DNA from: Candidatus Woesearchaeota archaeon
GTDB lineage: Archaea; Nanobdellota; Nanobdellia; Woesearchaeales; 21-14-0-10-32-9
NCBI GenBank assembly: GCA_021735165.1
Contig: JAIPHP010000010.1
Span: 1-45,524, forward strand
Length of the DNA stretch: 45,524 nt
Reading direction: 5' to 3'
A program made the position numbers and the translations under genes. Below the pieces are notes generated by a model. It did no database searches, was not told the origin of the DNA, and saw nothing but the letters and a program-made list of their open reading frames with translations. This document shows, one piece after another, positions 1 to 45,524 of this stretch. Position 1 is the first letter of the stretch; the number at the start of each line of letters is the position of its first letter.

Positions 1-1229
1 CCTTTTTCTTGGAGTTTTTGTAGTATTTTTTGTGGTATTTTTTCAGTGTTTGGTGTTGTTGGTGTTGTTGGAGTTATTGGTTGGGTTTTGTTGTCTGGTT
101 TTTGCGTTTTATTATCTTTCTTTTCGGAAGCTTCAATTATCGTCACATTGAATTCGTTGCTTGTGAGTGTTGTTTGTTGGCTATTTGCATATATTTTTGT
201 TGGCCATATTCCAGTTTTTAGTGGAGTTATTACTAGTATTTCGGGATTTGGATTGTTGAGTTCCAAGCTTTCAAATGTATAATTATATCCTGGACTGCTT
301 TGAAGGTCGTAGAAAATATTTTGTCCTTGAAAGTATTCTGATAGGTTTAGTGTTATTTGCTGATTTGTTATTATTTCTTGGTTTTCTATGTTTTTTATTT
401 GCTGTATTGTTTGGTTGGTTGTTGTTGTGAGGTGTATTGTTTCTAATTGCAATGTTCCTTGAGTAATCATTATTTGTATATTTTGTAAGTTTAATGATTG
501 TAGACTGCAGGTTTCTTGACATTCTTGTTCGAAAGTATATGTTGTTTGTGTTTCATTGTTTATTTGGAGCGTAGTATTGGTTTTATTTATTGTTTCGTTA
601 GTAGTCACGTTTGTTGTTGTGTTTGTTGTTGCATTAGTTAGATTTGGTGTGTTGTTTAATTGATTGTTTGTTGTTTCATTCTTTGTAGTATTTGTTTCAT
701 TTGTCGACGTATTTGTCCCTGTGTTTGTTTGATTTACCGTTTCGTTTATTGTAGTATTTGATGTTGTTGTATTTATCGTAGAATTTTCTGGGTTTTCGGG
801 ATTTACTATTGGTGTATTGGGCAAGGGTATATTAATTTCTGTTTGTTTATTTTTGTTATTTTCATTTTCTTTTGTTACAAATCCTGTTATTAAGTTTGTG
901 GACGTTTGGTTTTGTGTTTGAGTTTTTTCTAGTATTGTAAGATTACCTCTATCTGTAATTGCTAAAATTTTTATTGGTTCATTTCCTGTGTAAGCTCCTG
1001 TTATTTTTATGCTTGTTACTTGCTGTTTTGTTATGTTAATGGTTGAGTTTTGGGAGAAGTTTTGGTTTATTTGTATTTGTTGACTTTGTTCTATGGGAAG
1101 AATCGTTAGTCCTGTTGAGAAATTGCTTTGGAATGAGTCGTTGGTTAGCACTAGTGCAACTAGAAATATTACTAAAATTATACTTATTGCTACTGTATAT
1201 TGTATGCTATCAACACTGTGTTTTTTCAT
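1..1229 (-). CDS. Membrane-anchored Thr/Asn-rich surface protein, 3' end outside window
   Basis: The minus frame is open from the ATG at 1229 to the window edge, giving about 409 residues without a stop. After MKKHSVDS comes one hydrophobic segment (about residues 10-28, AISIILVIFLVALVL), which reads as a signal anchor or uncleaved signal. The rest is outside-type sequence: many N-X-S/T sequons, a low-complexity Thr/Asn linker (about residues 150-215), a CxxxC pair near residue 235, and a beta-rich part followed by a Pro/Thr/Lys-rich region. GGTG sits about 6 nt before the ATG and a TATA-like tatatt lies near 1264-1270. I do not recognise a family. The composition resembles archaeal cell-surface or pilin-like exported proteins, so the role is only inferred. 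The C-terminus and any second membrane segment are not visible. Confidence 0.75.
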   Translation of the reverse strand, partial: MKKHSVDSIQYTVAISIILVIFLVALVLTNDSFQSNFSTGLTILPIEQSQQIQINQNFSQNSTINITKQQVTSIKITGAYTGNEPIKILAITDRGNLTILEKTQTQNQTSTNLITGFVTKENENNKNKQTEINIPLPNTPIVNPENPENSTINTTTSNTTINETVNQTNTGTNTSTNETNTTKNETTNNQLNNTPNLTNATTNTTTNVTTNETINKTNTTLQINNETQTTYTFEQECQETCSLQSLNLQNIQIMITQGTLQLETIHLTTTTNQTIQQIKNIENQEIITNQQITLNLSEYFQGQNIFYDLQSSPGYNYTFESLELNNPNPEILVITPLKTGIWPTKIYANSQQTTLTSNEFNVTIIEASEKKDNKTQKPDNKTQPITPTTPTTPNTEKIPQKILQKLQEK

Positions 1230-1671
1230 GAAACACCAATAGCCATCAGACTACAAACAGCGCTATATTATCCTCTATTCTTAACACTATTTAGTTTTGT
1301 CCTATGACTCCTTCTCCCAACATATAAAATCATTGTTTTTCTTTATAAATTTTTTGTTTTTTTCGTCGAGAAGCAGAACTGCAATTATGGGTGATGAAAA
1401 GCAAGCATTAAGGACGAAATATTTGAGTAAATATCATTTTGATACGAATAAATGCGTACAAAACAAAAAAAAGAACAAAACAAAACAGGAAACAAACAAT
1501 AAATGAATAATAAATGAATAATAAAGCATATTTTTAAAAATATATGTTAGTTCACCATAGTTCGTATTAGTAAAAAAGTTTTTAAAGCACTTTTAAGTTC
1601 GATATGAATATGGCATTTATGATTTTTTGTTATGCAAGCATCAAAGTGTAACAAAATGGAAACAAATATGC
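1230..1671. other. Intergenic region, no convincing gene
   Basis: This holds the promoter side of the minus-strand surface protein gene and the region ahead of tRNA-Ile. The part from about 1455 to 1530 is A-rich with short direct repeats (AATGAATAAT twice near 1502-1521). A 69-codon plus-strand ORF (1297-1506) has low-complexity Lys/Asn codons and no ribosome binding site, so I do not call it. Confidence 0.5.
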
Positions 1672-1785
1672 GGGCCCGTGGCTTAGCCTGGTAGAGCGCA
1701 CGACTGATACATTTGTGGAACGGAAATGGTCCGAACGCAAGTGAAAGACATCGTGAGGTCCGGAGTTCAAATCTCCGCGGGCCCA
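1672..1785 (+). tRNA. tRNA-Ile(GAU), intron-containing
   Basis: The acceptor arms GGGCCCG (1672-1678) and CGGGCCC (1778-1784) pair fully, with discriminator A at 1785. The D arm is GCTT/GAGC, the anticodon stem is CACGA/TCGTG, and the T arm is CGGAG-TTCAAAT-CTCCG. The anticodon is GAT at 1706-1708. A 40-nt intron (1710-1749) lies between positions 37 and 38, the usual archaeal site. CCA is not encoded; TTTT follows the gene. It decodes AUC/AUU. Confidence 0.95.
1710..1749 (+). other. tRNA-Ile intron (position 37/38)
   Basis: Removing these 40 nt restores a normal 7-nt anticodon loop (C-T-GAT-A-A). The position is the one recognised by archaeal splicing endonuclease through a bulge-helix-bulge. 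I did not fold the junction in detail, so a shift of the cut site by one or two nt is possible. Confidence 0.8.
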
Positions 1786-2040
1786 TTTTAATTCATTCTT
1801 TTCTGTTTTGATGTTTTATTTTTGGGAATTTTTTGGATAATTCGTTGAATTAATGTGCGGCACTCCATGTTTTTTATTAGAAATGTCTTTATGTCTATGA
1901 AAAAAAATAGTTTTGCTAAAAAAATACAGAAATACATACAAAAACATATTAAAACATCTAACTACAAAAACAAAAACAAATACAAAACAAACATTAAAAC
2001 ACTTACTAAAATATCCTCTAAAAAAACAAAAAAAACAAAT
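1786..2040. other. Low-complexity A-rich region, no gene
   Basis: The plus strand is almost pure A/C/T with long A runs, so the minus strand is strongly T-rich downstream of tRNA-Pro and the repeats. Possible ORFs (from 1855 and 1913) encode Lys/Asn/Thr low-complexity peptides and are not supported. The last 20 nt match the poly-A tail of the 76-bp repeat unit. Confidence 0.5.
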
Positions 2041-2192
2041 TAGTTATGGGGATACCAGTATCATCACTAACGCTCTGGACAGCCACCCCCATAAAAAAAA
2101 AACAAAAAAAACAAATTAGTTATGGGGATACCAGTATCATCACTAACGCTCTGGACAGCCACCCCCATAAAAAAAAAACAAAAAAAACAAAT
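2041..2192 (-). repeat. Two identical 76-bp tandem repeats linked to the tRNA-Pro 3' end
   Basis: Units 2041-2116 and 2117-2192 are identical, and a third partial copy (2193-2210) merges into the 3' end of tRNA-Pro. Read on the minus strand, each unit starts ATGGGGGTGG and ends CTGGTATCCCCAT, the same bases that end the tRNA, followed by a long oligo-T tract (T8-G-T10). The unit can fold with outer arms ATGGGG/CCCCAT and inner arms CCAG/CTGG. They therefore look like small hairpins with a poly-T tail: duplicated terminators, tRNA-derived debris or tiny transcripts. Perfect identity suggests recent duplication, or an assembly artefact. Confidence 0.85.
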
Positions 2193-2198
2193 TAGTTA

Positions 2199-2272
2199 TG
2201 GGGATACCAGGATTTGAACCCGGGTCTGACGGCCCCCAGCCGCCAATGATAGCCAAACTACACTATATCCCC
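2199..2272 (-). tRNA. tRNA-Pro(GGG)
   Basis: On the minus strand the acceptor arms GGGGATA/TATCCCC pair fully with discriminator A. The anticodon stem is GGCGG/CCGTC around loop CTGGGGG, giving anticodon GGG. The T arm is CCGGG-TTCAAAT-CCTGG. The length is 74 nt with no intron and no encoded CCA. Downstream are oligo-T tracts and the 76-bp repeats, which share the last 12 nt of the tRNA. Confidence 0.93.
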
Positions 2273-2319
2273 TATCAACAATTGATATTGAAAGAAAAAA
2301 ACACTCATTTAAAAATATT

Positions 2320-2925
2320 TTACTTTAACAACCAATTAAAGCCATTGTTTACAAGTTTAGAAACTCTAGTTTGTGTATTCTCGTCGATTTTTTTTGCATT
2401 ATCTAGAATAAAACCTTTACTTTTAATACCGCAAAATCCAAGAATGTCTTTACAAACAACTTTTCTGCCTCTTCCTCCTAAGTATCCTTCAAAAGCAATT
2501 TTAGGAGAACCAGTAGTATAAAAAACAGCTGCTTTTTTCCCTATTAATAGTTTTATAGGAATGAATAAGTTTCTAGTTATTTCTTTGTAAGTAAAAGCGA
2601 ATCTTCCTGTTAGAACTTTATCAAAAAAACCTTTCAAAATAGCAGGGGGCCCATTCCACCAAATGGGAAAAATAAAAATTAATTTTTCGTGTTCTTTAAT
2701 TAAATTTTGATAATTGAAAACTTGTTTGGAAAGTTCTCTTTTTCCTTGTGTGTACAACTCAGTATCCTCGAGCACAGGGTTAAACTTGTCTTTATATAAA
2801 TCAACGACGGAATAGTTCAAATTTTTTTCTTTAAGAAGTTTTTTTACATTATTAAAAATCAAGACGTTATGACCTTCTTTGCTGGGATGCGCAAAAACAA
2901 TCAAAACTTCAGATTTTTTATTCAT
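2320..2925 (-). CDS. NAD(P)H oxidoreductase, flavodoxin-like fold (NQO1/MdaB family)
   Basis: This is a 201-aa protein of the flavodoxin_2 family, FMN/FAD-dependent NAD(P)H quinone reductases. The N-terminal beta strand and phosphate-binding loop read VLIVFAHPSKEGHN. The family signature FPIWWNGPPAILKGFFDKVL lies near residues 86-105, followed by the conserved TGSP turn near residue 135. Length is normal. It follows the signal peptidase gene by 12 nt in the same direction, with GGTG about 8 nt ahead of its ATG, so the two are probably co-transcribed. A cytosolic two-electron reduction of quinones or other electrophiles is the likely role. The exact substrate cannot be read from sequence. Confidence 0.88.
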   Translation of the reverse strand: MNKKSEVLIVFAHPSKEGHNVLIFNNVKKLLKEKNLNYSVVDLYKDKFNPVLEDTELYTQGKRELSKQVFNYQNLIKEHEKLIFIFPIWWNGPPAILKGFFDKVLTGRFAFTYKEITRNLFIPIKLLIGKKAAVFYTTGSPKIAFEGYLGGRGRKVVCKDILGFCGIKSKGFILDNAKKIDENTQTRVSKLVNNGFNWLLK

Positions 2926-2937
2926 GAAATTAACACC

Positions 2938-3591
2938 TTAAGCTATTCTAACTCCAAACAAACCAAGTAAATCGCTAAATCCAAGTTTAATCCAACCTAA
3001 ATAAGGAATTCTAAAAATTGCTTTACCGGCAACTGTTGATTCTAAAATTCTAGTCTCATCAAAATTGCTACTAGGAGGTTTTAGAGAACCAGGATTATTA
3101 TCTCCTTTAGTACTATAAAAATACATACTGCTCTGTTCAAATTTATCATAGACTCTGTGAATAATAGGAGTCCCTCCCGTTCTATACATAACTATAACAT
3201 CTCCAATATCTGTATTGTTGATGTTGGAACCTACTAAAACCATCAGATCTCCTTTGTTAAAACCATTTTTGAAAGGAAAATTCTTGAATTGTTGTTCTGA
3301 AATATTATGTTCCATATACCATTCTAATTGAGTACATTTGCCTGTAGAACAATAAGCTTGGTCCTCAACAAACCACATATTTCCTTGAGGGTGTTCCATG
3401 CTAGTGCTAATAACTGCCACAATAGGCAAATTAGTGCCAAAAAGTAAGCCTAAGCCAGGATAAACTAAGAATTTTATAATTAGAAACGCAATAACAACGT
3501 CAATAATCCAGCCCCAAGGACCATCATTATTGAATAAAAAATCCCAGATTTTTCTAAAATTGGACTTTTTTTTGTTTTTCTTAAGCTTCAT
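2938..3591 (-). CDS. Archaeal signal peptidase I (family S26B)
   Basis: This membrane protease removes signal peptides from exported proteins. Counting from the chosen start, a cytosolic Lys-rich stretch precedes one membrane helix (about residues 28-50, WIIDVVIAFLIIKFLVYPGL). Then come the catalytic serine in STSMEH (Ser64), His145 in IIHRV, which replaces the bacterial lysine as is typical for archaeal/ER-type enzymes, and the conserved TKGDNN motif (Asp164). A hydrophobic C-terminal segment may contact the membrane. The frame also opens at 3615, 8 residues longer. I prefer the ATG at 3591 because a TATA element centred at 3617/3618 is then 26-27 nt upstream, as for leaderless genes here. 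Substrates within the window include the giant surface proteins. Confidence 0.92.
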   Translation of the reverse strand: MKLKKNKKKSNFRKIWDFLFNNDGPWGWIIDVVIAFLIIKFLVYPGLGLLFGTNLPIVAVISTSMEHPQGNMWFVEDQAYCSTGKCTQLEWYMEHNISEQQFKNFPFKNGFNKGDLMVLVGSNINNTDIGDVIVMYRTGGTPIIHRVYDKFEQSSMYFYSTKGDNNPGSLKPPSSNFDETRILESTVAGKAIFRIPYLGWIKLGFSDLLGLFGVRIA

Positions 3592-3613
3592 AAGTCCAAG
3601 AAACATAGAACAC

Positions 3614-3621
3614 ATTTAAAT
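3614..3621. promoter_or_regulatory. Palindromic TATA box shared by divergent signal peptidase and NMD3 genes
   Basis: ATTTAAAT reads the same on both strands. Its centre is about 27 nt before the NMD3 ATG (3645) and about 26 nt before the signal peptidase ATG at 3591, which suits leaderless transcription both ways. Only 53 bp separate the two starts and no second TATA-like element is evident. Confidence 0.55.
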
Positions 3622-3644
3622 AATCTTTTAATTTTACATCTATA

Positions 3645-4613
3645 ATGAAAAAATTTTGTCCAAAATGTGGAAAAATAATAACTGAAGGAAAGTTCTGCGA
3701 AAATTGCAGAGTAATTAAACTAGAAATAAAACCTATCAACATAAAATTATGTCCAAGCAAGAGATATTTTTATAGAAATAAATGGACAAAATTTGAAGAT
3801 TTAAAAAAACTGACAAAAAAATTAGTAGAAGAATCAACAAAACAAAAGATAAAAATAATTAAGGGACTTGAACAATACGAAGAAATTCTTTTACAACAAG
3901 GAATGCAAAAAGATTTGCCTGTGCAAATAGAATATAAAAAAGAAAAATTTGAAATACCTATAAACACAGAAATAACTTTAAGCCCTCAAGTAGCAAAAGT
4001 AGATTCAGAATATTATGAAGGAATATTACAAATAAGAAACAGCACTCCTGAAGTTAAAGCATACATACAAAAATATATTTCAAAAGATCCTGAGAGGTAC
4101 ATGATAAATAAAATACAGGAAAAAGAAAATTATTTAGATATTTATTTTCAGAAAAAGAAAGTGATAGAACATATAGCTTTAAAGATACAAAGAAATTATG
4201 GAGGAATAATGCATACAAATGCTCAATTATTCAGCTACAATAAGCAAAAGAGCAAAGACATATACAGAATAAACACATTATTAACTTTACCTAAGTTTGC
4301 AAAAAAAGATGTGATAATACACGACAATAAACCATTACAAATAACGGGGACAAAAAACATAATTACTGCAACCAATTTAAAGACAGGAAAAAAATATACA
4401 TTTAAACCAACACAACAGGAATTAGATGAAATAAATCCTGTTAAAAAATATAAGACGCGAGTAACAAAAATTTATCCCCAATTAGAAATAATGGATCCTC
4501 AAACGTATCAAAGTATTCCTATTAAGTATAATTTGGATGCTACAATAGAGTTTAAGCCGGGGCAAAAAATTACTGTAATAAGATTCAAAAATCTGTATTA
4601 TCTGATAGAATAG
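3645..4613 (+). CDS. NMD3-family protein (ribosome large-subunit factor)
   Basis: The 322-aa protein opens with a treble-clef/zinc-ribbon Cys set (C5, C8, C18, C21: CPKCG...FCENC). The body matches archaeal NMD3, the homologue of the eukaryotic 60S export adaptor, which in archaea probably binds the large subunit during maturation. The C-terminal part (about residues 225-322) has the beta-rich OB-like character of the family (ITATNLKTGKKYTF...). The start at 3645 fits a leaderless transcript from the shared TATA box. The last 29 nt overlap the converging gene at 4585-5214. Confidence 0.85.
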   Translation: MKKFCPKCGKIITEGKFCENCRVIKLEIKPINIKLCPSKRYFYRNKWTKFEDLKKLTKKLVEESTKQKIKIIKGLEQYEEILLQQGMQKDLPVQIEYKKEKFEIPINTEITLSPQVAKVDSEYYEGILQIRNSTPEVKAYIQKYISKDPERYMINKIQEKENYLDIYFQKKKVIEHIALKIQRNYGGIMHTNAQLFSYNKQKSKDIYRINTLLTLPKFAKKDVIIHDNKPLQITGTKNIITATNLKTGKKYTFKPTQQELDEINPVKKYKTRVTKIYPQLEIMDPQTYQSIPIKYNLDATIEFKPGQKITVIRFKNLYYLIE

Positions 4614-5214
4614 AAAACTTATGAGGTTTTTTGTAAAAAGAATCATCTTTAGAAATTTCTTTAATCACACCATAATCATTAACAATAAGCCATAAACTGT
4701 ACATGAAATAATTTGAGATAGGATTGTCAATTTCTTTGGCAGAATCACGATTAAATAAATTGCCGTAATTATTTTCTATATTCAGAAAAAGTTCTGAATT
4801 CAATTCTTCTAAACTATTGTTGCTAGTGGATTCTAATTTTAGCATGCCAGTGACATAATCATATTGTAAGCCGCTCAAGATACCTTGAAAAATGAATTCA
4901 TTATCAAAAAAAGCTATATTTTCAAACGGGAATTGTTTGATTAAAGACCCTATTTTTTTAGAGGAAATCAAATCACTTTTTTCAACAACCTTTAATTCGT
5001 CGTATTTCAAAACAATTCGTTTAAATTCTTCACCATTAGCGGTTTCTATAAAGAAATCAATTTTAGCATAATTTTCTGATAGATTGAAAGGATTTTGAGG
5101 ATTCCTATATATTTCATGGACTAACCCTGAATAATGCTTTTTTTTAGAAGGTAAAAAAAAAGAAACTTCGTCACAAATATCTACACTCTCAAAGTTCAAT
5201 AAATTATTTATCAT
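4585..5214 (-). CDS. Hypothetical protein, unknown family
   Basis: The 209-aa protein is not recognised. It is soluble-looking and acidic, rich in Asn, Ser, Phe and Glu, with no signal peptide, membrane helix, Cys motif or clear catalytic motif. The N-terminal half has alternating hydrophobic stretches (CDEVSFFLPSKKKHYSGLV, YAKIDFFIETANGEEFKRIV) that look like a beta-barrel or SH3-like fold, but that is only an impression. A TATA-like element near 5242-5250 lies about 30 nt upstream of its ATG. Its 3' end overlaps the 3' end of NMD3 by 29 nt on the opposite strand, so each gene's stop lies inside the other's coding region. Confidence 0.65.
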   Translation of the reverse strand: MINNLLNFESVDICDEVSFFLPSKKKHYSGLVHEIYRNPQNPFNLSENYAKIDFFIETANGEEFKRIVLKYDELKVVEKSDLISSKKIGSLIKQFPFENIAFFDNEFIFQGILSGLQYDYVTGMLKLESTSNNSLEELNSELFLNIENNYGNLFNRDSAKEIDNPISNYFMYSLWLIVNDYGVIKEISKDDSFYKKPHKFSILSDNTDF

Positions 5215-5381
5215 TTTAATTTCTTTGAAAAAATGTTTTGAATATAAAACTTCCGTTCAAATATTTAAATATGATTTGTTTTACTAACATATTAGTTCAT
5301 AAAGTAGCATAGATAATGTGTGTTTATTGTTTCCATAATTTTTATCGTCGCTGCCATCAAATTATCTTCATATTTATTGCA
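5215..5381. other. Intergenic spacer between two minus-strand genes
   Basis: AT-rich spacer holding the promoter of the hypothetical gene and the region after the helicase stop. No RNA gene or ORF is supported. Confidence 0.4.
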
Positions 5382-7028
5382 TTAAAAATCTTCTAGACTT
5401 ATTTGGCCTTTTCTTTTTTTTGGTTTGACAATTATTTTATCTTCTGATAAGTTTTGGCCAACTTGTTTTTTTACGTCCAAAGCCAGTTTTTTGCCGATTA
5501 AAGAAGCAAGGCTGGAAATATCAATTTTTTTAACGTCGCCAAGATCCTTGACGCTGTTAGCAAATAGTTTTCTAGCACGAACACGACCAACACCTTTTAA
5601 CTTAAGCAAAGGTAATAATTCTTCGCGTACACCATTCTTTAATCTGATTCTTAACTTTAAAATAAAATTGCTAATTTCTCTAAATCCTCGAATTTTACTA
5701 AGTTCATAGCAACTAAACAATAACCAATCCATTCTGTCAAGTTTAGAATTCAATTCACCTGGAGTGACGTTGTATTCGTCAAATAATTTGTCCTCGCCAA
5801 ATTCATCAATCCAAGAATCTAAAACAATGCTTGTTTTAATGCTGTCAAGAAACTCATCATATTCTTCGTTGTACTCATCAGGTTCTAAACAGTAAAAACT
5901 GCCAGATTCTTCAACAAGTTTGGAGTTGACTAAGGGAATATCTTTTTGTCTAGTGCGAATAAGAGGCCTCATTTCTAAAGTCCAACTAGCCATTTGCAAA
6001 AAACTAAAAGGTTTGAGAACTTTTGCATCATTAGCTCTTTGCATACAAAGCAATAAATAATTAGCAGTTTGGGGATCTAAGTATAGTTCAGCAATTCTTT
6101 CTCCTAGTTTTGTAGCTTTTAATTCAAAATCTTTATTTTCATTATTTAAGATGTCTGAAGCAGACATAAAATCAGTGTTTAAAGATTTGTATTCTGATCT
6201 TTGTTCTTTGTTCTTTGTTTTTTTATCATTATTTGAAATAATGAATTCCCATTCTTCTAATTTTAAAACCATTAAGTCAAGAATTGAAAATAATTTGGAT
6301 AAATCTTTATATTGATGCGCATAAAAAGTTTTAGATAAAAATGTTCTCAGTTCAGACATGCTACCTACGATTTTAGTGGCAACTAAGCTAAGAATGTATG
6401 TTCTAAGAACTGGTTCAACAGCTAGCTTAGATAATATTTCTTCAGGAAAACCTTTAACATAAGTCTCCCAAATGTCTTCTTTTTCGCTATTAGTTGATGC
6501 AATGCAAACAGCTTCACCTGTTTTGTCAAATTTTGGGCGTCCGGCTCTCCCAGCTTGTTGTTCATATTCCAGAACAGGAATATTACTCATCCCCCAGACA
6601 CCTCCGTACCTTTTCAAATCTCGAATAATAACACGACCTGCAGGTAAATCTACGCCTGCCGCAAGAGTTGGAGTAGCACAAATTATCTTTATTGTTTTGT
6701 TTCTAAAACCTTCTTCGATTAAATCTCTTTGTAAAGAATTAAGACCTGAGTGATGAAACGCAACACCTCTAAGTAAGGTTTTACTAAGGCGTTTACACTG
6801 TTTTGTAGGATTGGAAAGTGCATGTAAAACTTTATCAGATAATGTTTCTAAATCTTTAGACTCGTCATTAGTAGAAAACGCCTTGCTATAAAGGCGTTCA
6901 GCAACTGCTTCTGCACTTCTTTTAGTGTTTACAAAGACAATTAGCTGTTTATTTTTTTTTAAAGCATCCAGTGCAATATCCACTAAAGAATCTCCGCTTT
7001 TTTCACTGACTTGTTCAAAGACTCCCAT
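5382..7028 (-). CDS. hel308: Hel308-type Ski2-like DNA helicase lacking RecA1 (C-terminal half of a split gene?)
   Basis: Full Hel308 enzymes have about 700-750 residues and unwind stalled forks 3' to 5'. This 548-aa protein begins where RecA2 begins: motif IV region LIVFVNTKRSAEA, motif V CATPTLAAGVDLPAG, motif VI QQAGRAGRP. The winged helix follows (about 215-310), then a ratchet helix bundle, a helix-hairpin-helix end (LLKLKGVGRVRARKLFANS) and a C-terminal QISLEDF that fits a PCNA-interacting PIP box. Walker A and the DExH box of RecA1 are absent, so it cannot hydrolyse ATP alone. A good TATA box lies 27 nt before the ATG and the upstream DNA has no helicase remnant in any frame, so this is not a simple frameshift. 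A separately encoded RecA1 partner is the likeliest explanation. Confidence 0.87.
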   Translation of the reverse strand: MGVFEQVSEKSGDSLVDIALDALKKNKQLIVFVNTKRSAEAVAERLYSKAFSTNDESKDLETLSDKVLHALSNPTKQCKRLSKTLLRGVAFHHSGLNSLQRDLIEEGFRNKTIKIICATPTLAAGVDLPAGRVIIRDLKRYGGVWGMSNIPVLEYEQQAGRAGRPKFDKTGEAVCIASTNSEKEDIWETYVKGFPEEILSKLAVEPVLRTYILSLVATKIVGSMSELRTFLSKTFYAHQYKDLSKLFSILDLMVLKLEEWEFIISNNDKKTKNKEQRSEYKSLNTDFMSASDILNNENKDFELKATKLGERIAELYLDPQTANYLLLCMQRANDAKVLKPFSFLQMASWTLEMRPLIRTRQKDIPLVNSKLVEESGSFYCLEPDEYNEEYDEFLDSIKTSIVLDSWIDEFGEDKLFDEYNVTPGELNSKLDRMDWLLFSCYELSKIRGFREISNFILKLRIRLKNGVREELLPLLKLKGVGRVRARKLFANSVKDLGDVKKIDISSLASLIGKKLALDVKKQVGQNLSEDKIIVKPKKRKGQISLEDF

Positions 7029-7050
7029 TTCTTAATGAATGTTCAGATCA

Positions 7051-7059
7051 TTTATAAAT
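7051..7059 (-). promoter_or_regulatory. TATA box of the truncated Hel308 gene
   Basis: TTTATAAAT is centred 27 nt upstream of the start codon at 7028. This supports transcription of the shortened gene in its own right. Confidence 0.6.
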
Positions 7060-7183
7060 ATTAAGCCGGTTTGACCAGTGAATCTTTGTTTATTATCTAC
7101 AGGCAAAGAATTTTTTTGTTAAATTGTTTGTAAAAAGCTTTTTTTAGTTAACTTTTTTAATTGGTCTTTTTTTCTGTTATGTT

Positions 7184-8332
7184 ATGGAAGCTGAAAAGAC
7201 GAAATTTCATTCATGGAAAGCAGGGAATTTATGTACTGGGTGCAGTATGTGTGTTGAAGGTAAGAAACTTGTTTTATTTGTTACAGGTAAGTGTCCTAAT
7301 CGTTGTTTTTATTGTCCTGTTAGCGAAGATAAATTTGGTGCAGATGTTGTTTATGCTAATGAGTGGCAAGTTCTTGATCCTAATAATCCTTTGGAGATGC
7401 TTGAGGAAGCTAGGCTTACTGAAGCAATGGGTGCTGGCATTACAGGAGGAGATCCTCTGGCGGATTTAAAGAGAACTTGTAAATATATTCGTATTTTAAA
7501 AGATGAGTTTGGTAAAAGTTTTCACATTCATCTCTATACTCCTTTGACATTAGTCACTGAAAGTTCTTTAAAAAAATTGTTTGATGCGGGTTTAGATGAA
7601 ATTCGTTTTCATCCTATGGTTGATGATGATAAACTTTGGAAGCGTTTGGAGTTAGCCAAAGCTTTTGATTGGAGTGTTGGTGTTGAGATTCCTTGTGTTC
7701 CTGGAAAGGAAGCTGAAAGTAAGAAATTGATTGATTTTATGGTTGACAAAGTTGATTTTTTGAATTTGAATGAATTAGAGAGGAGTGATACTACTATTAG
7801 TCATTATAAATTGGATGAAATGGGTTTTAAGCAGAGAAATGATACTACTTATGGCGTTATTGGAAGTAGGGAGTTGGGTTTCGAATTGATTAAATACGGT
7901 CGTTCTAAAGGATTACCTGTTCATTTTTGTACCGGTAAATTGAAAGATAGTGTTCAGGTTGGAAATAGGTTGAAAAGAAGGGCTAAGAATGCTAAGAAAA
8001 CTTTTGATTTTGTTACTAGTGAAGGTTTATTGATTAGGGGTGTTGCTTATTATTCTGGTTTGGAGCCTGGTTTTGATTTTAAGAAACGTATTTTAGAGGC
8101 GAACAGATTTAAAGTTGTTTATGAATTGTCTAATATGAAGAGTGAGCTTTTGAAAAGTTATGATTTGAAAGAAGAAGATATTTTTTTGGATGAATTGCAT
8201 TTGAGGCTTTGTATGAGTACGGAATTGTGCGAAGATTTATGTGAGGATTTGAAAGCTTTAGGTTTGGTTCCTGCATTAGTCGAGGAGTATCCTACTGTGG
8301 ATGCTTTTAGTGTTGAGGTTGAGTTTTTATGA
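7184..8332 (+). CDS. Radical SAM enzyme of the COG2108 type
   Basis: The 382-aa protein has the radical SAM motif CPNRCFYC (C37, C41, C44) that binds the SAM-cleaving 4Fe-4S cluster. An extra N-terminal CTGCSMC (C17, C20, C23) could ligate a second cluster. The TIM-barrel signature TGGDPL lies near residue 88, then FHIHLYTPLTLV and DEIRFHPM. The C-terminal third holds more Cys residues (LCMSTELCEDLC). From memory this matches the uncharacterised archaeal family COG2108, related to pyruvate formate-lyase activating enzymes. The substrate is unknown. A T-rich TATA-like element at 7153-7162 is about 26 nt upstream. The last 4 nt overlap the next gene (ATGA), implying translational coupling. Confidence 0.88.
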   Translation: MEAEKTKFHSWKAGNLCTGCSMCVEGKKLVLFVTGKCPNRCFYCPVSEDKFGADVVYANEWQVLDPNNPLEMLEEARLTEAMGAGITGGDPLADLKRTCKYIRILKDEFGKSFHIHLYTPLTLVTESSLKKLFDAGLDEIRFHPMVDDDKLWKRLELAKAFDWSVGVEIPCVPGKEAESKKLIDFMVDKVDFLNLNELERSDTTISHYKLDEMGFKQRNDTTYGVIGSRELGFELIKYGRSKGLPVHFCTGKLKDSVQVGNRLKRRAKNAKKTFDFVTSEGLLIRGVAYYSGLEPGFDFKKRILEANRFKVVYELSNMKSELLKSYDLKEEDIFLDELHLRLCMSTELCEDLCEDLKALGLVPALVEEYPTVDAFSVEVEFL

Positions 8333-8919
8333 TTGGTTCAAGTAAGCTTTTGAGGGAAATTAAGGATAAATTGGATGTTTTTGACAGCAGATTAAAGGAT
8401 GTTGAGAATTTTAATGAAAGCTTAAAAGTAAAGCTAAATTCTGTTGAAGGTTTTGTTTCTGGTTTTGATGTTAAATTAAAAGATGTTCATAATGATGTTG
8501 TTGAAAGTTTTGATTCTTTTAAATTGTCTTTGAGTGATGAATTGTCTAGACTTGGTGCTTTAAATGATGAGTTTGAGAAAAGAATTAATAATTTTAAATT
8601 TTTAGAAAGTAATCTTCAAAAAAAACTTGGTGAGAAGGCAGAATTTGAGTTAAAGGATCAATTAAAGGATTTGTCTAAAACTGCTAATGAATATAAGAAA
8701 ATTGAAAAGGATATTGTTGAAAGCAAAGATTCTTTGAGTTATTTGAACAGGATTCTTGGTGATTTAGTTGATATTTCAAAAAGTATTAGAAAAGAAGATT
8801 TTGTTTTAAGTAAGCATGCTAAGAATTTGGAGTTGGCTGACAAAGAAAAGCTTAATTTGATAAGAGAAAATGAAAATTTGAAAAGACTTATTGGTAAATT
8901 AAGATCTAATAGAACATAA
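8329..8919 (+). CDS. Coiled-coil protein coupled to the radical SAM gene
   Basis: The 196-aa protein is Lys/Glu/Asp/Leu/Ser-rich with heptad-like hydrophobic spacing over most of its length (for example LLREIKDKLDVFDSRLKDVE, and LADKEKLNLIRENENLKRLI at the end). There are no Cys residues, no signal peptide and no membrane helix. It starts inside the stop of the radical SAM gene (ATGA overlap), so it is made from the same transcript and may be a scaffold or partner. No family is recognised. Its stop abuts the stop of the converging gene with no spacer. Confidence 0.75.
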   Translation: MIGSSKLLREIKDKLDVFDSRLKDVENFNESLKVKLNSVEGFVSGFDVKLKDVHNDVVESFDSFKLSLSDELSRLGALNDEFEKRINNFKFLESNLQKKLGEKAEFELKDQLKDLSKTANEYKKIEKDIVESKDSLSYLNRILGDLVDISKSIRKEDFVLSKHAKNLELADKEKLNLIRENENLKRLIGKLRSNRT

Positions 8920-9408
8920 TTATTTTTTTATGTAGTTGTGTAATAGTTTTTCTACATTTTCTGGTTCTTTTACGTATTTTAGTGTAAGGTCTGGTGTTGA
9001 ATCTTCTGCAGTATGTAATATTATGTCTCCTGCCTTGCTTATTCTATCCCAAAGATCTACGTTTGTTGTTATGTTTGTGATTTTTGAGTATAGAGTTGAT
9101 TTTTTTCTTATTATTATGAATTTGAATATTTTTTCTGCGTAATGGTTGTAAAATTTGTATGTTGTGCATTTTAGCATAATAATTCTTATTGTGGTAGGCA
9201 CTATTGTTAATATTATCACGGGCGAAATTAAGACTATTATTTCTAGTTCAAATATCATAATATTTAGTCCTGTTAGTTTTAGTAGGAAGATGAATATGTA
9301 AAGTATTGTTGTTAGTATTATTGATATAAAGAAGCTTTTTATGAATGTTGGTAGTAAAGCATTTAAGAGACTTGGTTTTATTATGTAAGGTTTTTCTTCT
9401 TTTGACAT
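8920..9408 (-). CDS. Membrane protein with bacterial PH-like (bPH2/YdbT-type) domain
   Basis: The 162-aa protein has two membrane helices (about residues 22-45 and 52-76) followed by a soluble C-terminal domain. Its pattern (YKFYNHYAEKIFKFIIIRKKSTLYSKITNI, a variable strand, then AGDIILHTA...LKYVKEPENV) matches the bPH2 domain of YdbT-like membrane proteins. Such proteins are membrane-associated and mostly of unknown function. GAGG about 9 nt upstream of the ATG supports the start. It is convergent with the coiled-coil gene at zero distance. Confidence 0.75.
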   Translation of the reverse strand: MSKEEKPYIIKPSLLNALLPTFIKSFFISIILTTILYIFIFLLKLTGLNIMIFELEIIVLISPVIILTIVPTTIRIIMLKCTTYKFYNHYAEKIFKFIIIRKKSTLYSKITNITTNVDLWDRISKAGDIILHTAEDSTPDLTLKYVKEPENVEKLLHNYIKK

Positions 9409-9469
9409 TTAATATGCCTCAAAAAATAATAGTTTTAAATTATTAAAAAAAAAAGTATTTTGGTGTGAT

Positions 9470-10984
9470 TTATTTTTTGTGTTCTTCTTTTTCAGCATGT
9501 TCTTTTTCTTGTTTGTGTTTTTTTGTGTTTTTTTCTTTTTTTGTATCTTGTTTTTTATGCACTAAGAACACTATTAATCCTATCACAACTAACAACACAA
9601 TTATTATTGTTATTGTAGGCAATGGGTTTCTTTGTATTTTGCTAAATAACGTATTTTGGGTTTCTTCTGTTTCATCTGCAAGGTCTGTTTGTTCTTGTGT
9701 TTCTTGTTTTGTTATAGATCCTATTACAAAGTAGCTGAATCCTGGTGTTTCTGCTTCGAAATAATAGTTATTCTCGTCTTCATTAAAATATGTTGTCAGT
9801 AGTTCATCCCATTGGTTTGTGTATCTGTATAATCTTACGTCTTCTTTTATCATTCCTTTTTCTTGTAACCAAGTTTTTGATACTTTGAATTTTATTTTTG
9901 CGGTTTCTAAGTCTTCTTGTTTTATGTTTTCAACGTTTATTTCTAAGTATTGGTATGTTTCTCCTTCAAAATTCGGGGAGTCTTCTGTTTTTTCTGAGTA
10001 TTTTCTTAAGGTTATTTTTCCGTTTGAAATTTCATTTTTTACTTTTAGCATTATTTCTTCTACGTCTATGTTTTCGTTTTCTATTTGTTTTCTTATTTCT
10101 TGTTTAGGCATTAAGTTTTCTAATGTTATTTCTTCTTCATCGATTATTATTTGTTGTTTTTGTTGTTGGGTTGTTTCTTCTTGAGTTGTTTCTTCTTCGT
10201 TTTGTTCTTCATCATTTAGTATTGTAGCTCCTGGCCCTCCTGAAGGTCCTCCTGAAGGGGTTGTGCTTGGCGTTGTTGTTTCACCTGTGTCTGAGTCATC
10301 ATCTCCAGATACTATTGTTGTAACGCTATCTTGTAATGTGTCTCCTAAATATACGTATGTTGTATATGTATCAGCTGCGTCATATCCTGTGGTGCTTGAC
10401 CAACTGTATGATGCTGATGCTCCTGCTGCTATGCTTGTAGGAAAGCTTCTTGTTGATTCTGTGTTTAGTTTTATTTTTACATTGTTTGCAGTTGTACCGC
10501 CTATGTTGGATATTTTTATATCTAATGAATCTCCAGTAGCGTATGCTGATGGCGGGTTTTGGTATTCTACTGTTAGTTGGGCGGGACTTGTGACTGTTAC
10601 AGCGGTTTCATCTGCTCCTGACCAAGCATTTGTTGCACTGCTACTTATGGTGTATGAGACTTCGTACGTATTTGGTGAGTCTCCTGACACAGTCCATTTT
10701 GCGGTGCTTGAGGATTGGTCAGATATTGATGTGCTCATTGTTTGACTGTTTGTTAGCGTTAGTCCTGAGCTAGGGTTGATGTTTGGTGTTATTTGAACAT
10801 TTGCTGCTGTTCCACCGCTTGCTGTACATCTTATTTCAATGTTTGAAGTTGAAAATTGAGGTATTGATATGCTAGCACTTGTTGTTTGTTGGCAGTTCAG
10901 TGTGGCTGCTTGCGCAGTTGTTATTATTAGTAAAAAGGTTATTAGCATTGTTAGTGCGTTTTTTATGTTTTTTTTCTGTGTCAT
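9470..10984 (-). CDS. Surface protein with CARDB-like and PGF-pre-PGF domains, C-terminal membrane anchor
   Basis: The 504-aa protein has a cleavable signal peptide (residues 1-26, LITFLLIITTAQA-A), two N-terminal beta domains (about 27-130 and a CARDB-like 133-222), a Gly/Pro/Glu/Gln linker, and a PGF-pre-PGF-type domain at about 300-423 (LYRYTNQWDELLT, FEAETPGFSYFVIG). Instead of a PGF-CTERM sorting tail it ends in a transmembrane helix (455-475) and a Lys/Glu/His-rich cytosolic tail. GAGGTGA lies 7 nt before the ATG, inside the end of the upstream giant gene's region. The 11-nt gap means it is in one operon with the 3732-aa protein, and it may be that protein's membrane partner. Confidence 0.88.
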   Translation of the reverse strand: MTQKKNIKNALTMLITFLLIITTAQAATLNCQQTTSASISIPQFSTSNIEIRCTASGGTAANVQITPNINPSSGLTLTNSQTMSTSISDQSSSTAKWTVSGDSPNTYEVSYTISSSATNAWSGADETAVTVTSPAQLTVEYQNPPSAYATGDSLDIKISNIGGTTANNVKIKLNTESTRSFPTSIAAGASASYSWSSTTGYDAADTYTTYVYLGDTLQDSVTTIVSGDDDSDTGETTTPSTTPSGGPSGGPGATILNDEEQNEEETTQEETTQQQKQQIIIDEEEITLENLMPKQEIRKQIENENIDVEEIMLKVKNEISNGKITLRKYSEKTEDSPNFEGETYQYLEINVENIKQEDLETAKIKFKVSKTWLQEKGMIKEDVRLYRYTNQWDELLTTYFNEDENNYYFEAETPGFSYFVIGSITKQETQEQTDLADETEETQNTLFSKIQRNPLPTITIIIVLLVVIGLIVFLVHKKQDTKKEKNTKKHKQEKEHAEKEEHKK

Positions 10985-10995
10985 TTTGTTTCACC

Positions 10996-13900
10996 TCAGC
11001 TCCATGTGCAACCTATATCTATGTCAGCAGGCATACATCCTTCTGAGTTATTTATGTATTGGCAGCTTTCTACAGTTATGCAGGTTGATGAATTTGTATT
11101 CCATGTGCATGCTCCGTAAGTTGCGTTTTGAACAGTAGTACAATTTCCACTATCTTGTATTGCTGTGCAGTCTAGTGTTCCTGAACAGCTTAGTGGACCT
11201 GTTATTATTGGTGTTACGTTCACTGGAAAGCTTATTTCATTTAGGAATATTCCTAATTGGCCTATGTTGTTTGCGATTGTTCCTGATAATACATTTTCTT
11301 GTGGTATATCCATAAAAAAGTCAAAAGATAAGTTGTTTATTCCTATTGTTGTCGGTGTTCTTTGTGTATCTAGGAATTCTGCAGTTTGAGGACCTAAGAT
11401 TGTTATTGGTGCAGGATATAATGTTGTGTCTCCTATTAATGAAGCGTTGACATCAAAAGAGACGTTCATTGAGTAATTGTCTGAGTTATTAAATAGCACA
11501 CTTATATTTGCTTGGGTTCCATTATCTATTTGAACTAATCCATTAACAGGTTCGTTATTTATGTATATGTCTCCTGATATGTGTGGAACCATTACGTTGA
11601 GCGTTTCTTGCGCGGTTATGTTTAGGCCCATTACTTCTATTTCTATATCTGAATAATCGTAGTATTCAGGTAGCATTATGAACAAATCGTATATTCCCGG
11701 AGGTAAAGATGTGTTGAACATGCTTTCATTGTTTGTGTATATTGTTGCTATTGTTTGCATATTGCTTGTGTTTATTATTTCTATTGTTGCGTTTTCTATT
11801 ATTGATCCTGTTACTGTTCCTGATAAGCCCGCTGTTTGTGGTTCTTGGCTTTGGTTTCCAGGTATAATTTCTACTGTTTCTGTTGTAAAGCTGTAAACAT
11901 TTGATTCATTAGTTAGTAAAGTCACATTATTAGTAGCATTACCTACATCAACAGCTGTAAAGTTCACTTCTGCTATGAATGCTTGACCTGTGTTTAGGTT
12001 TAAATCCCAAGTTATCCTGTTTAATGTTTCATTATAATCATCAAACAACGGATATGTTTCATTTTCAAAATCAAGTATTCCTTCAGGTATTCCCCCATAC
12101 ATATCTACGAGTTGGAAGTTTGTAGCGTTTAGAGTTCCTATGTTTGTAACATTAATTATAAAAGTTACAATGCTTCCATTTTCAACTCTGTTTTCAATAG
12201 CTGTTTTTGAAAGTGAAAGATTCATTGTTCCTTGTTGCTCTTGGCCTCCTTGGCTTTGAGGAATTACTTCAACTATTTCTTCATCAAAGTCTACAAAGTC
12301 ACCTTGATTATCTAACAACGTCACATTATTAGTTGCATTACCAAGATTTGTTGCTGTAAAATTTACTTCTATCATTGTTGTTTGCCCAGCAGATATATTT
12401 AGATACCATATAATTTTGTCCAAAGATTCGTTGTAGTATGTATATATTGGATTTGCTTCATCTCCGAAATCAAGTATTCCTTCAGGTATTCCCCCATACA
12501 TATCTATGAGCTCGACATTGGTTGCATTGATAATGTCTTGATTTGTTATATTTATGACAAATGTTATTACGCTGCCGTTTTCAACTGTTTGTTGTAGTGC
12601 TGTTTTTGTTACAGTCATGTTTATTGTGTTTTGTTCTTCGCTTCCACAGTCTGTTAATGCGTTTGAAATCATTGTCGATATTATTGTTGAGTTCATTCCA
12701 TCGTCGAATTCTGTTGCAAATACTCCAGTTATGTTTGTGCATGTATCTATTTGTACTTGAGAGTTTGGTATTCTAAAAGTTATTGTGTTTGTATTGCAGT
12801 CTTTGTAGTAATCCATAGCGTTTGTTAGTGTGTTGTTTGTGACAAATTCTGATCCGTTCCAGTATGCTGCTTCAGGGTTTTGTGTTCCGTTGTAGTTCAT
12901 TTCAACATTTAATTTGTAATCTTCTGTTCCATTGCATTCTTCTGGTATATTGCAACCTCCTGGTGCTTGGTTGTCAAAGGTTATTTGCCATCTTTCAAAA
13001 CTGCCCATGTTTAAGTTTTCTCCTCCACACATAGAGATTGTGGAGAGGTTCTGCAGAGTCATTTGGAATTCTGTTGTTGTATCATTTTTGTTTATTACTG
13101 CGTTTGTTATGTTTAGTTCTTGTCTTTCTGATTGTGGTAAAGGTTCTTGTTCGCAGGTAATACCAATTGAATCTAGTAGGCTGTCTTGGATGTTGTAGAA
13201 TTCCGTGGAGTCATCACCATACCATGTTTCGTATCGTAGTTGTATTACTCCGCATGTTATTCCTATGTCTTCTTTTAGTATGTTTATGAAGATTTGGTTT
13301 GTTTGGCAAGATATTTCTGTAGAGAATGTTTTTGATTCATTTACAGTCATTGAAGATCCGTTCCAGTATTCTAGTTCGTTTTCTTTGTATCCTGAGCTAT
13401 TCACGCTTATTATTGCTGCGTAGTCTTCTTCAAGCCAACAACCCTCGTCGTCGCATCCACCGTTAGTGCTGTTTATTCCCACTACCCATTCTTCGAATTC
13501 TTCTTCTGTTATTGAAGTTCCATTGCAGTAAGGCGAATTAGATAAGTTTTCTATTTGGAATTCAAATAGCATGTGTGTGTCATTTGCTACTGTATTCGCA
13601 TTATTTATTATTAGTTCTTCTAGTTCCTGGGTTTCATTTGTTTGGTTTGTGTCATTTAAGTCTCCGGGGGTTTCCCATACGCATTGGCTAAAATTCCATC
13701 CTCTGCAATCATCTATACATCCTAGTGTTCCTGATGTGTATCCGAAATTTGAACAGGTCATTCCGTTAACGTTTTGTCCGTCGCAATTCTCTGATCCTGT
13801 TACATTTCCATCCCCGCATATGTCTGTAACTCCACTACAATCTATGGAACAAGTTGATATTTCTTCTATCGCGCATCTTCCGTCTCCGCAGTAATTTTGT

Positions 13901-16900
13901 ATTATTCCTCCGCTTAGTGAAGAGTTTACTTCGTATTCTTTTTCTAATAGCGCGGATATTGTTGCGTTTTGAATTTGGGAATTTTGCAGTATTATTGAAA
14001 TTTCATTTGTCACATCTTTTTTGAGTTGTATTAGCACTTTGTAAGGTTCAGTTCTAGTTATGTTTTCTGGCGTTACTTCTGTTGTTTCTATTGTTGTTTC
14101 ATTTAGAGTTACATTTGTAGTTATTAGTTCTTCAGATGCGGCTATTACGCTTAAATCTGAATTATCTAAGTCTACGAAGTTGTTTCCTGTGTTGTTCATT
14201 GTTGTTGTTACTAGTATTTTTTTTGTTGTCAAGTTTGTTGATGGAGTTATTTGTATTATTGTTTCGTTTAGTTCCGCATCCATATTTATGTCGTATATGT
14301 AAACTGTTAGGTTTGAGACGTCTTGTGTTATGTTTAGTAAGTTATCGGATTTTACGAAGTATTTTGTTCCATCACTCATTTTTTTCTCTAAGATTAGTTG
14401 TTTGAATCCTTTTGCTACATTCACAGAATATTGTCCTTGTGCATTTGTAAAGACTTCTGCTTTTCCTATTTTTATTTTTGCGTTGTAGACTGGAGAGTTA
14501 TTTTCTAGGTAATGTACTGTTCCGTTTACTGTTTGTGTTTCTACTTTTACTGTTATTGGCGTTATGAGTATTTTTTGAAATGCTCCTTCTGAGTCCATTG
14601 ACGCTGATATGTCCATTATAGGCATTCCTAAATAATATTCTCCTGGTTCTGACGGACTTAATATTTTGAAATCTGCGTAGCTTTTGTTATTCTCAGAATC
14701 ATTCTTTAGGAATACGCCTCCTTCTACGAACCATTCTTTTTCTTTTTCTGTGTTGTCTTTTAGGAAGAACATTCCCATCATCGCTTTTAGTCTGTTATCA
14801 TTTGTTGATTCTATATGTATGTCTATTAGTTCATTGACGCCTACTGTTTCGCTTGCAGTTATTGTTGAAACGTTATCATCCATTATTACAAATTGTAAAT
14901 TATCTGTAGAGTATGATGTTCCATCTGCACCTATTACTCTTAAGAGCACGTTTACAGGTCCTGTTGTTATATTTGTTATGTTTTCTGTTTCTTCATCTAT
15001 TCCTTGCGAGGGTATTGTAAATGAGTATTCTACGTTTCCTTGTGTTAAAGGTAGATTTAGAGATTCATTTTCATATACTATTATTTCGCTGAATCCTGTT
15101 AAGTCTTCAAGCAATGCTTCTATAGTGGTTAAGGTTCCGTTGATTGGTTCTCCGTAGTCATTTGTAACTGTTATGTTTAATGTTACTGTGTCTCCTATGG
15201 TGTAAGTTAAGTCTGAATTAACCTCTATGTTTCCTGAGCTTACGATGAAGTCTTGGAAATATCCTATGTCCTCTCTTTGATCATTGAATTCCATAAATTC
15301 CATTAGAGGAAATATGTCTACGAAGTATTCTCCGTCCGGCAGAGGACATAATTCTAATACTAGTTTTCCCAAACTATTTGTCTCTAGTTGCAAGTTGCTA
15401 TTAGGAGCCCATCCTCCTCCAGATTCCCAACTTTGTGCAGCTTCTAAAGAAGTGCAATCTACTCCGCTTAAAGGCAGTATTGATCCTTCATAGTCTAAAT
15501 CGTGGAATAGAGTCAAGTCTAGTTTTTGACTTATTGGATTTCCGTTTCTATCAGTTGTTGTTATATCTATTTTTAGATTTTCTCCTGGAGCAAATTTTGT
15601 TTTCATATCTACTTGTAGGGATTTTGTTCCAACATCTATAAAGTAAGCTATGTCTTGTCTTTTTCTTTCATTGTTTATTGTGCATGATGCTGTTCCTTCA
15701 ACAAGATATTGACCTGGCAAGGAAGGTGTTATGTATGAAAATTCGTAAGTTCCATTTCCTGTTACATTTCCTGTTACATTCATCGTTTTTACTAGTTGGT
15801 AATTTTTCTCATCGTACATTCCTGTGAATCTTATAGTGCAGTTTGTTAGCGGATCTCCTTGTAAATCTGCTGCTAGCACCCACACATTTTGTGTGCTTTT
15901 TGGTTGCAAATTAACTGTATTTTTTGATATTGATACGTGGAATTGTTCTACTTGTACGAATTGTGTTTTTTGGTATTCTTCACTATCATCATCTATGTAT
16001 TCAAATACTAAATCGTATTTTTTTCCTTGAGTTAAGTTTAGTATTGTAGGGTTTAATGTGAATACTGCCATGCCTGGCATTTCATATGGTCCCATCATTT
16101 CTCCTTCTCCCGGGCCTCCGCCCATCATGTCTTGTTCTCCTGAATACATGCAAGAGTCCATGTTCCATGAACAACCAGTATTGACACATTCTTGTTCTGA
16201 ATCTATTATTCCGCACACGACAGATAGATCTTGACAGAAGTATGTTTCTGAAGGATCATCATATAACCAACCGCAATAATCTTTTGTGTCGCACTCTTCT
16301 TCGGTTTCTAAATCATAGCAAATAACGTTGTCTTCATTACTTTGATCTCCGCCAGATATCATAAAGTCAGGGAAGTCGTTTGTTGTTTGGTTTATTCCAA
16401 GATGAGATACATCTATTAATTGGAATGTTTGTAGGTCTTTTATACCGACTAATGTTATTGTTTTGTTAGCTAATGGTCCAAACCAAGAACCTGAGTTACA
16501 ATCTGGGCAAAATGGATCTTCGTCTGATTCTCCAAATAATTCAGCAACCACTGTAAAATTTATTTCAGGTATTATGTTTTCACCATTAGGCATGAATGTT
16601 GTCATTTCTGTTCCGCTTCCTATTATGAAGTCTTCGTATATGAATTCTGAGAATCCTTCACTTCTTATTATTTCTATTTCCATGGTGTACCAACCAGGGA
16701 ATTGAGGTGTTGTAAAGTTTAATTCCAAAGCGCTTCCTGTGTTTATTAGAGGTTCATTATAGGATTTCCCGTTTGGACCCCATATGTTTCTTAAGGTTGC
16801 ATTTGTTGCGCCTGTTAATTGTAAAGTATAACTTTGTCCTCCAAAAATTACATCCGGTACAGATCCTGTTCCATCTATGATTTGAGCATTTGGTTTTGTG

Positions 16901-19900
16901 CCGTTGCTTAGTCTGAACCATGACCAACCATTTGAGACTCCGCTTGATGTTAAATTCATTTTTAGTTTGATTTCAAATTCATACACATTATCTAATAAAA
17001 GCGCTGAAGCATTTGGCTGCAATTCTATTAGGGCTTCTCCGTCAGTCACATCAAACGTCGAGGATGTTAATCCGAATGCACTTATTGGAATTTCTTGAGG
17101 TTCCCAAGTTCCTGGTTCGTGTTTTAGTATTTTTTCTATTTGTATATTTCCATCTTCTTCTATTGGTTGCCAGTCGTCTATATTTCTTGCTCTTGCATTA
17201 AGTTCTATTGTGTCAGTTATACCATATTCCCATTCTGTTGTGTATGCGTCTACTGCGTATGTTCTTACTTGGAAATCAAACCATATTGTTTGTCCTCCCA
17301 CAAGCAGTCGTCCTGTGTATCCTCCTGTTTCTAAGCTTGGTATTTGCGATAAGTCCATTTTGAATTCTACGGAGCCATTAGTTGCTGTTTGATTTTCAGG
17401 TGTGAAACTGTATGCGGATGTTGGAACTACTATTTGTGTTGGTTCATCATCCCAATTTTCAGGTCTTGTTTCTAACCTAACAAATTGTGCTTGAACTCCT
17501 GAGACTGGTTGACCTGCATCTCTTACTTTTACTATCAAAGTGTAATTTTCCGATGTTGAATAATCCCATTTTGCCTGGTCCCAAAATACTTCTAGATTAT
17601 CATTTCCTTTTACAAAGAAATCGACAGGTATAATTCTTGGAGTTCCTCCTATTGTTACGTTTAGTTCTGCGTGGTAGTTTCCTGTTTCAAAGTTGTCCGT
17701 TGTTATGTTTGCTGTGTTTCCTGAAGTTGTAAATGTGTATCTACTAGAGTCCATGTCACTCCAATAAATATCTTTTAGAACTGCCAAATCTATGTTTTCT
17801 GCAGTTACAGGTTGCCAGTTGTCTGTTATATTATATATATCGACTTGTATTTGTGCAGGGTTTCCTGCTTGGTATTCCCATTGTGTAGTCCATGCCCATG
17901 CTTCATAGTTGTCCGGGTATATGTCTATGAAGAAGTATTCTTTTGGTTTTTTTGTTGAGCCATCATCTAATTCCAGTATTATATCGTGAGGTCCTGTTGA
18001 TGTTAGATTCAAGTCGTTTAAGCTGTAACTAAATATTTTGTTTTGATTTGAGGTTTCTGCTGTTGTAAGGTCTGTCTTTATAGTTTTTGTTCCTGTAAAT
18101 AAGTTTTTGAAAGTTAAAGTTAATGATGCATTCGCTAATGTTGAAGATACGTTAAATGTGAAGTTTCTATTATCGGTTAATACGTATCTGTTGTTTCCAT
18201 GAGGCCAATTTACATTGAATCCTGATTGTATTATTCTTATGTTTTCTCCGTTAGGAAATGCATCCCATTTTGTGTCGCCGTAGCTGTAAACGAAGTTTCC
18301 GTTGTAGTCAAAAGTGTAATTTATGTTTGTTAATCCCGGGCTTATTGTTCTTTTTAGTAATTCATTTCCTGTAAATGGATCTAGTATCCAAAAATTTGTT
18401 GTTCTATTTAAGCTTGAAGTTATGTTGAATTGTACCATTTCATTTACGTTAGCTTGTTCTGGTGCGTCTATTTGTACATCTTTGTATCTTATGTCAAAGA
18501 AAGCGTTCCAATAATATACTTCTCCGCTTTCATTTATTCTAAAGTTTGCTTCATAAAATCCGTTTTCTAAATTTGTTAGTTGGAATTCTGTTGTTCCGCC
18601 AAAAGCCATTAGTTGATCAGGATCCACATCTGTATATTCCCAAGTCTGATAGTTCCAGTATCCTTCAAGCCATATGTCTGGAGTGTTCAGACCATTGATT
18701 GTGAAATTTATTGTTGCATTTCGGGTGCTTGAATTTGTTGTTGTTTCGACGAATATTCTTACATTATTATCTATTCTAAAATACATGTTGTTTGTAAATT
18801 CTGGATTTTCTAGTATTTCAAAATTTAACAAGTAGTCTCCTGAACTAAGCGCGTATGAAGTTAAATCTAATGAATAAATATCATTTCCTTCTCCGTTAAA
18901 AGATATGCCTACAGGGATTTCTTCTCCAGTCCACATATTTTCTATTGTCGTAATATTTATTGTGCCATTAGCATCATTTATGCCATTTACACCATTTGTA
19001 AAAACGGTGTAATTTATGTTTATAGTATCGCTAGAGCCAAATGTTGGGTCTAAAGGAGGATTTATTTGCATCCATGGTGCAATTACATCAAACCATAGTG
19101 TTTTGGTTACTGTTTTTCCACTTTGAGTTATGCTTACATCCGCAAAATAAGGTCCTGGAGTTAGTTCATTATTTATAGTTAAAAGGTTGTTTGAATAATA
19201 ATAATCTATTCCACTTACAGTGTTTCCTGTTATGTCTTTAATTGTGGTTGTTACAGTTGCGTCTCCTGTCACGCTTATATTTACATAGATTGTTTCTCCT
19301 GTTGAGTATGATTCTTTGTTATCTGTGAAGAAAACTGTTGTATCAAAGGGTTTAATTTCAAATTCTCCAGAGCCAAATCCTATAAAGTTGCCTGAATTTT
19401 CTTGTATGCTTAGGATTGGAGCGTACCTTCCTGGATTGTAGTTTGCTGCAGAGACTGTTATTGTTGCTACTCCGTTAGAAGCAGTTGTTGCTTGTTTGTT
19501 TGCTGCAACTGGAGCCCATGTATTGAAATTCATCAGTCCTGTTAAATTGACGGTAACATTTGATTTTGGAGTATCATTTTGATGTGTTACTTTAACATTT
19601 ATTTCAATATTGTCCGTTTGGCTAAATTGTTTGTCTGCATCATTTATTGTTACAATTATTTTATCTTCCACTATTCTAAATCCAAATCCGCCAAATGTTA
19701 AATCTGTGCCTTTTGATGCTTGTAGTTCTACAAAATATTCTCCTGGTTCTAAATTACTATTTTGTAAAAGCGTAATCGTAGTGACACCATATTGATCTGT
19801 AAGCGCAGCACCTGTATCTGTAATTCTTGAAGTGACATCTGAAAAATCTGATGCTCTAAAAACTCTTGCCACAGTAACATTTGTTTGATTTACTAATGAA

Positions 19901-22194
19901 CCTTGTTTTTCTATTGTTACGTCTGCAATTATATTATCGCCAGGAGCAAATTTTCCGTTGTTCCTTACATTAATGCTTCTGAAATTCAAATTTCTAATTT
20001 CAAAGAATCCATTACCTAATCCTGATTCTCCATCATCTGTTTCAACATCTATTCCAAAACCGTAGAAACCTGATTCGGAAGGAAGTTTCAAACTATTTGA
20101 GCTTGCAGTGCTTGACAATACCACTGAACCTTTTCCATTTATTACTTCAAAAGTTGCTTCTGGATAAAAATCTCTGTGGAGTCTGGCAGTTCCATTTTTG
20201 TTTGTAGATAATTGAATAGAAATGTTTATTGATTCACCTGAGGCGAATACTTCTTTTCTCTGACCATTAGAACCATAAGTTGAAACATCAACGTCAAAAG
20301 CACTTATTCCAAACCAGCCTTCTCCATTAAAGCTTTTACCTGCAGTGTCAACTAAAGTATATTCAACTCTGTAAATACCATTATCTAATGAGGGAGGCAG
20401 TATCTTGTATACTAATATGCCTACATCTTCATCGCTTAAACTATTATTTTTTATGGCATTAACATTGGCGTATTCTTTTTGATTTTCTTCATTTACAAGC
20501 TTATCTATTTTAACAGTAAAACCAGTCAGATCTGCAGGTTCATTATTAACTATGTCAAAAACATTGATATGTCCTAAAAAATTTTCTCCTGCTTGAAAAC
20601 CGAACTGAAATTCATTATTTAAATTTCTCATATCCATAAAAGATTGATAATTTTGAACAGAAAACCATCTGTCCCTTACAACTGTGTTTCCATCACTTGT
20701 TGTTACTGTTAATTTAGCTCTATATTTCTCAGTTGTTTGTGGAACATTAAAAGAAATTTCGCTAGAGCTTTCTGAAGAAATGCTAACATTATAAGTGTTT
20801 TGAAGAACGCCATCTCTATTATAAATCTCAAGCACAGCAAATGAAAGATTAGTATTTGATTCAAATTTGACTTTTGCAGATTCTCCTGGATTAAAAATAT
20901 CTCTGAATCCATCATAATAATCTGTTAATTTCATAAATAACTGAGTGTTAGAAACTTCAAAATATTCATTAGAACTTCCAGATTTTCCAGAACTTACTGC
21001 TTTAACCCTTAAAAAATAAGCGCCATCTTCTAAAGAAGCAGGAACCGTATATGCAACTACAGACGTTGTTGTAGGATCTGAATCTGAAGAAGCAACTACG
21101 CTACTAACATCATAAAATTTGCCGTTTTGTTCTAATTCGAAAAAATAAGTAACCTCATCATGATCTAAAAGAGTACCGTCTGTTAAATCTTTTACTATCA
21201 AATCAAACTCTGCAACTTCACCAGAAACATAAGGTTTTTTATCTACCAAATCAACATCAACATTTAAACCTAAAACTTTAAAGAATCCAAAAACTTTTTG
21301 TTCGTTATTGGATCTATCTCTCATTATGAATTCAACATTGTACTCTCCTGCTCTTAATTGTATAGGAGTGCCTGTTTGAGTAACATTAGTATTGCCGTTG
21401 TAAATACCGTTTGATTCAGCAAACGAAACTGTTTTAACAGTTCCTGCTGGATCAGTAACTTTTGCGGTAACGGTAGCATTAGTAATTCTTTGTCCATTAG
21501 AGTATCCTTCTACTTCAAAATAAGCAATGCCTCCTGGTTTAAAAGTGTCTTTAAGATTACCTACAGAGTCCGTTATTTTGAATTTAAGAGTGAATTTTGC
21601 AACTGACACCGTAAAAGATTTTTGGCCATTCACAATTATAGTATAAGTTCCGGCAACTGAAGGAAGCGTCAAAAGCTCAGATACACCGCTAATACCTGCA
21701 TAAGTATTTACTGTAGAACCATTTTCATAGAAAACTGTATAATTATAAGGATTTGATGTGAGAACTAAACCTTCATATTCGTTCACAGTAAAATTAAGAA
21801 CTGGATTACTAAAAGGAACAACTAATGAACTTGCAATGATTTGATAAGTGGGCTTGGCTTGAACAACACTAAATGTTAAGAACTGCTCTGCTTGGGAGGT
21901 ATTAGCAGTAACATTATGAGATCCTATAGATACATTATTTATATAATATTCAAAGTATCCATTAATATCACTTGCTCCAGAATATACTAGGGTTCCATCG
22001 TAATAGATACTTATAGGCGTACTATTTAGTGCGCCAAAGTTATCATCTAAAGTATAGCCAAAAACTTTAGCGGATTCTCCTGTTGAATAAACTTGACTGT
22101 TCAAATTGAGAACTAGAGTCTCAGCAGAAACTGTTGTTGTAAAAATAATCAAACAAATAATTAATAACCCATAATTTACAAGCTTGTTGTTCAT
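10996..22194 (-). CDS. Giant secreted multidomain Ig-like surface protein (3732 aa)
   Basis: A signal peptide (residues 1-24, LLIICLIIFTTTVSA-E) precedes about 1870 residues of tandem Ig/macroglobulin-like beta domains with recurring FxxGxxxxxxV and YxVxF patterns. Then come a Cys-rich, Gly/Met-rich segment (about 1895-2030), more beta domains, a carboxypeptidase-regulatory-like domain (about 2550-2600), a Cys-rich CGDGxC segment (about 2765-2840), two related Cys-containing modules (about 2860-3180), two DUF11-type repeats (about 3188-3445), another regulatory-like domain and a Cys-rich C-terminus with CTW motifs. Sequons are very frequent. No C-terminal membrane helix is seen. GAGGGGG sits 9 nt before the ATG and a TATA region lies near 22268-22283, giving a leadered mRNA. 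Role is inferred as adhesin or envelope filament. Confidence 0.88.
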   Translation of the reverse strand: MNNKLVNYGLLIICLIIFTTTVSAETLVLNLNSQVYSTGESAKVFGYTLDDNFGALNSTPISIYYDGTLVYSGASDINGYFEYYINNVSIGSHNVTANTSQAEQFLTFSVVQAKPTYQIIASSLVVPFSNPVLNFTVNEYEGLVLTSNPYNYTVFYENGSTVNTYAGISGVSELLTLPSVAGTYTIIVNGQKSFTVSVAKFTLKFKITDSVGNLKDTFKPGGIAYFEVEGYSNGQRITNATVTAKVTDPAGTVKTVSFAESNGIYNGNTNVTQTGTPIQLRAGEYNVEFIMRDRSNNEQKVFGFFKVLGLNVDVDLVDKKPYVSGEVAEFDLIVKDLTDGTLLDHDEVTYFFELEQNGKFYDVSSVVASSDSDPTTTSVVAYTVPASLEDGAYFLRVKAVSSGKSGSSNEYFEVSNTQLFMKLTDYYDGFRDIFNPGESAKVKFESNTNLSFAVLEIYNRDGVLQNTYNVSISSESSSEISFNVPQTTEKYRAKLTVTTSDGNTVVRDRWFSVQNYQSFMDMRNLNNEFQFGFQAGENFLGHINVFDIVNNEPADLTGFTVKIDKLVNEENQKEYANVNAIKNNSLSDEDVGILVYKILPPSLDNGIYRVEYTLVDTAGKSFNGEGWFGISAFDVDVSTYGSNGQRKEVFASGESINISIQLSTNKNGTARLHRDFYPEATFEVINGKGSVVLSSTASSNSLKLPSESGFYGFGIDVETDDGESGLGNGFFEIRNLNFRSINVRNNGKFAPGDNIIADVTIEKQGSLVNQTNVTVARVFRASDFSDVTSRITDTGAALTDQYGVTTITLLQNSNLEPGEYFVELQASKGTDLTFGGFGFRIVEDKIIVTINDADKQFSQTDNIEINVKVTHQNDTPKSNVTVNLTGLMNFNTWAPVAANKQATTASNGVATITVSAANYNPGRYAPILSIQENSGNFIGFGSGEFEIKPFDTTVFFTDNKESYSTGETIYVNISVTGDATVTTTIKDITGNTVSGIDYYYSNNLLTINNELTPGPYFADVSITQSGKTVTKTLWFDVIAPWMQINPPLDPTFGSSDTININYTVFTNGVNGINDANGTINITTIENMWTGEEIPVGISFNGEGNDIYSLDLTSYALSSGDYLLNFEILENPEFTNNMYFRIDNNVRIFVETTTNSSTRNATINFTINGLNTPDIWLEGYWNYQTWEYTDVDPDQLMAFGGTTEFQLTNLENGFYEANFRINESGEVYYWNAFFDIRYKDVQIDAPEQANVNEMVQFNITSSLNRTTNFWILDPFTGNELLKRTISPGLTNINYTFDYNGNFVYSYGDTKWDAFPNGENIRIIQSGFNVNWPHGNNRYVLTDNRNFTFNVSSTLANASLTLTFKNLFTGTKTIKTDLTTAETSNQNKIFSYSLNDLNLTSTGPHDIILELDDGSTKKPKEYFFIDIYPDNYEAWAWTTQWEYQAGNPAQIQVDIYNITDNWQPVTAENIDLAVLKDIYWSDMDSSRYTFTTSGNTANITTDNFETGNYHAELNVTIGGTPRIIPVDFFVKGNDNLEVFWDQAKWDYSTSENYTLIVKVRDAGQPVSGVQAQFVRLETRPENWDDEPTQIVVPTSAYSFTPENQTATNGSVEFKMDLSQIPSLETGGYTGRLLVGGQTIWFDFQVRTYAVDAYTTEWEYGITDTIELNARARNIDDWQPIEEDGNIQIEKILKHEPGTWEPQEIPISAFGLTSSTFDVTDGEALIELQPNASALLLDNVYEFEIKLKMNLTSSGVSNGWSWFRLSNGTKPNAQIIDGTGSVPDVIFGGQSYTLQLTGATNATLRNIWGPNGKSYNEPLINTGSALELNFTTPQFPGWYTMEIEIIRSEGFSEFIYEDFIIGSGTEMTTFMPNGENIIPEINFTVVAELFGESDEDPFCPDCNSGSWFGPLANKTITLVGIKDLQTFQLIDVSHLGINQTTNDFPDFMISGGDQSNEDNVICYDLETEEECDTKDYCGWLYDDPSETYFCQDLSVVCGIIDSEQECVNTGCSWNMDSCMYSGEQDMMGGGPGEGEMMGPYEMPGMAVFTLNPTILNLTQGKKYDLVFEYIDDDSEEYQKTQFVQVEQFHVSISKNTVNLQPKSTQNVWVLAADLQGDPLTNCTIRFTGMYDEKNYQLVKTMNVTGNVTGNGTYEFSYITPSLPGQYLVEGTASCTINNERKRQDIAYFIDVGTKSLQVDMKTKFAPGENLKIDITTTDRNGNPISQKLDLTLFHDLDYEGSILPLSGVDCTSLEAAQSWESGGGWAPNSNLQLETNSLGKLVLELCPLPDGEYFVDIFPLMEFMEFNDQREDIGYFQDFIVSSGNIEVNSDLTYTIGDTVTLNITVTNDYGEPINGTLTTIEALLEDLTGFSEIIVYENESLNLPLTQGNVEYSFTIPSQGIDEETENITNITTGPVNVLLRVIGADGTSYSTDNLQFVIMDDNVSTITASETVGVNELIDIHIESTNDNRLKAMMGMFFLKDNTEKEKEWFVEGGVFLKNDSENNKSYADFKILSPSEPGEYYLGMPIMDISASMDSEGAFQKILITPITVKVETQTVNGTVHYLENNSPVYNAKIKIGKAEVFTNAQGQYSVNVAKGFKQLILEKKMSDGTKYFVKSDNLLNITQDVSNLTVYIYDINMDAELNETIIQITPSTNLTTKKILVTTTMNNTGNNFVDLDNSDLSVIAASEELITTNVTLNETTIETTEVTPENITRTEPYKVLIQLKKDVTNEISIILQNSQIQNATISALLEKEYEVNSSLSGGIIQNYCGDGRCAIEEISTCSIDCSGVTDICGDGNVTGSENCDGQNVNGMTCSNFGYTSGTLGCIDDCRGWNFSQCVWETPGDLNDTNQTNETQELEELIINNANTVANDTHMLFEFQIENLSNSPYCNGTSITEEEFEEWVVGINSTNGGCDDEGCWLEEDYAAIISVNSSGYKENELEYWNGSSMTVNESKTFSTEISCQTNQIFINILKEDIGITCGVIQLRYETWYGDDSTEFYNIQDSLLDSIGITCEQEPLPQSERQELNITNAVINKNDTTTEFQMTLQNLSTISMCGGENLNMGSFERWQITFDNQAPGGCNIPEECNGTEDYKLNVEMNYNGTQNPEAAYWNGSEFVTNNTLTNAMDYYKDCNTNTITFRIPNSQVQIDTCTNITGVFATEFDDGMNSTIISTMISNALTDCGSEEQNTINMTVTKTALQQTVENGSVITFVINITNQDIINATNVELIDMYGGIPEGILDFGDEANPIYTYYNESLDKIIWYLNISAGQTTMIEVNFTATNLGNATNNVTLLDNQGDFVDFDEEIVEVIPQSQGGQEQQGTMNLSLSKTAIENRVENGSIVTFIINVTNIGTLNATNFQLVDMYGGIPEGILDFENETYPLFDDYNETLNRITWDLNLNTGQAFIAEVNFTAVDVGNATNNVTLLTNESNVYSFTTETVEIIPGNQSQEPQTAGLSGTVTGSIIENATIEIINTSNMQTIATIYTNNESMFNTSLPPGIYDLFIMLPEYYDYSDIEIEVMGLNITAQETLNVMVPHISGDIYINNEPVNGLVQIDNGTQANISVLFNNSDNYSMNVSFDVNASLIGDTTLYPAPITILGPQTAEFLDTQRTPTTIGINNLSFDFFMDIPQENVLSGTIANNIGQLGIFLNEISFPVNVTPIITGPLSCSGTLDCTAIQDSGNCTTVQNATYGACTWNTNSSTCITVESCQYINNSEGCMPADIDIGCTWS

Positions 22195-22627
22195 ATTAGC
22201 AACCCCCTCGCTATCTTGAATAACAATTTTAACACTAAAATCGTTAATAATTATAACTTTGGAAAATTAAATATATATAAATTTGCGTCACCACCAATAA
22301 TTAGTAAATTCAAGTCCCTGATTTATTTTCTCGACAATTTTTTAAATACAAAAGAATTAAAGAAGAATTGAGAACTAATTAAAGAAAAAAACATAAAAAA
22401 CCTATATAAAAAAACACCATAAAACATCATTATAAAAAGTTGTTATAAAAGTTTCATTGATTTTAAAACAAAACTAAAAAACAAAACTAAAATAAACACG
22501 AAGCAAAAACAAACATTAAAGCTTTATTTAAAAAAAAGCTGTTTTTACACAAACAAAAATAATTTAAGATAAATTTAAATAGTACTAAATTGTCAAAGAA
22601 AATACTAAAAGAGGCAGTGAAAAAACA
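22195..22627. other. Divergent promoter region between giant surface gene and SMC
   Basis: This 433-bp spacer contains, for the minus gene, a TATA-rich run (about 22268-22283) plus GAGGGGG (about 22204-22210). For SMC it has a TATA-like AATTTAAATAG (about 22573-22583) and GAGGCAGTGA (22611-22620) before the ATG. The middle is A/T with several other TATA-like stretches and no supported ORF. The plus strand changes here from balanced to strongly A+C-rich. Confidence 0.5.
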
Positions 22628-25600
22628 ATGACCAAAGTCTTAAAACTCGAACTCAAAGGATTCAAATCATTTGCAAATAAAACAGAAATCCCCTTCGGTG
22701 ACGATTTCAACTGTGTTCTAGGACCAAACGGATCCGGAAAATCAAACATATTAGACGCAATATGTTTCGTATTAGGAAAAGCAGGATCAAAAGGTCTTCG
22801 TGCAGAAAAAACCGCGAATCTGATATACAATGGTGGAAAGAAAAAAACACCTGCAAAAGAAGGAGAAGTCTCAATATACTTTGATAACACAAAAAAGATA
22901 TTCAACAACACAGATAAAATCATAAAAGTAACACGAATAATAAAACAATCAGGACAATCAGTATACAAAATAAACGGGCAAAACAGAACAAGACAACAAA
23001 TTCTAGACATGCTAAGCAAATCAAAAATAAACCCTGATGGATACAACATAATACTGCAAGGAGACATAGTAAAACTAGTAGAAATGACAGGAACAGAAAG
23101 AAGGCAAATAATAGAAGAAATAGCAGGCATAAGCATATACGAAGAAAAAAAACTCAAAGCAATACGCGAACTAGACAGAGTAGAACAAAAAATGAATGAA
23201 GCAGAAATCATACTTGCAGAAAGAAAAACCTACCTAAAAGAACTAAAGAGCGACAGAGACAAAGCAATGAAATTCAAAGATTTAGACGACAAAATAAAAA
23301 GAAACAAAGCAACAATGCTTGACAAACAATCAAAAGAAAAAACAGCAACAAAAGAAAAACACGAAAAAGAAATAGAAAATTACAAAAACGAAATAGCAAA
23401 ATCAGAAGACCAAATACAACTAAGAAGAGAAGAAATAACAAATACAAAAGAACAAGTCAACGAAATAAACAAAGAAGTAGAACAAAAAGGAGAAAAAGAA
23501 CAAGTAGAAATACACAAAAAAGTAGAACAACTAAAAGTAGACCTAGCACTAAACAACCAAAGAATAAAAAACATAGACCAAGAACTAGAAAAAATAGAAA
23601 CCAGAAGAAAAGAACAAACAGGAAGCTTCACAGAAATAGAAGGAAAACTCAAAATACTAGAAAACTCAAAAAAAGAATTCAAAGAAAAAATAAAACATAA
23701 AGAAACACAAATCAAAACAATACAACAAAAAATTTCTGAATTCAAAAAGAAAAACAAAATGGAGAACGCTTCTGAATTCGACAAACAAATAGAAGAAATA
23801 GATCAAAAAATAGAAATCACACAAGAAGAAATAAACAAACTAAGAGATAAACAACAAGAAACAATAAGAGAAAAAGACAAAGTAGAAACAAGACTGCAAA
23901 CAATAGATGAAAAAATGCAGAAAATGCTTGAAATAGAAAAAGAAAACAAAGGACAACTAGAAAAACTAAAACAATACAAAATAGAATTCAAAAAAGCAGC
24001 GCTAGACCTTAACAAATCACTAACAGAAGACTCAAGTCTAGCAAGTCAAATAAGCAACGCACATCAAAAATTACTATCAAGAAAAGAAGAACAAACCAAA
24101 CTCAAAGCAAGAACTCAAAGCATTAGAGAACACCTAGCAGGAGGACAAGCAATACAAACAGTTCTAAGCATGAAAGACCCCGGCGTATACGGACTGATAT
24201 CAGAACTGGGAAATGTAAAAGCAGAACACGCGCTAGCCTTAGAAGTAGCAGCCGGAGGAAGAATGAGAAGCATAGTCACCGATTCAGATCAAACAGCGGC
24301 AAAATGCATAAACTACCTAAAAAAAACAAGAGGAGGCATAGCAACATTCATACCTTTAAACAAAATAAGAACAACAAATACTGATCAACAACAAAACAAT
24401 ATTAAAACACCAGGAGTAATAGGCCCTGCAATAGACCTTATTTCCTACGACAAAAAGCACGAGAAAGCATTTCAATACGTATTTGGAAACACACTAGTAG
24501 TTCAAGACATAACAACTGCAAGAAAAATAGGTGTTGGAACCATAAGAATGGTAACACTAGACGGAGACCTAATAGAAACAAGCGGAGCAATGCAAGGAGG
24601 TCACAGACAAAGAGAAAGACAAGTCGGCTTCATGGAAAAAGAAACAAAAGAAAAACTAGACAGATTAGAAAAAGAAATAACAGAACTAGAGAACGTAACA
24701 ATCAGCTTGCAACAAAAAAGAACAGACAACGAAGAACTAATAACAAGATTAAGAGAACTAAAAGCAAATCTAGAAGGAGATATAATAAAACTAGAAAAAA
24801 TTCTAAGACTAGACTCAGAAGACACCACTGCAGACAAATCAATGAAAAAAGACATAAGTAAAGAACTGCAAGAAAAAGAAAAAACAATAGACCAATTGAC
24901 AAATGAAATAATGAAAAAAAATTCTGAACTAGCCCAATTAAAAATAAAAAAACAAACATTTAGAGAACAAATCAACCAATTAAGAAATCCAAGGTTACTC
25001 GCAGAACTAACAAGCTACGAACAACAACAAAACGAACTAAACCAAAACATCCAACAACTAAACATGGAAATAAGAAACACAGACGCCCAAAGAGATACAA
25101 TACTAGGGCCTGAAAGAGAAAACCTACAAAAAATATTAAAACAACTAGACAAAGAAGAAAAAGACTTTAAAGATGAACAAAAAAATCTAAAAGACTTAGT
25201 AAAAACACAAACCAAAGAACTACAAGAAAAAGAAGAATCAGAAAAAAAATTCTATGCGCAATTCAAAGACCTATTCAACAAAAGAAATAAACTAACAGAC
25301 CAAATAAACAAACTAGAAAACCAAATATTAAAAGAAAATGACGACAACAGACAAAAAGAACAAAAAATGAACCTAATTGCTATGGAAAATGCAAAAGTAA
25401 AAGCAGAATTAGCAGGACTAGAAGAGGAATACAAACAGTATGAAGGAATACCACTATACAAAAATAAACCCATAGAAGAAATAAAAAAAGAAATAAAAGA
25501 CTTTGAAAAAATGAGAGAAAGCATAGGCGCAGTAAATATGAAAGCCCTTGAAATATATGAAAACGTAGAAAAAGAATACTTTAAATTAACAGAAAAAAAA

Positions 25601-26113
25601 GAAAAACTTAATAGCGAAAAAAATGACGTACTAATAATGATAAACGAAGTAGACTCAAAGAAAAAAGAATTATTCATGAAAACATATGAAGTCGTAAACC
25701 ACAATTTTAAAGAAATATTTAGAACGCTAAGCACAAAAGGAACAGCAACATTAGACTTAGAAGATAAAAAGGACCCATTCAACGGAGGACTGATGATAAA
25801 AGTAAAACTCTCCGGAAAAAAATACATGGACATACGTTCATTAAGCGGAGGCGAAAAAACAATGACTGCCTTAGCATTTATTTTTGCCGTCCAAGAACAC
25901 GAACCAGCAGCATTTTACGTCTTAGACGAAGTAGACGCAGCACTTGACAAAAAAAATAGTGAAAGACTCGCAAAACTAGTTAAACAATACAGCAGAAGAG
26001 CCCAGTACATAATGATTTCTCATAATGATGGAGTGATAGGAGAAGCAACACAACTATACGGCATAAGCATGAACGAACACGGACAAAGCAAAGTCACAAG
26101 TTTGAAAGTATAA
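22628..26113 (+). CDS. smc: Chromosome segregation protein SMC
   Basis: The 1161-aa protein has the complete SMC layout: N-terminal ATPase half with Walker A GPNGSGKSN (about 33-40), long coiled coil, hinge at about 505-655 (DPGVYGLISELG...ALALEVAAGGR), returning coiled coil, then the signature LSGGEKTMTALAF (from residue 1072) and Walker B FYVLDEVDAALD (about 1096). It forms the ATP-driven dimer that condenses and segregates DNA, normally with ScpA/ScpB, which are not in this window. A GAGG-type site 9-15 nt upstream supports the start. The coding strand is unusually A- and C-rich, with A/C-ending codons, unlike the G+T-rich plus-strand genes at 7.2-8.9 kb and 29-34.8 kb. Confidence 0.97.
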   Translation: MTKVLKLELKGFKSFANKTEIPFGDDFNCVLGPNGSGKSNILDAICFVLGKAGSKGLRAEKTANLIYNGGKKKTPAKEGEVSIYFDNTKKIFNNTDKIIKVTRIIKQSGQSVYKINGQNRTRQQILDMLSKSKINPDGYNIILQGDIVKLVEMTGTERRQIIEEIAGISIYEEKKLKAIRELDRVEQKMNEAEIILAERKTYLKELKSDRDKAMKFKDLDDKIKRNKATMLDKQSKEKTATKEKHEKEIENYKNEIAKSEDQIQLRREEITNTKEQVNEINKEVEQKGEKEQVEIHKKVEQLKVDLALNNQRIKNIDQELEKIETRRKEQTGSFTEIEGKLKILENSKKEFKEKIKHKETQIKTIQQKISEFKKKNKMENASEFDKQIEEIDQKIEITQEEINKLRDKQQETIREKDKVETRLQTIDEKMQKMLEIEKENKGQLEKLKQYKIEFKKAALDLNKSLTEDSSLASQISNAHQKLLSRKEEQTKLKARTQSIREHLAGGQAIQTVLSMKDPGVYGLISELGNVKAEHALALEVAAGGRMRSIVTDSDQTAAKCINYLKKTRGGIATFIPLNKIRTTNTDQQQNNIKTPGVIGPAIDLISYDKKHEKAFQYVFGNTLVVQDITTARKIGVGTIRMVTLDGDLIETSGAMQGGHRQRERQVGFMEKETKEKLDRLEKEITELENVTISLQQKRTDNEELITRLRELKANLEGDIIKLEKILRLDSEDTTADKSMKKDISKELQEKEKTIDQLTNEIMKKNSELAQLKIKKQTFREQINQLRNPRLLAELTSYEQQQNELNQNIQQLNMEIRNTDAQRDTILGPERENLQKILKQLDKEEKDFKDEQKNLKDLVKTQTKELQEKEESEKKFYAQFKDLFNKRNKLTDQINKLENQILKENDDNRQKEQKMNLIAMENAKVKAELAGLEEEYKQYEGIPLYKNKPIEEIKKEIKDFEKMRESIGAVNMKALEIYENVEKEYFKLTEKKEKLNSEKNDVLIMINEVDSKKKELFMKTYEVVNHNFKEIFRTLSTKGTATLDLEDKKDPFNGGLMIKVKLSGKKYMDIRSLSGGEKTMTALAFIFAVQEHEPAAFYVLDEVDAALDKKNSERLAKLVKQYSRRAQYIMISHNDGVIGEATQLYGISMNEHGQSKVTSLKV

Positions 26114-26181
26114 TCTAAAAGTATACCCTCTTTTTACAAAAACTCTCAAAAAAAGTTCATATCAATACATTCTTCAAAAAC

Positions 26182-26190
26182 TTTATAATT
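26182..26190 (+). promoter_or_regulatory. TATA box of dsbB-like gene
   Basis: TTTATAATT is centred about 26 nt before the ATG at 26212, consistent with a leaderless mRNA. Confidence 0.5.
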
Positions 26191-26211
26191 AAAACCTTAA
26201 TTTGAATTTCT

Positions 26212-26736
26212 ATGGTCATAGAAACCGGAAATATAATATTATCAACACTCACACTAGTAGGCAATATTTTTATAATTCTATTTTTAGTACATGCCCTTTA
26301 CATAAAACTATTTAGCAAAGAAAACAAAATAAGTAAGTTCTTCACCAAAAACGCTTTAAAATTCTCATTAATAACGGCACTAATGGCGATGTTAGGAAGC
26401 CTATTTTATTCAGAAATCGCCAATTATACGCCTTGCGAACTATGCTGGTATCAAAGAATACTTATGTACCCATTAGTTTTGATATTAGGAATTGCTCTAT
26501 ACAAAAAAGATTACAAGATAAAAAATTACGTCATCCCTATTAGCATAATAGGTAGTTTAATAGCACTATATCACTACAGCATACAAAGACTCTCAATAAT
26601 AACAAGTTGTTCAGCAGACGCTGTGAGCTGCACTTCAAAGTATGCTTTTCATTATGGGTATATCACAATACCTTTAATGGCATTTACAGCGTTCATGATG
26701 ATAATAATATTCATGCACCACTGCAAGAATAAATAG
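26212..26736 (+). CDS. dsbB: DsbB-family disulfide bond formation protein
   Basis: The 174-aa protein has four membrane helices and the two DsbB cysteine pairs: CELCWYQR (C75, C78) after helix 2, and an external-loop pair C133/C140 (SCSADAVSC). The WYQR context is the quinone-interacting signature of DsbB. It reoxidises a DsbA-like thiol oxidase and passes electrons to quinone, so exported proteins can form disulfides. The Cys-rich modules of the giant surface protein are plausible end targets. No DsbA-like gene is in the window. It has its own promoter and follows SMC by about 100 nt. Confidence 0.92.
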   Translation: MVIETGNIILSTLTLVGNIFIILFLVHALYIKLFSKENKISKFFTKNALKFSLITALMAMLGSLFYSEIANYTPCELCWYQRILMYPLVLILGIALYKKDYKIKNYVIPISIIGSLIALYHYSIQRLSIITSCSADAVSCTSKYAFHYGYITIPLMAFTAFMMIIIFMHHCKNK

Positions 26737-26761
26737 AATCAGAGAAAAAAATTAATAACCG

Positions 26762-26800
26762 CAGAATTTTCGGAAATCTATAGTTTTTTTCCGAATTCTG
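26762..26800. promoter_or_regulatory. Long inverted repeat upstream of the ClpX-like gene
   Basis: The left arm CAGAATTTTCGGAAA (26762-26776) pairs with the right arm TTTCCGAATTCTG (26788-26800), giving 13 bp with a two-base bulge and an 11-nt loop. It sits between the dsbB stop and the TATA-like AATATTAAAAAT (about 26808-26819) of the next gene. It could be an operator or a processing hairpin. There is no T-run after it on the plus strand, which argues against a simple terminator. Confidence 0.5.
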
Positions 26801-26840
26801 GCTGATAAATATTAAAAATAAGTTTAAGTATTCTAAAACA

Positions 26841-28121
26841 ATGAAAGATAATTTAATTAATATTTTAATTTTGTTCCACAAACTAATGTCGGACAAGTCT
26901 CAAATAGAAAAAAATAAAGAAACAAATAATAAAGAAACAAAATCTAAAGAAAACTACAACTCTAAAGAAACCACCTCTGAAAATACAACTAGCAACTCCA
27001 AAAAAAGTCCAGAATCTCAAAATCCACACAATAAAGAAAATTCCTCAAAAAGAGAACAATCAACGAATTATGCAAAAAACTCAAATACGAACACATATGC
27101 TTCAAGACCACGAGTAAGAACACAAAAAGGTTTTCTTTCAAAAAAAGAAATTATTAAAGAACTAGATAAATATGTTGTGAATCAATACGAAGCAAAAAAT
27201 GTTCTTGCAGCTGCAGGATTTATACATCAATCAAGAATAAATAAAGGTGTTGGTGATAAATCTAATGTCCTAATATTCGGACCAAGTGGTTCAGGAAAAA
27301 CATATTTAGTAAGCAACCTTTCCAAAATTCTTAAGTTGCCCATGTTATCAATTGATGCAACAGCACTAACCGCGTCAGGGTATGTAGGTGAAAAAATAGA
27401 TCAAAATTTTAAAAATTTCGTTCAAAACTACACTATAAATGAAATAGAAAAAGGAATTGTTTTCATTGATGAAATTGACAAATTAGCTCCTGTGACAAGA
27501 GACTCTTCTGTAGGAACCACTGAAGTTCAATATGATTTACTTAAAGTTCTTGAAGGAAAAAATATTCTAACCCAAAAAGGAAAAATTAACACAGAAAACA
27601 TACTTTTTATATGCGCAGGAGCATTTTTAGGCAATGAAAAAGAAAACATACCAAGTCTTAAAGACATGGTTTTAGAACGATATTCTTCTCATAAAAAAAA
27701 CGATGTAGGCTTTGTAACTCATAATACTCATAAAAACTACGAATTAGATGAAATAAATGTTTATTCTCAAGTAACTCCTAAAGATCTAAGACAGTATGGG
27801 CTCATAAATGAACTTGTTGGCAGAATCCCTTTCAGAACATTTGTAAAAGAGCTTGAAGCTATAGAGCTAAAAAAAATATTAATAGAACCAGAGAATAATT
27901 TAGTTATTAAAACAAAAAAATTTTTTGATGCTTACAATCTTGAAATAGATTTTAAAGATTCAGCTCTTGATTTTATCGCGTGGAAAGCTTTTTATGATGG
28001 TTCAGGAGCCAGAGCTCTTTCAACTTATATTCAAAACATTCAAAAAAATTTAATGGATGAAATAGATATAAAACAAAGAATTGTTTTAGATCATAAGAAT
28101 ATTGAAGATTACATCAAATAG
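26841..28121 (+). CDS. ClpX-like AAA+ unfoldase without the ClpX zinc domain
   Basis: The 426-aa protein matches ClpX/HslU-type AAA+ ATPases: Walker A GPSGSGKT (147-154), pore loop GYVG (180-183), Walker B VFIDEID (207-213), sensor region ILFICAGAF, a GLINELVGRIPF stretch and sensor-2 GAR (389-391). The residues DVGF (288-291) align with the IGF loop ClpX uses to dock on ClpP, a loop HslU lacks. The N-terminal Cys4 zinc domain is replaced by about 90 disordered Asn/Ser/Lys/Glu residues. Archaea normally use PAN/proteasome and Lon, so this is unusual; no ClpP is nearby. A TATA-like element 26-27 nt upstream favours this ATG over the one at 26886. Confidence 0.88.
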   Translation: MKDNLINILILFHKLMSDKSQIEKNKETNNKETKSKENYNSKETTSENTTSNSKKSPESQNPHNKENSSKREQSTNYAKNSNTNTYASRPRVRTQKGFLSKKEIIKELDKYVVNQYEAKNVLAAAGFIHQSRINKGVGDKSNVLIFGPSGSGKTYLVSNLSKILKLPMLSIDATALTASGYVGEKIDQNFKNFVQNYTINEIEKGIVFIDEIDKLAPVTRDSSVGTTEVQYDLLKVLEGKNILTQKGKINTENILFICAGAFLGNEKENIPSLKDMVLERYSSHKKNDVGFVTHNTHKNYELDEINVYSQVTPKDLRQYGLINELVGRIPFRTFVKELEAIELKKILIEPENNLVIKTKKFFDAYNLEIDFKDSALDFIAWKAFYDGSGARALSTYIQNIQKNLMDEIDIKQRIVLDHKNIEDYIK

Positions 28122-28145
28122 ATTTACACGTAAACGTTTTTATTC

Positions 28146-28217
28146 TTATCGGAAATGACCTAATAAAACAACGAAAAGTATTCCAAGAATCAATGCAAAT
28201 ACTGTTGAACTTTCCAT
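28146..28217 (-). CDS. 23-aa single-helix hydrophobic microprotein (candidate)
   Basis: On the minus strand, ATG at 28217 opens 23 codons ending in TAA. The peptide starts MESSTVF, continues as one hydrophobic stretch (ALILGILFVVLLG) and ends HFR, an ideal minimal membrane helix with charged ends. It begins 2 nt after the stop of the upstream alpha/beta hydrolase gene, so it could be translated by reinitiation. No ribosome binding site is visible and no homologue is known to me. In very AT-rich DNA short hydrophobic ORFs occur by chance, so this stays a candidate. Confidence 0.4.
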   Translation of the reverse strand: MESSTVFALILGILFVVLLGHFR

Positions 28218-28219
28218 TT

Positions 28220-28822
28220 TTATAACTTTTTTATTATATTAATTATTTCAGGAAACTTAGAAATCTGAAAGTGCCCTGGAATATGTTTGTAAATGTGAAT
28301 ATTTGCTTTTTTTAATTTCTTTTTGTATTTCTCTGTTTGACTAGGCGGAACAACGGGATCATTTTCTGAAAAGAACAAATGAACACTTTTAGAACAATTA
28401 TCAATCATTGATAAATCTTTTTTTAGCTTAAATCCACCGACTAAATCTTCCCCAGAAATTGTGTTGTCATAAGGAGGACAAACTAATAATAATGCTTTAA
28501 TTTTCTTAGGAAATTTATTTTCTGATAAGTACTTTGCAAGAAAGATACCTCCTAACGAACTGCCAATAAGAATTACATTGTTTTTTAATAAGGGTAGATA
28601 TCTTTCAAAATGAATTTTCCATTCAGCATATTTAGCATTATCTTGTAAAGGCATTCTTGGCCTAATTATTTCATATTTTTTTCCGAGTAACTTATCCATA
28701 TAATCTTTTGTCCAACTATAATATTTATCAAGAGAAATGGTTCTTGTTCTCAAATGATTAATGTAGTCTTTTTTAGATTTAAAAGTCATGCCGCCGTGAA
28801 TCATAAGGATTTGAGTTCTCAT
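28220..28822 (-). CDS. Small alpha/beta hydrolase (serine hydrolase)
   Basis: From the preferred start (MRTQILMIHGG) the protein has 200 residues. It shows the oxyanion HGG near residue 9, nucleophile elbow GSSLG (Ser89), acid Asp155 in SENDPVVP and His184 in PGHFQ: a full Ser-Asp-His set. It has no signal peptide and should be cytosolic. The frame extends upstream to 28930, but a TATA element at 28841-28857 lies about 26 nt before the ATG at 28822, and the extra 36 residues do not look domain-like. The YAEW...VILIGSSLGGIFLAKYL part resembles the hydrolase inserted in the window's LeuRS (YEEW...ILIGHSAGCAFILRYL). The substrate is unknown. Confidence 0.82.
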   Translation of the reverse strand: MRTQILMIHGGMTFKSKKDYINHLRTRTISLDKYYSWTKDYMDKLLGKKYEIIRPRMPLQDNAKYAEWKIHFERYLPLLKNNVILIGSSLGGIFLAKYLSENKFPKKIKALLLVCPPYDNTISGEDLVGGFKLKKDLSMIDNCSKSVHLFFSENDPVVPPSQTEKYKKKLKKANIHIYKHIPGHFQISKFPEIINIIKKL

Positions 28823-28983
28823 AAAAGTTTTTATCTGTGCATTTATTAATAAATATTCTGATTTAATATTTGTGTTCTGAAGATTTTTAGCGCTTTGAAT
28901 ACAACTCCAAGGTAATACAGATATTTGCAACGCACCCTTTTAAACAACAAATTATTTAAAACCCAATACTTAAAAAAAAGATT

Positions 28984-29445
28984 ATGAATCAAAAGGATTA
29001 TGTGATGGTTTGCCCTAAGTGTGGGTCTGTTGATGTCGTGCATGATTATTCTCAACCTGCTTTAGTTGCAGGAGGTATTTTTTCATATAAGTGCAATAAT
29101 TGTGAACATGTAGCTGTAAGTTTTCCAGAAGTTCAGGTTAGAGATTTACAAAAACCAAAAGAACCTCAAAAAATACAAGATAAAGTGTTTGTTGAAGAAG
29201 AATTTGGAAAGGGCATGATGGGTTTTTTTAAAATTATAGCTCCTTTAGGCGTTTTATTTAATATTTTGTTAATGGTTGAATCTGATTATTTTTGGTTCGG
29301 ATTATTCGGAGTTTTTTTCTTTTTGGCTATAACTTTACTTTCTTTTGATAAGGAAATTCATAAAGATCCTCTTAAGCTTAGTATTCTTTGGATTTTTATT
29401 ATTTCAGGAATACTTTTAGGTTCAATAATATTTTTTTGGAGGTAG
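28984..29445 (+). CDS. Zinc-ribbon membrane protein
   Basis: The 153-aa protein starts with a zinc ribbon (CPKCG at residues 10-14, CNNC about 25 residues later). A charged linker and then two or three membrane helices follow (about residues 79-95, 99-115 and 130-150). The family is not recognised. Such ribbon-TM proteins are common in archaeal genomes and mostly uncharacterised. TATTTAAAA at 28953-28961 is about 27 nt upstream of the ATG, again a leaderless pattern. The next small membrane protein gene follows after 5 nt. Confidence 0.75.
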   Translation: MNQKDYVMVCPKCGSVDVVHDYSQPALVAGGIFSYKCNNCEHVAVSFPEVQVRDLQKPKEPQKIQDKVFVEEEFGKGMMGFFKIIAPLGVLFNILLMVESDYFWFGLFGVFFFLAITLLSFDKEIHKDPLKLSILWIFIISGILLGSIIFFWR

Positions 29446-29450
29446 ATAAT

Positions 29451-29726
29451 ATGAAAGAAATTAAGAAAATAGATGTTTTTAGTGCAGCATTAATTCAAGG
29501 AATTATCTCTGCAATGGTTGGTTTGTTAATTGGAATCTTCATGACCATAATTGCAAGTATCAGTCCTGTTGCAACACCTTTTTTAGGGATTGCGTTTGGC
29601 GTTGCGTCTATAATTATCATGCCTGTCTTTTACGGATTGATTGGTTTTGTATTCGGTGCACTTAGCGTTTGGGTTTATAATTTGATTGCTGGGCGGATTG
29701 GAGGAGTAAAGATAGATTTGAAGTAA
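29451..29726 (+). CDS. Small membrane protein
   Basis: The 91-aa protein (start MKEIKKIDVFSAAL) has two or three hydrophobic Gly/Ala/Ile-rich segments (about residues 15-38, 44-80), ending in a short basic tail. TGGAGGT lies 6 nt before this ATG and fixes the start, although the frame opens further upstream. It follows the zinc-ribbon membrane gene by 5 nt and is presumably co-expressed and membrane-partnered. Function unknown. Confidence 0.78.
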   Translation: MKEIKKIDVFSAALIQGIISAMVGLLIGIFMTIIASISPVATPFLGIAFGVASIIIMPVFYGLIGFVFGALSVWVYNLIAGRIGGVKIDLK

Positions 29727-29869
29727 ATTTATTTTTATTTTTTTAGCTGTAACAAGGGTTATTTTTAAGCATTTAATTATAGAATTTTAAAGTTTTGACG
29801 TCTTTTGTTGCAAAATATTTAAAAATTAAAGGTTTATTTTGTATGTAGAGAGGATTTGAGGGAAGCATT

Positions 29870-32800
29870 ATGATGAAATTTCTTGGTATGATATTGTTGA
29901 TTTTTTTAGTGTTTAATGTTTCTGCCATGGCAGTTCCTTCAAATGTCGTTTACGATTCTGTTGAAGAAAAGATTCTTAATGAGGGAAACGCTAGAGTCAT
30001 AGTTAAAGTTTTAGAGCACAAACCTGAAAAAAAGAAGAGTTCCAAGTTTGGTGTTTCTTTAGCTTCTAATGAAGCATCTAATGTTCAAAATTTGCCTATA
30101 ATTAATGGTTTTTCAGGTGTTTTAACTATAGACGGTTTAAAGAAGCTTGAAGACTCCGGTTTAAAATATGAAATTTTTGAAGATACAATGATTCAGTTAA
30201 CGCCTATTAAGTCAGAATATGAGGTTGCTTTGACAACTAGCAGAGATAGTGTTGGTGCTTCAATTGTAGAATCTAATTATAATATTACAGGCAGAGGCGT
30301 AAAGGTTGCAGTCATTGATACTGGAATTGATTATACTCATGAAAGTTTAGGAGCTTGCAACCCTAGACAGATTAATTACACTGGTACCCCTATCTTTTTG
30401 AATGAAACTGATTCTGAACTTGTTAACTCTACTATTGCGTATGATGGGTTAGTTGTTGAGTCTGGTCATCCATATACGGATAATACTTCACATGAGTGGA
30501 ATATTACGATGCCTGGTTTTGAAAATATTAGTGTTCATTTTAGTTTGTTGGAATTAGAAGGAGGGTATGATTATATTTATGTATATGATGGTGGCGGAAG
30601 TTTAGTTGCTAATTATACTGGTAATATGACTGGTGTTTGGAGCCCTCATGTTTCAGGGAATACTACTAGAATAGTATTAGATTCAGATAGCGGGGTTTCA
30701 AAGCAAGGTTTTATTATTGATCGAGTTCTTAATGGTACGTCTAGCACTATTTATAATTGGTCTTCTTGTTCTAAAATTAAGGGCGGATATGATTTTTTTG
30801 AGGGAAATGAAGATCCTATGGATGATCATTATCATGGAACTCATGTTGCAGGTATAGTTGGAGGTAATGGAACCATTACAGGTATTGCTAAGGATGCTGA
30901 ACTTTACGCTTTGAAAGCTTGCGATTATGGGGGTGCATGTTTTACTTCTGCAATTCTTAGTTCTTTGCAGTGGGCTCTTGATAATAATATGGATATTGCT
31001 AGTCTTTCAATCTCTTCAGGTATTAATGCGGATCTTTTAAATAGCAATACAGGTTTATCTGCGGTTAGTCAAGCAGTAAATACTGCGGCGAGCAATGGTT
31101 TAATTGTTGTGGTTGCTGCAGGTAATACTGGTCCTGGTGTAAATACTATTGGAAGTCCTGCAGATGCTGTTTCTGCAATTAGTGTTGGCGCTTCAAGTGA
31201 TTATCAAAATACTGATTTAAGTGATGATTACGTTGCTAGTTTTAGTGCTCGTGGACCTAGTGCGTTTGGAAGATTAGATCCTGACTTAGTTGCGCCTGGT
31301 TATTTGATTTATAGCACTAGCATCGGAAATACTTATGTTACTATTTCAGGTACGAGTATGGCAACTCCTCATGTTTCTGGCGCTGCTGCGCTTTTGTTGG
31401 AAGAGTTTGGTTCCTTAACTCCGAGTCAAATTAGAGCAATGCTTATGGCTTCTTCACATAATATTTCTGGAAGTGTTTTAGAGAAGGGTGCAGGTCAGCT
31501 TAATGTTCTTAATGCTTTGAATCTTAACATGTATGCATTAGCTAATTATACGGATCCTACAAGTAACGTAGTTTCTTCTGATAGATGGGAATTTGTTGTT
31601 GATAGATATGGTTCTAATTCTGTTAATCTAACTATTTTTAATCGTAATAATTATGAAATTAATTTTACTTTTGCTATTGATTCTTTTAACGATTTAGTTT
31701 CGGGTTTTGATTTTAATGAATCTGATTTTTCAATTCCTAGTTTAGTAATTGTTCCTGCTAATAGCAACATTACTTTTCAGATTAATTACAGCGTTAGTGA
31801 TTATTTTAATGCCGTGCCTGGTACTTATGCAGGTATTTTGAGAATGTATGGGCTTGGCAATAATGGGAGTTCTTCTGTTTCTAAGAATATTTCTTTCCCT
31901 ATTGTCACAACAATGCCCATTAGTTATGATTATACTGGTAATTTTACTTCTTCTTATTCTGAATATGAGAGGCCTTCTGATAATATTAGTGTTGATGGAG
32001 ACAACATTTATTTTGCGCTTACATCTAATGTTGATAGTTTATTTAATGTTTCTGTTAGTTATTCTAGTTATGAACCTGTTTTCAATATATCTATTTTTAA
32101 TAGTACAGGGAGATTTTTAAGCAATGATGATTCTTTTAATAAGACCAGTATTAATTTAAGTTCTTCTGTTACAATTTCTGATAACGTGCACTGGATTCAA
32201 GCTTATAATTATAATACGAGTACGCCTTTTGTTTTTACTTTATCTGTTTCTGACAACATTAGTAATTCCGCGCCTAATATTTTTAATGTTACAACTCTTG
32301 CAGGTTCAGATAATTTAACTTTTGTCAGGCCTAATAATGTTACGTTGGTTTTGAATTTTAATGATAGTGATGACGATTTTGTTACGGTAAGCATTAATGA
32401 TTCTTATTATTCTAATATTTCTGGTAATGGACGAAATATGTCTGTTTTTTATAGGGGTACTGATGAGTCTTGTTTTGGCAATCATTCTGTTTTATTTACT
32501 TTAGTTGATGAAGAAGCTAATTCCGTTAATTATACTGCTAACATAACTGTTTTAAGTCCTGTTGATTATTCGCCTATTTTTTTAAGTAGTTCTCCATGGC
32601 ATGGTAATGTTAGTGTTTCTGAGTTTCAAAATCAGAGTTTTAGTGTTAGCGTTTGTGATGTTAATAGTTATTCTTTGAATTATTATTGGTTTTTGAACGG
32701 TAGTAATATTCTTAATGGTTCTGAGTACAATTTTTCAGGTAATTCTTCTTATGCCGATTATAATTTGACGTTGATAGTTTCCAATAATTTCAGCAATTCT

Positions 32801-34753
32801 TCTGTTGGATGGAATTTGAGTGTTGTTCCTAATGTTGCTCCAATTATTCATAATGTTTTTAATTTTAGTAATGGTACAGATTTTGTTTTTAATAGGTCAG
32901 AGATTGCTTATATAAGATTGAATTTTTCTGATGCTAATAATGATTCTGTTTCTTCAACTATTAATGAATCGGATTATTCTTTAGTTAGTTCTGATAATGT
33001 TAGTGCTTTGTTTTCTTTGAATACTAGTGCTACTTGTTTGATGAATCATTCTGTTGTTGTTAATGTTTCTGATGAGTTTGGCAATTATAGTTTAGCTGAA
33101 AAAAATATTAGCATTTTAACAGATATTGATTATCCTCCAATCATATATTCTTATGACGGCATCAACAATTTTGTTGTTAATAATGGTTCTTCTTATGTTC
33201 TTAATATAACTGTTTGTGATGGCAATAATAGAAATATGACTATTTATTGGTTTGTTAATGAAAGTATTATTTCTAGTTCTGAAAATGATACTTCTTTTAA
33301 TATTGTTGATTCTGTTCTTCCTATGAGAAATAATAATGTTACAGTTATTGTGAGTAATGGGGTTAGTAATGTTAGTCATGAGTGGAACATTATAAGAAAT
33401 AATCCTGTTTCGTATTATACTGCTGAGGATATTCCTAATTTATCTTGGGATCAAGGCAGTAGTGAGAGTGATGCTTTTGAGATTGATGATTATTTTAGGG
33501 ATGCGGATGGTGATAGCATTTCTTATTATTTGATAAATGGTTCTAGTATTTCTATGTCTATTAGTAATAATTTGGTTTCTTTTACTTCTTCATCTAGTTA
33601 TTCTGGTTCAAGAGAGGTTTATATTAGAGCTACTGATGGCTATAGTAATGCCACAAGCAACATTTTTACTTTGACTGTTAATTCTGTTTCTTCTCCAGGC
33701 TCTACTACTAGTTCGAGCACAAACAGTCCTGGTAGTAATTTGGGTTCTGATGATACTAGCGGTGTTGTTGAATATTCTAAGCTTTTTACGACTGCTTCTG
33801 GAACAATTGAGTTGTCTGAGGATTATTCGAGTGTTGCTATTAATAATGTTAAGGTTTCTTTGAATGGAGAAAGATCTAATGTTAGAATTGGTGTGAAAAA
33901 GCTTGATGGTTCAGAGGAACCTTCTTATGTTTCTGATTTTGGTTTTGTTAAGTATCAGGTTTTAGAGATTGAGCATGAGAATTTGGATGATTCAGATATT
34001 TCTGATGTCAAAATAGGGTTTAAAGTTCCTAAAACTTATGTTTTAACTCAGAGCATTAGTAGGAACGATATTGTTCTTTATAGATATTCTGATGGAAAGT
34101 GGAAGCCTTTGAGTACTTCTTATACTGGTGTTTCTGGAGATAATTATTTGTTTGAAGCAGATAGTCCTGGTCTTAGTACTTTTATTGTTGGACATGAAGA
34201 AAAATCTGTTGTTTCTCAGTCTAATAATGAAATAAGTGGAGATAATCAGGATTCATCTAAAAATTCAAATTCAGGTTTTGTTAGTGGTTCTGATAATAAT
34301 AGTGTTAATGGAACAGGGTTAGGTTCTAAAGGTGTACTTTCTGGCGTTGTTGTTGTGAGCTATGTTGTATTCGGGATTTTTATTGTTTTAGGCATTTTTA
34401 TTGTTGTTAAGCATCATTTGCAATTGGTTCATGATGAGAAGAATTCTAAATTAAAAAGTAAAGATAAGAAATTCAAAGTCCAACCTAGAGTCAAAAGAGA
34501 TGATTTTAAGCATACTAAGATTAGTATTCCTGGTTATTCTGATACGGAAAAGAAAAGTAAGAAAAATAATGTTAATTATGTTTCGTCTGAATCAAGTTAT
34601 GTTTTTGATATGAGGAAAAAGATTGCTGATAAGCTTAAAGAAAAAAGCGAGTTTTTTAAAACTAGGTTAAAGGAAGGTTCTAAGAAAACTAAAGATTTAA
34701 TTAAGAGCAAGAAAAAAGATAAATATGAACATGGAAGAATAAAGCTTGATTAA
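29870..34753 (+). CDS. Cell-surface subtilisin-like protease (S8) with CUB-like insertion and PGF-pre-PGF end
   Basis: The 1627-aa protein has a signal peptide (about 1-21) and an inhibitor-like propeptide (about 35-105). Its S8 catalytic domain has Asp150 (VAVIDTGID), His322 (HGTHVAG), Asn419 (AAGNTGPG) and Ser496 (GTSMATPH). Between Asp and His lies an insertion (about 190-287) with CUB features: WNITMPGFENISVHF, YDYIYVYDGG, SGVSKQGF. Downstream are beta domains including a duplicated module of about 190 residues (about 800-1180), a cadherin-like domain, a PGF-pre-PGF domain (about 1337-1444), a membrane helix (about 1488-1517) and a basic cytosolic tail. GAGGG precedes the ATG; a TATA-like element lies near 29813-29825. 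Likely role: maturation or turnover of surface proteins. Confidence 0.93.
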   Translation: MMKFLGMILLIFLVFNVSAMAVPSNVVYDSVEEKILNEGNARVIVKVLEHKPEKKKSSKFGVSLASNEASNVQNLPIINGFSGVLTIDGLKKLEDSGLKYEIFEDTMIQLTPIKSEYEVALTTSRDSVGASIVESNYNITGRGVKVAVIDTGIDYTHESLGACNPRQINYTGTPIFLNETDSELVNSTIAYDGLVVESGHPYTDNTSHEWNITMPGFENISVHFSLLELEGGYDYIYVYDGGGSLVANYTGNMTGVWSPHVSGNTTRIVLDSDSGVSKQGFIIDRVLNGTSSTIYNWSSCSKIKGGYDFFEGNEDPMDDHYHGTHVAGIVGGNGTITGIAKDAELYALKACDYGGACFTSAILSSLQWALDNNMDIASLSISSGINADLLNSNTGLSAVSQAVNTAASNGLIVVVAAGNTGPGVNTIGSPADAVSAISVGASSDYQNTDLSDDYVASFSARGPSAFGRLDPDLVAPGYLIYSTSIGNTYVTISGTSMATPHVSGAAALLLEEFGSLTPSQIRAMLMASSHNISGSVLEKGAGQLNVLNALNLNMYALANYTDPTSNVVSSDRWEFVVDRYGSNSVNLTIFNRNNYEINFTFAIDSFNDLVSGFDFNESDFSIPSLVIVPANSNITFQINYSVSDYFNAVPGTYAGILRMYGLGNNGSSSVSKNISFPIVTTMPISYDYTGNFTSSYSEYERPSDNISVDGDNIYFALTSNVDSLFNVSVSYSSYEPVFNISIFNSTGRFLSNDDSFNKTSINLSSSVTISDNVHWIQAYNYNTSTPFVFTLSVSDNISNSAPNIFNVTTLAGSDNLTFVRPNNVTLVLNFNDSDDDFVTVSINDSYYSNISGNGRNMSVFYRGTDESCFGNHSVLFTLVDEEANSVNYTANITVLSPVDYSPIFLSSSPWHGNVSVSEFQNQSFSVSVCDVNSYSLNYYWFLNGSNILNGSEYNFSGNSSYADYNLTLIVSNNFSNSSVGWNLSVVPNVAPIIHNVFNFSNGTDFVFNRSEIAYIRLNFSDANNDSVSSTINESDYSLVSSDNVSALFSLNTSATCLMNHSVVVNVSDEFGNYSLAEKNISILTDIDYPPIIYSYDGINNFVVNNGSSYVLNITVCDGNNRNMTIYWFVNESIISSSENDTSFNIVDSVLPMRNNNVTVIVSNGVSNVSHEWNIIRNNPVSYYTAEDIPNLSWDQGSSESDAFEIDDYFRDADGDSISYYLINGSSISMSISNNLVSFTSSSSYSGSREVYIRATDGYSNATSNIFTLTVNSVSSPGSTTSSSTNSPGSNLGSDDTSGVVEYSKLFTTASGTIELSEDYSSVAINNVKVSLNGERSNVRIGVKKLDGSEEPSYVSDFGFVKYQVLEIEHENLDDSDISDVKIGFKVPKTYVLTQSISRNDIVLYRYSDGKWKPLSTSYTGVSGDNYLFEADSPGLSTFIVGHEEKSVVSQSNNEISGDNQDSSKNSNSGFVSGSDNNSVNGTGLGSKGVLSGVVVVSYVVFGIFIVLGIFIVVKHHLQLVHDEKNSKLKSKDKKFKVQPRVKRDDFKHTKISIPGYSDTEKKSKKNNVNYVSSESSYVFDMRKKIADKLKEKSEFFKTRLKEGSKKTKDLIKSKKKDKYEHGRIKLD

Positions 34754-34757
34754 ACTT

Positions 34758-37700
34758 TTATTTTATTATTATTGCAGGTTTTCCTGGTATTGCGTTTCCT
34801 GCTTTGTTTTCTTTTGACTTATCTCCTAATTCTAGTTCTATAGTGCAGTTGAATTCTTTTTCTAGGTTTTCTTTGTTGTCTTTGAGGTTTTTTAGTTCTT
34901 CTTCTAAGTTTATTGTTTGTTTGGGAATTTTTGATTCATCTTTTAGAAATGCAGGTATTAATTTCATTATGTCTTTCCCGTTTTTCTTTAGTTCTGTTTT
35001 CATGACTTTTGATATTATGTCTTTTGGGTTTCTTGTTTCTTTTATTGTCTCTTTGAACAATTTTATGAATTCATATTTCCATTTCTGACTTAATATTATT
35101 TTTATTTTTTCTGGGTTTTCTTTTCCTAGTAGTTTTAGCAATTGTCTTAAGTCTTCTTTTAGGTTGTCTATTGATTCGTCTAAGTAATCAAGTTTTTCAT
35201 CTATTAAATCTTCGTTGTGTTTTGGCCATTTTTCTAGGGATATTAATTTTTTATTTCCTAGTTTTTCCCATAGTTCTTCTGCTGTGTGAGGACAAAAGGG
35301 CGCTAAGAGTTTAATGTAGCATTCTAAATCTGTTTTGCTTATTCCTTTTTCTAAGTGTTCAAATAATTCTCTTATTTGTATTATGGCAATATTATATTTC
35401 ATGTTTTCAATATTTTCTGTTACGTTCTTAATTGTTGCATGTAATTTATTTTTTACTTTTGAATTTGTTTCTATTTGTGTTTTTGTTTCTTTGTAGTTTT
35501 CTATGAAATTTATTATTTTGTTTAGGAATCTTTGACTTCCTTCTGCTCCTTTATCTGACCAGTTTATGTCTTTGTCTGGACTGGCTTGAGAAACTAAGAA
35601 CATTCTCGCGCTATCTAATCCGAATTTTTCAGAGACGGTTTCTGGCAATATAATGTTGCCTTTTGATTTTGACATTTTTTCTCCGTCCGGGCCTTGTAAC
35701 ATGCCTTGGTTGAATAATTTTTTTGCTGGCTCATCAAAGTTTAACAGTCCTATATCTCTTAGGAATTTAGTGTAGAATCTTATGTAAATTAAGTGCATAC
35801 ATGCGTGTTCTTTTCCGCCTATGTATGTATCAACAGGACACCAGTAATCAGCTTTTTGAGAAGTGAATGGCGTTTCATTATTTTTAGGGTCTGTGTATCT
35901 TAGGTAGTACCATGAGCTGTTTACAAAGGTGTCCATGGTATCTGTTTCTAATCGATATTCTTTTCCTTCAATATTTATTTTGTGACTCTTTGAGGTTTCT
36001 AAGGGGTTTCCTTTTCCTTCTTCAAATGTTACGTCTTCAGGAAGAGTTATGGGGAGCATTTCTTCAGGAACGGGCTTAGGTTTGTTGTTTTCATCGTAAT
36101 ATATTGGTATTGGTGTTCCCCAGTATCTTTGTCTTGAAATAAGCCAATCTCGTAATCTAAAATTAACTGTTTGTTTTCCTTTTTCTATAACTTCAAGTTT
36201 TTTTGTTATAATTTCTTTTGCTTTTTCTGATTCTAAACCATCGAATTCATAGCTATTTACAAGTATTCCATGTTCTGTGTAAGCTTGTTTTTGATCAAGA
36301 ACTTCTTTTAATAGTTCTGGGAATTCTTTTGTTTTCATATCTCCTTCAGTGAGATGTCCTTTGCCTTTAAGTTCAGTAATTTTGCCGCCTAAGATTTTAT
36401 TTATTTCTTTTACACTTTTTATTATGTCTTTATTATCGTCATCAGAGTAAATTATACTTAAAGAATCTAAACAGTTTTTAGTTTTTGAACTTAAGTTGAA
36501 ACTGTATAGGTCTGTTATTCTTTTTGTTCTTTCATCTTCTACGTAAGCAGGAGCTGCTAATACAACTTTATGCACTTTCTTTTTTGTTTCTTGTAAATAT
36601 CTTAAAATGAATGCACAACCAGCACTATGTCCAATAAGTATCGAATTTTCATTTATGTTATTCTTTTCAAAGATTTTTTTCCATTCTTCATAGTTTGGTT
36701 TCCAGTCGCTAGGATATAATTCGTTAGACACATTCATTCCAACTTTTTCAAGTTCTTTTTTTAGCCATGGTTTCCAGTGTCTTTCATTTTCTCTGCAGGG
36801 GTTCATTGCTTTTTCTTCGTTTGCATTTGATCCGTGTACTATTATGCAATTCTGGTTCTTTGGTTTTATTACCTGTTTTATTGGTATGTTGTACTTCTTT
36901 GCGAATTCATAATCTCTTTGATCGTGTGCTGGTACTGCCATTACCATTCCGCTTCCATAATCTGCAAGGACGAAGTTTCCTGCGTATACAGGGATTTGTT
37001 CGCCTGTAAGAGGGTGTATTGCGTAGCTTCCTGTAAATACGCCTTCTTTTTCCATTTGGTCTATGTCTTCTGCTTTTATGCTGTGAATTGTTTTTTTGAA
37101 TTTTTCAACTTCTTCTTTTTGTTCTTTTGTTATTAATTGGTTTAGTTTTGGATGGTTTGCGGCAACTACTAAGAAGGTTACTCCCATTAGTGTGTCTGGT
37201 CTTGTTGTGAATACTGGCCATTTTGAGTTTAATTCTTTTTTTAAGAATTCTTTGACTTTTGGTATGTCTTGATTGTAGAGGTGTGTTTTTATTCCTATTG
37301 ATTCTGCAGATTTTTTTGCTTCTTCTCCATGTTCAAAGTAAATTACGTTTTCTGATTTTAGGGCGTATTTTTTTAATAGGGTTTCGTAATATTTTGGGTT
37401 TTCTTTTGAAGGGTTGAATTCTTGCGTGAATATTTCATAGTTAATTTTTGAAAATAATTTTGTGTGGAGTTCTTTTTTTGCATTTGTTAGCACTATTTTT
37501 TTGTTAGGTAATGAATCTAGAAATTTTTTTAATTCTATGTTTACGTTGCCTTTTTCATCAACTAATGTGTGGACTGCGTCTACAAAGATTGTTTTTTGGT
37601 TTGGTATTTCAAATATTATTTCTGAGCCATAAGATTTGTTTATCCAGTTTGTTTGGAGTTTTTTTATTAGTTCAGGCCAGTTTTCTAATTTTTTTATTCC

Positions 37701-38321
37701 TTCGTATAGTTCGTCTGCATACTCTGTTATTTTAAGATACCACTGCGCAAGTTTTTTTACTTCTACTTCTGTATCTTCGTGTCTCCAGCACTTTCCGTTG
37801 TGTACTTGTTCATTAGCAAGGACTGTGTTGCATTTTGGGCACCAGTTCACGCTTGATTCTTTCTTGTATACTAGGCCTTTTTTGTACATTTGTAAGAATA
37901 TCCATTGGTCCCATTTGAAGTATTCTGGTGTGTGGGTTTGAATCATTCTGTCCCAGTCATAGCTTAGTCCTAGGGATTTCATTTGTTTGATGTAGTTTTT
38001 TATTGCTTCTTCTGTGAATTCTTTTGGGTGTCTTCTGTTTTTTATGGCAGCGTTTTCTGCTGGTAGGCCAAATGAATCAAAGCCCATTGGGTAGAGAACG
38101 TTAAAACCTTGCATTCTTTTGAATCGAGCGTAGATGTCTCCTATTGTGTAATTTAATGCATGACCCATGTGAAGTCCTGAAGCTGATGGATAGGGGAACA
38201 TTTCAAGAACGTAGTATTTTGGTTTTTTGCTCTTTTCATCTGCTTTGAATGCCTGTTTTTCTTCCCATTTAGTTTGCCATTTTTCTGTTATTTGTTTGTG
38301 ATTTATCTTTTCCTGAGCCAT
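34758..38321 (-). CDS. leuS: Leucyl-tRNA synthetase, bacterial-type, with two extra domains in the editing region
   Basis: This charges tRNA-Leu. HMGH (51-54), zinc module WCPKC...CWRH (160-181), MSKSKGN (883-889) and bacterial-type core segments (RLRDWLISRQRYWG, SSWYYLRYTDP) are present. At 1187 aa it exceeds the usual 800-970. The excess comes mainly from two insertions in CP1: residues about 242-366 (HAD-like: FVDAVHTLVDEKG, VLTN) and about 486-678 (YdeN/RBBP9-like hydrolase: VHGSNAN, GHSAG Ser566, Asp627-629, His656). The editing motifs TTRPDT (372-377) and AHDQRDYEF (465-473) flank the second insert and look intact. The end (GNAIPGKPAIIIK) resembles archaeal LeuRS C-termini. A TATA-like element lies 25 nt upstream. 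Its stop is 4 nt from the converging protease stop. Confidence 0.95.
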   Translation of the reverse strand: MAQEKINHKQITEKWQTKWEEKQAFKADEKSKKPKYYVLEMFPYPSASGLHMGHALNYTIGDIYARFKRMQGFNVLYPMGFDSFGLPAENAAIKNRRHPKEFTEEAIKNYIKQMKSLGLSYDWDRMIQTHTPEYFKWDQWIFLQMYKKGLVYKKESSVNWCPKCNTVLANEQVHNGKCWRHEDTEVEVKKLAQWYLKITEYADELYEGIKKLENWPELIKKLQTNWINKSYGSEIIFEIPNQKTIFVDAVHTLVDEKGNVNIELKKFLDSLPNKKIVLTNAKKELHTKLFSKINYEIFTQEFNPSKENPKYYETLLKKYALKSENVIYFEHGEEAKKSAESIGIKTHLYNQDIPKVKEFLKKELNSKWPVFTTRPDTLMGVTFLVVAANHPKLNQLITKEQKEEVEKFKKTIHSIKAEDIDQMEKEGVFTGSYAIHPLTGEQIPVYAGNFVLADYGSGMVMAVPAHDQRDYEFAKKYNIPIKQVIKPKNQNCIIVHGSNANEEKAMNPCRENERHWKPWLKKELEKVGMNVSNELYPSDWKPNYEEWKKIFEKNNINENSILIGHSAGCAFILRYLQETKKKVHKVVLAAPAYVEDERTKRITDLYSFNLSSKTKNCLDSLSIIYSDDDNKDIIKSVKEINKILGGKITELKGKGHLTEGDMKTKEFPELLKEVLDQKQAYTEHGILVNSYEFDGLESEKAKEIITKKLEVIEKGKQTVNFRLRDWLISRQRYWGTPIPIYYDENNKPKPVPEEMLPITLPEDVTFEEGKGNPLETSKSHKINIEGKEYRLETDTMDTFVNSSWYYLRYTDPKNNETPFTSQKADYWCPVDTYIGGKEHACMHLIYIRFYTKFLRDIGLLNFDEPAKKLFNQGMLQGPDGEKMSKSKGNIILPETVSEKFGLDSARMFLVSQASPDKDINWSDKGAEGSQRFLNKIINFIENYKETKTQIETNSKVKNKLHATIKNVTENIENMKYNIAIIQIRELFEHLEKGISKTDLECYIKLLAPFCPHTAEELWEKLGNKKLISLEKWPKHNEDLIDEKLDYLDESIDNLKEDLRQLLKLLGKENPEKIKIILSQKWKYEFIKLFKETIKETRNPKDIISKVMKTELKKNGKDIMKLIPAFLKDESKIPKQTINLEEELKNLKDNKENLEKEFNCTIELELGDKSKENKAGNAIPGKPAIIIK
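36288..36866 (-). other. LeuRS insertion 2: YdeN/RBBP9-like serine hydrolase domain
   Basis: LeuRS residues about 486-678. The domain begins with beta strand NCIIVHGSNAN, continues with HWKPWLKKELEKVG and YEEWKKIF, has the nucleophile elbow GHSAG (Ser566), an acidic cluster (Asp627-629) after strand LSIIYS, and GKGHL (His656). These are the landmarks of the Ser_hydrolase (YdeN/RBBP9) family. The site lies between the IKQVI strand and the TEHGILVNS segment of the CP1 editing domain. Confidence 0.85.
37224..37598 (-). other. LeuRS insertion 1: degenerate HAD-like domain
   Basis: LeuRS residues about 242-366, between the first CP1 strand (YGSEIIFEI) and WPVFTTRPDT. IFVDAVHTLVDEKG resembles HAD motif I (Asp kept, second Asp replaced by Val), KIVLTNAKKE resembles motif II, and VIYFEHGEEAKKSAESIGIK resembles motif IV with its acidic pair changed to Glu-His. 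The fold is likely HAD-like, but activity is doubtful. Confidence 0.6.
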
Positions 38322-38377
38322 ATCCTAGAGTTGTGAGAGGTTATTTATTAAGGTTTTTATGTATTTTAATGGTTTAT

Positions 38378-38797
38378 TCAAAAAAACAAGCTCCGGTTCT
38401 CCACGTAATTTTGAGAATTGTTGTACATTGAATCACATCTGTCTATTATTTTTACAAGAGTGCTGTCTTCTATTGGCTTTTTTAGGTTTGAAGGATGTCT
38501 TGAATGGGGTTGCATCCTGTATTGTTCTAGTTCTGGAAAGAGTTTTGATTCGTATTCGCGCATTCTTAGCAGGCTTTGTGATAACATAAGTCTTTTAAAG
38601 CTCGTTTTTGGTTCCTCGAGTATTTTGCTGGATGTCTTTTTCGTTATTTCTGCTGTTTCTTTTATTGAGTTTTTTTGTGCATTGTAGTTCATATTTGCAT
38701 TAATTTCGTGTGTTGCTACTGCTAGTGTTATAAACACAAGTGTGCTTATTAATGCATCTTTTCCATATGTTTTTATTTTTTCAAGTGTATTATTCAT
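38378..38797 (-). CDS. Small single-pass membrane protein, unknown
   Basis: The 139-aa protein has a short basic N-terminus, one membrane helix (about residues 15-30, ALISTLVFITLAVATH) and a helical, Lys/Glu/Ser/Met-rich remainder with one Cys. No family is recognised. GAGGTGA lies 7 nt before the ATG, a strong ribosome binding site, so a leadered transcript is likely. It precedes leuS by 57 nt, but leuS has its own TATA-like element, so co-transcription is uncertain. Confidence 0.72.
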   Translation of the reverse strand: MNNTLEKIKTYGKDALISTLVFITLAVATHEINANMNYNAQKNSIKETAEITKKTSSKILEEPKTSFKRLMLSQSLLRMREYESKLFPELEQYRMQPHSRHPSNLKKPIEDSTLVKIIDRCDSMYNNSQNYVENRSLFF

Positions 38798-38852
38798 TTT
38801 TTCACCTCTTTTTGTTATTACTATTTAATAGTGTTTAAAATGTTTAATAATG

Positions 38853-38876
38853 TTGGTTCAATAATAATTAAACCAA
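38853..38876. promoter_or_regulatory. Palindromic operator candidate in front of the winged-helix regulator
   Basis: Arms TTGGTTCAAT and ATTAAACCAA are inverted repeats with 9 of 10 matching positions and a 4-bp centre (AATA). The palindrome ends 4 bp before the TATA box of the regulator gene, over the BRE position, an ideal place for autorepression. It also lies 56 bp upstream of the divergent small membrane protein gene and could control both. Confidence 0.55.
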
Positions 38877-38880
38877 AAAG

Positions 38881-38890
38881 TTTAAATATA
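38881..38890 (+). promoter_or_regulatory. TATA box of the winged-helix regulator gene
   Basis: TTTAAATATA is centred about 26 nt before the ATG at 38911, with an A-rich BRE-like stretch just upstream. This is a leaderless arrangement. Confidence 0.6.
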
Positions 38891-38910
38891 GAATTAAATT
38901 ATTTAGTTTA

Positions 38911-39768
38911 ATGAGTTTAAGTATTGATTTGCCTCTTGGAAAAGAAAATAGTACTAAGAACTTGATATTTTCAATATTAACAAAAGAATATCCTCTGAAG
39001 TTAATTGAACTTACAAACTATATCAAAAGAAGATATGGAAAATCTGTGACTTTTCAGGCAGTAAGAAAAGCAGCGCTCGAACTTGAAGAAAACGAAGTGC
39101 TTGTCAAAGAAAAAAATGAATTTAGAATAAACAAGCAATGGGTAGCTGATGCAAAGAAAACAGTAGATAATCTCTATGAAGACTTAAATAAAGACAAATC
39201 AACTCCAGAAGGATTGGATTCTATAAGAGGAGAAGTGTCTGTGTTTACTTTTGATTCGCCTAATGAAATGATAAAATTCTGGTATTCAATCATGAAGAAT
39301 TGGATTGGAAATTTTAAGAAGGGAGATCATGATTTTAATTGTTATCAAGCACCTCATATTTGGGAGGCTCTTTTGCATCCTGATAAAGAAAAAGAGACTC
39401 TTCTGAATTTTATTAAGAAGGGAATAAAGTGCTACTCTTTAACAACGGGAGGAACTCCTCTAGACAGGTATGCCAAGAGATTCTATGAAAAAATGGGTGT
39501 AAAGACAGAGTTCATAAAATCACTATCAGACTTTGATAGAACTTATTTTGTTGCAACTTACGGAGAGACAATAGTGCAAGTCTATTATCCTAAGAAAGTA
39601 ATAGATAAGCTTGAAGAATTTTATAAAAAAAATGTTTCTCTTGAAGATTTAGATGTTCATGAACTTTCTGAAATTATGAATATCGACATTAAAACAAAGA
39701 TGACTGTCATAAAGAATCTTGAAATGGCTAAACAGATTAATAAATCAATTATTAGTCAGATTGAGTAG
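38911..39768 (+). CDS. Winged-helix transcriptional regulator with unknown C-terminal domain
   Basis: The 285-aa protein begins with a DNA-binding winged helix (about residues 15-75: LIFSILTKEYPLKLIELTNYIKRR..., SVTFQAVRKAALELEENEVL..., wing EKNEFRIN). The larger C-terminal part (about 105-260) has beta-alpha alternation (GEVSVFTFDSP, IKCYSLTTGGTPLDRYAKRFYEKMG, RTYFVATYGETIVQVYY) that may be an effector or phospholipase-D-like regulatory fold. That is an impression, not a recognised family. The palindrome immediately upstream of its TATA box suggests autoregulation. Base composition is more balanced than in the G+T-rich DNA on both sides. Confidence 0.78.
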   Translation: MSLSIDLPLGKENSTKNLIFSILTKEYPLKLIELTNYIKRRYGKSVTFQAVRKAALELEENEVLVKEKNEFRINKQWVADAKKTVDNLYEDLNKDKSTPEGLDSIRGEVSVFTFDSPNEMIKFWYSIMKNWIGNFKKGDHDFNCYQAPHIWEALLHPDKEKETLLNFIKKGIKCYSLTTGGTPLDRYAKRFYEKMGVKTEFIKSLSDFDRTYFVATYGETIVQVYYPKKVIDKLEEFYKKNVSLEDLDVHELSEIMNIDIKTKMTVIKNLEMAKQINKSIISQIE

Positions 39769-39854
39769 TTAGTATTTTTTCCAAATTTCATCTGCTTCAC
39801 TGCACCCCATAATTCTTTCATTTTTTCTAATTGAATGTTGAGCAGTTCGTACAT
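39756..39854 (-). CDS. Possible 32-aa small protein downstream of the MFS gene
   Basis: An ORF starting 14 nt after the MFS stop encodes an amphipathic, Lys/Met/Leu-rich peptide (begins MYELLNIQLEKMKELWG). It overlaps the 3' end of the opposing regulator gene by 13 nt. No ribosome binding site or promoter is visible. It may be chance. Confidence 0.2.
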   Translation of the reverse strand: MYELLNIQLEKMKELWGAVKQMKFGKNTNYSI

Positions 39855-39868
39855 TTTATATTCTTTTT

Positions 39869-41083
39869 TTAATTTTTCTTATAAAGTTTACTGAATTTAT
39901 TTTTTGTGTGCTTTTCTCCGTTTCTTATCATTAGGAATAATCCGTTTAGCAAAATTATTATTCCGAGGACAAGTATTGCTGTGTACATTGAAAAGGCTCC
40001 TGTTAGGTATCCTGCTATTGGCAGTATGATTGATTTACCTAGTTCTTTCATCAGTTGTAGTGTGCTTTCAAGTGTTGCTCTTTGTTTTGAACTTATATTT
40101 TGGTTAAATAGGTTGTTTGCTATTGGGCTTCTTATGTTTTCTATTATTAGTATTAAGAAAAGAAGAGCTATTCCTATGTAAGATATCCATCCCAAACCTA
40201 ATATTATTGCAGGTATTGCTGCTAGTAATGTTACCATATTTATTGTGTGTATTGTACCCATATTTTTTTCTACTAAGTATGAATATCTTACAGCTAGTGC
40301 GCTGAGTAGGAGGCCTATGCTGTATATTAATCCAAATATTTCTATTGGTACCCCTGTTACTTTCATATATGGTTGTATGTATTTGTCAATTGCAGCTATT
40401 GCTCCTGAGAATATTGTGATGTTTAAAACAAGTCTTACTAAGAATTTATGTCTATATAAGTATTTTATTGAATCTTTTACGTGATTTAGAGATTCTGTTA
40501 TTGATATTTTTTTGTTTTCTGCTTCTTTTATTTTTTCAAAGCTTACTGCTAATAAAAAATTTAGGAATGCTGGTATTGTTGCTATGAAGAATACCCAGCT
40601 GAATCCTAGCAAGGATGCTATTAATCCTCCTGCAAGAGTTGCTAGTGATTCTCCTATTCTTCCGTAGAATTTTTGTTTTCCTTTAACTTCCGTATAACCT
40701 GGGAGTTTATTTTTGTCTGTTTTATTTTGTTCTATGTAATCGTAGACGAATCCTGTTTCTGTTCCGCTTCTTAATGCGTTGCCTAGTTCATATATTATTT
40801 GGAACATTACAAATGACCAAAACGTATTAGAAAATCCAAATCCTAGATATGCTATTATGAGGACTAATTTTCCTATGATTATTGTTTTTCTTTTTCCATA
40901 TAGGTCTGCGAGTACTCCTGTCGGTATTTCTATTAGGAGGCTGAATATGCTGCCTATTGTGAATATTAGGAATATTTCTTGTAACGATAGAAAGTGTGAT
41001 TGTAAAAATATTATAAAGATCGGCGTGAAATATGTTTGGTTTTTTAGAAATGAAGTTAAGTAAAATTTTTTTATTTGGTCCAT
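39869..41083 (-). CDS. MFS transporter
   Basis: The 404-aa protein has about 12 hydrophobic segments and the major facilitator loop 2-3 signature in the form GVLADLYGKRKT (about residues 56-67). The amphipathic central loop (EKIKEAENKKISITESLNHVKD, around residue 190) separates the two halves. It is a secondary transporter or efflux protein; the substrate cannot be inferred. A TATA-like element at 41101-41114 is about 24 nt upstream of the ATG. It follows the rpoN gene on the same strand and occupies the place where rpoK, enolase and rps2 often follow in other archaea. Confidence 0.88.
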   Translation of the reverse strand: MDQIKKFYLTSFLKNQTYFTPIFIIFLQSHFLSLQEIFLIFTIGSIFSLLIEIPTGVLADLYGKRKTIIIGKLVLIIAYLGFGFSNTFWSFVMFQIIYELGNALRSGTETGFVYDYIEQNKTDKNKLPGYTEVKGKQKFYGRIGESLATLAGGLIASLLGFSWVFFIATIPAFLNFLLAVSFEKIKEAENKKISITESLNHVKDSIKYLYRHKFLVRLVLNITIFSGAIAAIDKYIQPYMKVTGVPIEIFGLIYSIGLLLSALAVRYSYLVEKNMGTIHTINMVTLLAAIPAIILGLGWISYIGIALLFLILIIENIRSPIANNLFNQNISSKQRATLESTLQLMKELGKSIILPIAGYLTGAFSMYTAILVLGIIILLNGLFLMIRNGEKHTKNKFSKLYKKN

Positions 41084-41156
41084 ATTCTTTTTATTAGGAT
41101 ATTTTATTTATATGTGTTTTGGGTTTTTTAAAATTAAGAAAAAATATTTTGCGTTT

Positions 41157-41354
41157 TTAGAATTTTTTGAATTCTGAAACTACATCTATTAGGTCTACGT
41201 GTCCTAAAAATACTCCTCTGCAACAGCTTCTTTCTAGTCCTAAATCGTCTAATACTTTTTTTGGGTCGTCTCCTTTTGCTACTTTTTCTTTGAAGGTTTC
41301 CCAATTTTGACCTATTGGTTTTCCGCAACTAAAACATCTGACTGGTATAATCAT
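41157..41354 (-). CDS. rpoN: DNA-directed RNA polymerase subunit N (Rpo10/RpoN)
   Basis: This 65-aa zinc-binding subunit is homologous to eukaryotic Rpb10 and helps assemble the RpoD/RpoL platform. The signatures [14 protein letters not shown] at the start and [16 protein letters not shown] near residues 42-57 are intact, with four Cys ligands. AGGTGA lies 8 nt before the ATG. It is the last gene of the uS13-uS4-uS11-rpoD-eL18-uL13-uS9-rpoN run, separated from uS9 by a 111-bp spacer filled with hairpins. Confidence 0.97.
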
Positions 41355-41407
41355 CTTCTATTCTCACCTATATGGTTTTTGTTTTATTTAAGCTTGACTT
41401 GAATGCC

Positions 41408-41431
41408 CAGAAATCATCTGTATGATTTCTG
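41408..41431. terminator. Perfect hairpin A in the uS9-rpoN spacer
   Basis: Stem arms CAGAAATCAT and ATGATTTCTG pair over 10 bp around loop CTGT. It could be a terminator, a processing site or an attenuation element between uS9 and rpoN. No long T-run follows directly on the minus strand. Confidence 0.45.
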
Positions 41432-41433
41432 TC

Positions 41434-41456
41434 GTGTACAAACTTGTTTTGTGTAC
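41434..41456. other. Weaker hairpin B in the uS9-rpoN spacer
   Basis: GTACAAA and TTT/TGTAC can pair imperfectly around a CTTG loop, between hairpins A and C. Also visible as a direct repeat of GTGTAC. Confidence 0.3.
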
Positions 41457-41457
41457 C

Positions 41458-41483
41458 CAAAAGTCTTATCTGTAAGACTTTTG
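41458..41483. terminator. Perfect hairpin C spanning the uS9 stop codon
   Basis: Arms CAAAAGTCTTA and TAAGACTTTTG pair over 11 bp around loop TCTG. The uS9 stop codon (41466-41468) lies inside the stem, so folding would compete with termination of translation. Confidence 0.5.
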
Positions 41484-41870
41484 TCGTTTGGCTCTTGCTT
41501 TTCCTTGACTGTTTGGTTTTCTTGTTTCTTTAAATCTTACGTCTGCTACTAAGAGTTGTCTGTCGTAGTCCAAGTATTTTTCTCTTAGTGTTGTATCTTG
41601 TTTTGATAGTGCTTTTGCGATTGCTAGTCTTGCTGCATCTGCTTGACTGCTTGTTCCTCCGCCTTTTACTTTTACGGTTATATTGAATTTTTTTGTTTGG
41701 TCTCCTGCTAGTATTATTGGTTCTAGTATTCTCATTTTGGCCATTTTTGGTTCTACTATGTCTATTAATTTGTTATTTACTATGAATACTCCTTTTCCTG
41801 GTTTTATGGTTGCTCTTGCAATTGCACTTTTTCTTTTTCCGCTTTCGTGTATTACTTTGTTATTGGCCAT
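41466..41870 (-). CDS. rps9: Ribosomal protein uS9
   Basis: The 134-aa small-subunit protein has the uS9 hallmarks: GKRKSAIARATIKPGKG near the start, VKGGGTSSQADAARLAIAKAL (about 69-89) and the conserved basic C-terminal end GKARAKRQKSYR, which reaches the P-site tRNA. Its ATG follows the uL13 stop after 1 nt. The last codons are part of an 11-bp hairpin. Confidence 0.97.
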   Translation of the reverse strand: MANNKVIHESGKRKSAIARATIKPGKGVFIVNNKLIDIVEPKMAKMRILEPIILAGDQTKKFNITVKVKGGGTSSQADAARLAIAKALSKQDTTLREKYLDYDRQLLVADVRFKETRKPNSQGKARAKRQKSYR

Positions 41871-41871
41871 T

Positions 41872-42288
41872 TTAATCGAACTTTGCTCCTAATTGTTTGC
41901 TTATTTCTCTTATGTACATAAATTTTGCGTTTGTTTTTTCAACGCTGAATTGATTTAGTGTTTCTATCTTTTCGTTTTTCATGCTGTTTGGTATTCCTAT
42001 GTAGCATTTTATTCTTGATAGTGCTTCTCTTCCTCTTGGTTTTTTGTATGGTAGCATGCCTCTTAATGTTCTTTTTACTAGCATGTGAGGCATTCTAGGA
42101 AAGTATGGTCCTACTAGTGGTGCTCCTCTTTCTCTTGCTTGTTTAAATGATGCAAATACTTTTTGTGGGTGTCCTGTTATGACTGCTTTTTCACAGTTTA
42201 CTAAGTGTATTGTTTGTCCTAAGAGCGCATTTTTTGCTACGTAGGTTCCTAATCTTCCTATTATCATATCTGTTGCGTCGATTATCAT
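41872..42288 (-). CDS. rpl13: Ribosomal protein uL13
   Basis: The 138-aa large-subunit protein has the archaeal start MIIDATDMIIGRLGTYVAK, then VNCEKAVITG and the signature FPRMPHMLVKRTLRGMLPYKKPRGREAL, then YIGIP. Gap to eL18 is 4 nt and to uS9 is 1 nt, a tight operon. Confidence 0.97.
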   Translation of the reverse strand: MIIDATDMIIGRLGTYVAKNALLGQTIHLVNCEKAVITGHPQKVFASFKQARERGAPLVGPYFPRMPHMLVKRTLRGMLPYKKPRGREALSRIKCYIGIPNSMKNEKIETLNQFSVEKTNAKFMYIREISKQLGAKFD

Positions 42289-42292
42289 TTTT

Positions 42293-42676
42293 TTATCCCA
42301 ATATTTTAATGTTTTTTCCTGTTGGATTTTTTTTCATTAAGTCTGTAATTGTTATTGCTTCTCCTTTTTCGTTTATTTTTGTTAGTGCATCTTCTGAGAA
42401 GTTGTATGCTGCTACTTTTATTTTGTGAGTTATTGTTCCTGTTCCTAATACTTTTCCAGGTACTATTATTGTGTCGTTTTCTTTTGAGTATTGTGCTAAT
42501 TTGTATATGTTTATTATTCTTCTTTGTCTTACAGGTTTTTCTAGGTCTTCTGCTACTCGTTTCCAGATTTTTACATTGTTATCTATCGATAACTTTTTTA
42601 GTTCTGAAATGAGTTTTTTTAGTTCTTCGTTCCTTACGTTTTTTCTTTGTTTCATTTTTAATCCTTTGAGTTTCAT
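42293..42676 (-). CDS. rpl18e: Ribosomal protein eL18 (L18e)
   Basis: The 127-aa protein matches archaeal eL18: IWKRVAEDLEKPVRQRRIINIYKL (about 39-62), then IVPGKVLGTGTI and KIKVAAYNFSEDAL. The start is ambiguous: the ATG at 42676 gives a 7-residue extension, whereas the internal ATG at 42655 has an AGGA about 8 nt upstream. It lies downstream of tRNA-Leu in the same direction. Confidence 0.94.
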   Translation of the reverse strand: MKLKGLKMKQRKNVRNEELKKLISELKKLSIDNNVKIWKRVAEDLEKPVRQRRIINIYKLAQYSKENDTIIVPGKVLGTGTITHKIKVAAYNFSEDALTKINEKGEAITITDLMKKNPTGKNIKILG

Positions 42677-42733
42677 GTGTTATGGTTTTAGCGCCGTGTT
42701 TTTTTCAGGTAATTCTTTTTTTGAAGTTTTTTA

Positions 42734-42817
42734 TGCGGGGGACGAGGTTTGAACTCGCGCACCCACTAAGGGACTAGGCCCTCAACCTAGCGCATTTGAC
42801 CACTCTGCCACCCCCAC
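42734..42817 (-). tRNA. tRNA-Leu(GAG) inside the ribosomal protein operon
   Basis: On the minus strand the acceptor arms GTGGGGG/CCCCCGC pair with one G-U; the discriminator is A. The anticodon stem CTAGG/CCTAG encloses TTGAGGG, giving anticodon GAG. A long class II variable arm (TCCC-TTAG-TGGG) and T arm GCGAG-TTCAAAC-CTCGT confirm leucine identity. The length is 84 nt with no intron and no CCA. It sits between rpoD and rpl18e, so an operon transcript would need tRNA processing. Confidence 0.95.
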
Positions 42818-42838
42818 GTTATCGGGTTGGTGTTCTCT

Positions 42839-43615
42839 TTATGAGTTTTTCATGAGTTTTGCAAACTCATCTATTTGATCATTATATTGTTTTATTCCTT
42901 CTTCTACTATTTCAGTTGGATTCAGTTGTCCCCAACTTTCTATTGTGAATATGTATTCTTTTATTGGGTTATTGTATTCTATTTTTACTATATCGTTATC
43001 TACGTCTGTGCAAGCATCTATTAGCTCTGGCGTATTTATTTTTTCTTGCAATATTTCGCCTTTTTTGACTATTTGTGGAGGGAATTTATGTATTGAGTCT
43101 TTTAGTTTTGCTGATTTGTTGTTCACTGTTATTTTTGGTTTGTAGTAGTAGGATACTAGTCCTGTGTTCCATTTTGCGTGGTTTATTCCTAGTCCTAATT
43201 GTGCTGTTGCTAAAAGTTCTACTTCTTGGTTTTCTGTAAGTTTTACTATTGGGGTGTCTGCGTGTACCGGTATTACTTTTGCATCTTTTGAAACTAGGTC
43301 TGAGGCATATATTGTTTTTGGTCCTGCTACTTTTAATGTTAATTTTAAGTGTGTTGCAGCGGATTCTTCTTCTCCTTCTTTTGGCACGTTGTAGCTTTTT
43401 AGGTCTGTTTTTATTGCGAGTAATCCTAATCTGTGTGCGATTATTTCATCGTATAGTGCACTTGTGTTCTGTTTGAATTCTACAGTTGATATTGCCATTG
43501 TTGGAACTTCGCCCATGAATATTCTTCTTAGTGTGTTTATGTATGCAGGCGTAGGTCCATTTATTTCAAAGGTTAATTTTTCATTCTTTTTTTTCTCTAT
43601 GAGTTGAAGTTTCAT
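42839..43615 (-). CDS. rpoD: DNA-directed RNA polymerase subunit D (Rpo3)
   Basis: The 258-aa assembly subunit corresponds to bacterial alpha NTD and eukaryotic Rpb3. FEINGPTPAYINTLRRIFMGEVPTMAI near the N-terminus is the alpha-like dimerisation motif, followed by DEIIAHRLGLLAI and HAKWNTGLVSYY. The C-terminal half keeps the fold, but in the insertion domain that carries Fe-S cysteines in some archaea only one Cys is seen, so the cluster is probably lost. The frame opens at 43663, inside uS11. I chose the ATG at 43615 because family alignment starts there (MKLQLIEKK) and GGAG lies upstream. It leaves 8 nt after uS11. Confidence 0.95.
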   Translation of the reverse strand: MKLQLIEKKKNEKLTFEINGPTPAYINTLRRIFMGEVPTMAISTVEFKQNTSALYDEIIAHRLGLLAIKTDLKSYNVPKEGEEESAATHLKLTLKVAGPKTIYASDLVSKDAKVIPVHADTPIVKLTENQEVELLATAQLGLGINHAKWNTGLVSYYYKPKITVNNKSAKLKDSIHKFPPQIVKKGEILQEKINTPELIDACTDVDNDIVKIEYNNPIKEYIFTIESWGQLNPTEIVEEGIKQYNDQIDEFAKLMKNS

Positions 43616-43623
43616 TTTTAGAT

Positions 43624-44043
43624 TTATACTCTCCTTCCTCTTCTTCCGCCTTTTTTTCTGCATCCTCCGTGTGGTAGAGGTGTTACGTCTTCTATTAGGC
43701 CTATTCTTAGTCCTCGTCTTGATAGTGCTCTTACTGCTGCTTGTGCTCCTGGTCCAGGGTTCATTGGTCCGTTGTGTCCTCCTGGAGCTTTTATTTTTAC
43801 GTGTATGCTGTTTATACCTTTATCTAATGCTAGTTCTGCTGCTTTTTTTGCTGCTGCCATAGCTGTTGTTGGACTGCTTTCTAGTCTGTCTGATCTGACC
43901 ATTTGTCCTCCGCTTGCTAGCGCGATTGTTTCTGATCCTGTTAGGTCTGTTATGTGTATTATTATGTTATTGTAAGAAGCGTAAATGTTTGCTAGTCCCC
44001 ATCTTCCGACTGGTCTTCGTTGCTGCTCTTTTCTTTCGCTCAT
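43624..44043 (-). CDS. rps11: Ribosomal protein uS11
   Basis: The 139-aa platform protein has [21 protein letters not shown] at the start, [23 protein letters not shown] in the middle and the C-terminal [29 protein letters not shown] signature of archaeal/eukaryotic uS11. It overlaps the uS4 stop by 4 nt (ATGA), so translation is coupled. Confidence 0.97.
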
Positions 44044-44798
44044 TCTTTATCCTCTTGTGTTTTTTCTTGTTCTTTTGATTCTGATTCTGATTCTGATTCT
44101 GTTTGTTTTGGTGATTCTGTTTCTTGTTTTTTCTTGGATTCAGATTCTGATTTAATGCCTTCTTTAGTTTCTGATTTAGGTTCTTCCTTTTTAGTTTCTG
44201 ATTTAGTCTCTTTTTTAGTCTCTACTTTGCTCTCTTCCTTTTTAGCCTCTGATTTAGTCACTTTAGTGATTTCTTCGGCTTCTTTTTTTAGTGGTTTTCT
44301 CTCTGGGTGATCAGGATCTTCAAAAGTAGAACCTGATACGTATCCTATTGAATTTTCTTCATTTAACCTTATCAAGTAACCTGGCGCAGTAATCATTTTC
44401 CCGTTTACAGTCACGTGTTTGTGCGTTATCATTTGTCTTGCTTGCTGTACGCTTCTTGCAAGTCCTTTTTTGAATAGTATTGTTTGTAGTCTTCTATCAA
44501 GTAATTGATTTAGTTCTAATCCTAAAATTTCATCAAAGTCGTTTGATGTTATAAGATTTAGTGATTTTAATTTTGTTACTAGTTGTGTTCTTTCTTTTTC
44601 TGATTGTGTGTCTGTTCTTGCAACTAAGGCTTTTGCTGTATCTTTGAAATTTTTGAGTTTTGAGCCTGCTTTCCAGATTTCTCTTTTGTTTTTCAAGCCG
44701 TATTCTTTCATTAGTGGCTTTTCAAAATCTATCCTGTCTTTTTGCCAAGGATGCCTTGGTGTTTCAAATTTGTTGCTTGTTTTTCTTGGATCTCCCAT
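44040..44798 (-). CDS. rps4: Ribosomal protein uS4 with an extra acidic/Lys-rich tail
   Basis: The 252-aa protein has a normal archaeal uS4 body (about residues 1-172: [22 protein letters not shown], and the S4 RNA-binding domain [35 protein letters not shown]). About 80 added residues consist almost only of Lys, Glu, Ser, Thr and Gln, with a (Ser-Glu)4 run encoded by a GATTCT tandem repeat on the plus strand (about 44076-44101). Archaeal uS4 is usually about 165-185 residues. The tail is probably disordered. It overlaps uS11 by 4 nt and follows uS13 after 15 nt. Confidence 0.96.
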
Positions 44799-44813
44799 TT
44801 TATATCATATCGT

Positions 44814-45263
44814 TTATTTTTTTCTTTTTACGCCTAAGCCTTTGCCTTTTTGTCGTCTGAAGTTAGATTTGGTTTTCTGTCCTCTTACAGGTAGTCCCCA
44901 TTGATGTCTTAGGCCTCTGTAAGATTTTATTTTTTTAAGTCTTTTTAGGTCATTGTCTTTTGTGAATGTTAGATCTGCATTTAGTATGTGAAAGTCTTCT
45001 CCTGTTTCGTAGTCTTTTCTTCTGTTGTAAAGCCAGGTTGGTACGTCATGATTTTTTGGGTTGTTTATTACTTCATTTATTTTTGTTACTTCTGTATCTG
45101 ATAGGTTTCCTGCTTTTTTTGTCTTTTGCACTCCTGATATTCCTAGAACCATGTTCGCATACATTATATTTACGCCTTTTATTTTTGTCATTGCAAAAAG
45201 AACATGTTTATTACCATCTAGGTCTGTATTTGCTATTCTTACAATGTGTTTGAATTCTGCCAT
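44814..45263 (-). CDS. rps13: Ribosomal protein uS13
   Basis: The 149-aa head protein of the small subunit has FKHIVRIANTDLDGNKHV at the start, ITKI-type helix-two-turn-helix (MVLGISGVQKTKKAGNLSD) and the basic SYRGLRHQWGLPVRGQKTKSN end that contacts tRNA and 16S rRNA. It is the first ribosomal gene of the operon visible here. GGAG about 14 nt upstream plus a TATA box at 45359-45366 suggests a leader of about 70 nt, long enough for autoregulatory structure. Confidence 0.97.
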   Translation of the reverse strand: MAEFKHIVRIANTDLDGNKHVLFAMTKIKGVNIMYANMVLGISGVQKTKKAGNLSDTEVTKINEVINNPKNHDVPTWLYNRRKDYETGEDFHILNADLTFTKDNDLKRLKKIKSYRGLRHQWGLPVRGQKTKSNFRRQKGKGLGVKRKK

Positions 45264-45336
45264 TTTTTTGTCACATATCTCCGAAAAGCTTTTAGAACGC
45301 GTATAATTTGGTCCTGCACGCTTTCACTCGGACGTT

Positions 45337-45438
45337 TTAGTGTTGGAAAACAAGTTGGTTTATAAAGGTTTTGTTTAGCGCTGAGTTTTGTGTTATCCTG
45401 TAAGTATTTCCCTTCGATACCTTTTTTCGTTTTATCAT
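45337..45438 (-). CDS. Possible 33-aa basic leader peptide upstream of uS13
   Basis: ATG at 45438 is preceded by a textbook GGAGGT (45446-45451 on the opposite strand) with 7 nt spacing, the best ribosome binding site in the window. The ORF encodes a short basic peptide (starts MIKRKKVSKGNTYR) ending with TAA at 45337. The TATA box presumed for uS13 lies inside it. It may be a real small gene, a leader peptide, or the start of a decayed gene. Confidence 0.4.
   Translation of the reverse strand: MIKRKKVSKGNTYRITQNSALNKTFINQLVFQH
45359..45366 (-). promoter_or_regulatory. TATA box for the uS13 operon
   Basis: TTTATAAA on the minus strand, about 98 nt before the uS13 ATG. Predicted transcription start about 45336, leaving a leader of about 70 nt that includes GTCC/GGAC arms capable of forming a stem and a GGAG ribosome binding site. 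Confidence 0.45.
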
Positions 45439-45452
45439 TTATTAAACCTCCG

Positions 45453-45524
45453 CTTTCAACTTTCGTTGAAAGGCTTGTTCTGGTGTTTCCAGAACATTAA
45501 ATCTAAGAGCCATGTGTGGCCTTA
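45453..45524 (-). other. Array of three hairpins at the window edge, upstream of the uS13 operon
   Basis: On the minus strand the three stems are: TAAGGCCA/TGGC(T)CTTA with loop CACA (45504-45524); GTTCTGG/CCAGAAC with loop AAACA (45477-45495); CTTTCAAC/GTTGAAAG with a GAAA tetraloop (45453-45472). The last hairpin ends 1 nt before the GGAGGT site of the 33-aa ORF. This may be a structured leader or the 3' end of a transcript from outside the window. Confidence 0.5.

What the first reader, a model, noticed from the sequence alone, without database searches (positions are those of the whole stretch)
5382..7028. Hel308 helicase encoded without its first RecA domain, but with its own promoter
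The protein starts at RecA2 and contains every later domain plus a PIP-box-like QISLEDF tail, yet Walker A and DExH are missing. The TATA box 27 nt before the start and the lack of upstream remnants argue for a stable split gene, not decay. Split enzymes are known in DPANN archaea such as Nanoarchaeum.
Basis: partly seen in the sequence, partly recalled or inferred. Interest (0 to 1): 0.7.

Follow-up and report, generated by a model that had tools for sequence, protein, structure and literature searches.

The report
Split Hel308 DNA-repair helicase in Woesearchaeales
In a whole order of tiny archaea the DNA-repair helicase Hel308 is made as two separate proteins, cut between its two motor domains at one fixed place, so its ATP-burning site must be put together from two gene products.

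Summary
Window 5382-7028(-) encodes a 548-aa Hel308 that begins at RecA2 and carries RecA2, winged helix, domain 4, HhH and a PIP-like tail, but no RecA1. The missing half exists in the same genome on another contig: a 221-aa ORF (G000:C16:19275-19937,+) with Walker A, DEIH and SAT, ending where the window protein begins. Against Hel308 2zj2 the halves cover residues 7-217 and 225-711. They are the genome's only orphan RecA1 and orphan RecA2 of this type. The same break is found in every relative of the order (Woesearchaeales) with a full half listed: about 150 N-halves lie in open frames of about 200-300 aa; 55 N-halves and 56 C-halves read in detail end or start within a few residues of the same linker. 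Other orders of the class keep one fused ORF (687-755 aa). Catalytic motifs are conserved in both halves, dN/dS is about 0.1, and both genes show TATA boxes 20-30 nt before the start. It is a stable, ancient fission, not a pseudogene or assembly error. Best explanation: a two-subunit Hel308 with the ATPase site rebuilt in trans (inferred, not shown). Split genes are known in DPANN; I found no report of this one.

The parts
5382..7028 (-). C-half of split Hel308 (RecA2 + winged helix + domain 4 + HhH), 548 aa, own ATG
7051..7058 (-). TATA box TTTATAAA at -30 to -23 from the ATG (leaderless promoter); TATA-like motifs sit in the -20s bin in 37 of 55 C-halves
6474..7001 (-). RecA2 domain (approximate limits, residues ~10-185)
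6648..6674 (-). motif V (TPTLAAGVD, residues 119-127); site of intein insertion in several relatives
6534..6560 (-). motif VI (QQAGRAGRP, residues 157-165) with the presumed arginine fingers that must act on ATP held by the other polypeptide
6240..6443 (-). winged-helix domain (HTH_61)
5631..6005 (-). domain 4 / ratchet domain (PF21280)
5469..5612 (-). helix-hairpin-helix domain 5
5385..5405 (-). PIP-box-like tail QISLEDF; QxxhxxF/Y/W at the end of 51 of 56 C-halves

Best explanation
The helicase Hel308 of Woesearchaeales is encoded by two unlinked genes. A ~220-aa subunit is RecA1 with motifs I, Ia, Ib, II and III. A ~510-590-aa subunit (the window gene) is RecA2, winged helix, ratchet domain 4, HhH and a PIP-like tail. 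The fission lies in the linker between RecA1 and RecA2, lost no conserved residue, and most likely happened once in the ancestor of the order. The two proteins should form a heterodimer: ATP is bound by Walker A/B of the small subunit and hydrolysis is completed by motifs V/VI of the large one, which also holds the DNA. SHOWN: both halves present, complementary, intact, conserved and separately promoted (TATA boxes). INFERRED: physical assembly, ATPase and 3'-5' unwinding in trans, and docking of the small subunit's C-terminal strand (GVYLDGEIEF) as the joint.
For: N-half found in the same 97.9%-complete genome. It aligns to 2zj2 7-217 (1.3e-66) while the C-half aligns to 225-711. Both hit the same NCBIfam models: PRK02362 2-219 and 223-710. 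DEAD versus Helicase_C inventory of the genome: the one short DEAD-only frame is C16 (239 codons), and the only Helicase_C frame without DEAD is the window gene. Same split at the same site in every full half listed for the order, including single-contig genomes G020 and G122. Fused 687-755-aa ORF in the other orders of the class. Catalytic residues >=95% conserved on both sides: GKT, DExH, SAT; AFHH, TxTLxxG, GRAGRP. dN/dS ~0.1 for both halves, G000 vs G001. TATA-like motif 20-29 nt upstream in 37/55 C-halves and 22/55 N-halves, few elsewhere. A single split clade is not rejected, AU p = 0.33.
Against: No biochemical data. About 15-20 genomes of the order show an N-half but no C-half, including G100 and G121 rated 100% complete; others show C without N. 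Most is probably assembly gaps, but loss or separate use of one half is not excluded. The fused f82 genes fall inside the split clade in the unconstrained tree, which would need re-fusion or transfer, though without significance and against the DFFxxKENI-type linker they share with other fused genes. The AlphaFold model of the C-half is of low confidence (pLDDT 66) and says nothing on assembly.
Confidence: 0.87

Rival explanations
1. Decaying pseudogene or deletion: the window gene is the remnant of a broken Hel308.
For: Walker A and DExH are missing from the ORF.
Against: Partner present; all RecA2 motifs intact; dN/dS ~0.1; same break in ~150 genomes.
Confidence: 0.01
2. Assembly artefact: contig break or misjoin inside a normal gene.
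For: MAG in 31 contigs; a true case of this kind is seen in G280.
Against: Stops and TATA-led starts at the same place in 55/56 independent assemblies, some on one contig; the two halves lie far apart with different neighbours.
Confidence: 0.01
3. The two halves have drifted to separate jobs (a RecA1-only ATP-binding protein and a RecA2/WH/ratchet DNA-binding protein) and no longer act as one helicase.
For: Separate promoters and loci; some genomes appear to hold only one half.
Against: Motifs I-III and V-VI only make sense in one composite site and are >=95% conserved in both; no other orphan RecA1 or RecA2 partner in the genome.
Confidence: 0.08
4. The halves are joined after expression by protein or RNA trans-splicing (split intein, or tRNA-type joining).
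For: Split inteins are known in archaeal PolB (PMC4390880); inteins occur in this very gene in relatives.
Against: N-halves stop 0-8 residues after the last strand and C-halves start with their own start codon; no intein sequence at either edge; the C-half has a TATA-led leaderless start.
Confidence: 0.02

Closest known systems
Hel308/Hjm (archaeal Ski2-like SF2 helicase; PDB 2zj2/2zj8, 2p6r)
   Same: all five domains and the canonical motifs, colinear over residues 7-711 of 2zj2 when both halves are taken
   Different: always one chain there; here RecA1 is a separate polypeptide
Split genes of Nanoarchaeota (N. equitans / Nst1: reverse gyrase, Lhr NEQ003-409, PolB and others; PMC3655853)
   Same: stable fission of an informational enzyme into two unlinked genes, expected to assemble after translation
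   Different: Hel308 is not in the published list; here one site is fixed through a whole order, and the cut passes between the two halves of the ATPase site
Split Dph1/2 in some Woesearchaeota/Pacearchaeota (cited in PMC6349945)
   Same: split gene in the same broad group
   Different: unrelated enzyme

Membership tests
Hel308 (archaeal SF2, Ski2-like) | RecA1 with Walker A, DExH, SAT motifs | tested here: met
   met by the partner gene P0001, not by the window gene: TPTASGKT, DEIH, SAT
Hel308 (archaeal SF2, Ski2-like) | RecA2 with motifs IV-VI | tested here: met
   AFHHSGL, TPTLAAGVD, QQAGRAGRP in the window gene
Hel308 (archaeal SF2, Ski2-like) | winged helix, domain 4 (ratchet), HhH domain 5 | tested here: met
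   HTH_61, PF21280 1.3e-25, HHH_5 (HTH_61 and HHH_5 are below Pfam's own cut-off, PF21280 well above)
Hel308 (archaeal SF2, Ski2-like) | single polypeptide of ~700 aa; NCBIfam NF040935 full-length cut-off | tested here: not met
   two chains, 221 + 548 aa; each scores far below the 1200-bit cut-off (231 and 310 bits), each covering only part. So: a split variant of Hel308, not a canonical single-chain member
Hel308 (archaeal SF2, Ski2-like) | 3'-5' ssDNA translocation/unwinding at forks | not testable with these tools
   needs purified proteins
DPANN split genes | conserved split at one site, halves unlinked, fused in relatives outside the clade | tested here: met
PCNA-interacting protein (PIP box) | QxxhxxF/Y-type motif at a terminus, conserved | tested here: met
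   51/56 C-halves
PCNA-interacting protein (PIP box) | binding to PCNA | not testable with these tools
   needs a pull-down

The most novel reading that the evidence does not exclude
The fission is functional rather than neutral: the small RecA1 subunit is a separately expressed activator, so Hel308 in these archaea sits on PCNA/DNA as an inert RecA2-ratchet clamp and is switched on only when the RecA1 subunit docks.
Probability: 0.08. Interest if true: 0.85.

Novelty: new variant of a known kind. Interest (0 to 1): 0.57.

Why it matters
Gene splitting in DPANN is usually described from Nanoarchaeum as scattered, lineage-specific fragmentation linked to genome reduction. Here one split of a core repair helicase is fixed through an order-wide radiation with genomes up to about 2 Mb, and the cut divides the composite ATPase site. 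It gives a natural two-subunit SF2 helicase in which RecA1 and RecA2 can be handled, mutated and titrated separately, and a clean marker character for Woesearchaeales. It also means that annotation by whole-length models misses Hel308 in this group.

Tried and rejected
Pseudogene, assembly break and trans-splicing: rejected as above. Apparent split in class-level G280 is a scaffold gap plus contig edge: the frame continues across. Search for the ancestral locus by shared neighbours of fused gene, N-half and C-half: gene order is scrambled; only an arginyl-tRNA-synthetase-like gene beside the N-half recurs (G134, G179, and by eye G000); no answer as to which half moved. AlphaFold of the C-half with 8 rows: pLDDT 66, pTM 0.42, not used for a fold search. 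Mantel r 0.64 between N- and C-half distances is not used as evidence of interaction, since there is no control protein.

Full report
Observation. The ORF at 5382-7028(-) is 548 aa from an ATG. Pfam gives Helicase_C (86-165), HTH_61 winged helix (196-263), Helicase_dom4_arc (342-466, 1.3e-25) and HHH (473-520), and no DEAD domain. Against solved structures the best relatives are the archaeal Hel308/Hjm chains (2zj2 1.6e-80, 2va8, 2p6r, 9b15); the match starts at chain residue 225. TTTATAAA lies 23-30 nt before the ATG.

The missing half. A search of the window's own genome (1.10 Mb, 31 contigs, 97.9% complete) for DEAD domains gave eight places. One, C16:19356-19838, sits in an open frame of only 239 codons. 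Its 221-aa product reads ...CTPTASGKT...DEIHLL...LSATIGNP...WRPVKLRKGVYLDGEIEFDD*. It aligns to 2zj2 residues 7-217 (1.3e-66) and 2p6r 1-218, so the two products tile Hel308 with only a few linker residues between them. NCBIfam agrees: PRK02362 positions 2-219 and 223-710. The Helicase_C inventory has five places: four in full-length helicases that also have DEAD, and the window gene. There is one orphan of each kind, and they match.

Distribution. Relatives recovered with names are Candidatus Woesearchaeota (eight) or an unnamed archaeon (one); that the order is GTDB Woesearchaeales is inferred from these names. In 60 close relatives, full N-half matches lie in open frames of about 215-281 aa and full C-half matches mostly in frames of about 500-590 aa, on different contigs or far apart. 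In 279 genomes of the phylum, about 150 listed same-order N-halves all lie in short frames (197-299 aa). Reading 55 N-halves and 56 C-halves, the N-halves stop 0-8 residues after a GVYxxGxIEF-like strand and the C-halves start within a few residues of the window protein's Met. In genomes on one contig the halves are 37 kb apart on opposite strands (G020) and about 142 kb apart on opposite strands (G122). The other orders of the class that have a recognisable Hel308 keep one fused frame of 687-755 aa with a continuous linker such as EVDFFGGKEKITIPEKFSEPAVQLAINTI. G280 only looks split: a scaffold gap and contig edge. G271 is broken elsewhere, after motif VI, with the parts on opposite strands 26 kb apart.

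History. The concatenated tree of 32 split and 16 fused proteins clusters the split forms with two fused genes of one family (f82) inside. Forcing the split forms together costs 8.5 log units and is not rejected (p-AU 0.33). The f82 genes share the DFFxxKENI-type linker with other fused genes, which argues that they are ancestral fused forms, not re-fusions. One fission in the stem of the order is the simplest reading. Fused is ancestral, since the solved Hel308 proteins of other archaea are single chains.

Selection and expression. Walker A, DExH, SAT and RGPTLE on one side and AFHHxGL, TxTLxxG, GRAGRP, SKLAxEP, PGE and GRxRAR on the other are nearly invariant. dN/dS for G000-G001 is 0.095 (N) and 0.108 (C); dS is about 1.4, so approximate. 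TATA-like motifs fall in the bin 20-29 nt before the start in 37/55 C-halves and 22/55 N-halves, against at most 9 in any other bin.

How it most likely works. Established knowledge of SF2 helicases: ATP sits between RecA1 (Walker A/B) and RecA2 (arginine fingers in motif VI), and in Hel308 the winged helix and ratchet domain close a ring around the 3' strand. With RecA1 on its own chain, the composite site must form between subunits. The conservation of both half-sites, without any other candidate partner in the genome, makes trans-assembly the best explanation; it is inferred. The strand GVYLDGEIEF at the end of the N-half is kept in nearly all relatives although it follows the DEAD core, so it probably docks on the C-half (inference). 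The KRKGQxSLxx(F/Y) tail fits a PIP box in 51/56 C-halves and may place the enzyme at PCNA (inference).

Literature. Full-text searches for Hel308 with DPANN, Nanoarchaeota, Woesearchaeales or Woesearchaeota, and for split helicases in archaea, found no report of this split. Precedents are the N. equitans/Nst1 split genes, which include reverse gyrase and Lhr but not Hel308 (PMC3655853), and split Dph1/2 (PMC6349945). A fusion/fission survey of Archaea demanded genomic co-localisation of at least one split set per family and found fusions and fissions widespread except in DPANN and one other lineage (PMC11237513), so a dispersed split such as this could escape it. Only open-licence papers were searched, so an earlier mention in a table or a subscription journal is possible.

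Open points. About 15-20 genomes of the order show no C-half although the N-half is there, a few of them rated 96-100% complete. Assembly gaps are the default explanation but this is not proven. Assembly and activity of the pair are untested.

Noticed in passing
L143-L146 (G048, G131, G214, G036); likewise G096, G108, G017 by match pattern: Full inteins with a LAGLIDADG endonuclease (Pfam Intein_splicing 6.1e-17, LAGLIDADG_3) inserted in motif V of the Hel308 C-half, between TPTL and SxGxD.
   Followed up: partly
L133 and L134 (G271): Hel308 of another order broken at a different place, right after GRAGRP, with the remainder 26 kb away on the other strand: an independent fission by inversion, or a misassembly.
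   Followed up: partly
L147 (G049): The C-half ORF reads on into a methyltransferase-like domain resembling MnmC (769 aa in all).
   Followed up: no
G015, G016, G022, G100, G113, G121, G130 and others: N-half present but no domain 4 (PF21280) anywhere in the genome, some rated 96-100% complete.
   Followed up: partly
L116, L117 (G287, G071; family f82): Fused Hel308 of another order that falls inside the split clade in the unconstrained tree (87/83 support with G014): transfer, re-fusion or long-branch effect.
   Followed up: partly
L005/L010 (G000:C27): A second, full-length Ski2-like helicase (662-codon frame), about 31-34% identical to each half of Hel308 and widespread in the order.
   Followed up: no

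Follow-up and report, generated by a model that had tools for sequence, protein, structure and literature searches.

Why would a leucyl-tRNA synthetase (LeuRS) carry other enzymes inside the very domain with which it proofreads? Editing by class I synthetases is usually regarded as the task of one fixed domain, CP1. In the stretch of DNA analyzed here, a 45,524-nucleotide contig of a Candidatus Woesearchaeota genome (JAIPHP010000010.1, GenBank assembly GCA_021735165.1; referred to below as the window), that domain is interrupted twice. The gene, its class I and editing motifs, and the first of the two interruptions are located as follows:

34758..38321, minus strand: leuS, a bacterial-type leucyl-tRNA synthetase of 1187 aa with two nested domains (open reading frame and profile matches)
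38160..38171, minus strand: class I motif HMGH (computed position)
35664..35678, minus strand: class I motif KMSKS (computed position)
37191..37208, minus strand: CP1 editing motif TTRPDT, residues 372-377 (computed position)
36903..36929, minus strand: CP1 editing motif AHDQRDYEF, residues 465-473 (computed position)
37224..37601, minus strand: site A insert, residues 241-366, a small HAD-like domain near the start of CP1 (profile match)

The synthetase was typed as bacterial (LeuRS-B) by profile search, with 876.7 bits to TIGR00396 against an equivalog cut-off of 548.4. Its CP1 contains two nested domains, the HAD-like one near the start (site A) and a serine hydrolase after AHDQRDYEF (site B). 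Both sites fall inside the Pfam editing family PF13603, which matches the window LeuRS in two stretches, the better covering model positions 18-155; the match runs from model position 1 or 2 to 181-185 in most listed LeuRS and starts at 21 in two site A carriers (G061 and G083). A preliminary description of this DNA had placed a hydrolase at 36288-36866, residues 486-678, beside intact TTRPDT and AHDQRDYEF motifs. These coordinates and motif positions were confirmed, and the region scored above the cut-off for PF06821. The hydrolase was thus correctly recognized as an extra domain, but the second insert, the HAD domain at residues 241-366, had been missed.

GC content was 0.283 in the HAD insert, 0.307 in the hydrolase, 0.312 in the C-terminal rest of the gene, 0.365 in the N-terminal part, and 0.377 in the rest of CP1. 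Composition was dropped as proof that the inserts are native, since they resemble the C-terminal rest but fall below the N-terminal part. A full-length structure predicted from 38 LeuRS sequences reached a pLDDT of 82; values were mostly good in the body and CP1 but low in the hydrolase part, for which a separate domain model was therefore used. The solved structures that Foldseek listed as matches to the full-length model (50 rows) are of bacterial-type LeuRS. Elsewhere in the window, leuS is convergent with a gene for a 1627-aa subtilase (Peptidase_S8) with a CUB domain (29870-34753, plus strand), and a 3732-aa open frame occupies 10996-22194 (minus strand).

The site B insert and its active-site landmarks are as follows:

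36288..36866, minus strand: site B insert, residues 486-678, YdeN/RBBP9-type alpha/beta serine hydrolase, PF06821 (profile, fold prediction, and alignment)
36819..36839, minus strand: VHGSNAN, residues 495-501, first strand and H-G loop of the hydrolase (computed position)
36624..36626, minus strand: codon of S566, the nucleophile in GHSAG (564-568), aligned with RBBP9 S75
36435..36437, minus strand: codon of D629, the triad acid, aligned with RBBP9 D138
36354..36356, minus strand: codon of H656, the triad base in GKGHL (653-657), aligned with the His of RBBP9 GHF

By profile and predicted fold, this insert is a complete YdeN/RBBP9-family serine hydrolase inside CP1. PF06821 (Ser_hydrolase) was matched with an E value of 4.1e-16 within the whole LeuRS and, as an isolated region, with 1.7e-17 and 64.3 bits (cut-off 22). 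The VHGSNAN loop is presumably the oxyanion region, by analogy with the family, and the acidic motif YSDDDN (residues 625-630) supplies D627-D629. Judging from the alignment, the S566/D629/H656 triad is in register with that of RBBP9. The isolated domain, predicted from 69 relatives (pLDDT 96.1, pTM 0.92), bears out the hydrolase fold claimed in the preliminary description: its best solved match is YdeN (1uxo; Z 26.2, rmsd 1.6 over 179 residues), followed by RBBP9 entries at Z 23.5-23.6 (including 7oex, RBBP9 with phenylalanine, at 23.5). Next among Foldseek's top 1000 chains came a YdeN-like chain (Z 18.4) and other hydrolases at 17.6 or below. The nearest solved proteins by sequence are likewise YdeN and RBBP9. 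The loop bearing the alpha-amine-binding Glu108 of RBBP9 was paired differently with the insert between alignments, at low confidence.

The site A insert matched the HAD-IA model TIGR01509 with 33.1 bits within the whole LeuRS and 36.7 bits alone (cut-off 29.4), over model positions 56-152 of 154; Pfam HAD_2 gave 16.5, below its cut-off of 23.8. Motif I reads DAV, without the usual second Asp (DxD), and in six of six aligned copies it consists of DA or DG and then V, I, or M. Because of this missing Asp we term the domain HAD-like, and on the same motif its phosphatase activity, or any HAD catalysis, appears doubtful. It occupies site A in four LeuRS (G000, which is the window genome, G004, G340, and G348). 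A HAD profile run on 215 genomes gave 13 strong matches (at least 121 bits; next 58.7), of which 4 lie in LeuRS, 3 in AlaRS, and 1 behind an alpha/beta hydrolase, with 5 as separate genes. Five copies were found in AlaRS altogether, namely, the three profile matches (L296, L298, and L299) and two named loci (L084 and L086), so that LeuRS and AlaRS are the only two host proteins in which this subfamily was embedded in the surveyed genomes and loci. The copy behind an alpha/beta hydrolase, in G136 (L297, 1501-2658, minus strand), is a fusion of that enzyme to the LeuRS/AlaRS-type HAD domain.

An insert of this kind could be an assembly chimera or a one-off accident, which we consider exceedingly improbable. 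The window LeuRS is a single open frame, and the LeuRS of a genome of the same genus (G004), 79% identical over residues 1-1186, has both inserts and therefore argues against chimeric assembly. A hydrolase-type insert also occurs in a record titled complete genome (CP061211.1). On these grounds, a chimera was rejected. The preliminary description had pointed to related genomes as the place to look for the same insertion, and a related hydrolase was found in the LeuRS of 19 genomes besides that of the window.

The LeuRS survey drew on 287 genomes from the order and a phylum sample of 371, the matches listed being the stronger scores. Genes were fetched mainly for long open frames, with short ones for comparison and 80 named loci in addition; since long frames were preferentially chosen, proportions in the fetched set do not mirror those in nature. 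A serine hydrolase lies within LeuRS in at least 20 genomes of this archaeal class, at three sites:

Site A, 14 genomes: G061, G044, G193, G228, G083, G062, G350, G466, G359, G432, G373, G454, G445, G423
Site B, 3 genomes: G000 (window genome), G004, G266
Site C, 3 genomes: G189, G205, G121

Anchor-to-anchor segment lengths in a set of 106 LeuRS rows were bimodal at these sites: 14-26 residues in 88 rows and 138-212 in 18 at site A, 23-39 in 78 and 98-210 in 28 at site B, and 14-17 in 103 and 213-215 in 3 at site C. An insert is present in 44 of the 106 rows, and sites A and B are both filled in 5. As a lower bound, hydrolase carriers number at least 16 among 209 genomes with the LeuRS editing family, themselves among 343. 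Among LeuRS from loci titled as bacterial, 51 of the 80 named ones (one a truncated frame), none was enlarged by an insert of at least 25 aa at any of the three sites. Within the family of the window genome, bacterial-type LeuRS occurs without inserts (G002, G005, and G006) or with a Nudix domain at site B (G001 and G003). In three further members (L041, L042, and L043 of G007, G008, and G010), LeuRS aligns poorly with that of the window and resembles the archaeal type on visual inspection, so that a change of synthetase type seems to have occurred within the family.

The catalytic triad (Ser, Asp or Glu, and His) is kept in the alignment of all 20 inserted hydrolases (16 SDH and 4 SEH). Also preserved in these 20 LeuRS are the catalytic motifs HxGH and MSK, together with TTR, DT, HD, and RD of the editing site. 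The idea that carriers have lost classical editing was rejected on this basis, and with the classical site intact in every carrier there is no sign of its replacement.

The hydrolase is one of several cassette types in these synthetases; the preliminary description was right about its presence and incomplete in picturing a single insert. Nudix domains were found at site B of LeuRS in 13 genomes, using a profile made here, and were confirmed by Pfam in both copies scanned (G001 and G350):

Site B, Nudix-bearing LeuRS loci: L036, L038, L047, L048, L052, L054, L059, L187, L190, L193, L204, L205, L207

A nucleotidyltransferase-like domain occupies site B in G209 (above cut-off) and G301 (just below), and three further site B inserts that were scanned gave no Pfam match. 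Five loci (L189, L198, L197, L202, and L208) have, by eye, a similar domain of ~120 aa (more in L208) at site B, for which the one scanned copy, L189, gave no Pfam match; in L189 and L198 it is paired with a hydrolase at site A. As background, Nudix domains may also occur in the LeuRS of Patescibacteria.

One explanation for such cassettes is that the hydrolase serves as a structural or tRNA-contact spacer with no catalytic use. The placement of the inserts in CP1 loops would suit a spacer, as would the HAD insert that lacks a catalytic Asp and the degenerate Nudix box of G350, the only LeuRS found with both a hydrolase (site A) and a Nudix domain (site B). However, a full Nudix box is present in the other 12 of 13 Nudix inserts, and the hydrolase triad is unbroken across at least two sequence clades. 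We therefore regard a purely structural role as improbable, and less likely than either of the catalytic readings weighed next, quality control and an active passenger.

The retention of triads in 20 of 20 hydrolases, together with the retained classical editing residues, favors an active, tethered enzyme. The family, the predicted fold, and the recurrence at three sites count in its favor as well. In our leading reading, which is tentative and built partly on analogy, an active RBBP9-type serine hydrolase placed in CP1 with its own active site would serve as a second quality-control hydrolase for LeuRS products or by-products. It would act on small aminoacyl groups, hydrophobic and with a free alpha-amine, cleaving them from ester or amide linkages by the usual two-step route through a Ser566 acyl-enzyme with the assistance of His656 and Asp629, and tethering would position it beside the aminoacylated end of the tRNA. 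The sequences show that the domain is there, is complete, belongs to this family, recurs, keeps its triad, and in some relatives is closely linked to leuS; its catalysis, its substrate, and any effect on tRNA are inferred. In aminoacyl-tRNA, the aminoacyl group has a free alpha-amine and is ester linked. According to the available text of one study, human RBBP9 acts as a serine aminopeptidase dependent on a free alpha-amine; in cells, its trap mutant captured Leu/Ile, Met, Phe, Tyr, and Trp, and amide, ester, and thioester bonds are all considered possible by the authors (PMC8866121). By analogy, the quality-control reading may gain from this activity on hydrophobic amino acids. In the same text, RBBP9 assays favor Phe and Tyr, not Leu, which counts against it (PMC8866121).

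Evolutionary rates point both ways for quality control. In aligned codons of the window gene and its same-genus relative, dN was 0.138 for the body, 0.159 for HAD, 0.196 for the LeuRS C-terminal domain, and 0.220 for the hydrolase. The hydrolase is thus the fastest-changing part among those compared, which counts against quality control, whereas its dN close to that of the C-terminal domain and its dN/dS of 0.17 count for it. Because dS (1.26 to 1.79) is near saturation, dN/dS values of about 0.08 to 0.17 are rough.

RBBP9 activity could instead point to an aminopeptidase that frees Leu or other hydrophobic amino acids from peptides to supply LeuRS. RBBP9 is an aminopeptidase for hydrophobic residues in the available text (PMC8866121), and the Mycoplasma penetrans MetRS, as partially available, offers a precedent in an aminotransferase domain that feeds methionine (PMC7694997). 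The small genome (1.1 Mb) would also fit. However, RBBP9 favors aromatic residues, and the HAD and Nudix domains at equivalent sites are unsuited to amino acid supply. Such a supply role, like a structural one, has little likelihood and ranks below both quality control and a passenger.

Nearly as likely as a tethered quality-control hydrolase is an active passenger, whose substrate would be unrelated to LeuRS and whose position would reflect CP1 hairpins that tolerate insertion and housecleaning enzymes that fuse freely. The preliminary description had put forward both a cis-editing activity and an unrelated passenger. The different folds at sites A and B (HAD, Nudix, nucleotidyltransferase-like, and unnamed) suggest that these sites may just tolerate insertion. 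The same families are also fused to each other elsewhere, as in the G136 fusion and in hydrolase-Nudix proteins. The latter are separate proteins with the hydrolase first, found in the window genome (L004, 1021-2052, minus strand) and in G003 (L164, 1018-2046, minus strand). On the other side, those inserts that can be named are all enzyme folds (three scanned inserts had no family match), and the HAD type was found embedded just in the two synthetases among the genomes and loci surveyed.

The history of the inserts bears on the same choice. In a tree of 69 hydrolase sequences, inserted copies fall mainly in two clades. One of them, type I (98/97), includes the window domain among inserts from both site A and site B, along with a single copy elsewhere and the two genes adjacent to leuS. 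In the second (100/99) there are eight inserts, every one from site A. Outside both are the site A insert of G466, on a long branch, and the three site C inserts, whose grouping with the second clade is weak (83/75). The window also encodes another PF06821 hydrolase as a protein of its own (28220-28930, minus strand; 236-aa frame; row L184), which belongs to a long-branched trio of this tree. The inserted state requires 5 changes on the hydrolase tree. On the 106-row LeuRS tree, a quick tree with many weak branches on which recombination within leuS could inflate the count, 17 changes were obtained for the 20 hydrolase carriers, 12 for the 13 Nudix carriers, and 3 for the 4 HAD carriers. These trees indicate repeated gain and loss, or swapping of CP1 segments, and so scattered a distribution of the hydrolase is in keeping with a passenger.

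Linkage to leuS is tight in some relatives. In G339 and G355, a separate type I hydrolase gene lies on the same strand, its ATG overlapping the TGA stop of leuS (ATGA), an arrangement that speaks against a passenger and for quality control. In G348, whose leuS carries the HAD insert, that gene is immediately preceded by a broken type I copy (L279, 1486-1827, minus strand). A type I profile run on 371 genomes gave 22 members of at least 188 bits, 8 in LeuRS, 2 overlapping leuS, and 12 elsewhere, whereas the tally from the first tree (8 inserted, 2 adjacent, and 1 elsewhere) came from a sample biased to high PF06821 scores. With 12 of 22 close relatives away from leuS, an exclusive link is weakened, as a passenger would have it, and the notion of a type I hydrolase exclusive to LeuRS was dropped. 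Among the 12, a stop interrupts the copy of G418, and that of G471 has a frame of just 132 aa; inspection by eye of the neighbors of these 12 copies showed no common theme. When PF06821 does occur in frames of >900 aa, the host was LeuRS in 8 of 8 among the matches listed for the 371 genomes, which counts against a freely fusing passenger and for quality control, and in 11 of 11 from a set of 15 genomes that had been selected for their long LeuRS or their kinship. Taken as they stand in the sequences, the type I copies elsewhere, the other folds at the sites, the patchy gain and loss, and the intact classical editing site would all count against quality control.

In related archaea, the positions filled in the window LeuRS are repeatedly occupied by the same small enzymes or by others, which suggests that these enzymes may work with tRNA charging. 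It is conceivable, if rather unlikely as a whole, that LeuRS and AlaRS of this class are docking scaffolds for exchangeable loop enzymes (RBBP9-type, Nudix, and HAD) that remove side products of tRNA charging where they arise, among them dinucleoside polyphosphates, nucleotides, and aminoacyl esters that are wrong or unwanted; on that view the hydrolase would add a second cis-proofreading site, with a fold not known from editing. Here CP1 itself is the host, and other enzymes have repeatedly been taken up in defined loops of it. Should the hydrolase act on aminoacyl-tRNA, a serine hydrolase would be doing the proofreading; if it has no such role, it still shows how far an essential synthetase tolerates new enzymes. 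Natural variants with a hydrolase, a Nudix domain, a HAD domain, or no insert in close relatives allow a direct comparison of fidelity.

Each ingredient has been described before, whether LeuRS, the hydrolase family, or the fusion of catalytic domains to synthetases; among the titles and abstract openings listed in searches of open-licence literature, we found no description of a LeuRS-nested serine hydrolase or of exchangeable CP1 cassettes. In the available part of a 2026 domain insertion survey, the LeuRS editing domain is classed as insertion-only and does not once serve as host among 213 events (PMC13114784); the CP1 domains that host enzymes here are a counterexample to that record. The MetRS of Mycoplasma penetrans, as far as its published account is available, is similar in being a synthetase fused to a catalytic metabolic domain and differs in that its aminotransferase is N-terminal rather than nested in an editing domain and performs other chemistry (PMC7694997). 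Solved LeuRS-B structures (PDB 1h3n and 4aq7) resemble the window LeuRS across the whole synthetase, including CP1, the motifs, and the C-terminal region, and the window protein adds two domains nested in CP1. Compared with free-standing trans-editing factors, the predicted activity would rest on the same concept, an additional hydrolase directed at aminoacyl-tRNA; however, YbaK/ProXp, DTD, and AlaX have unrelated folds and are not known to be serine alpha/beta hydrolases. The closest solved relatives, YdeN (1uxo) and RBBP9 (2qs9, 7oex, and 9fcr), share with the insert its fold, length, GHSxG motif, and an acid and His in register, at an identity of about 22-25%. In type I members, the stretch that follows the H-G motif is longer than in these structures, and H30, W31, W34, and W62 (insert numbering) are invariant. 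The solved members are separate proteins, whereas the window domain interrupts a LeuRS.
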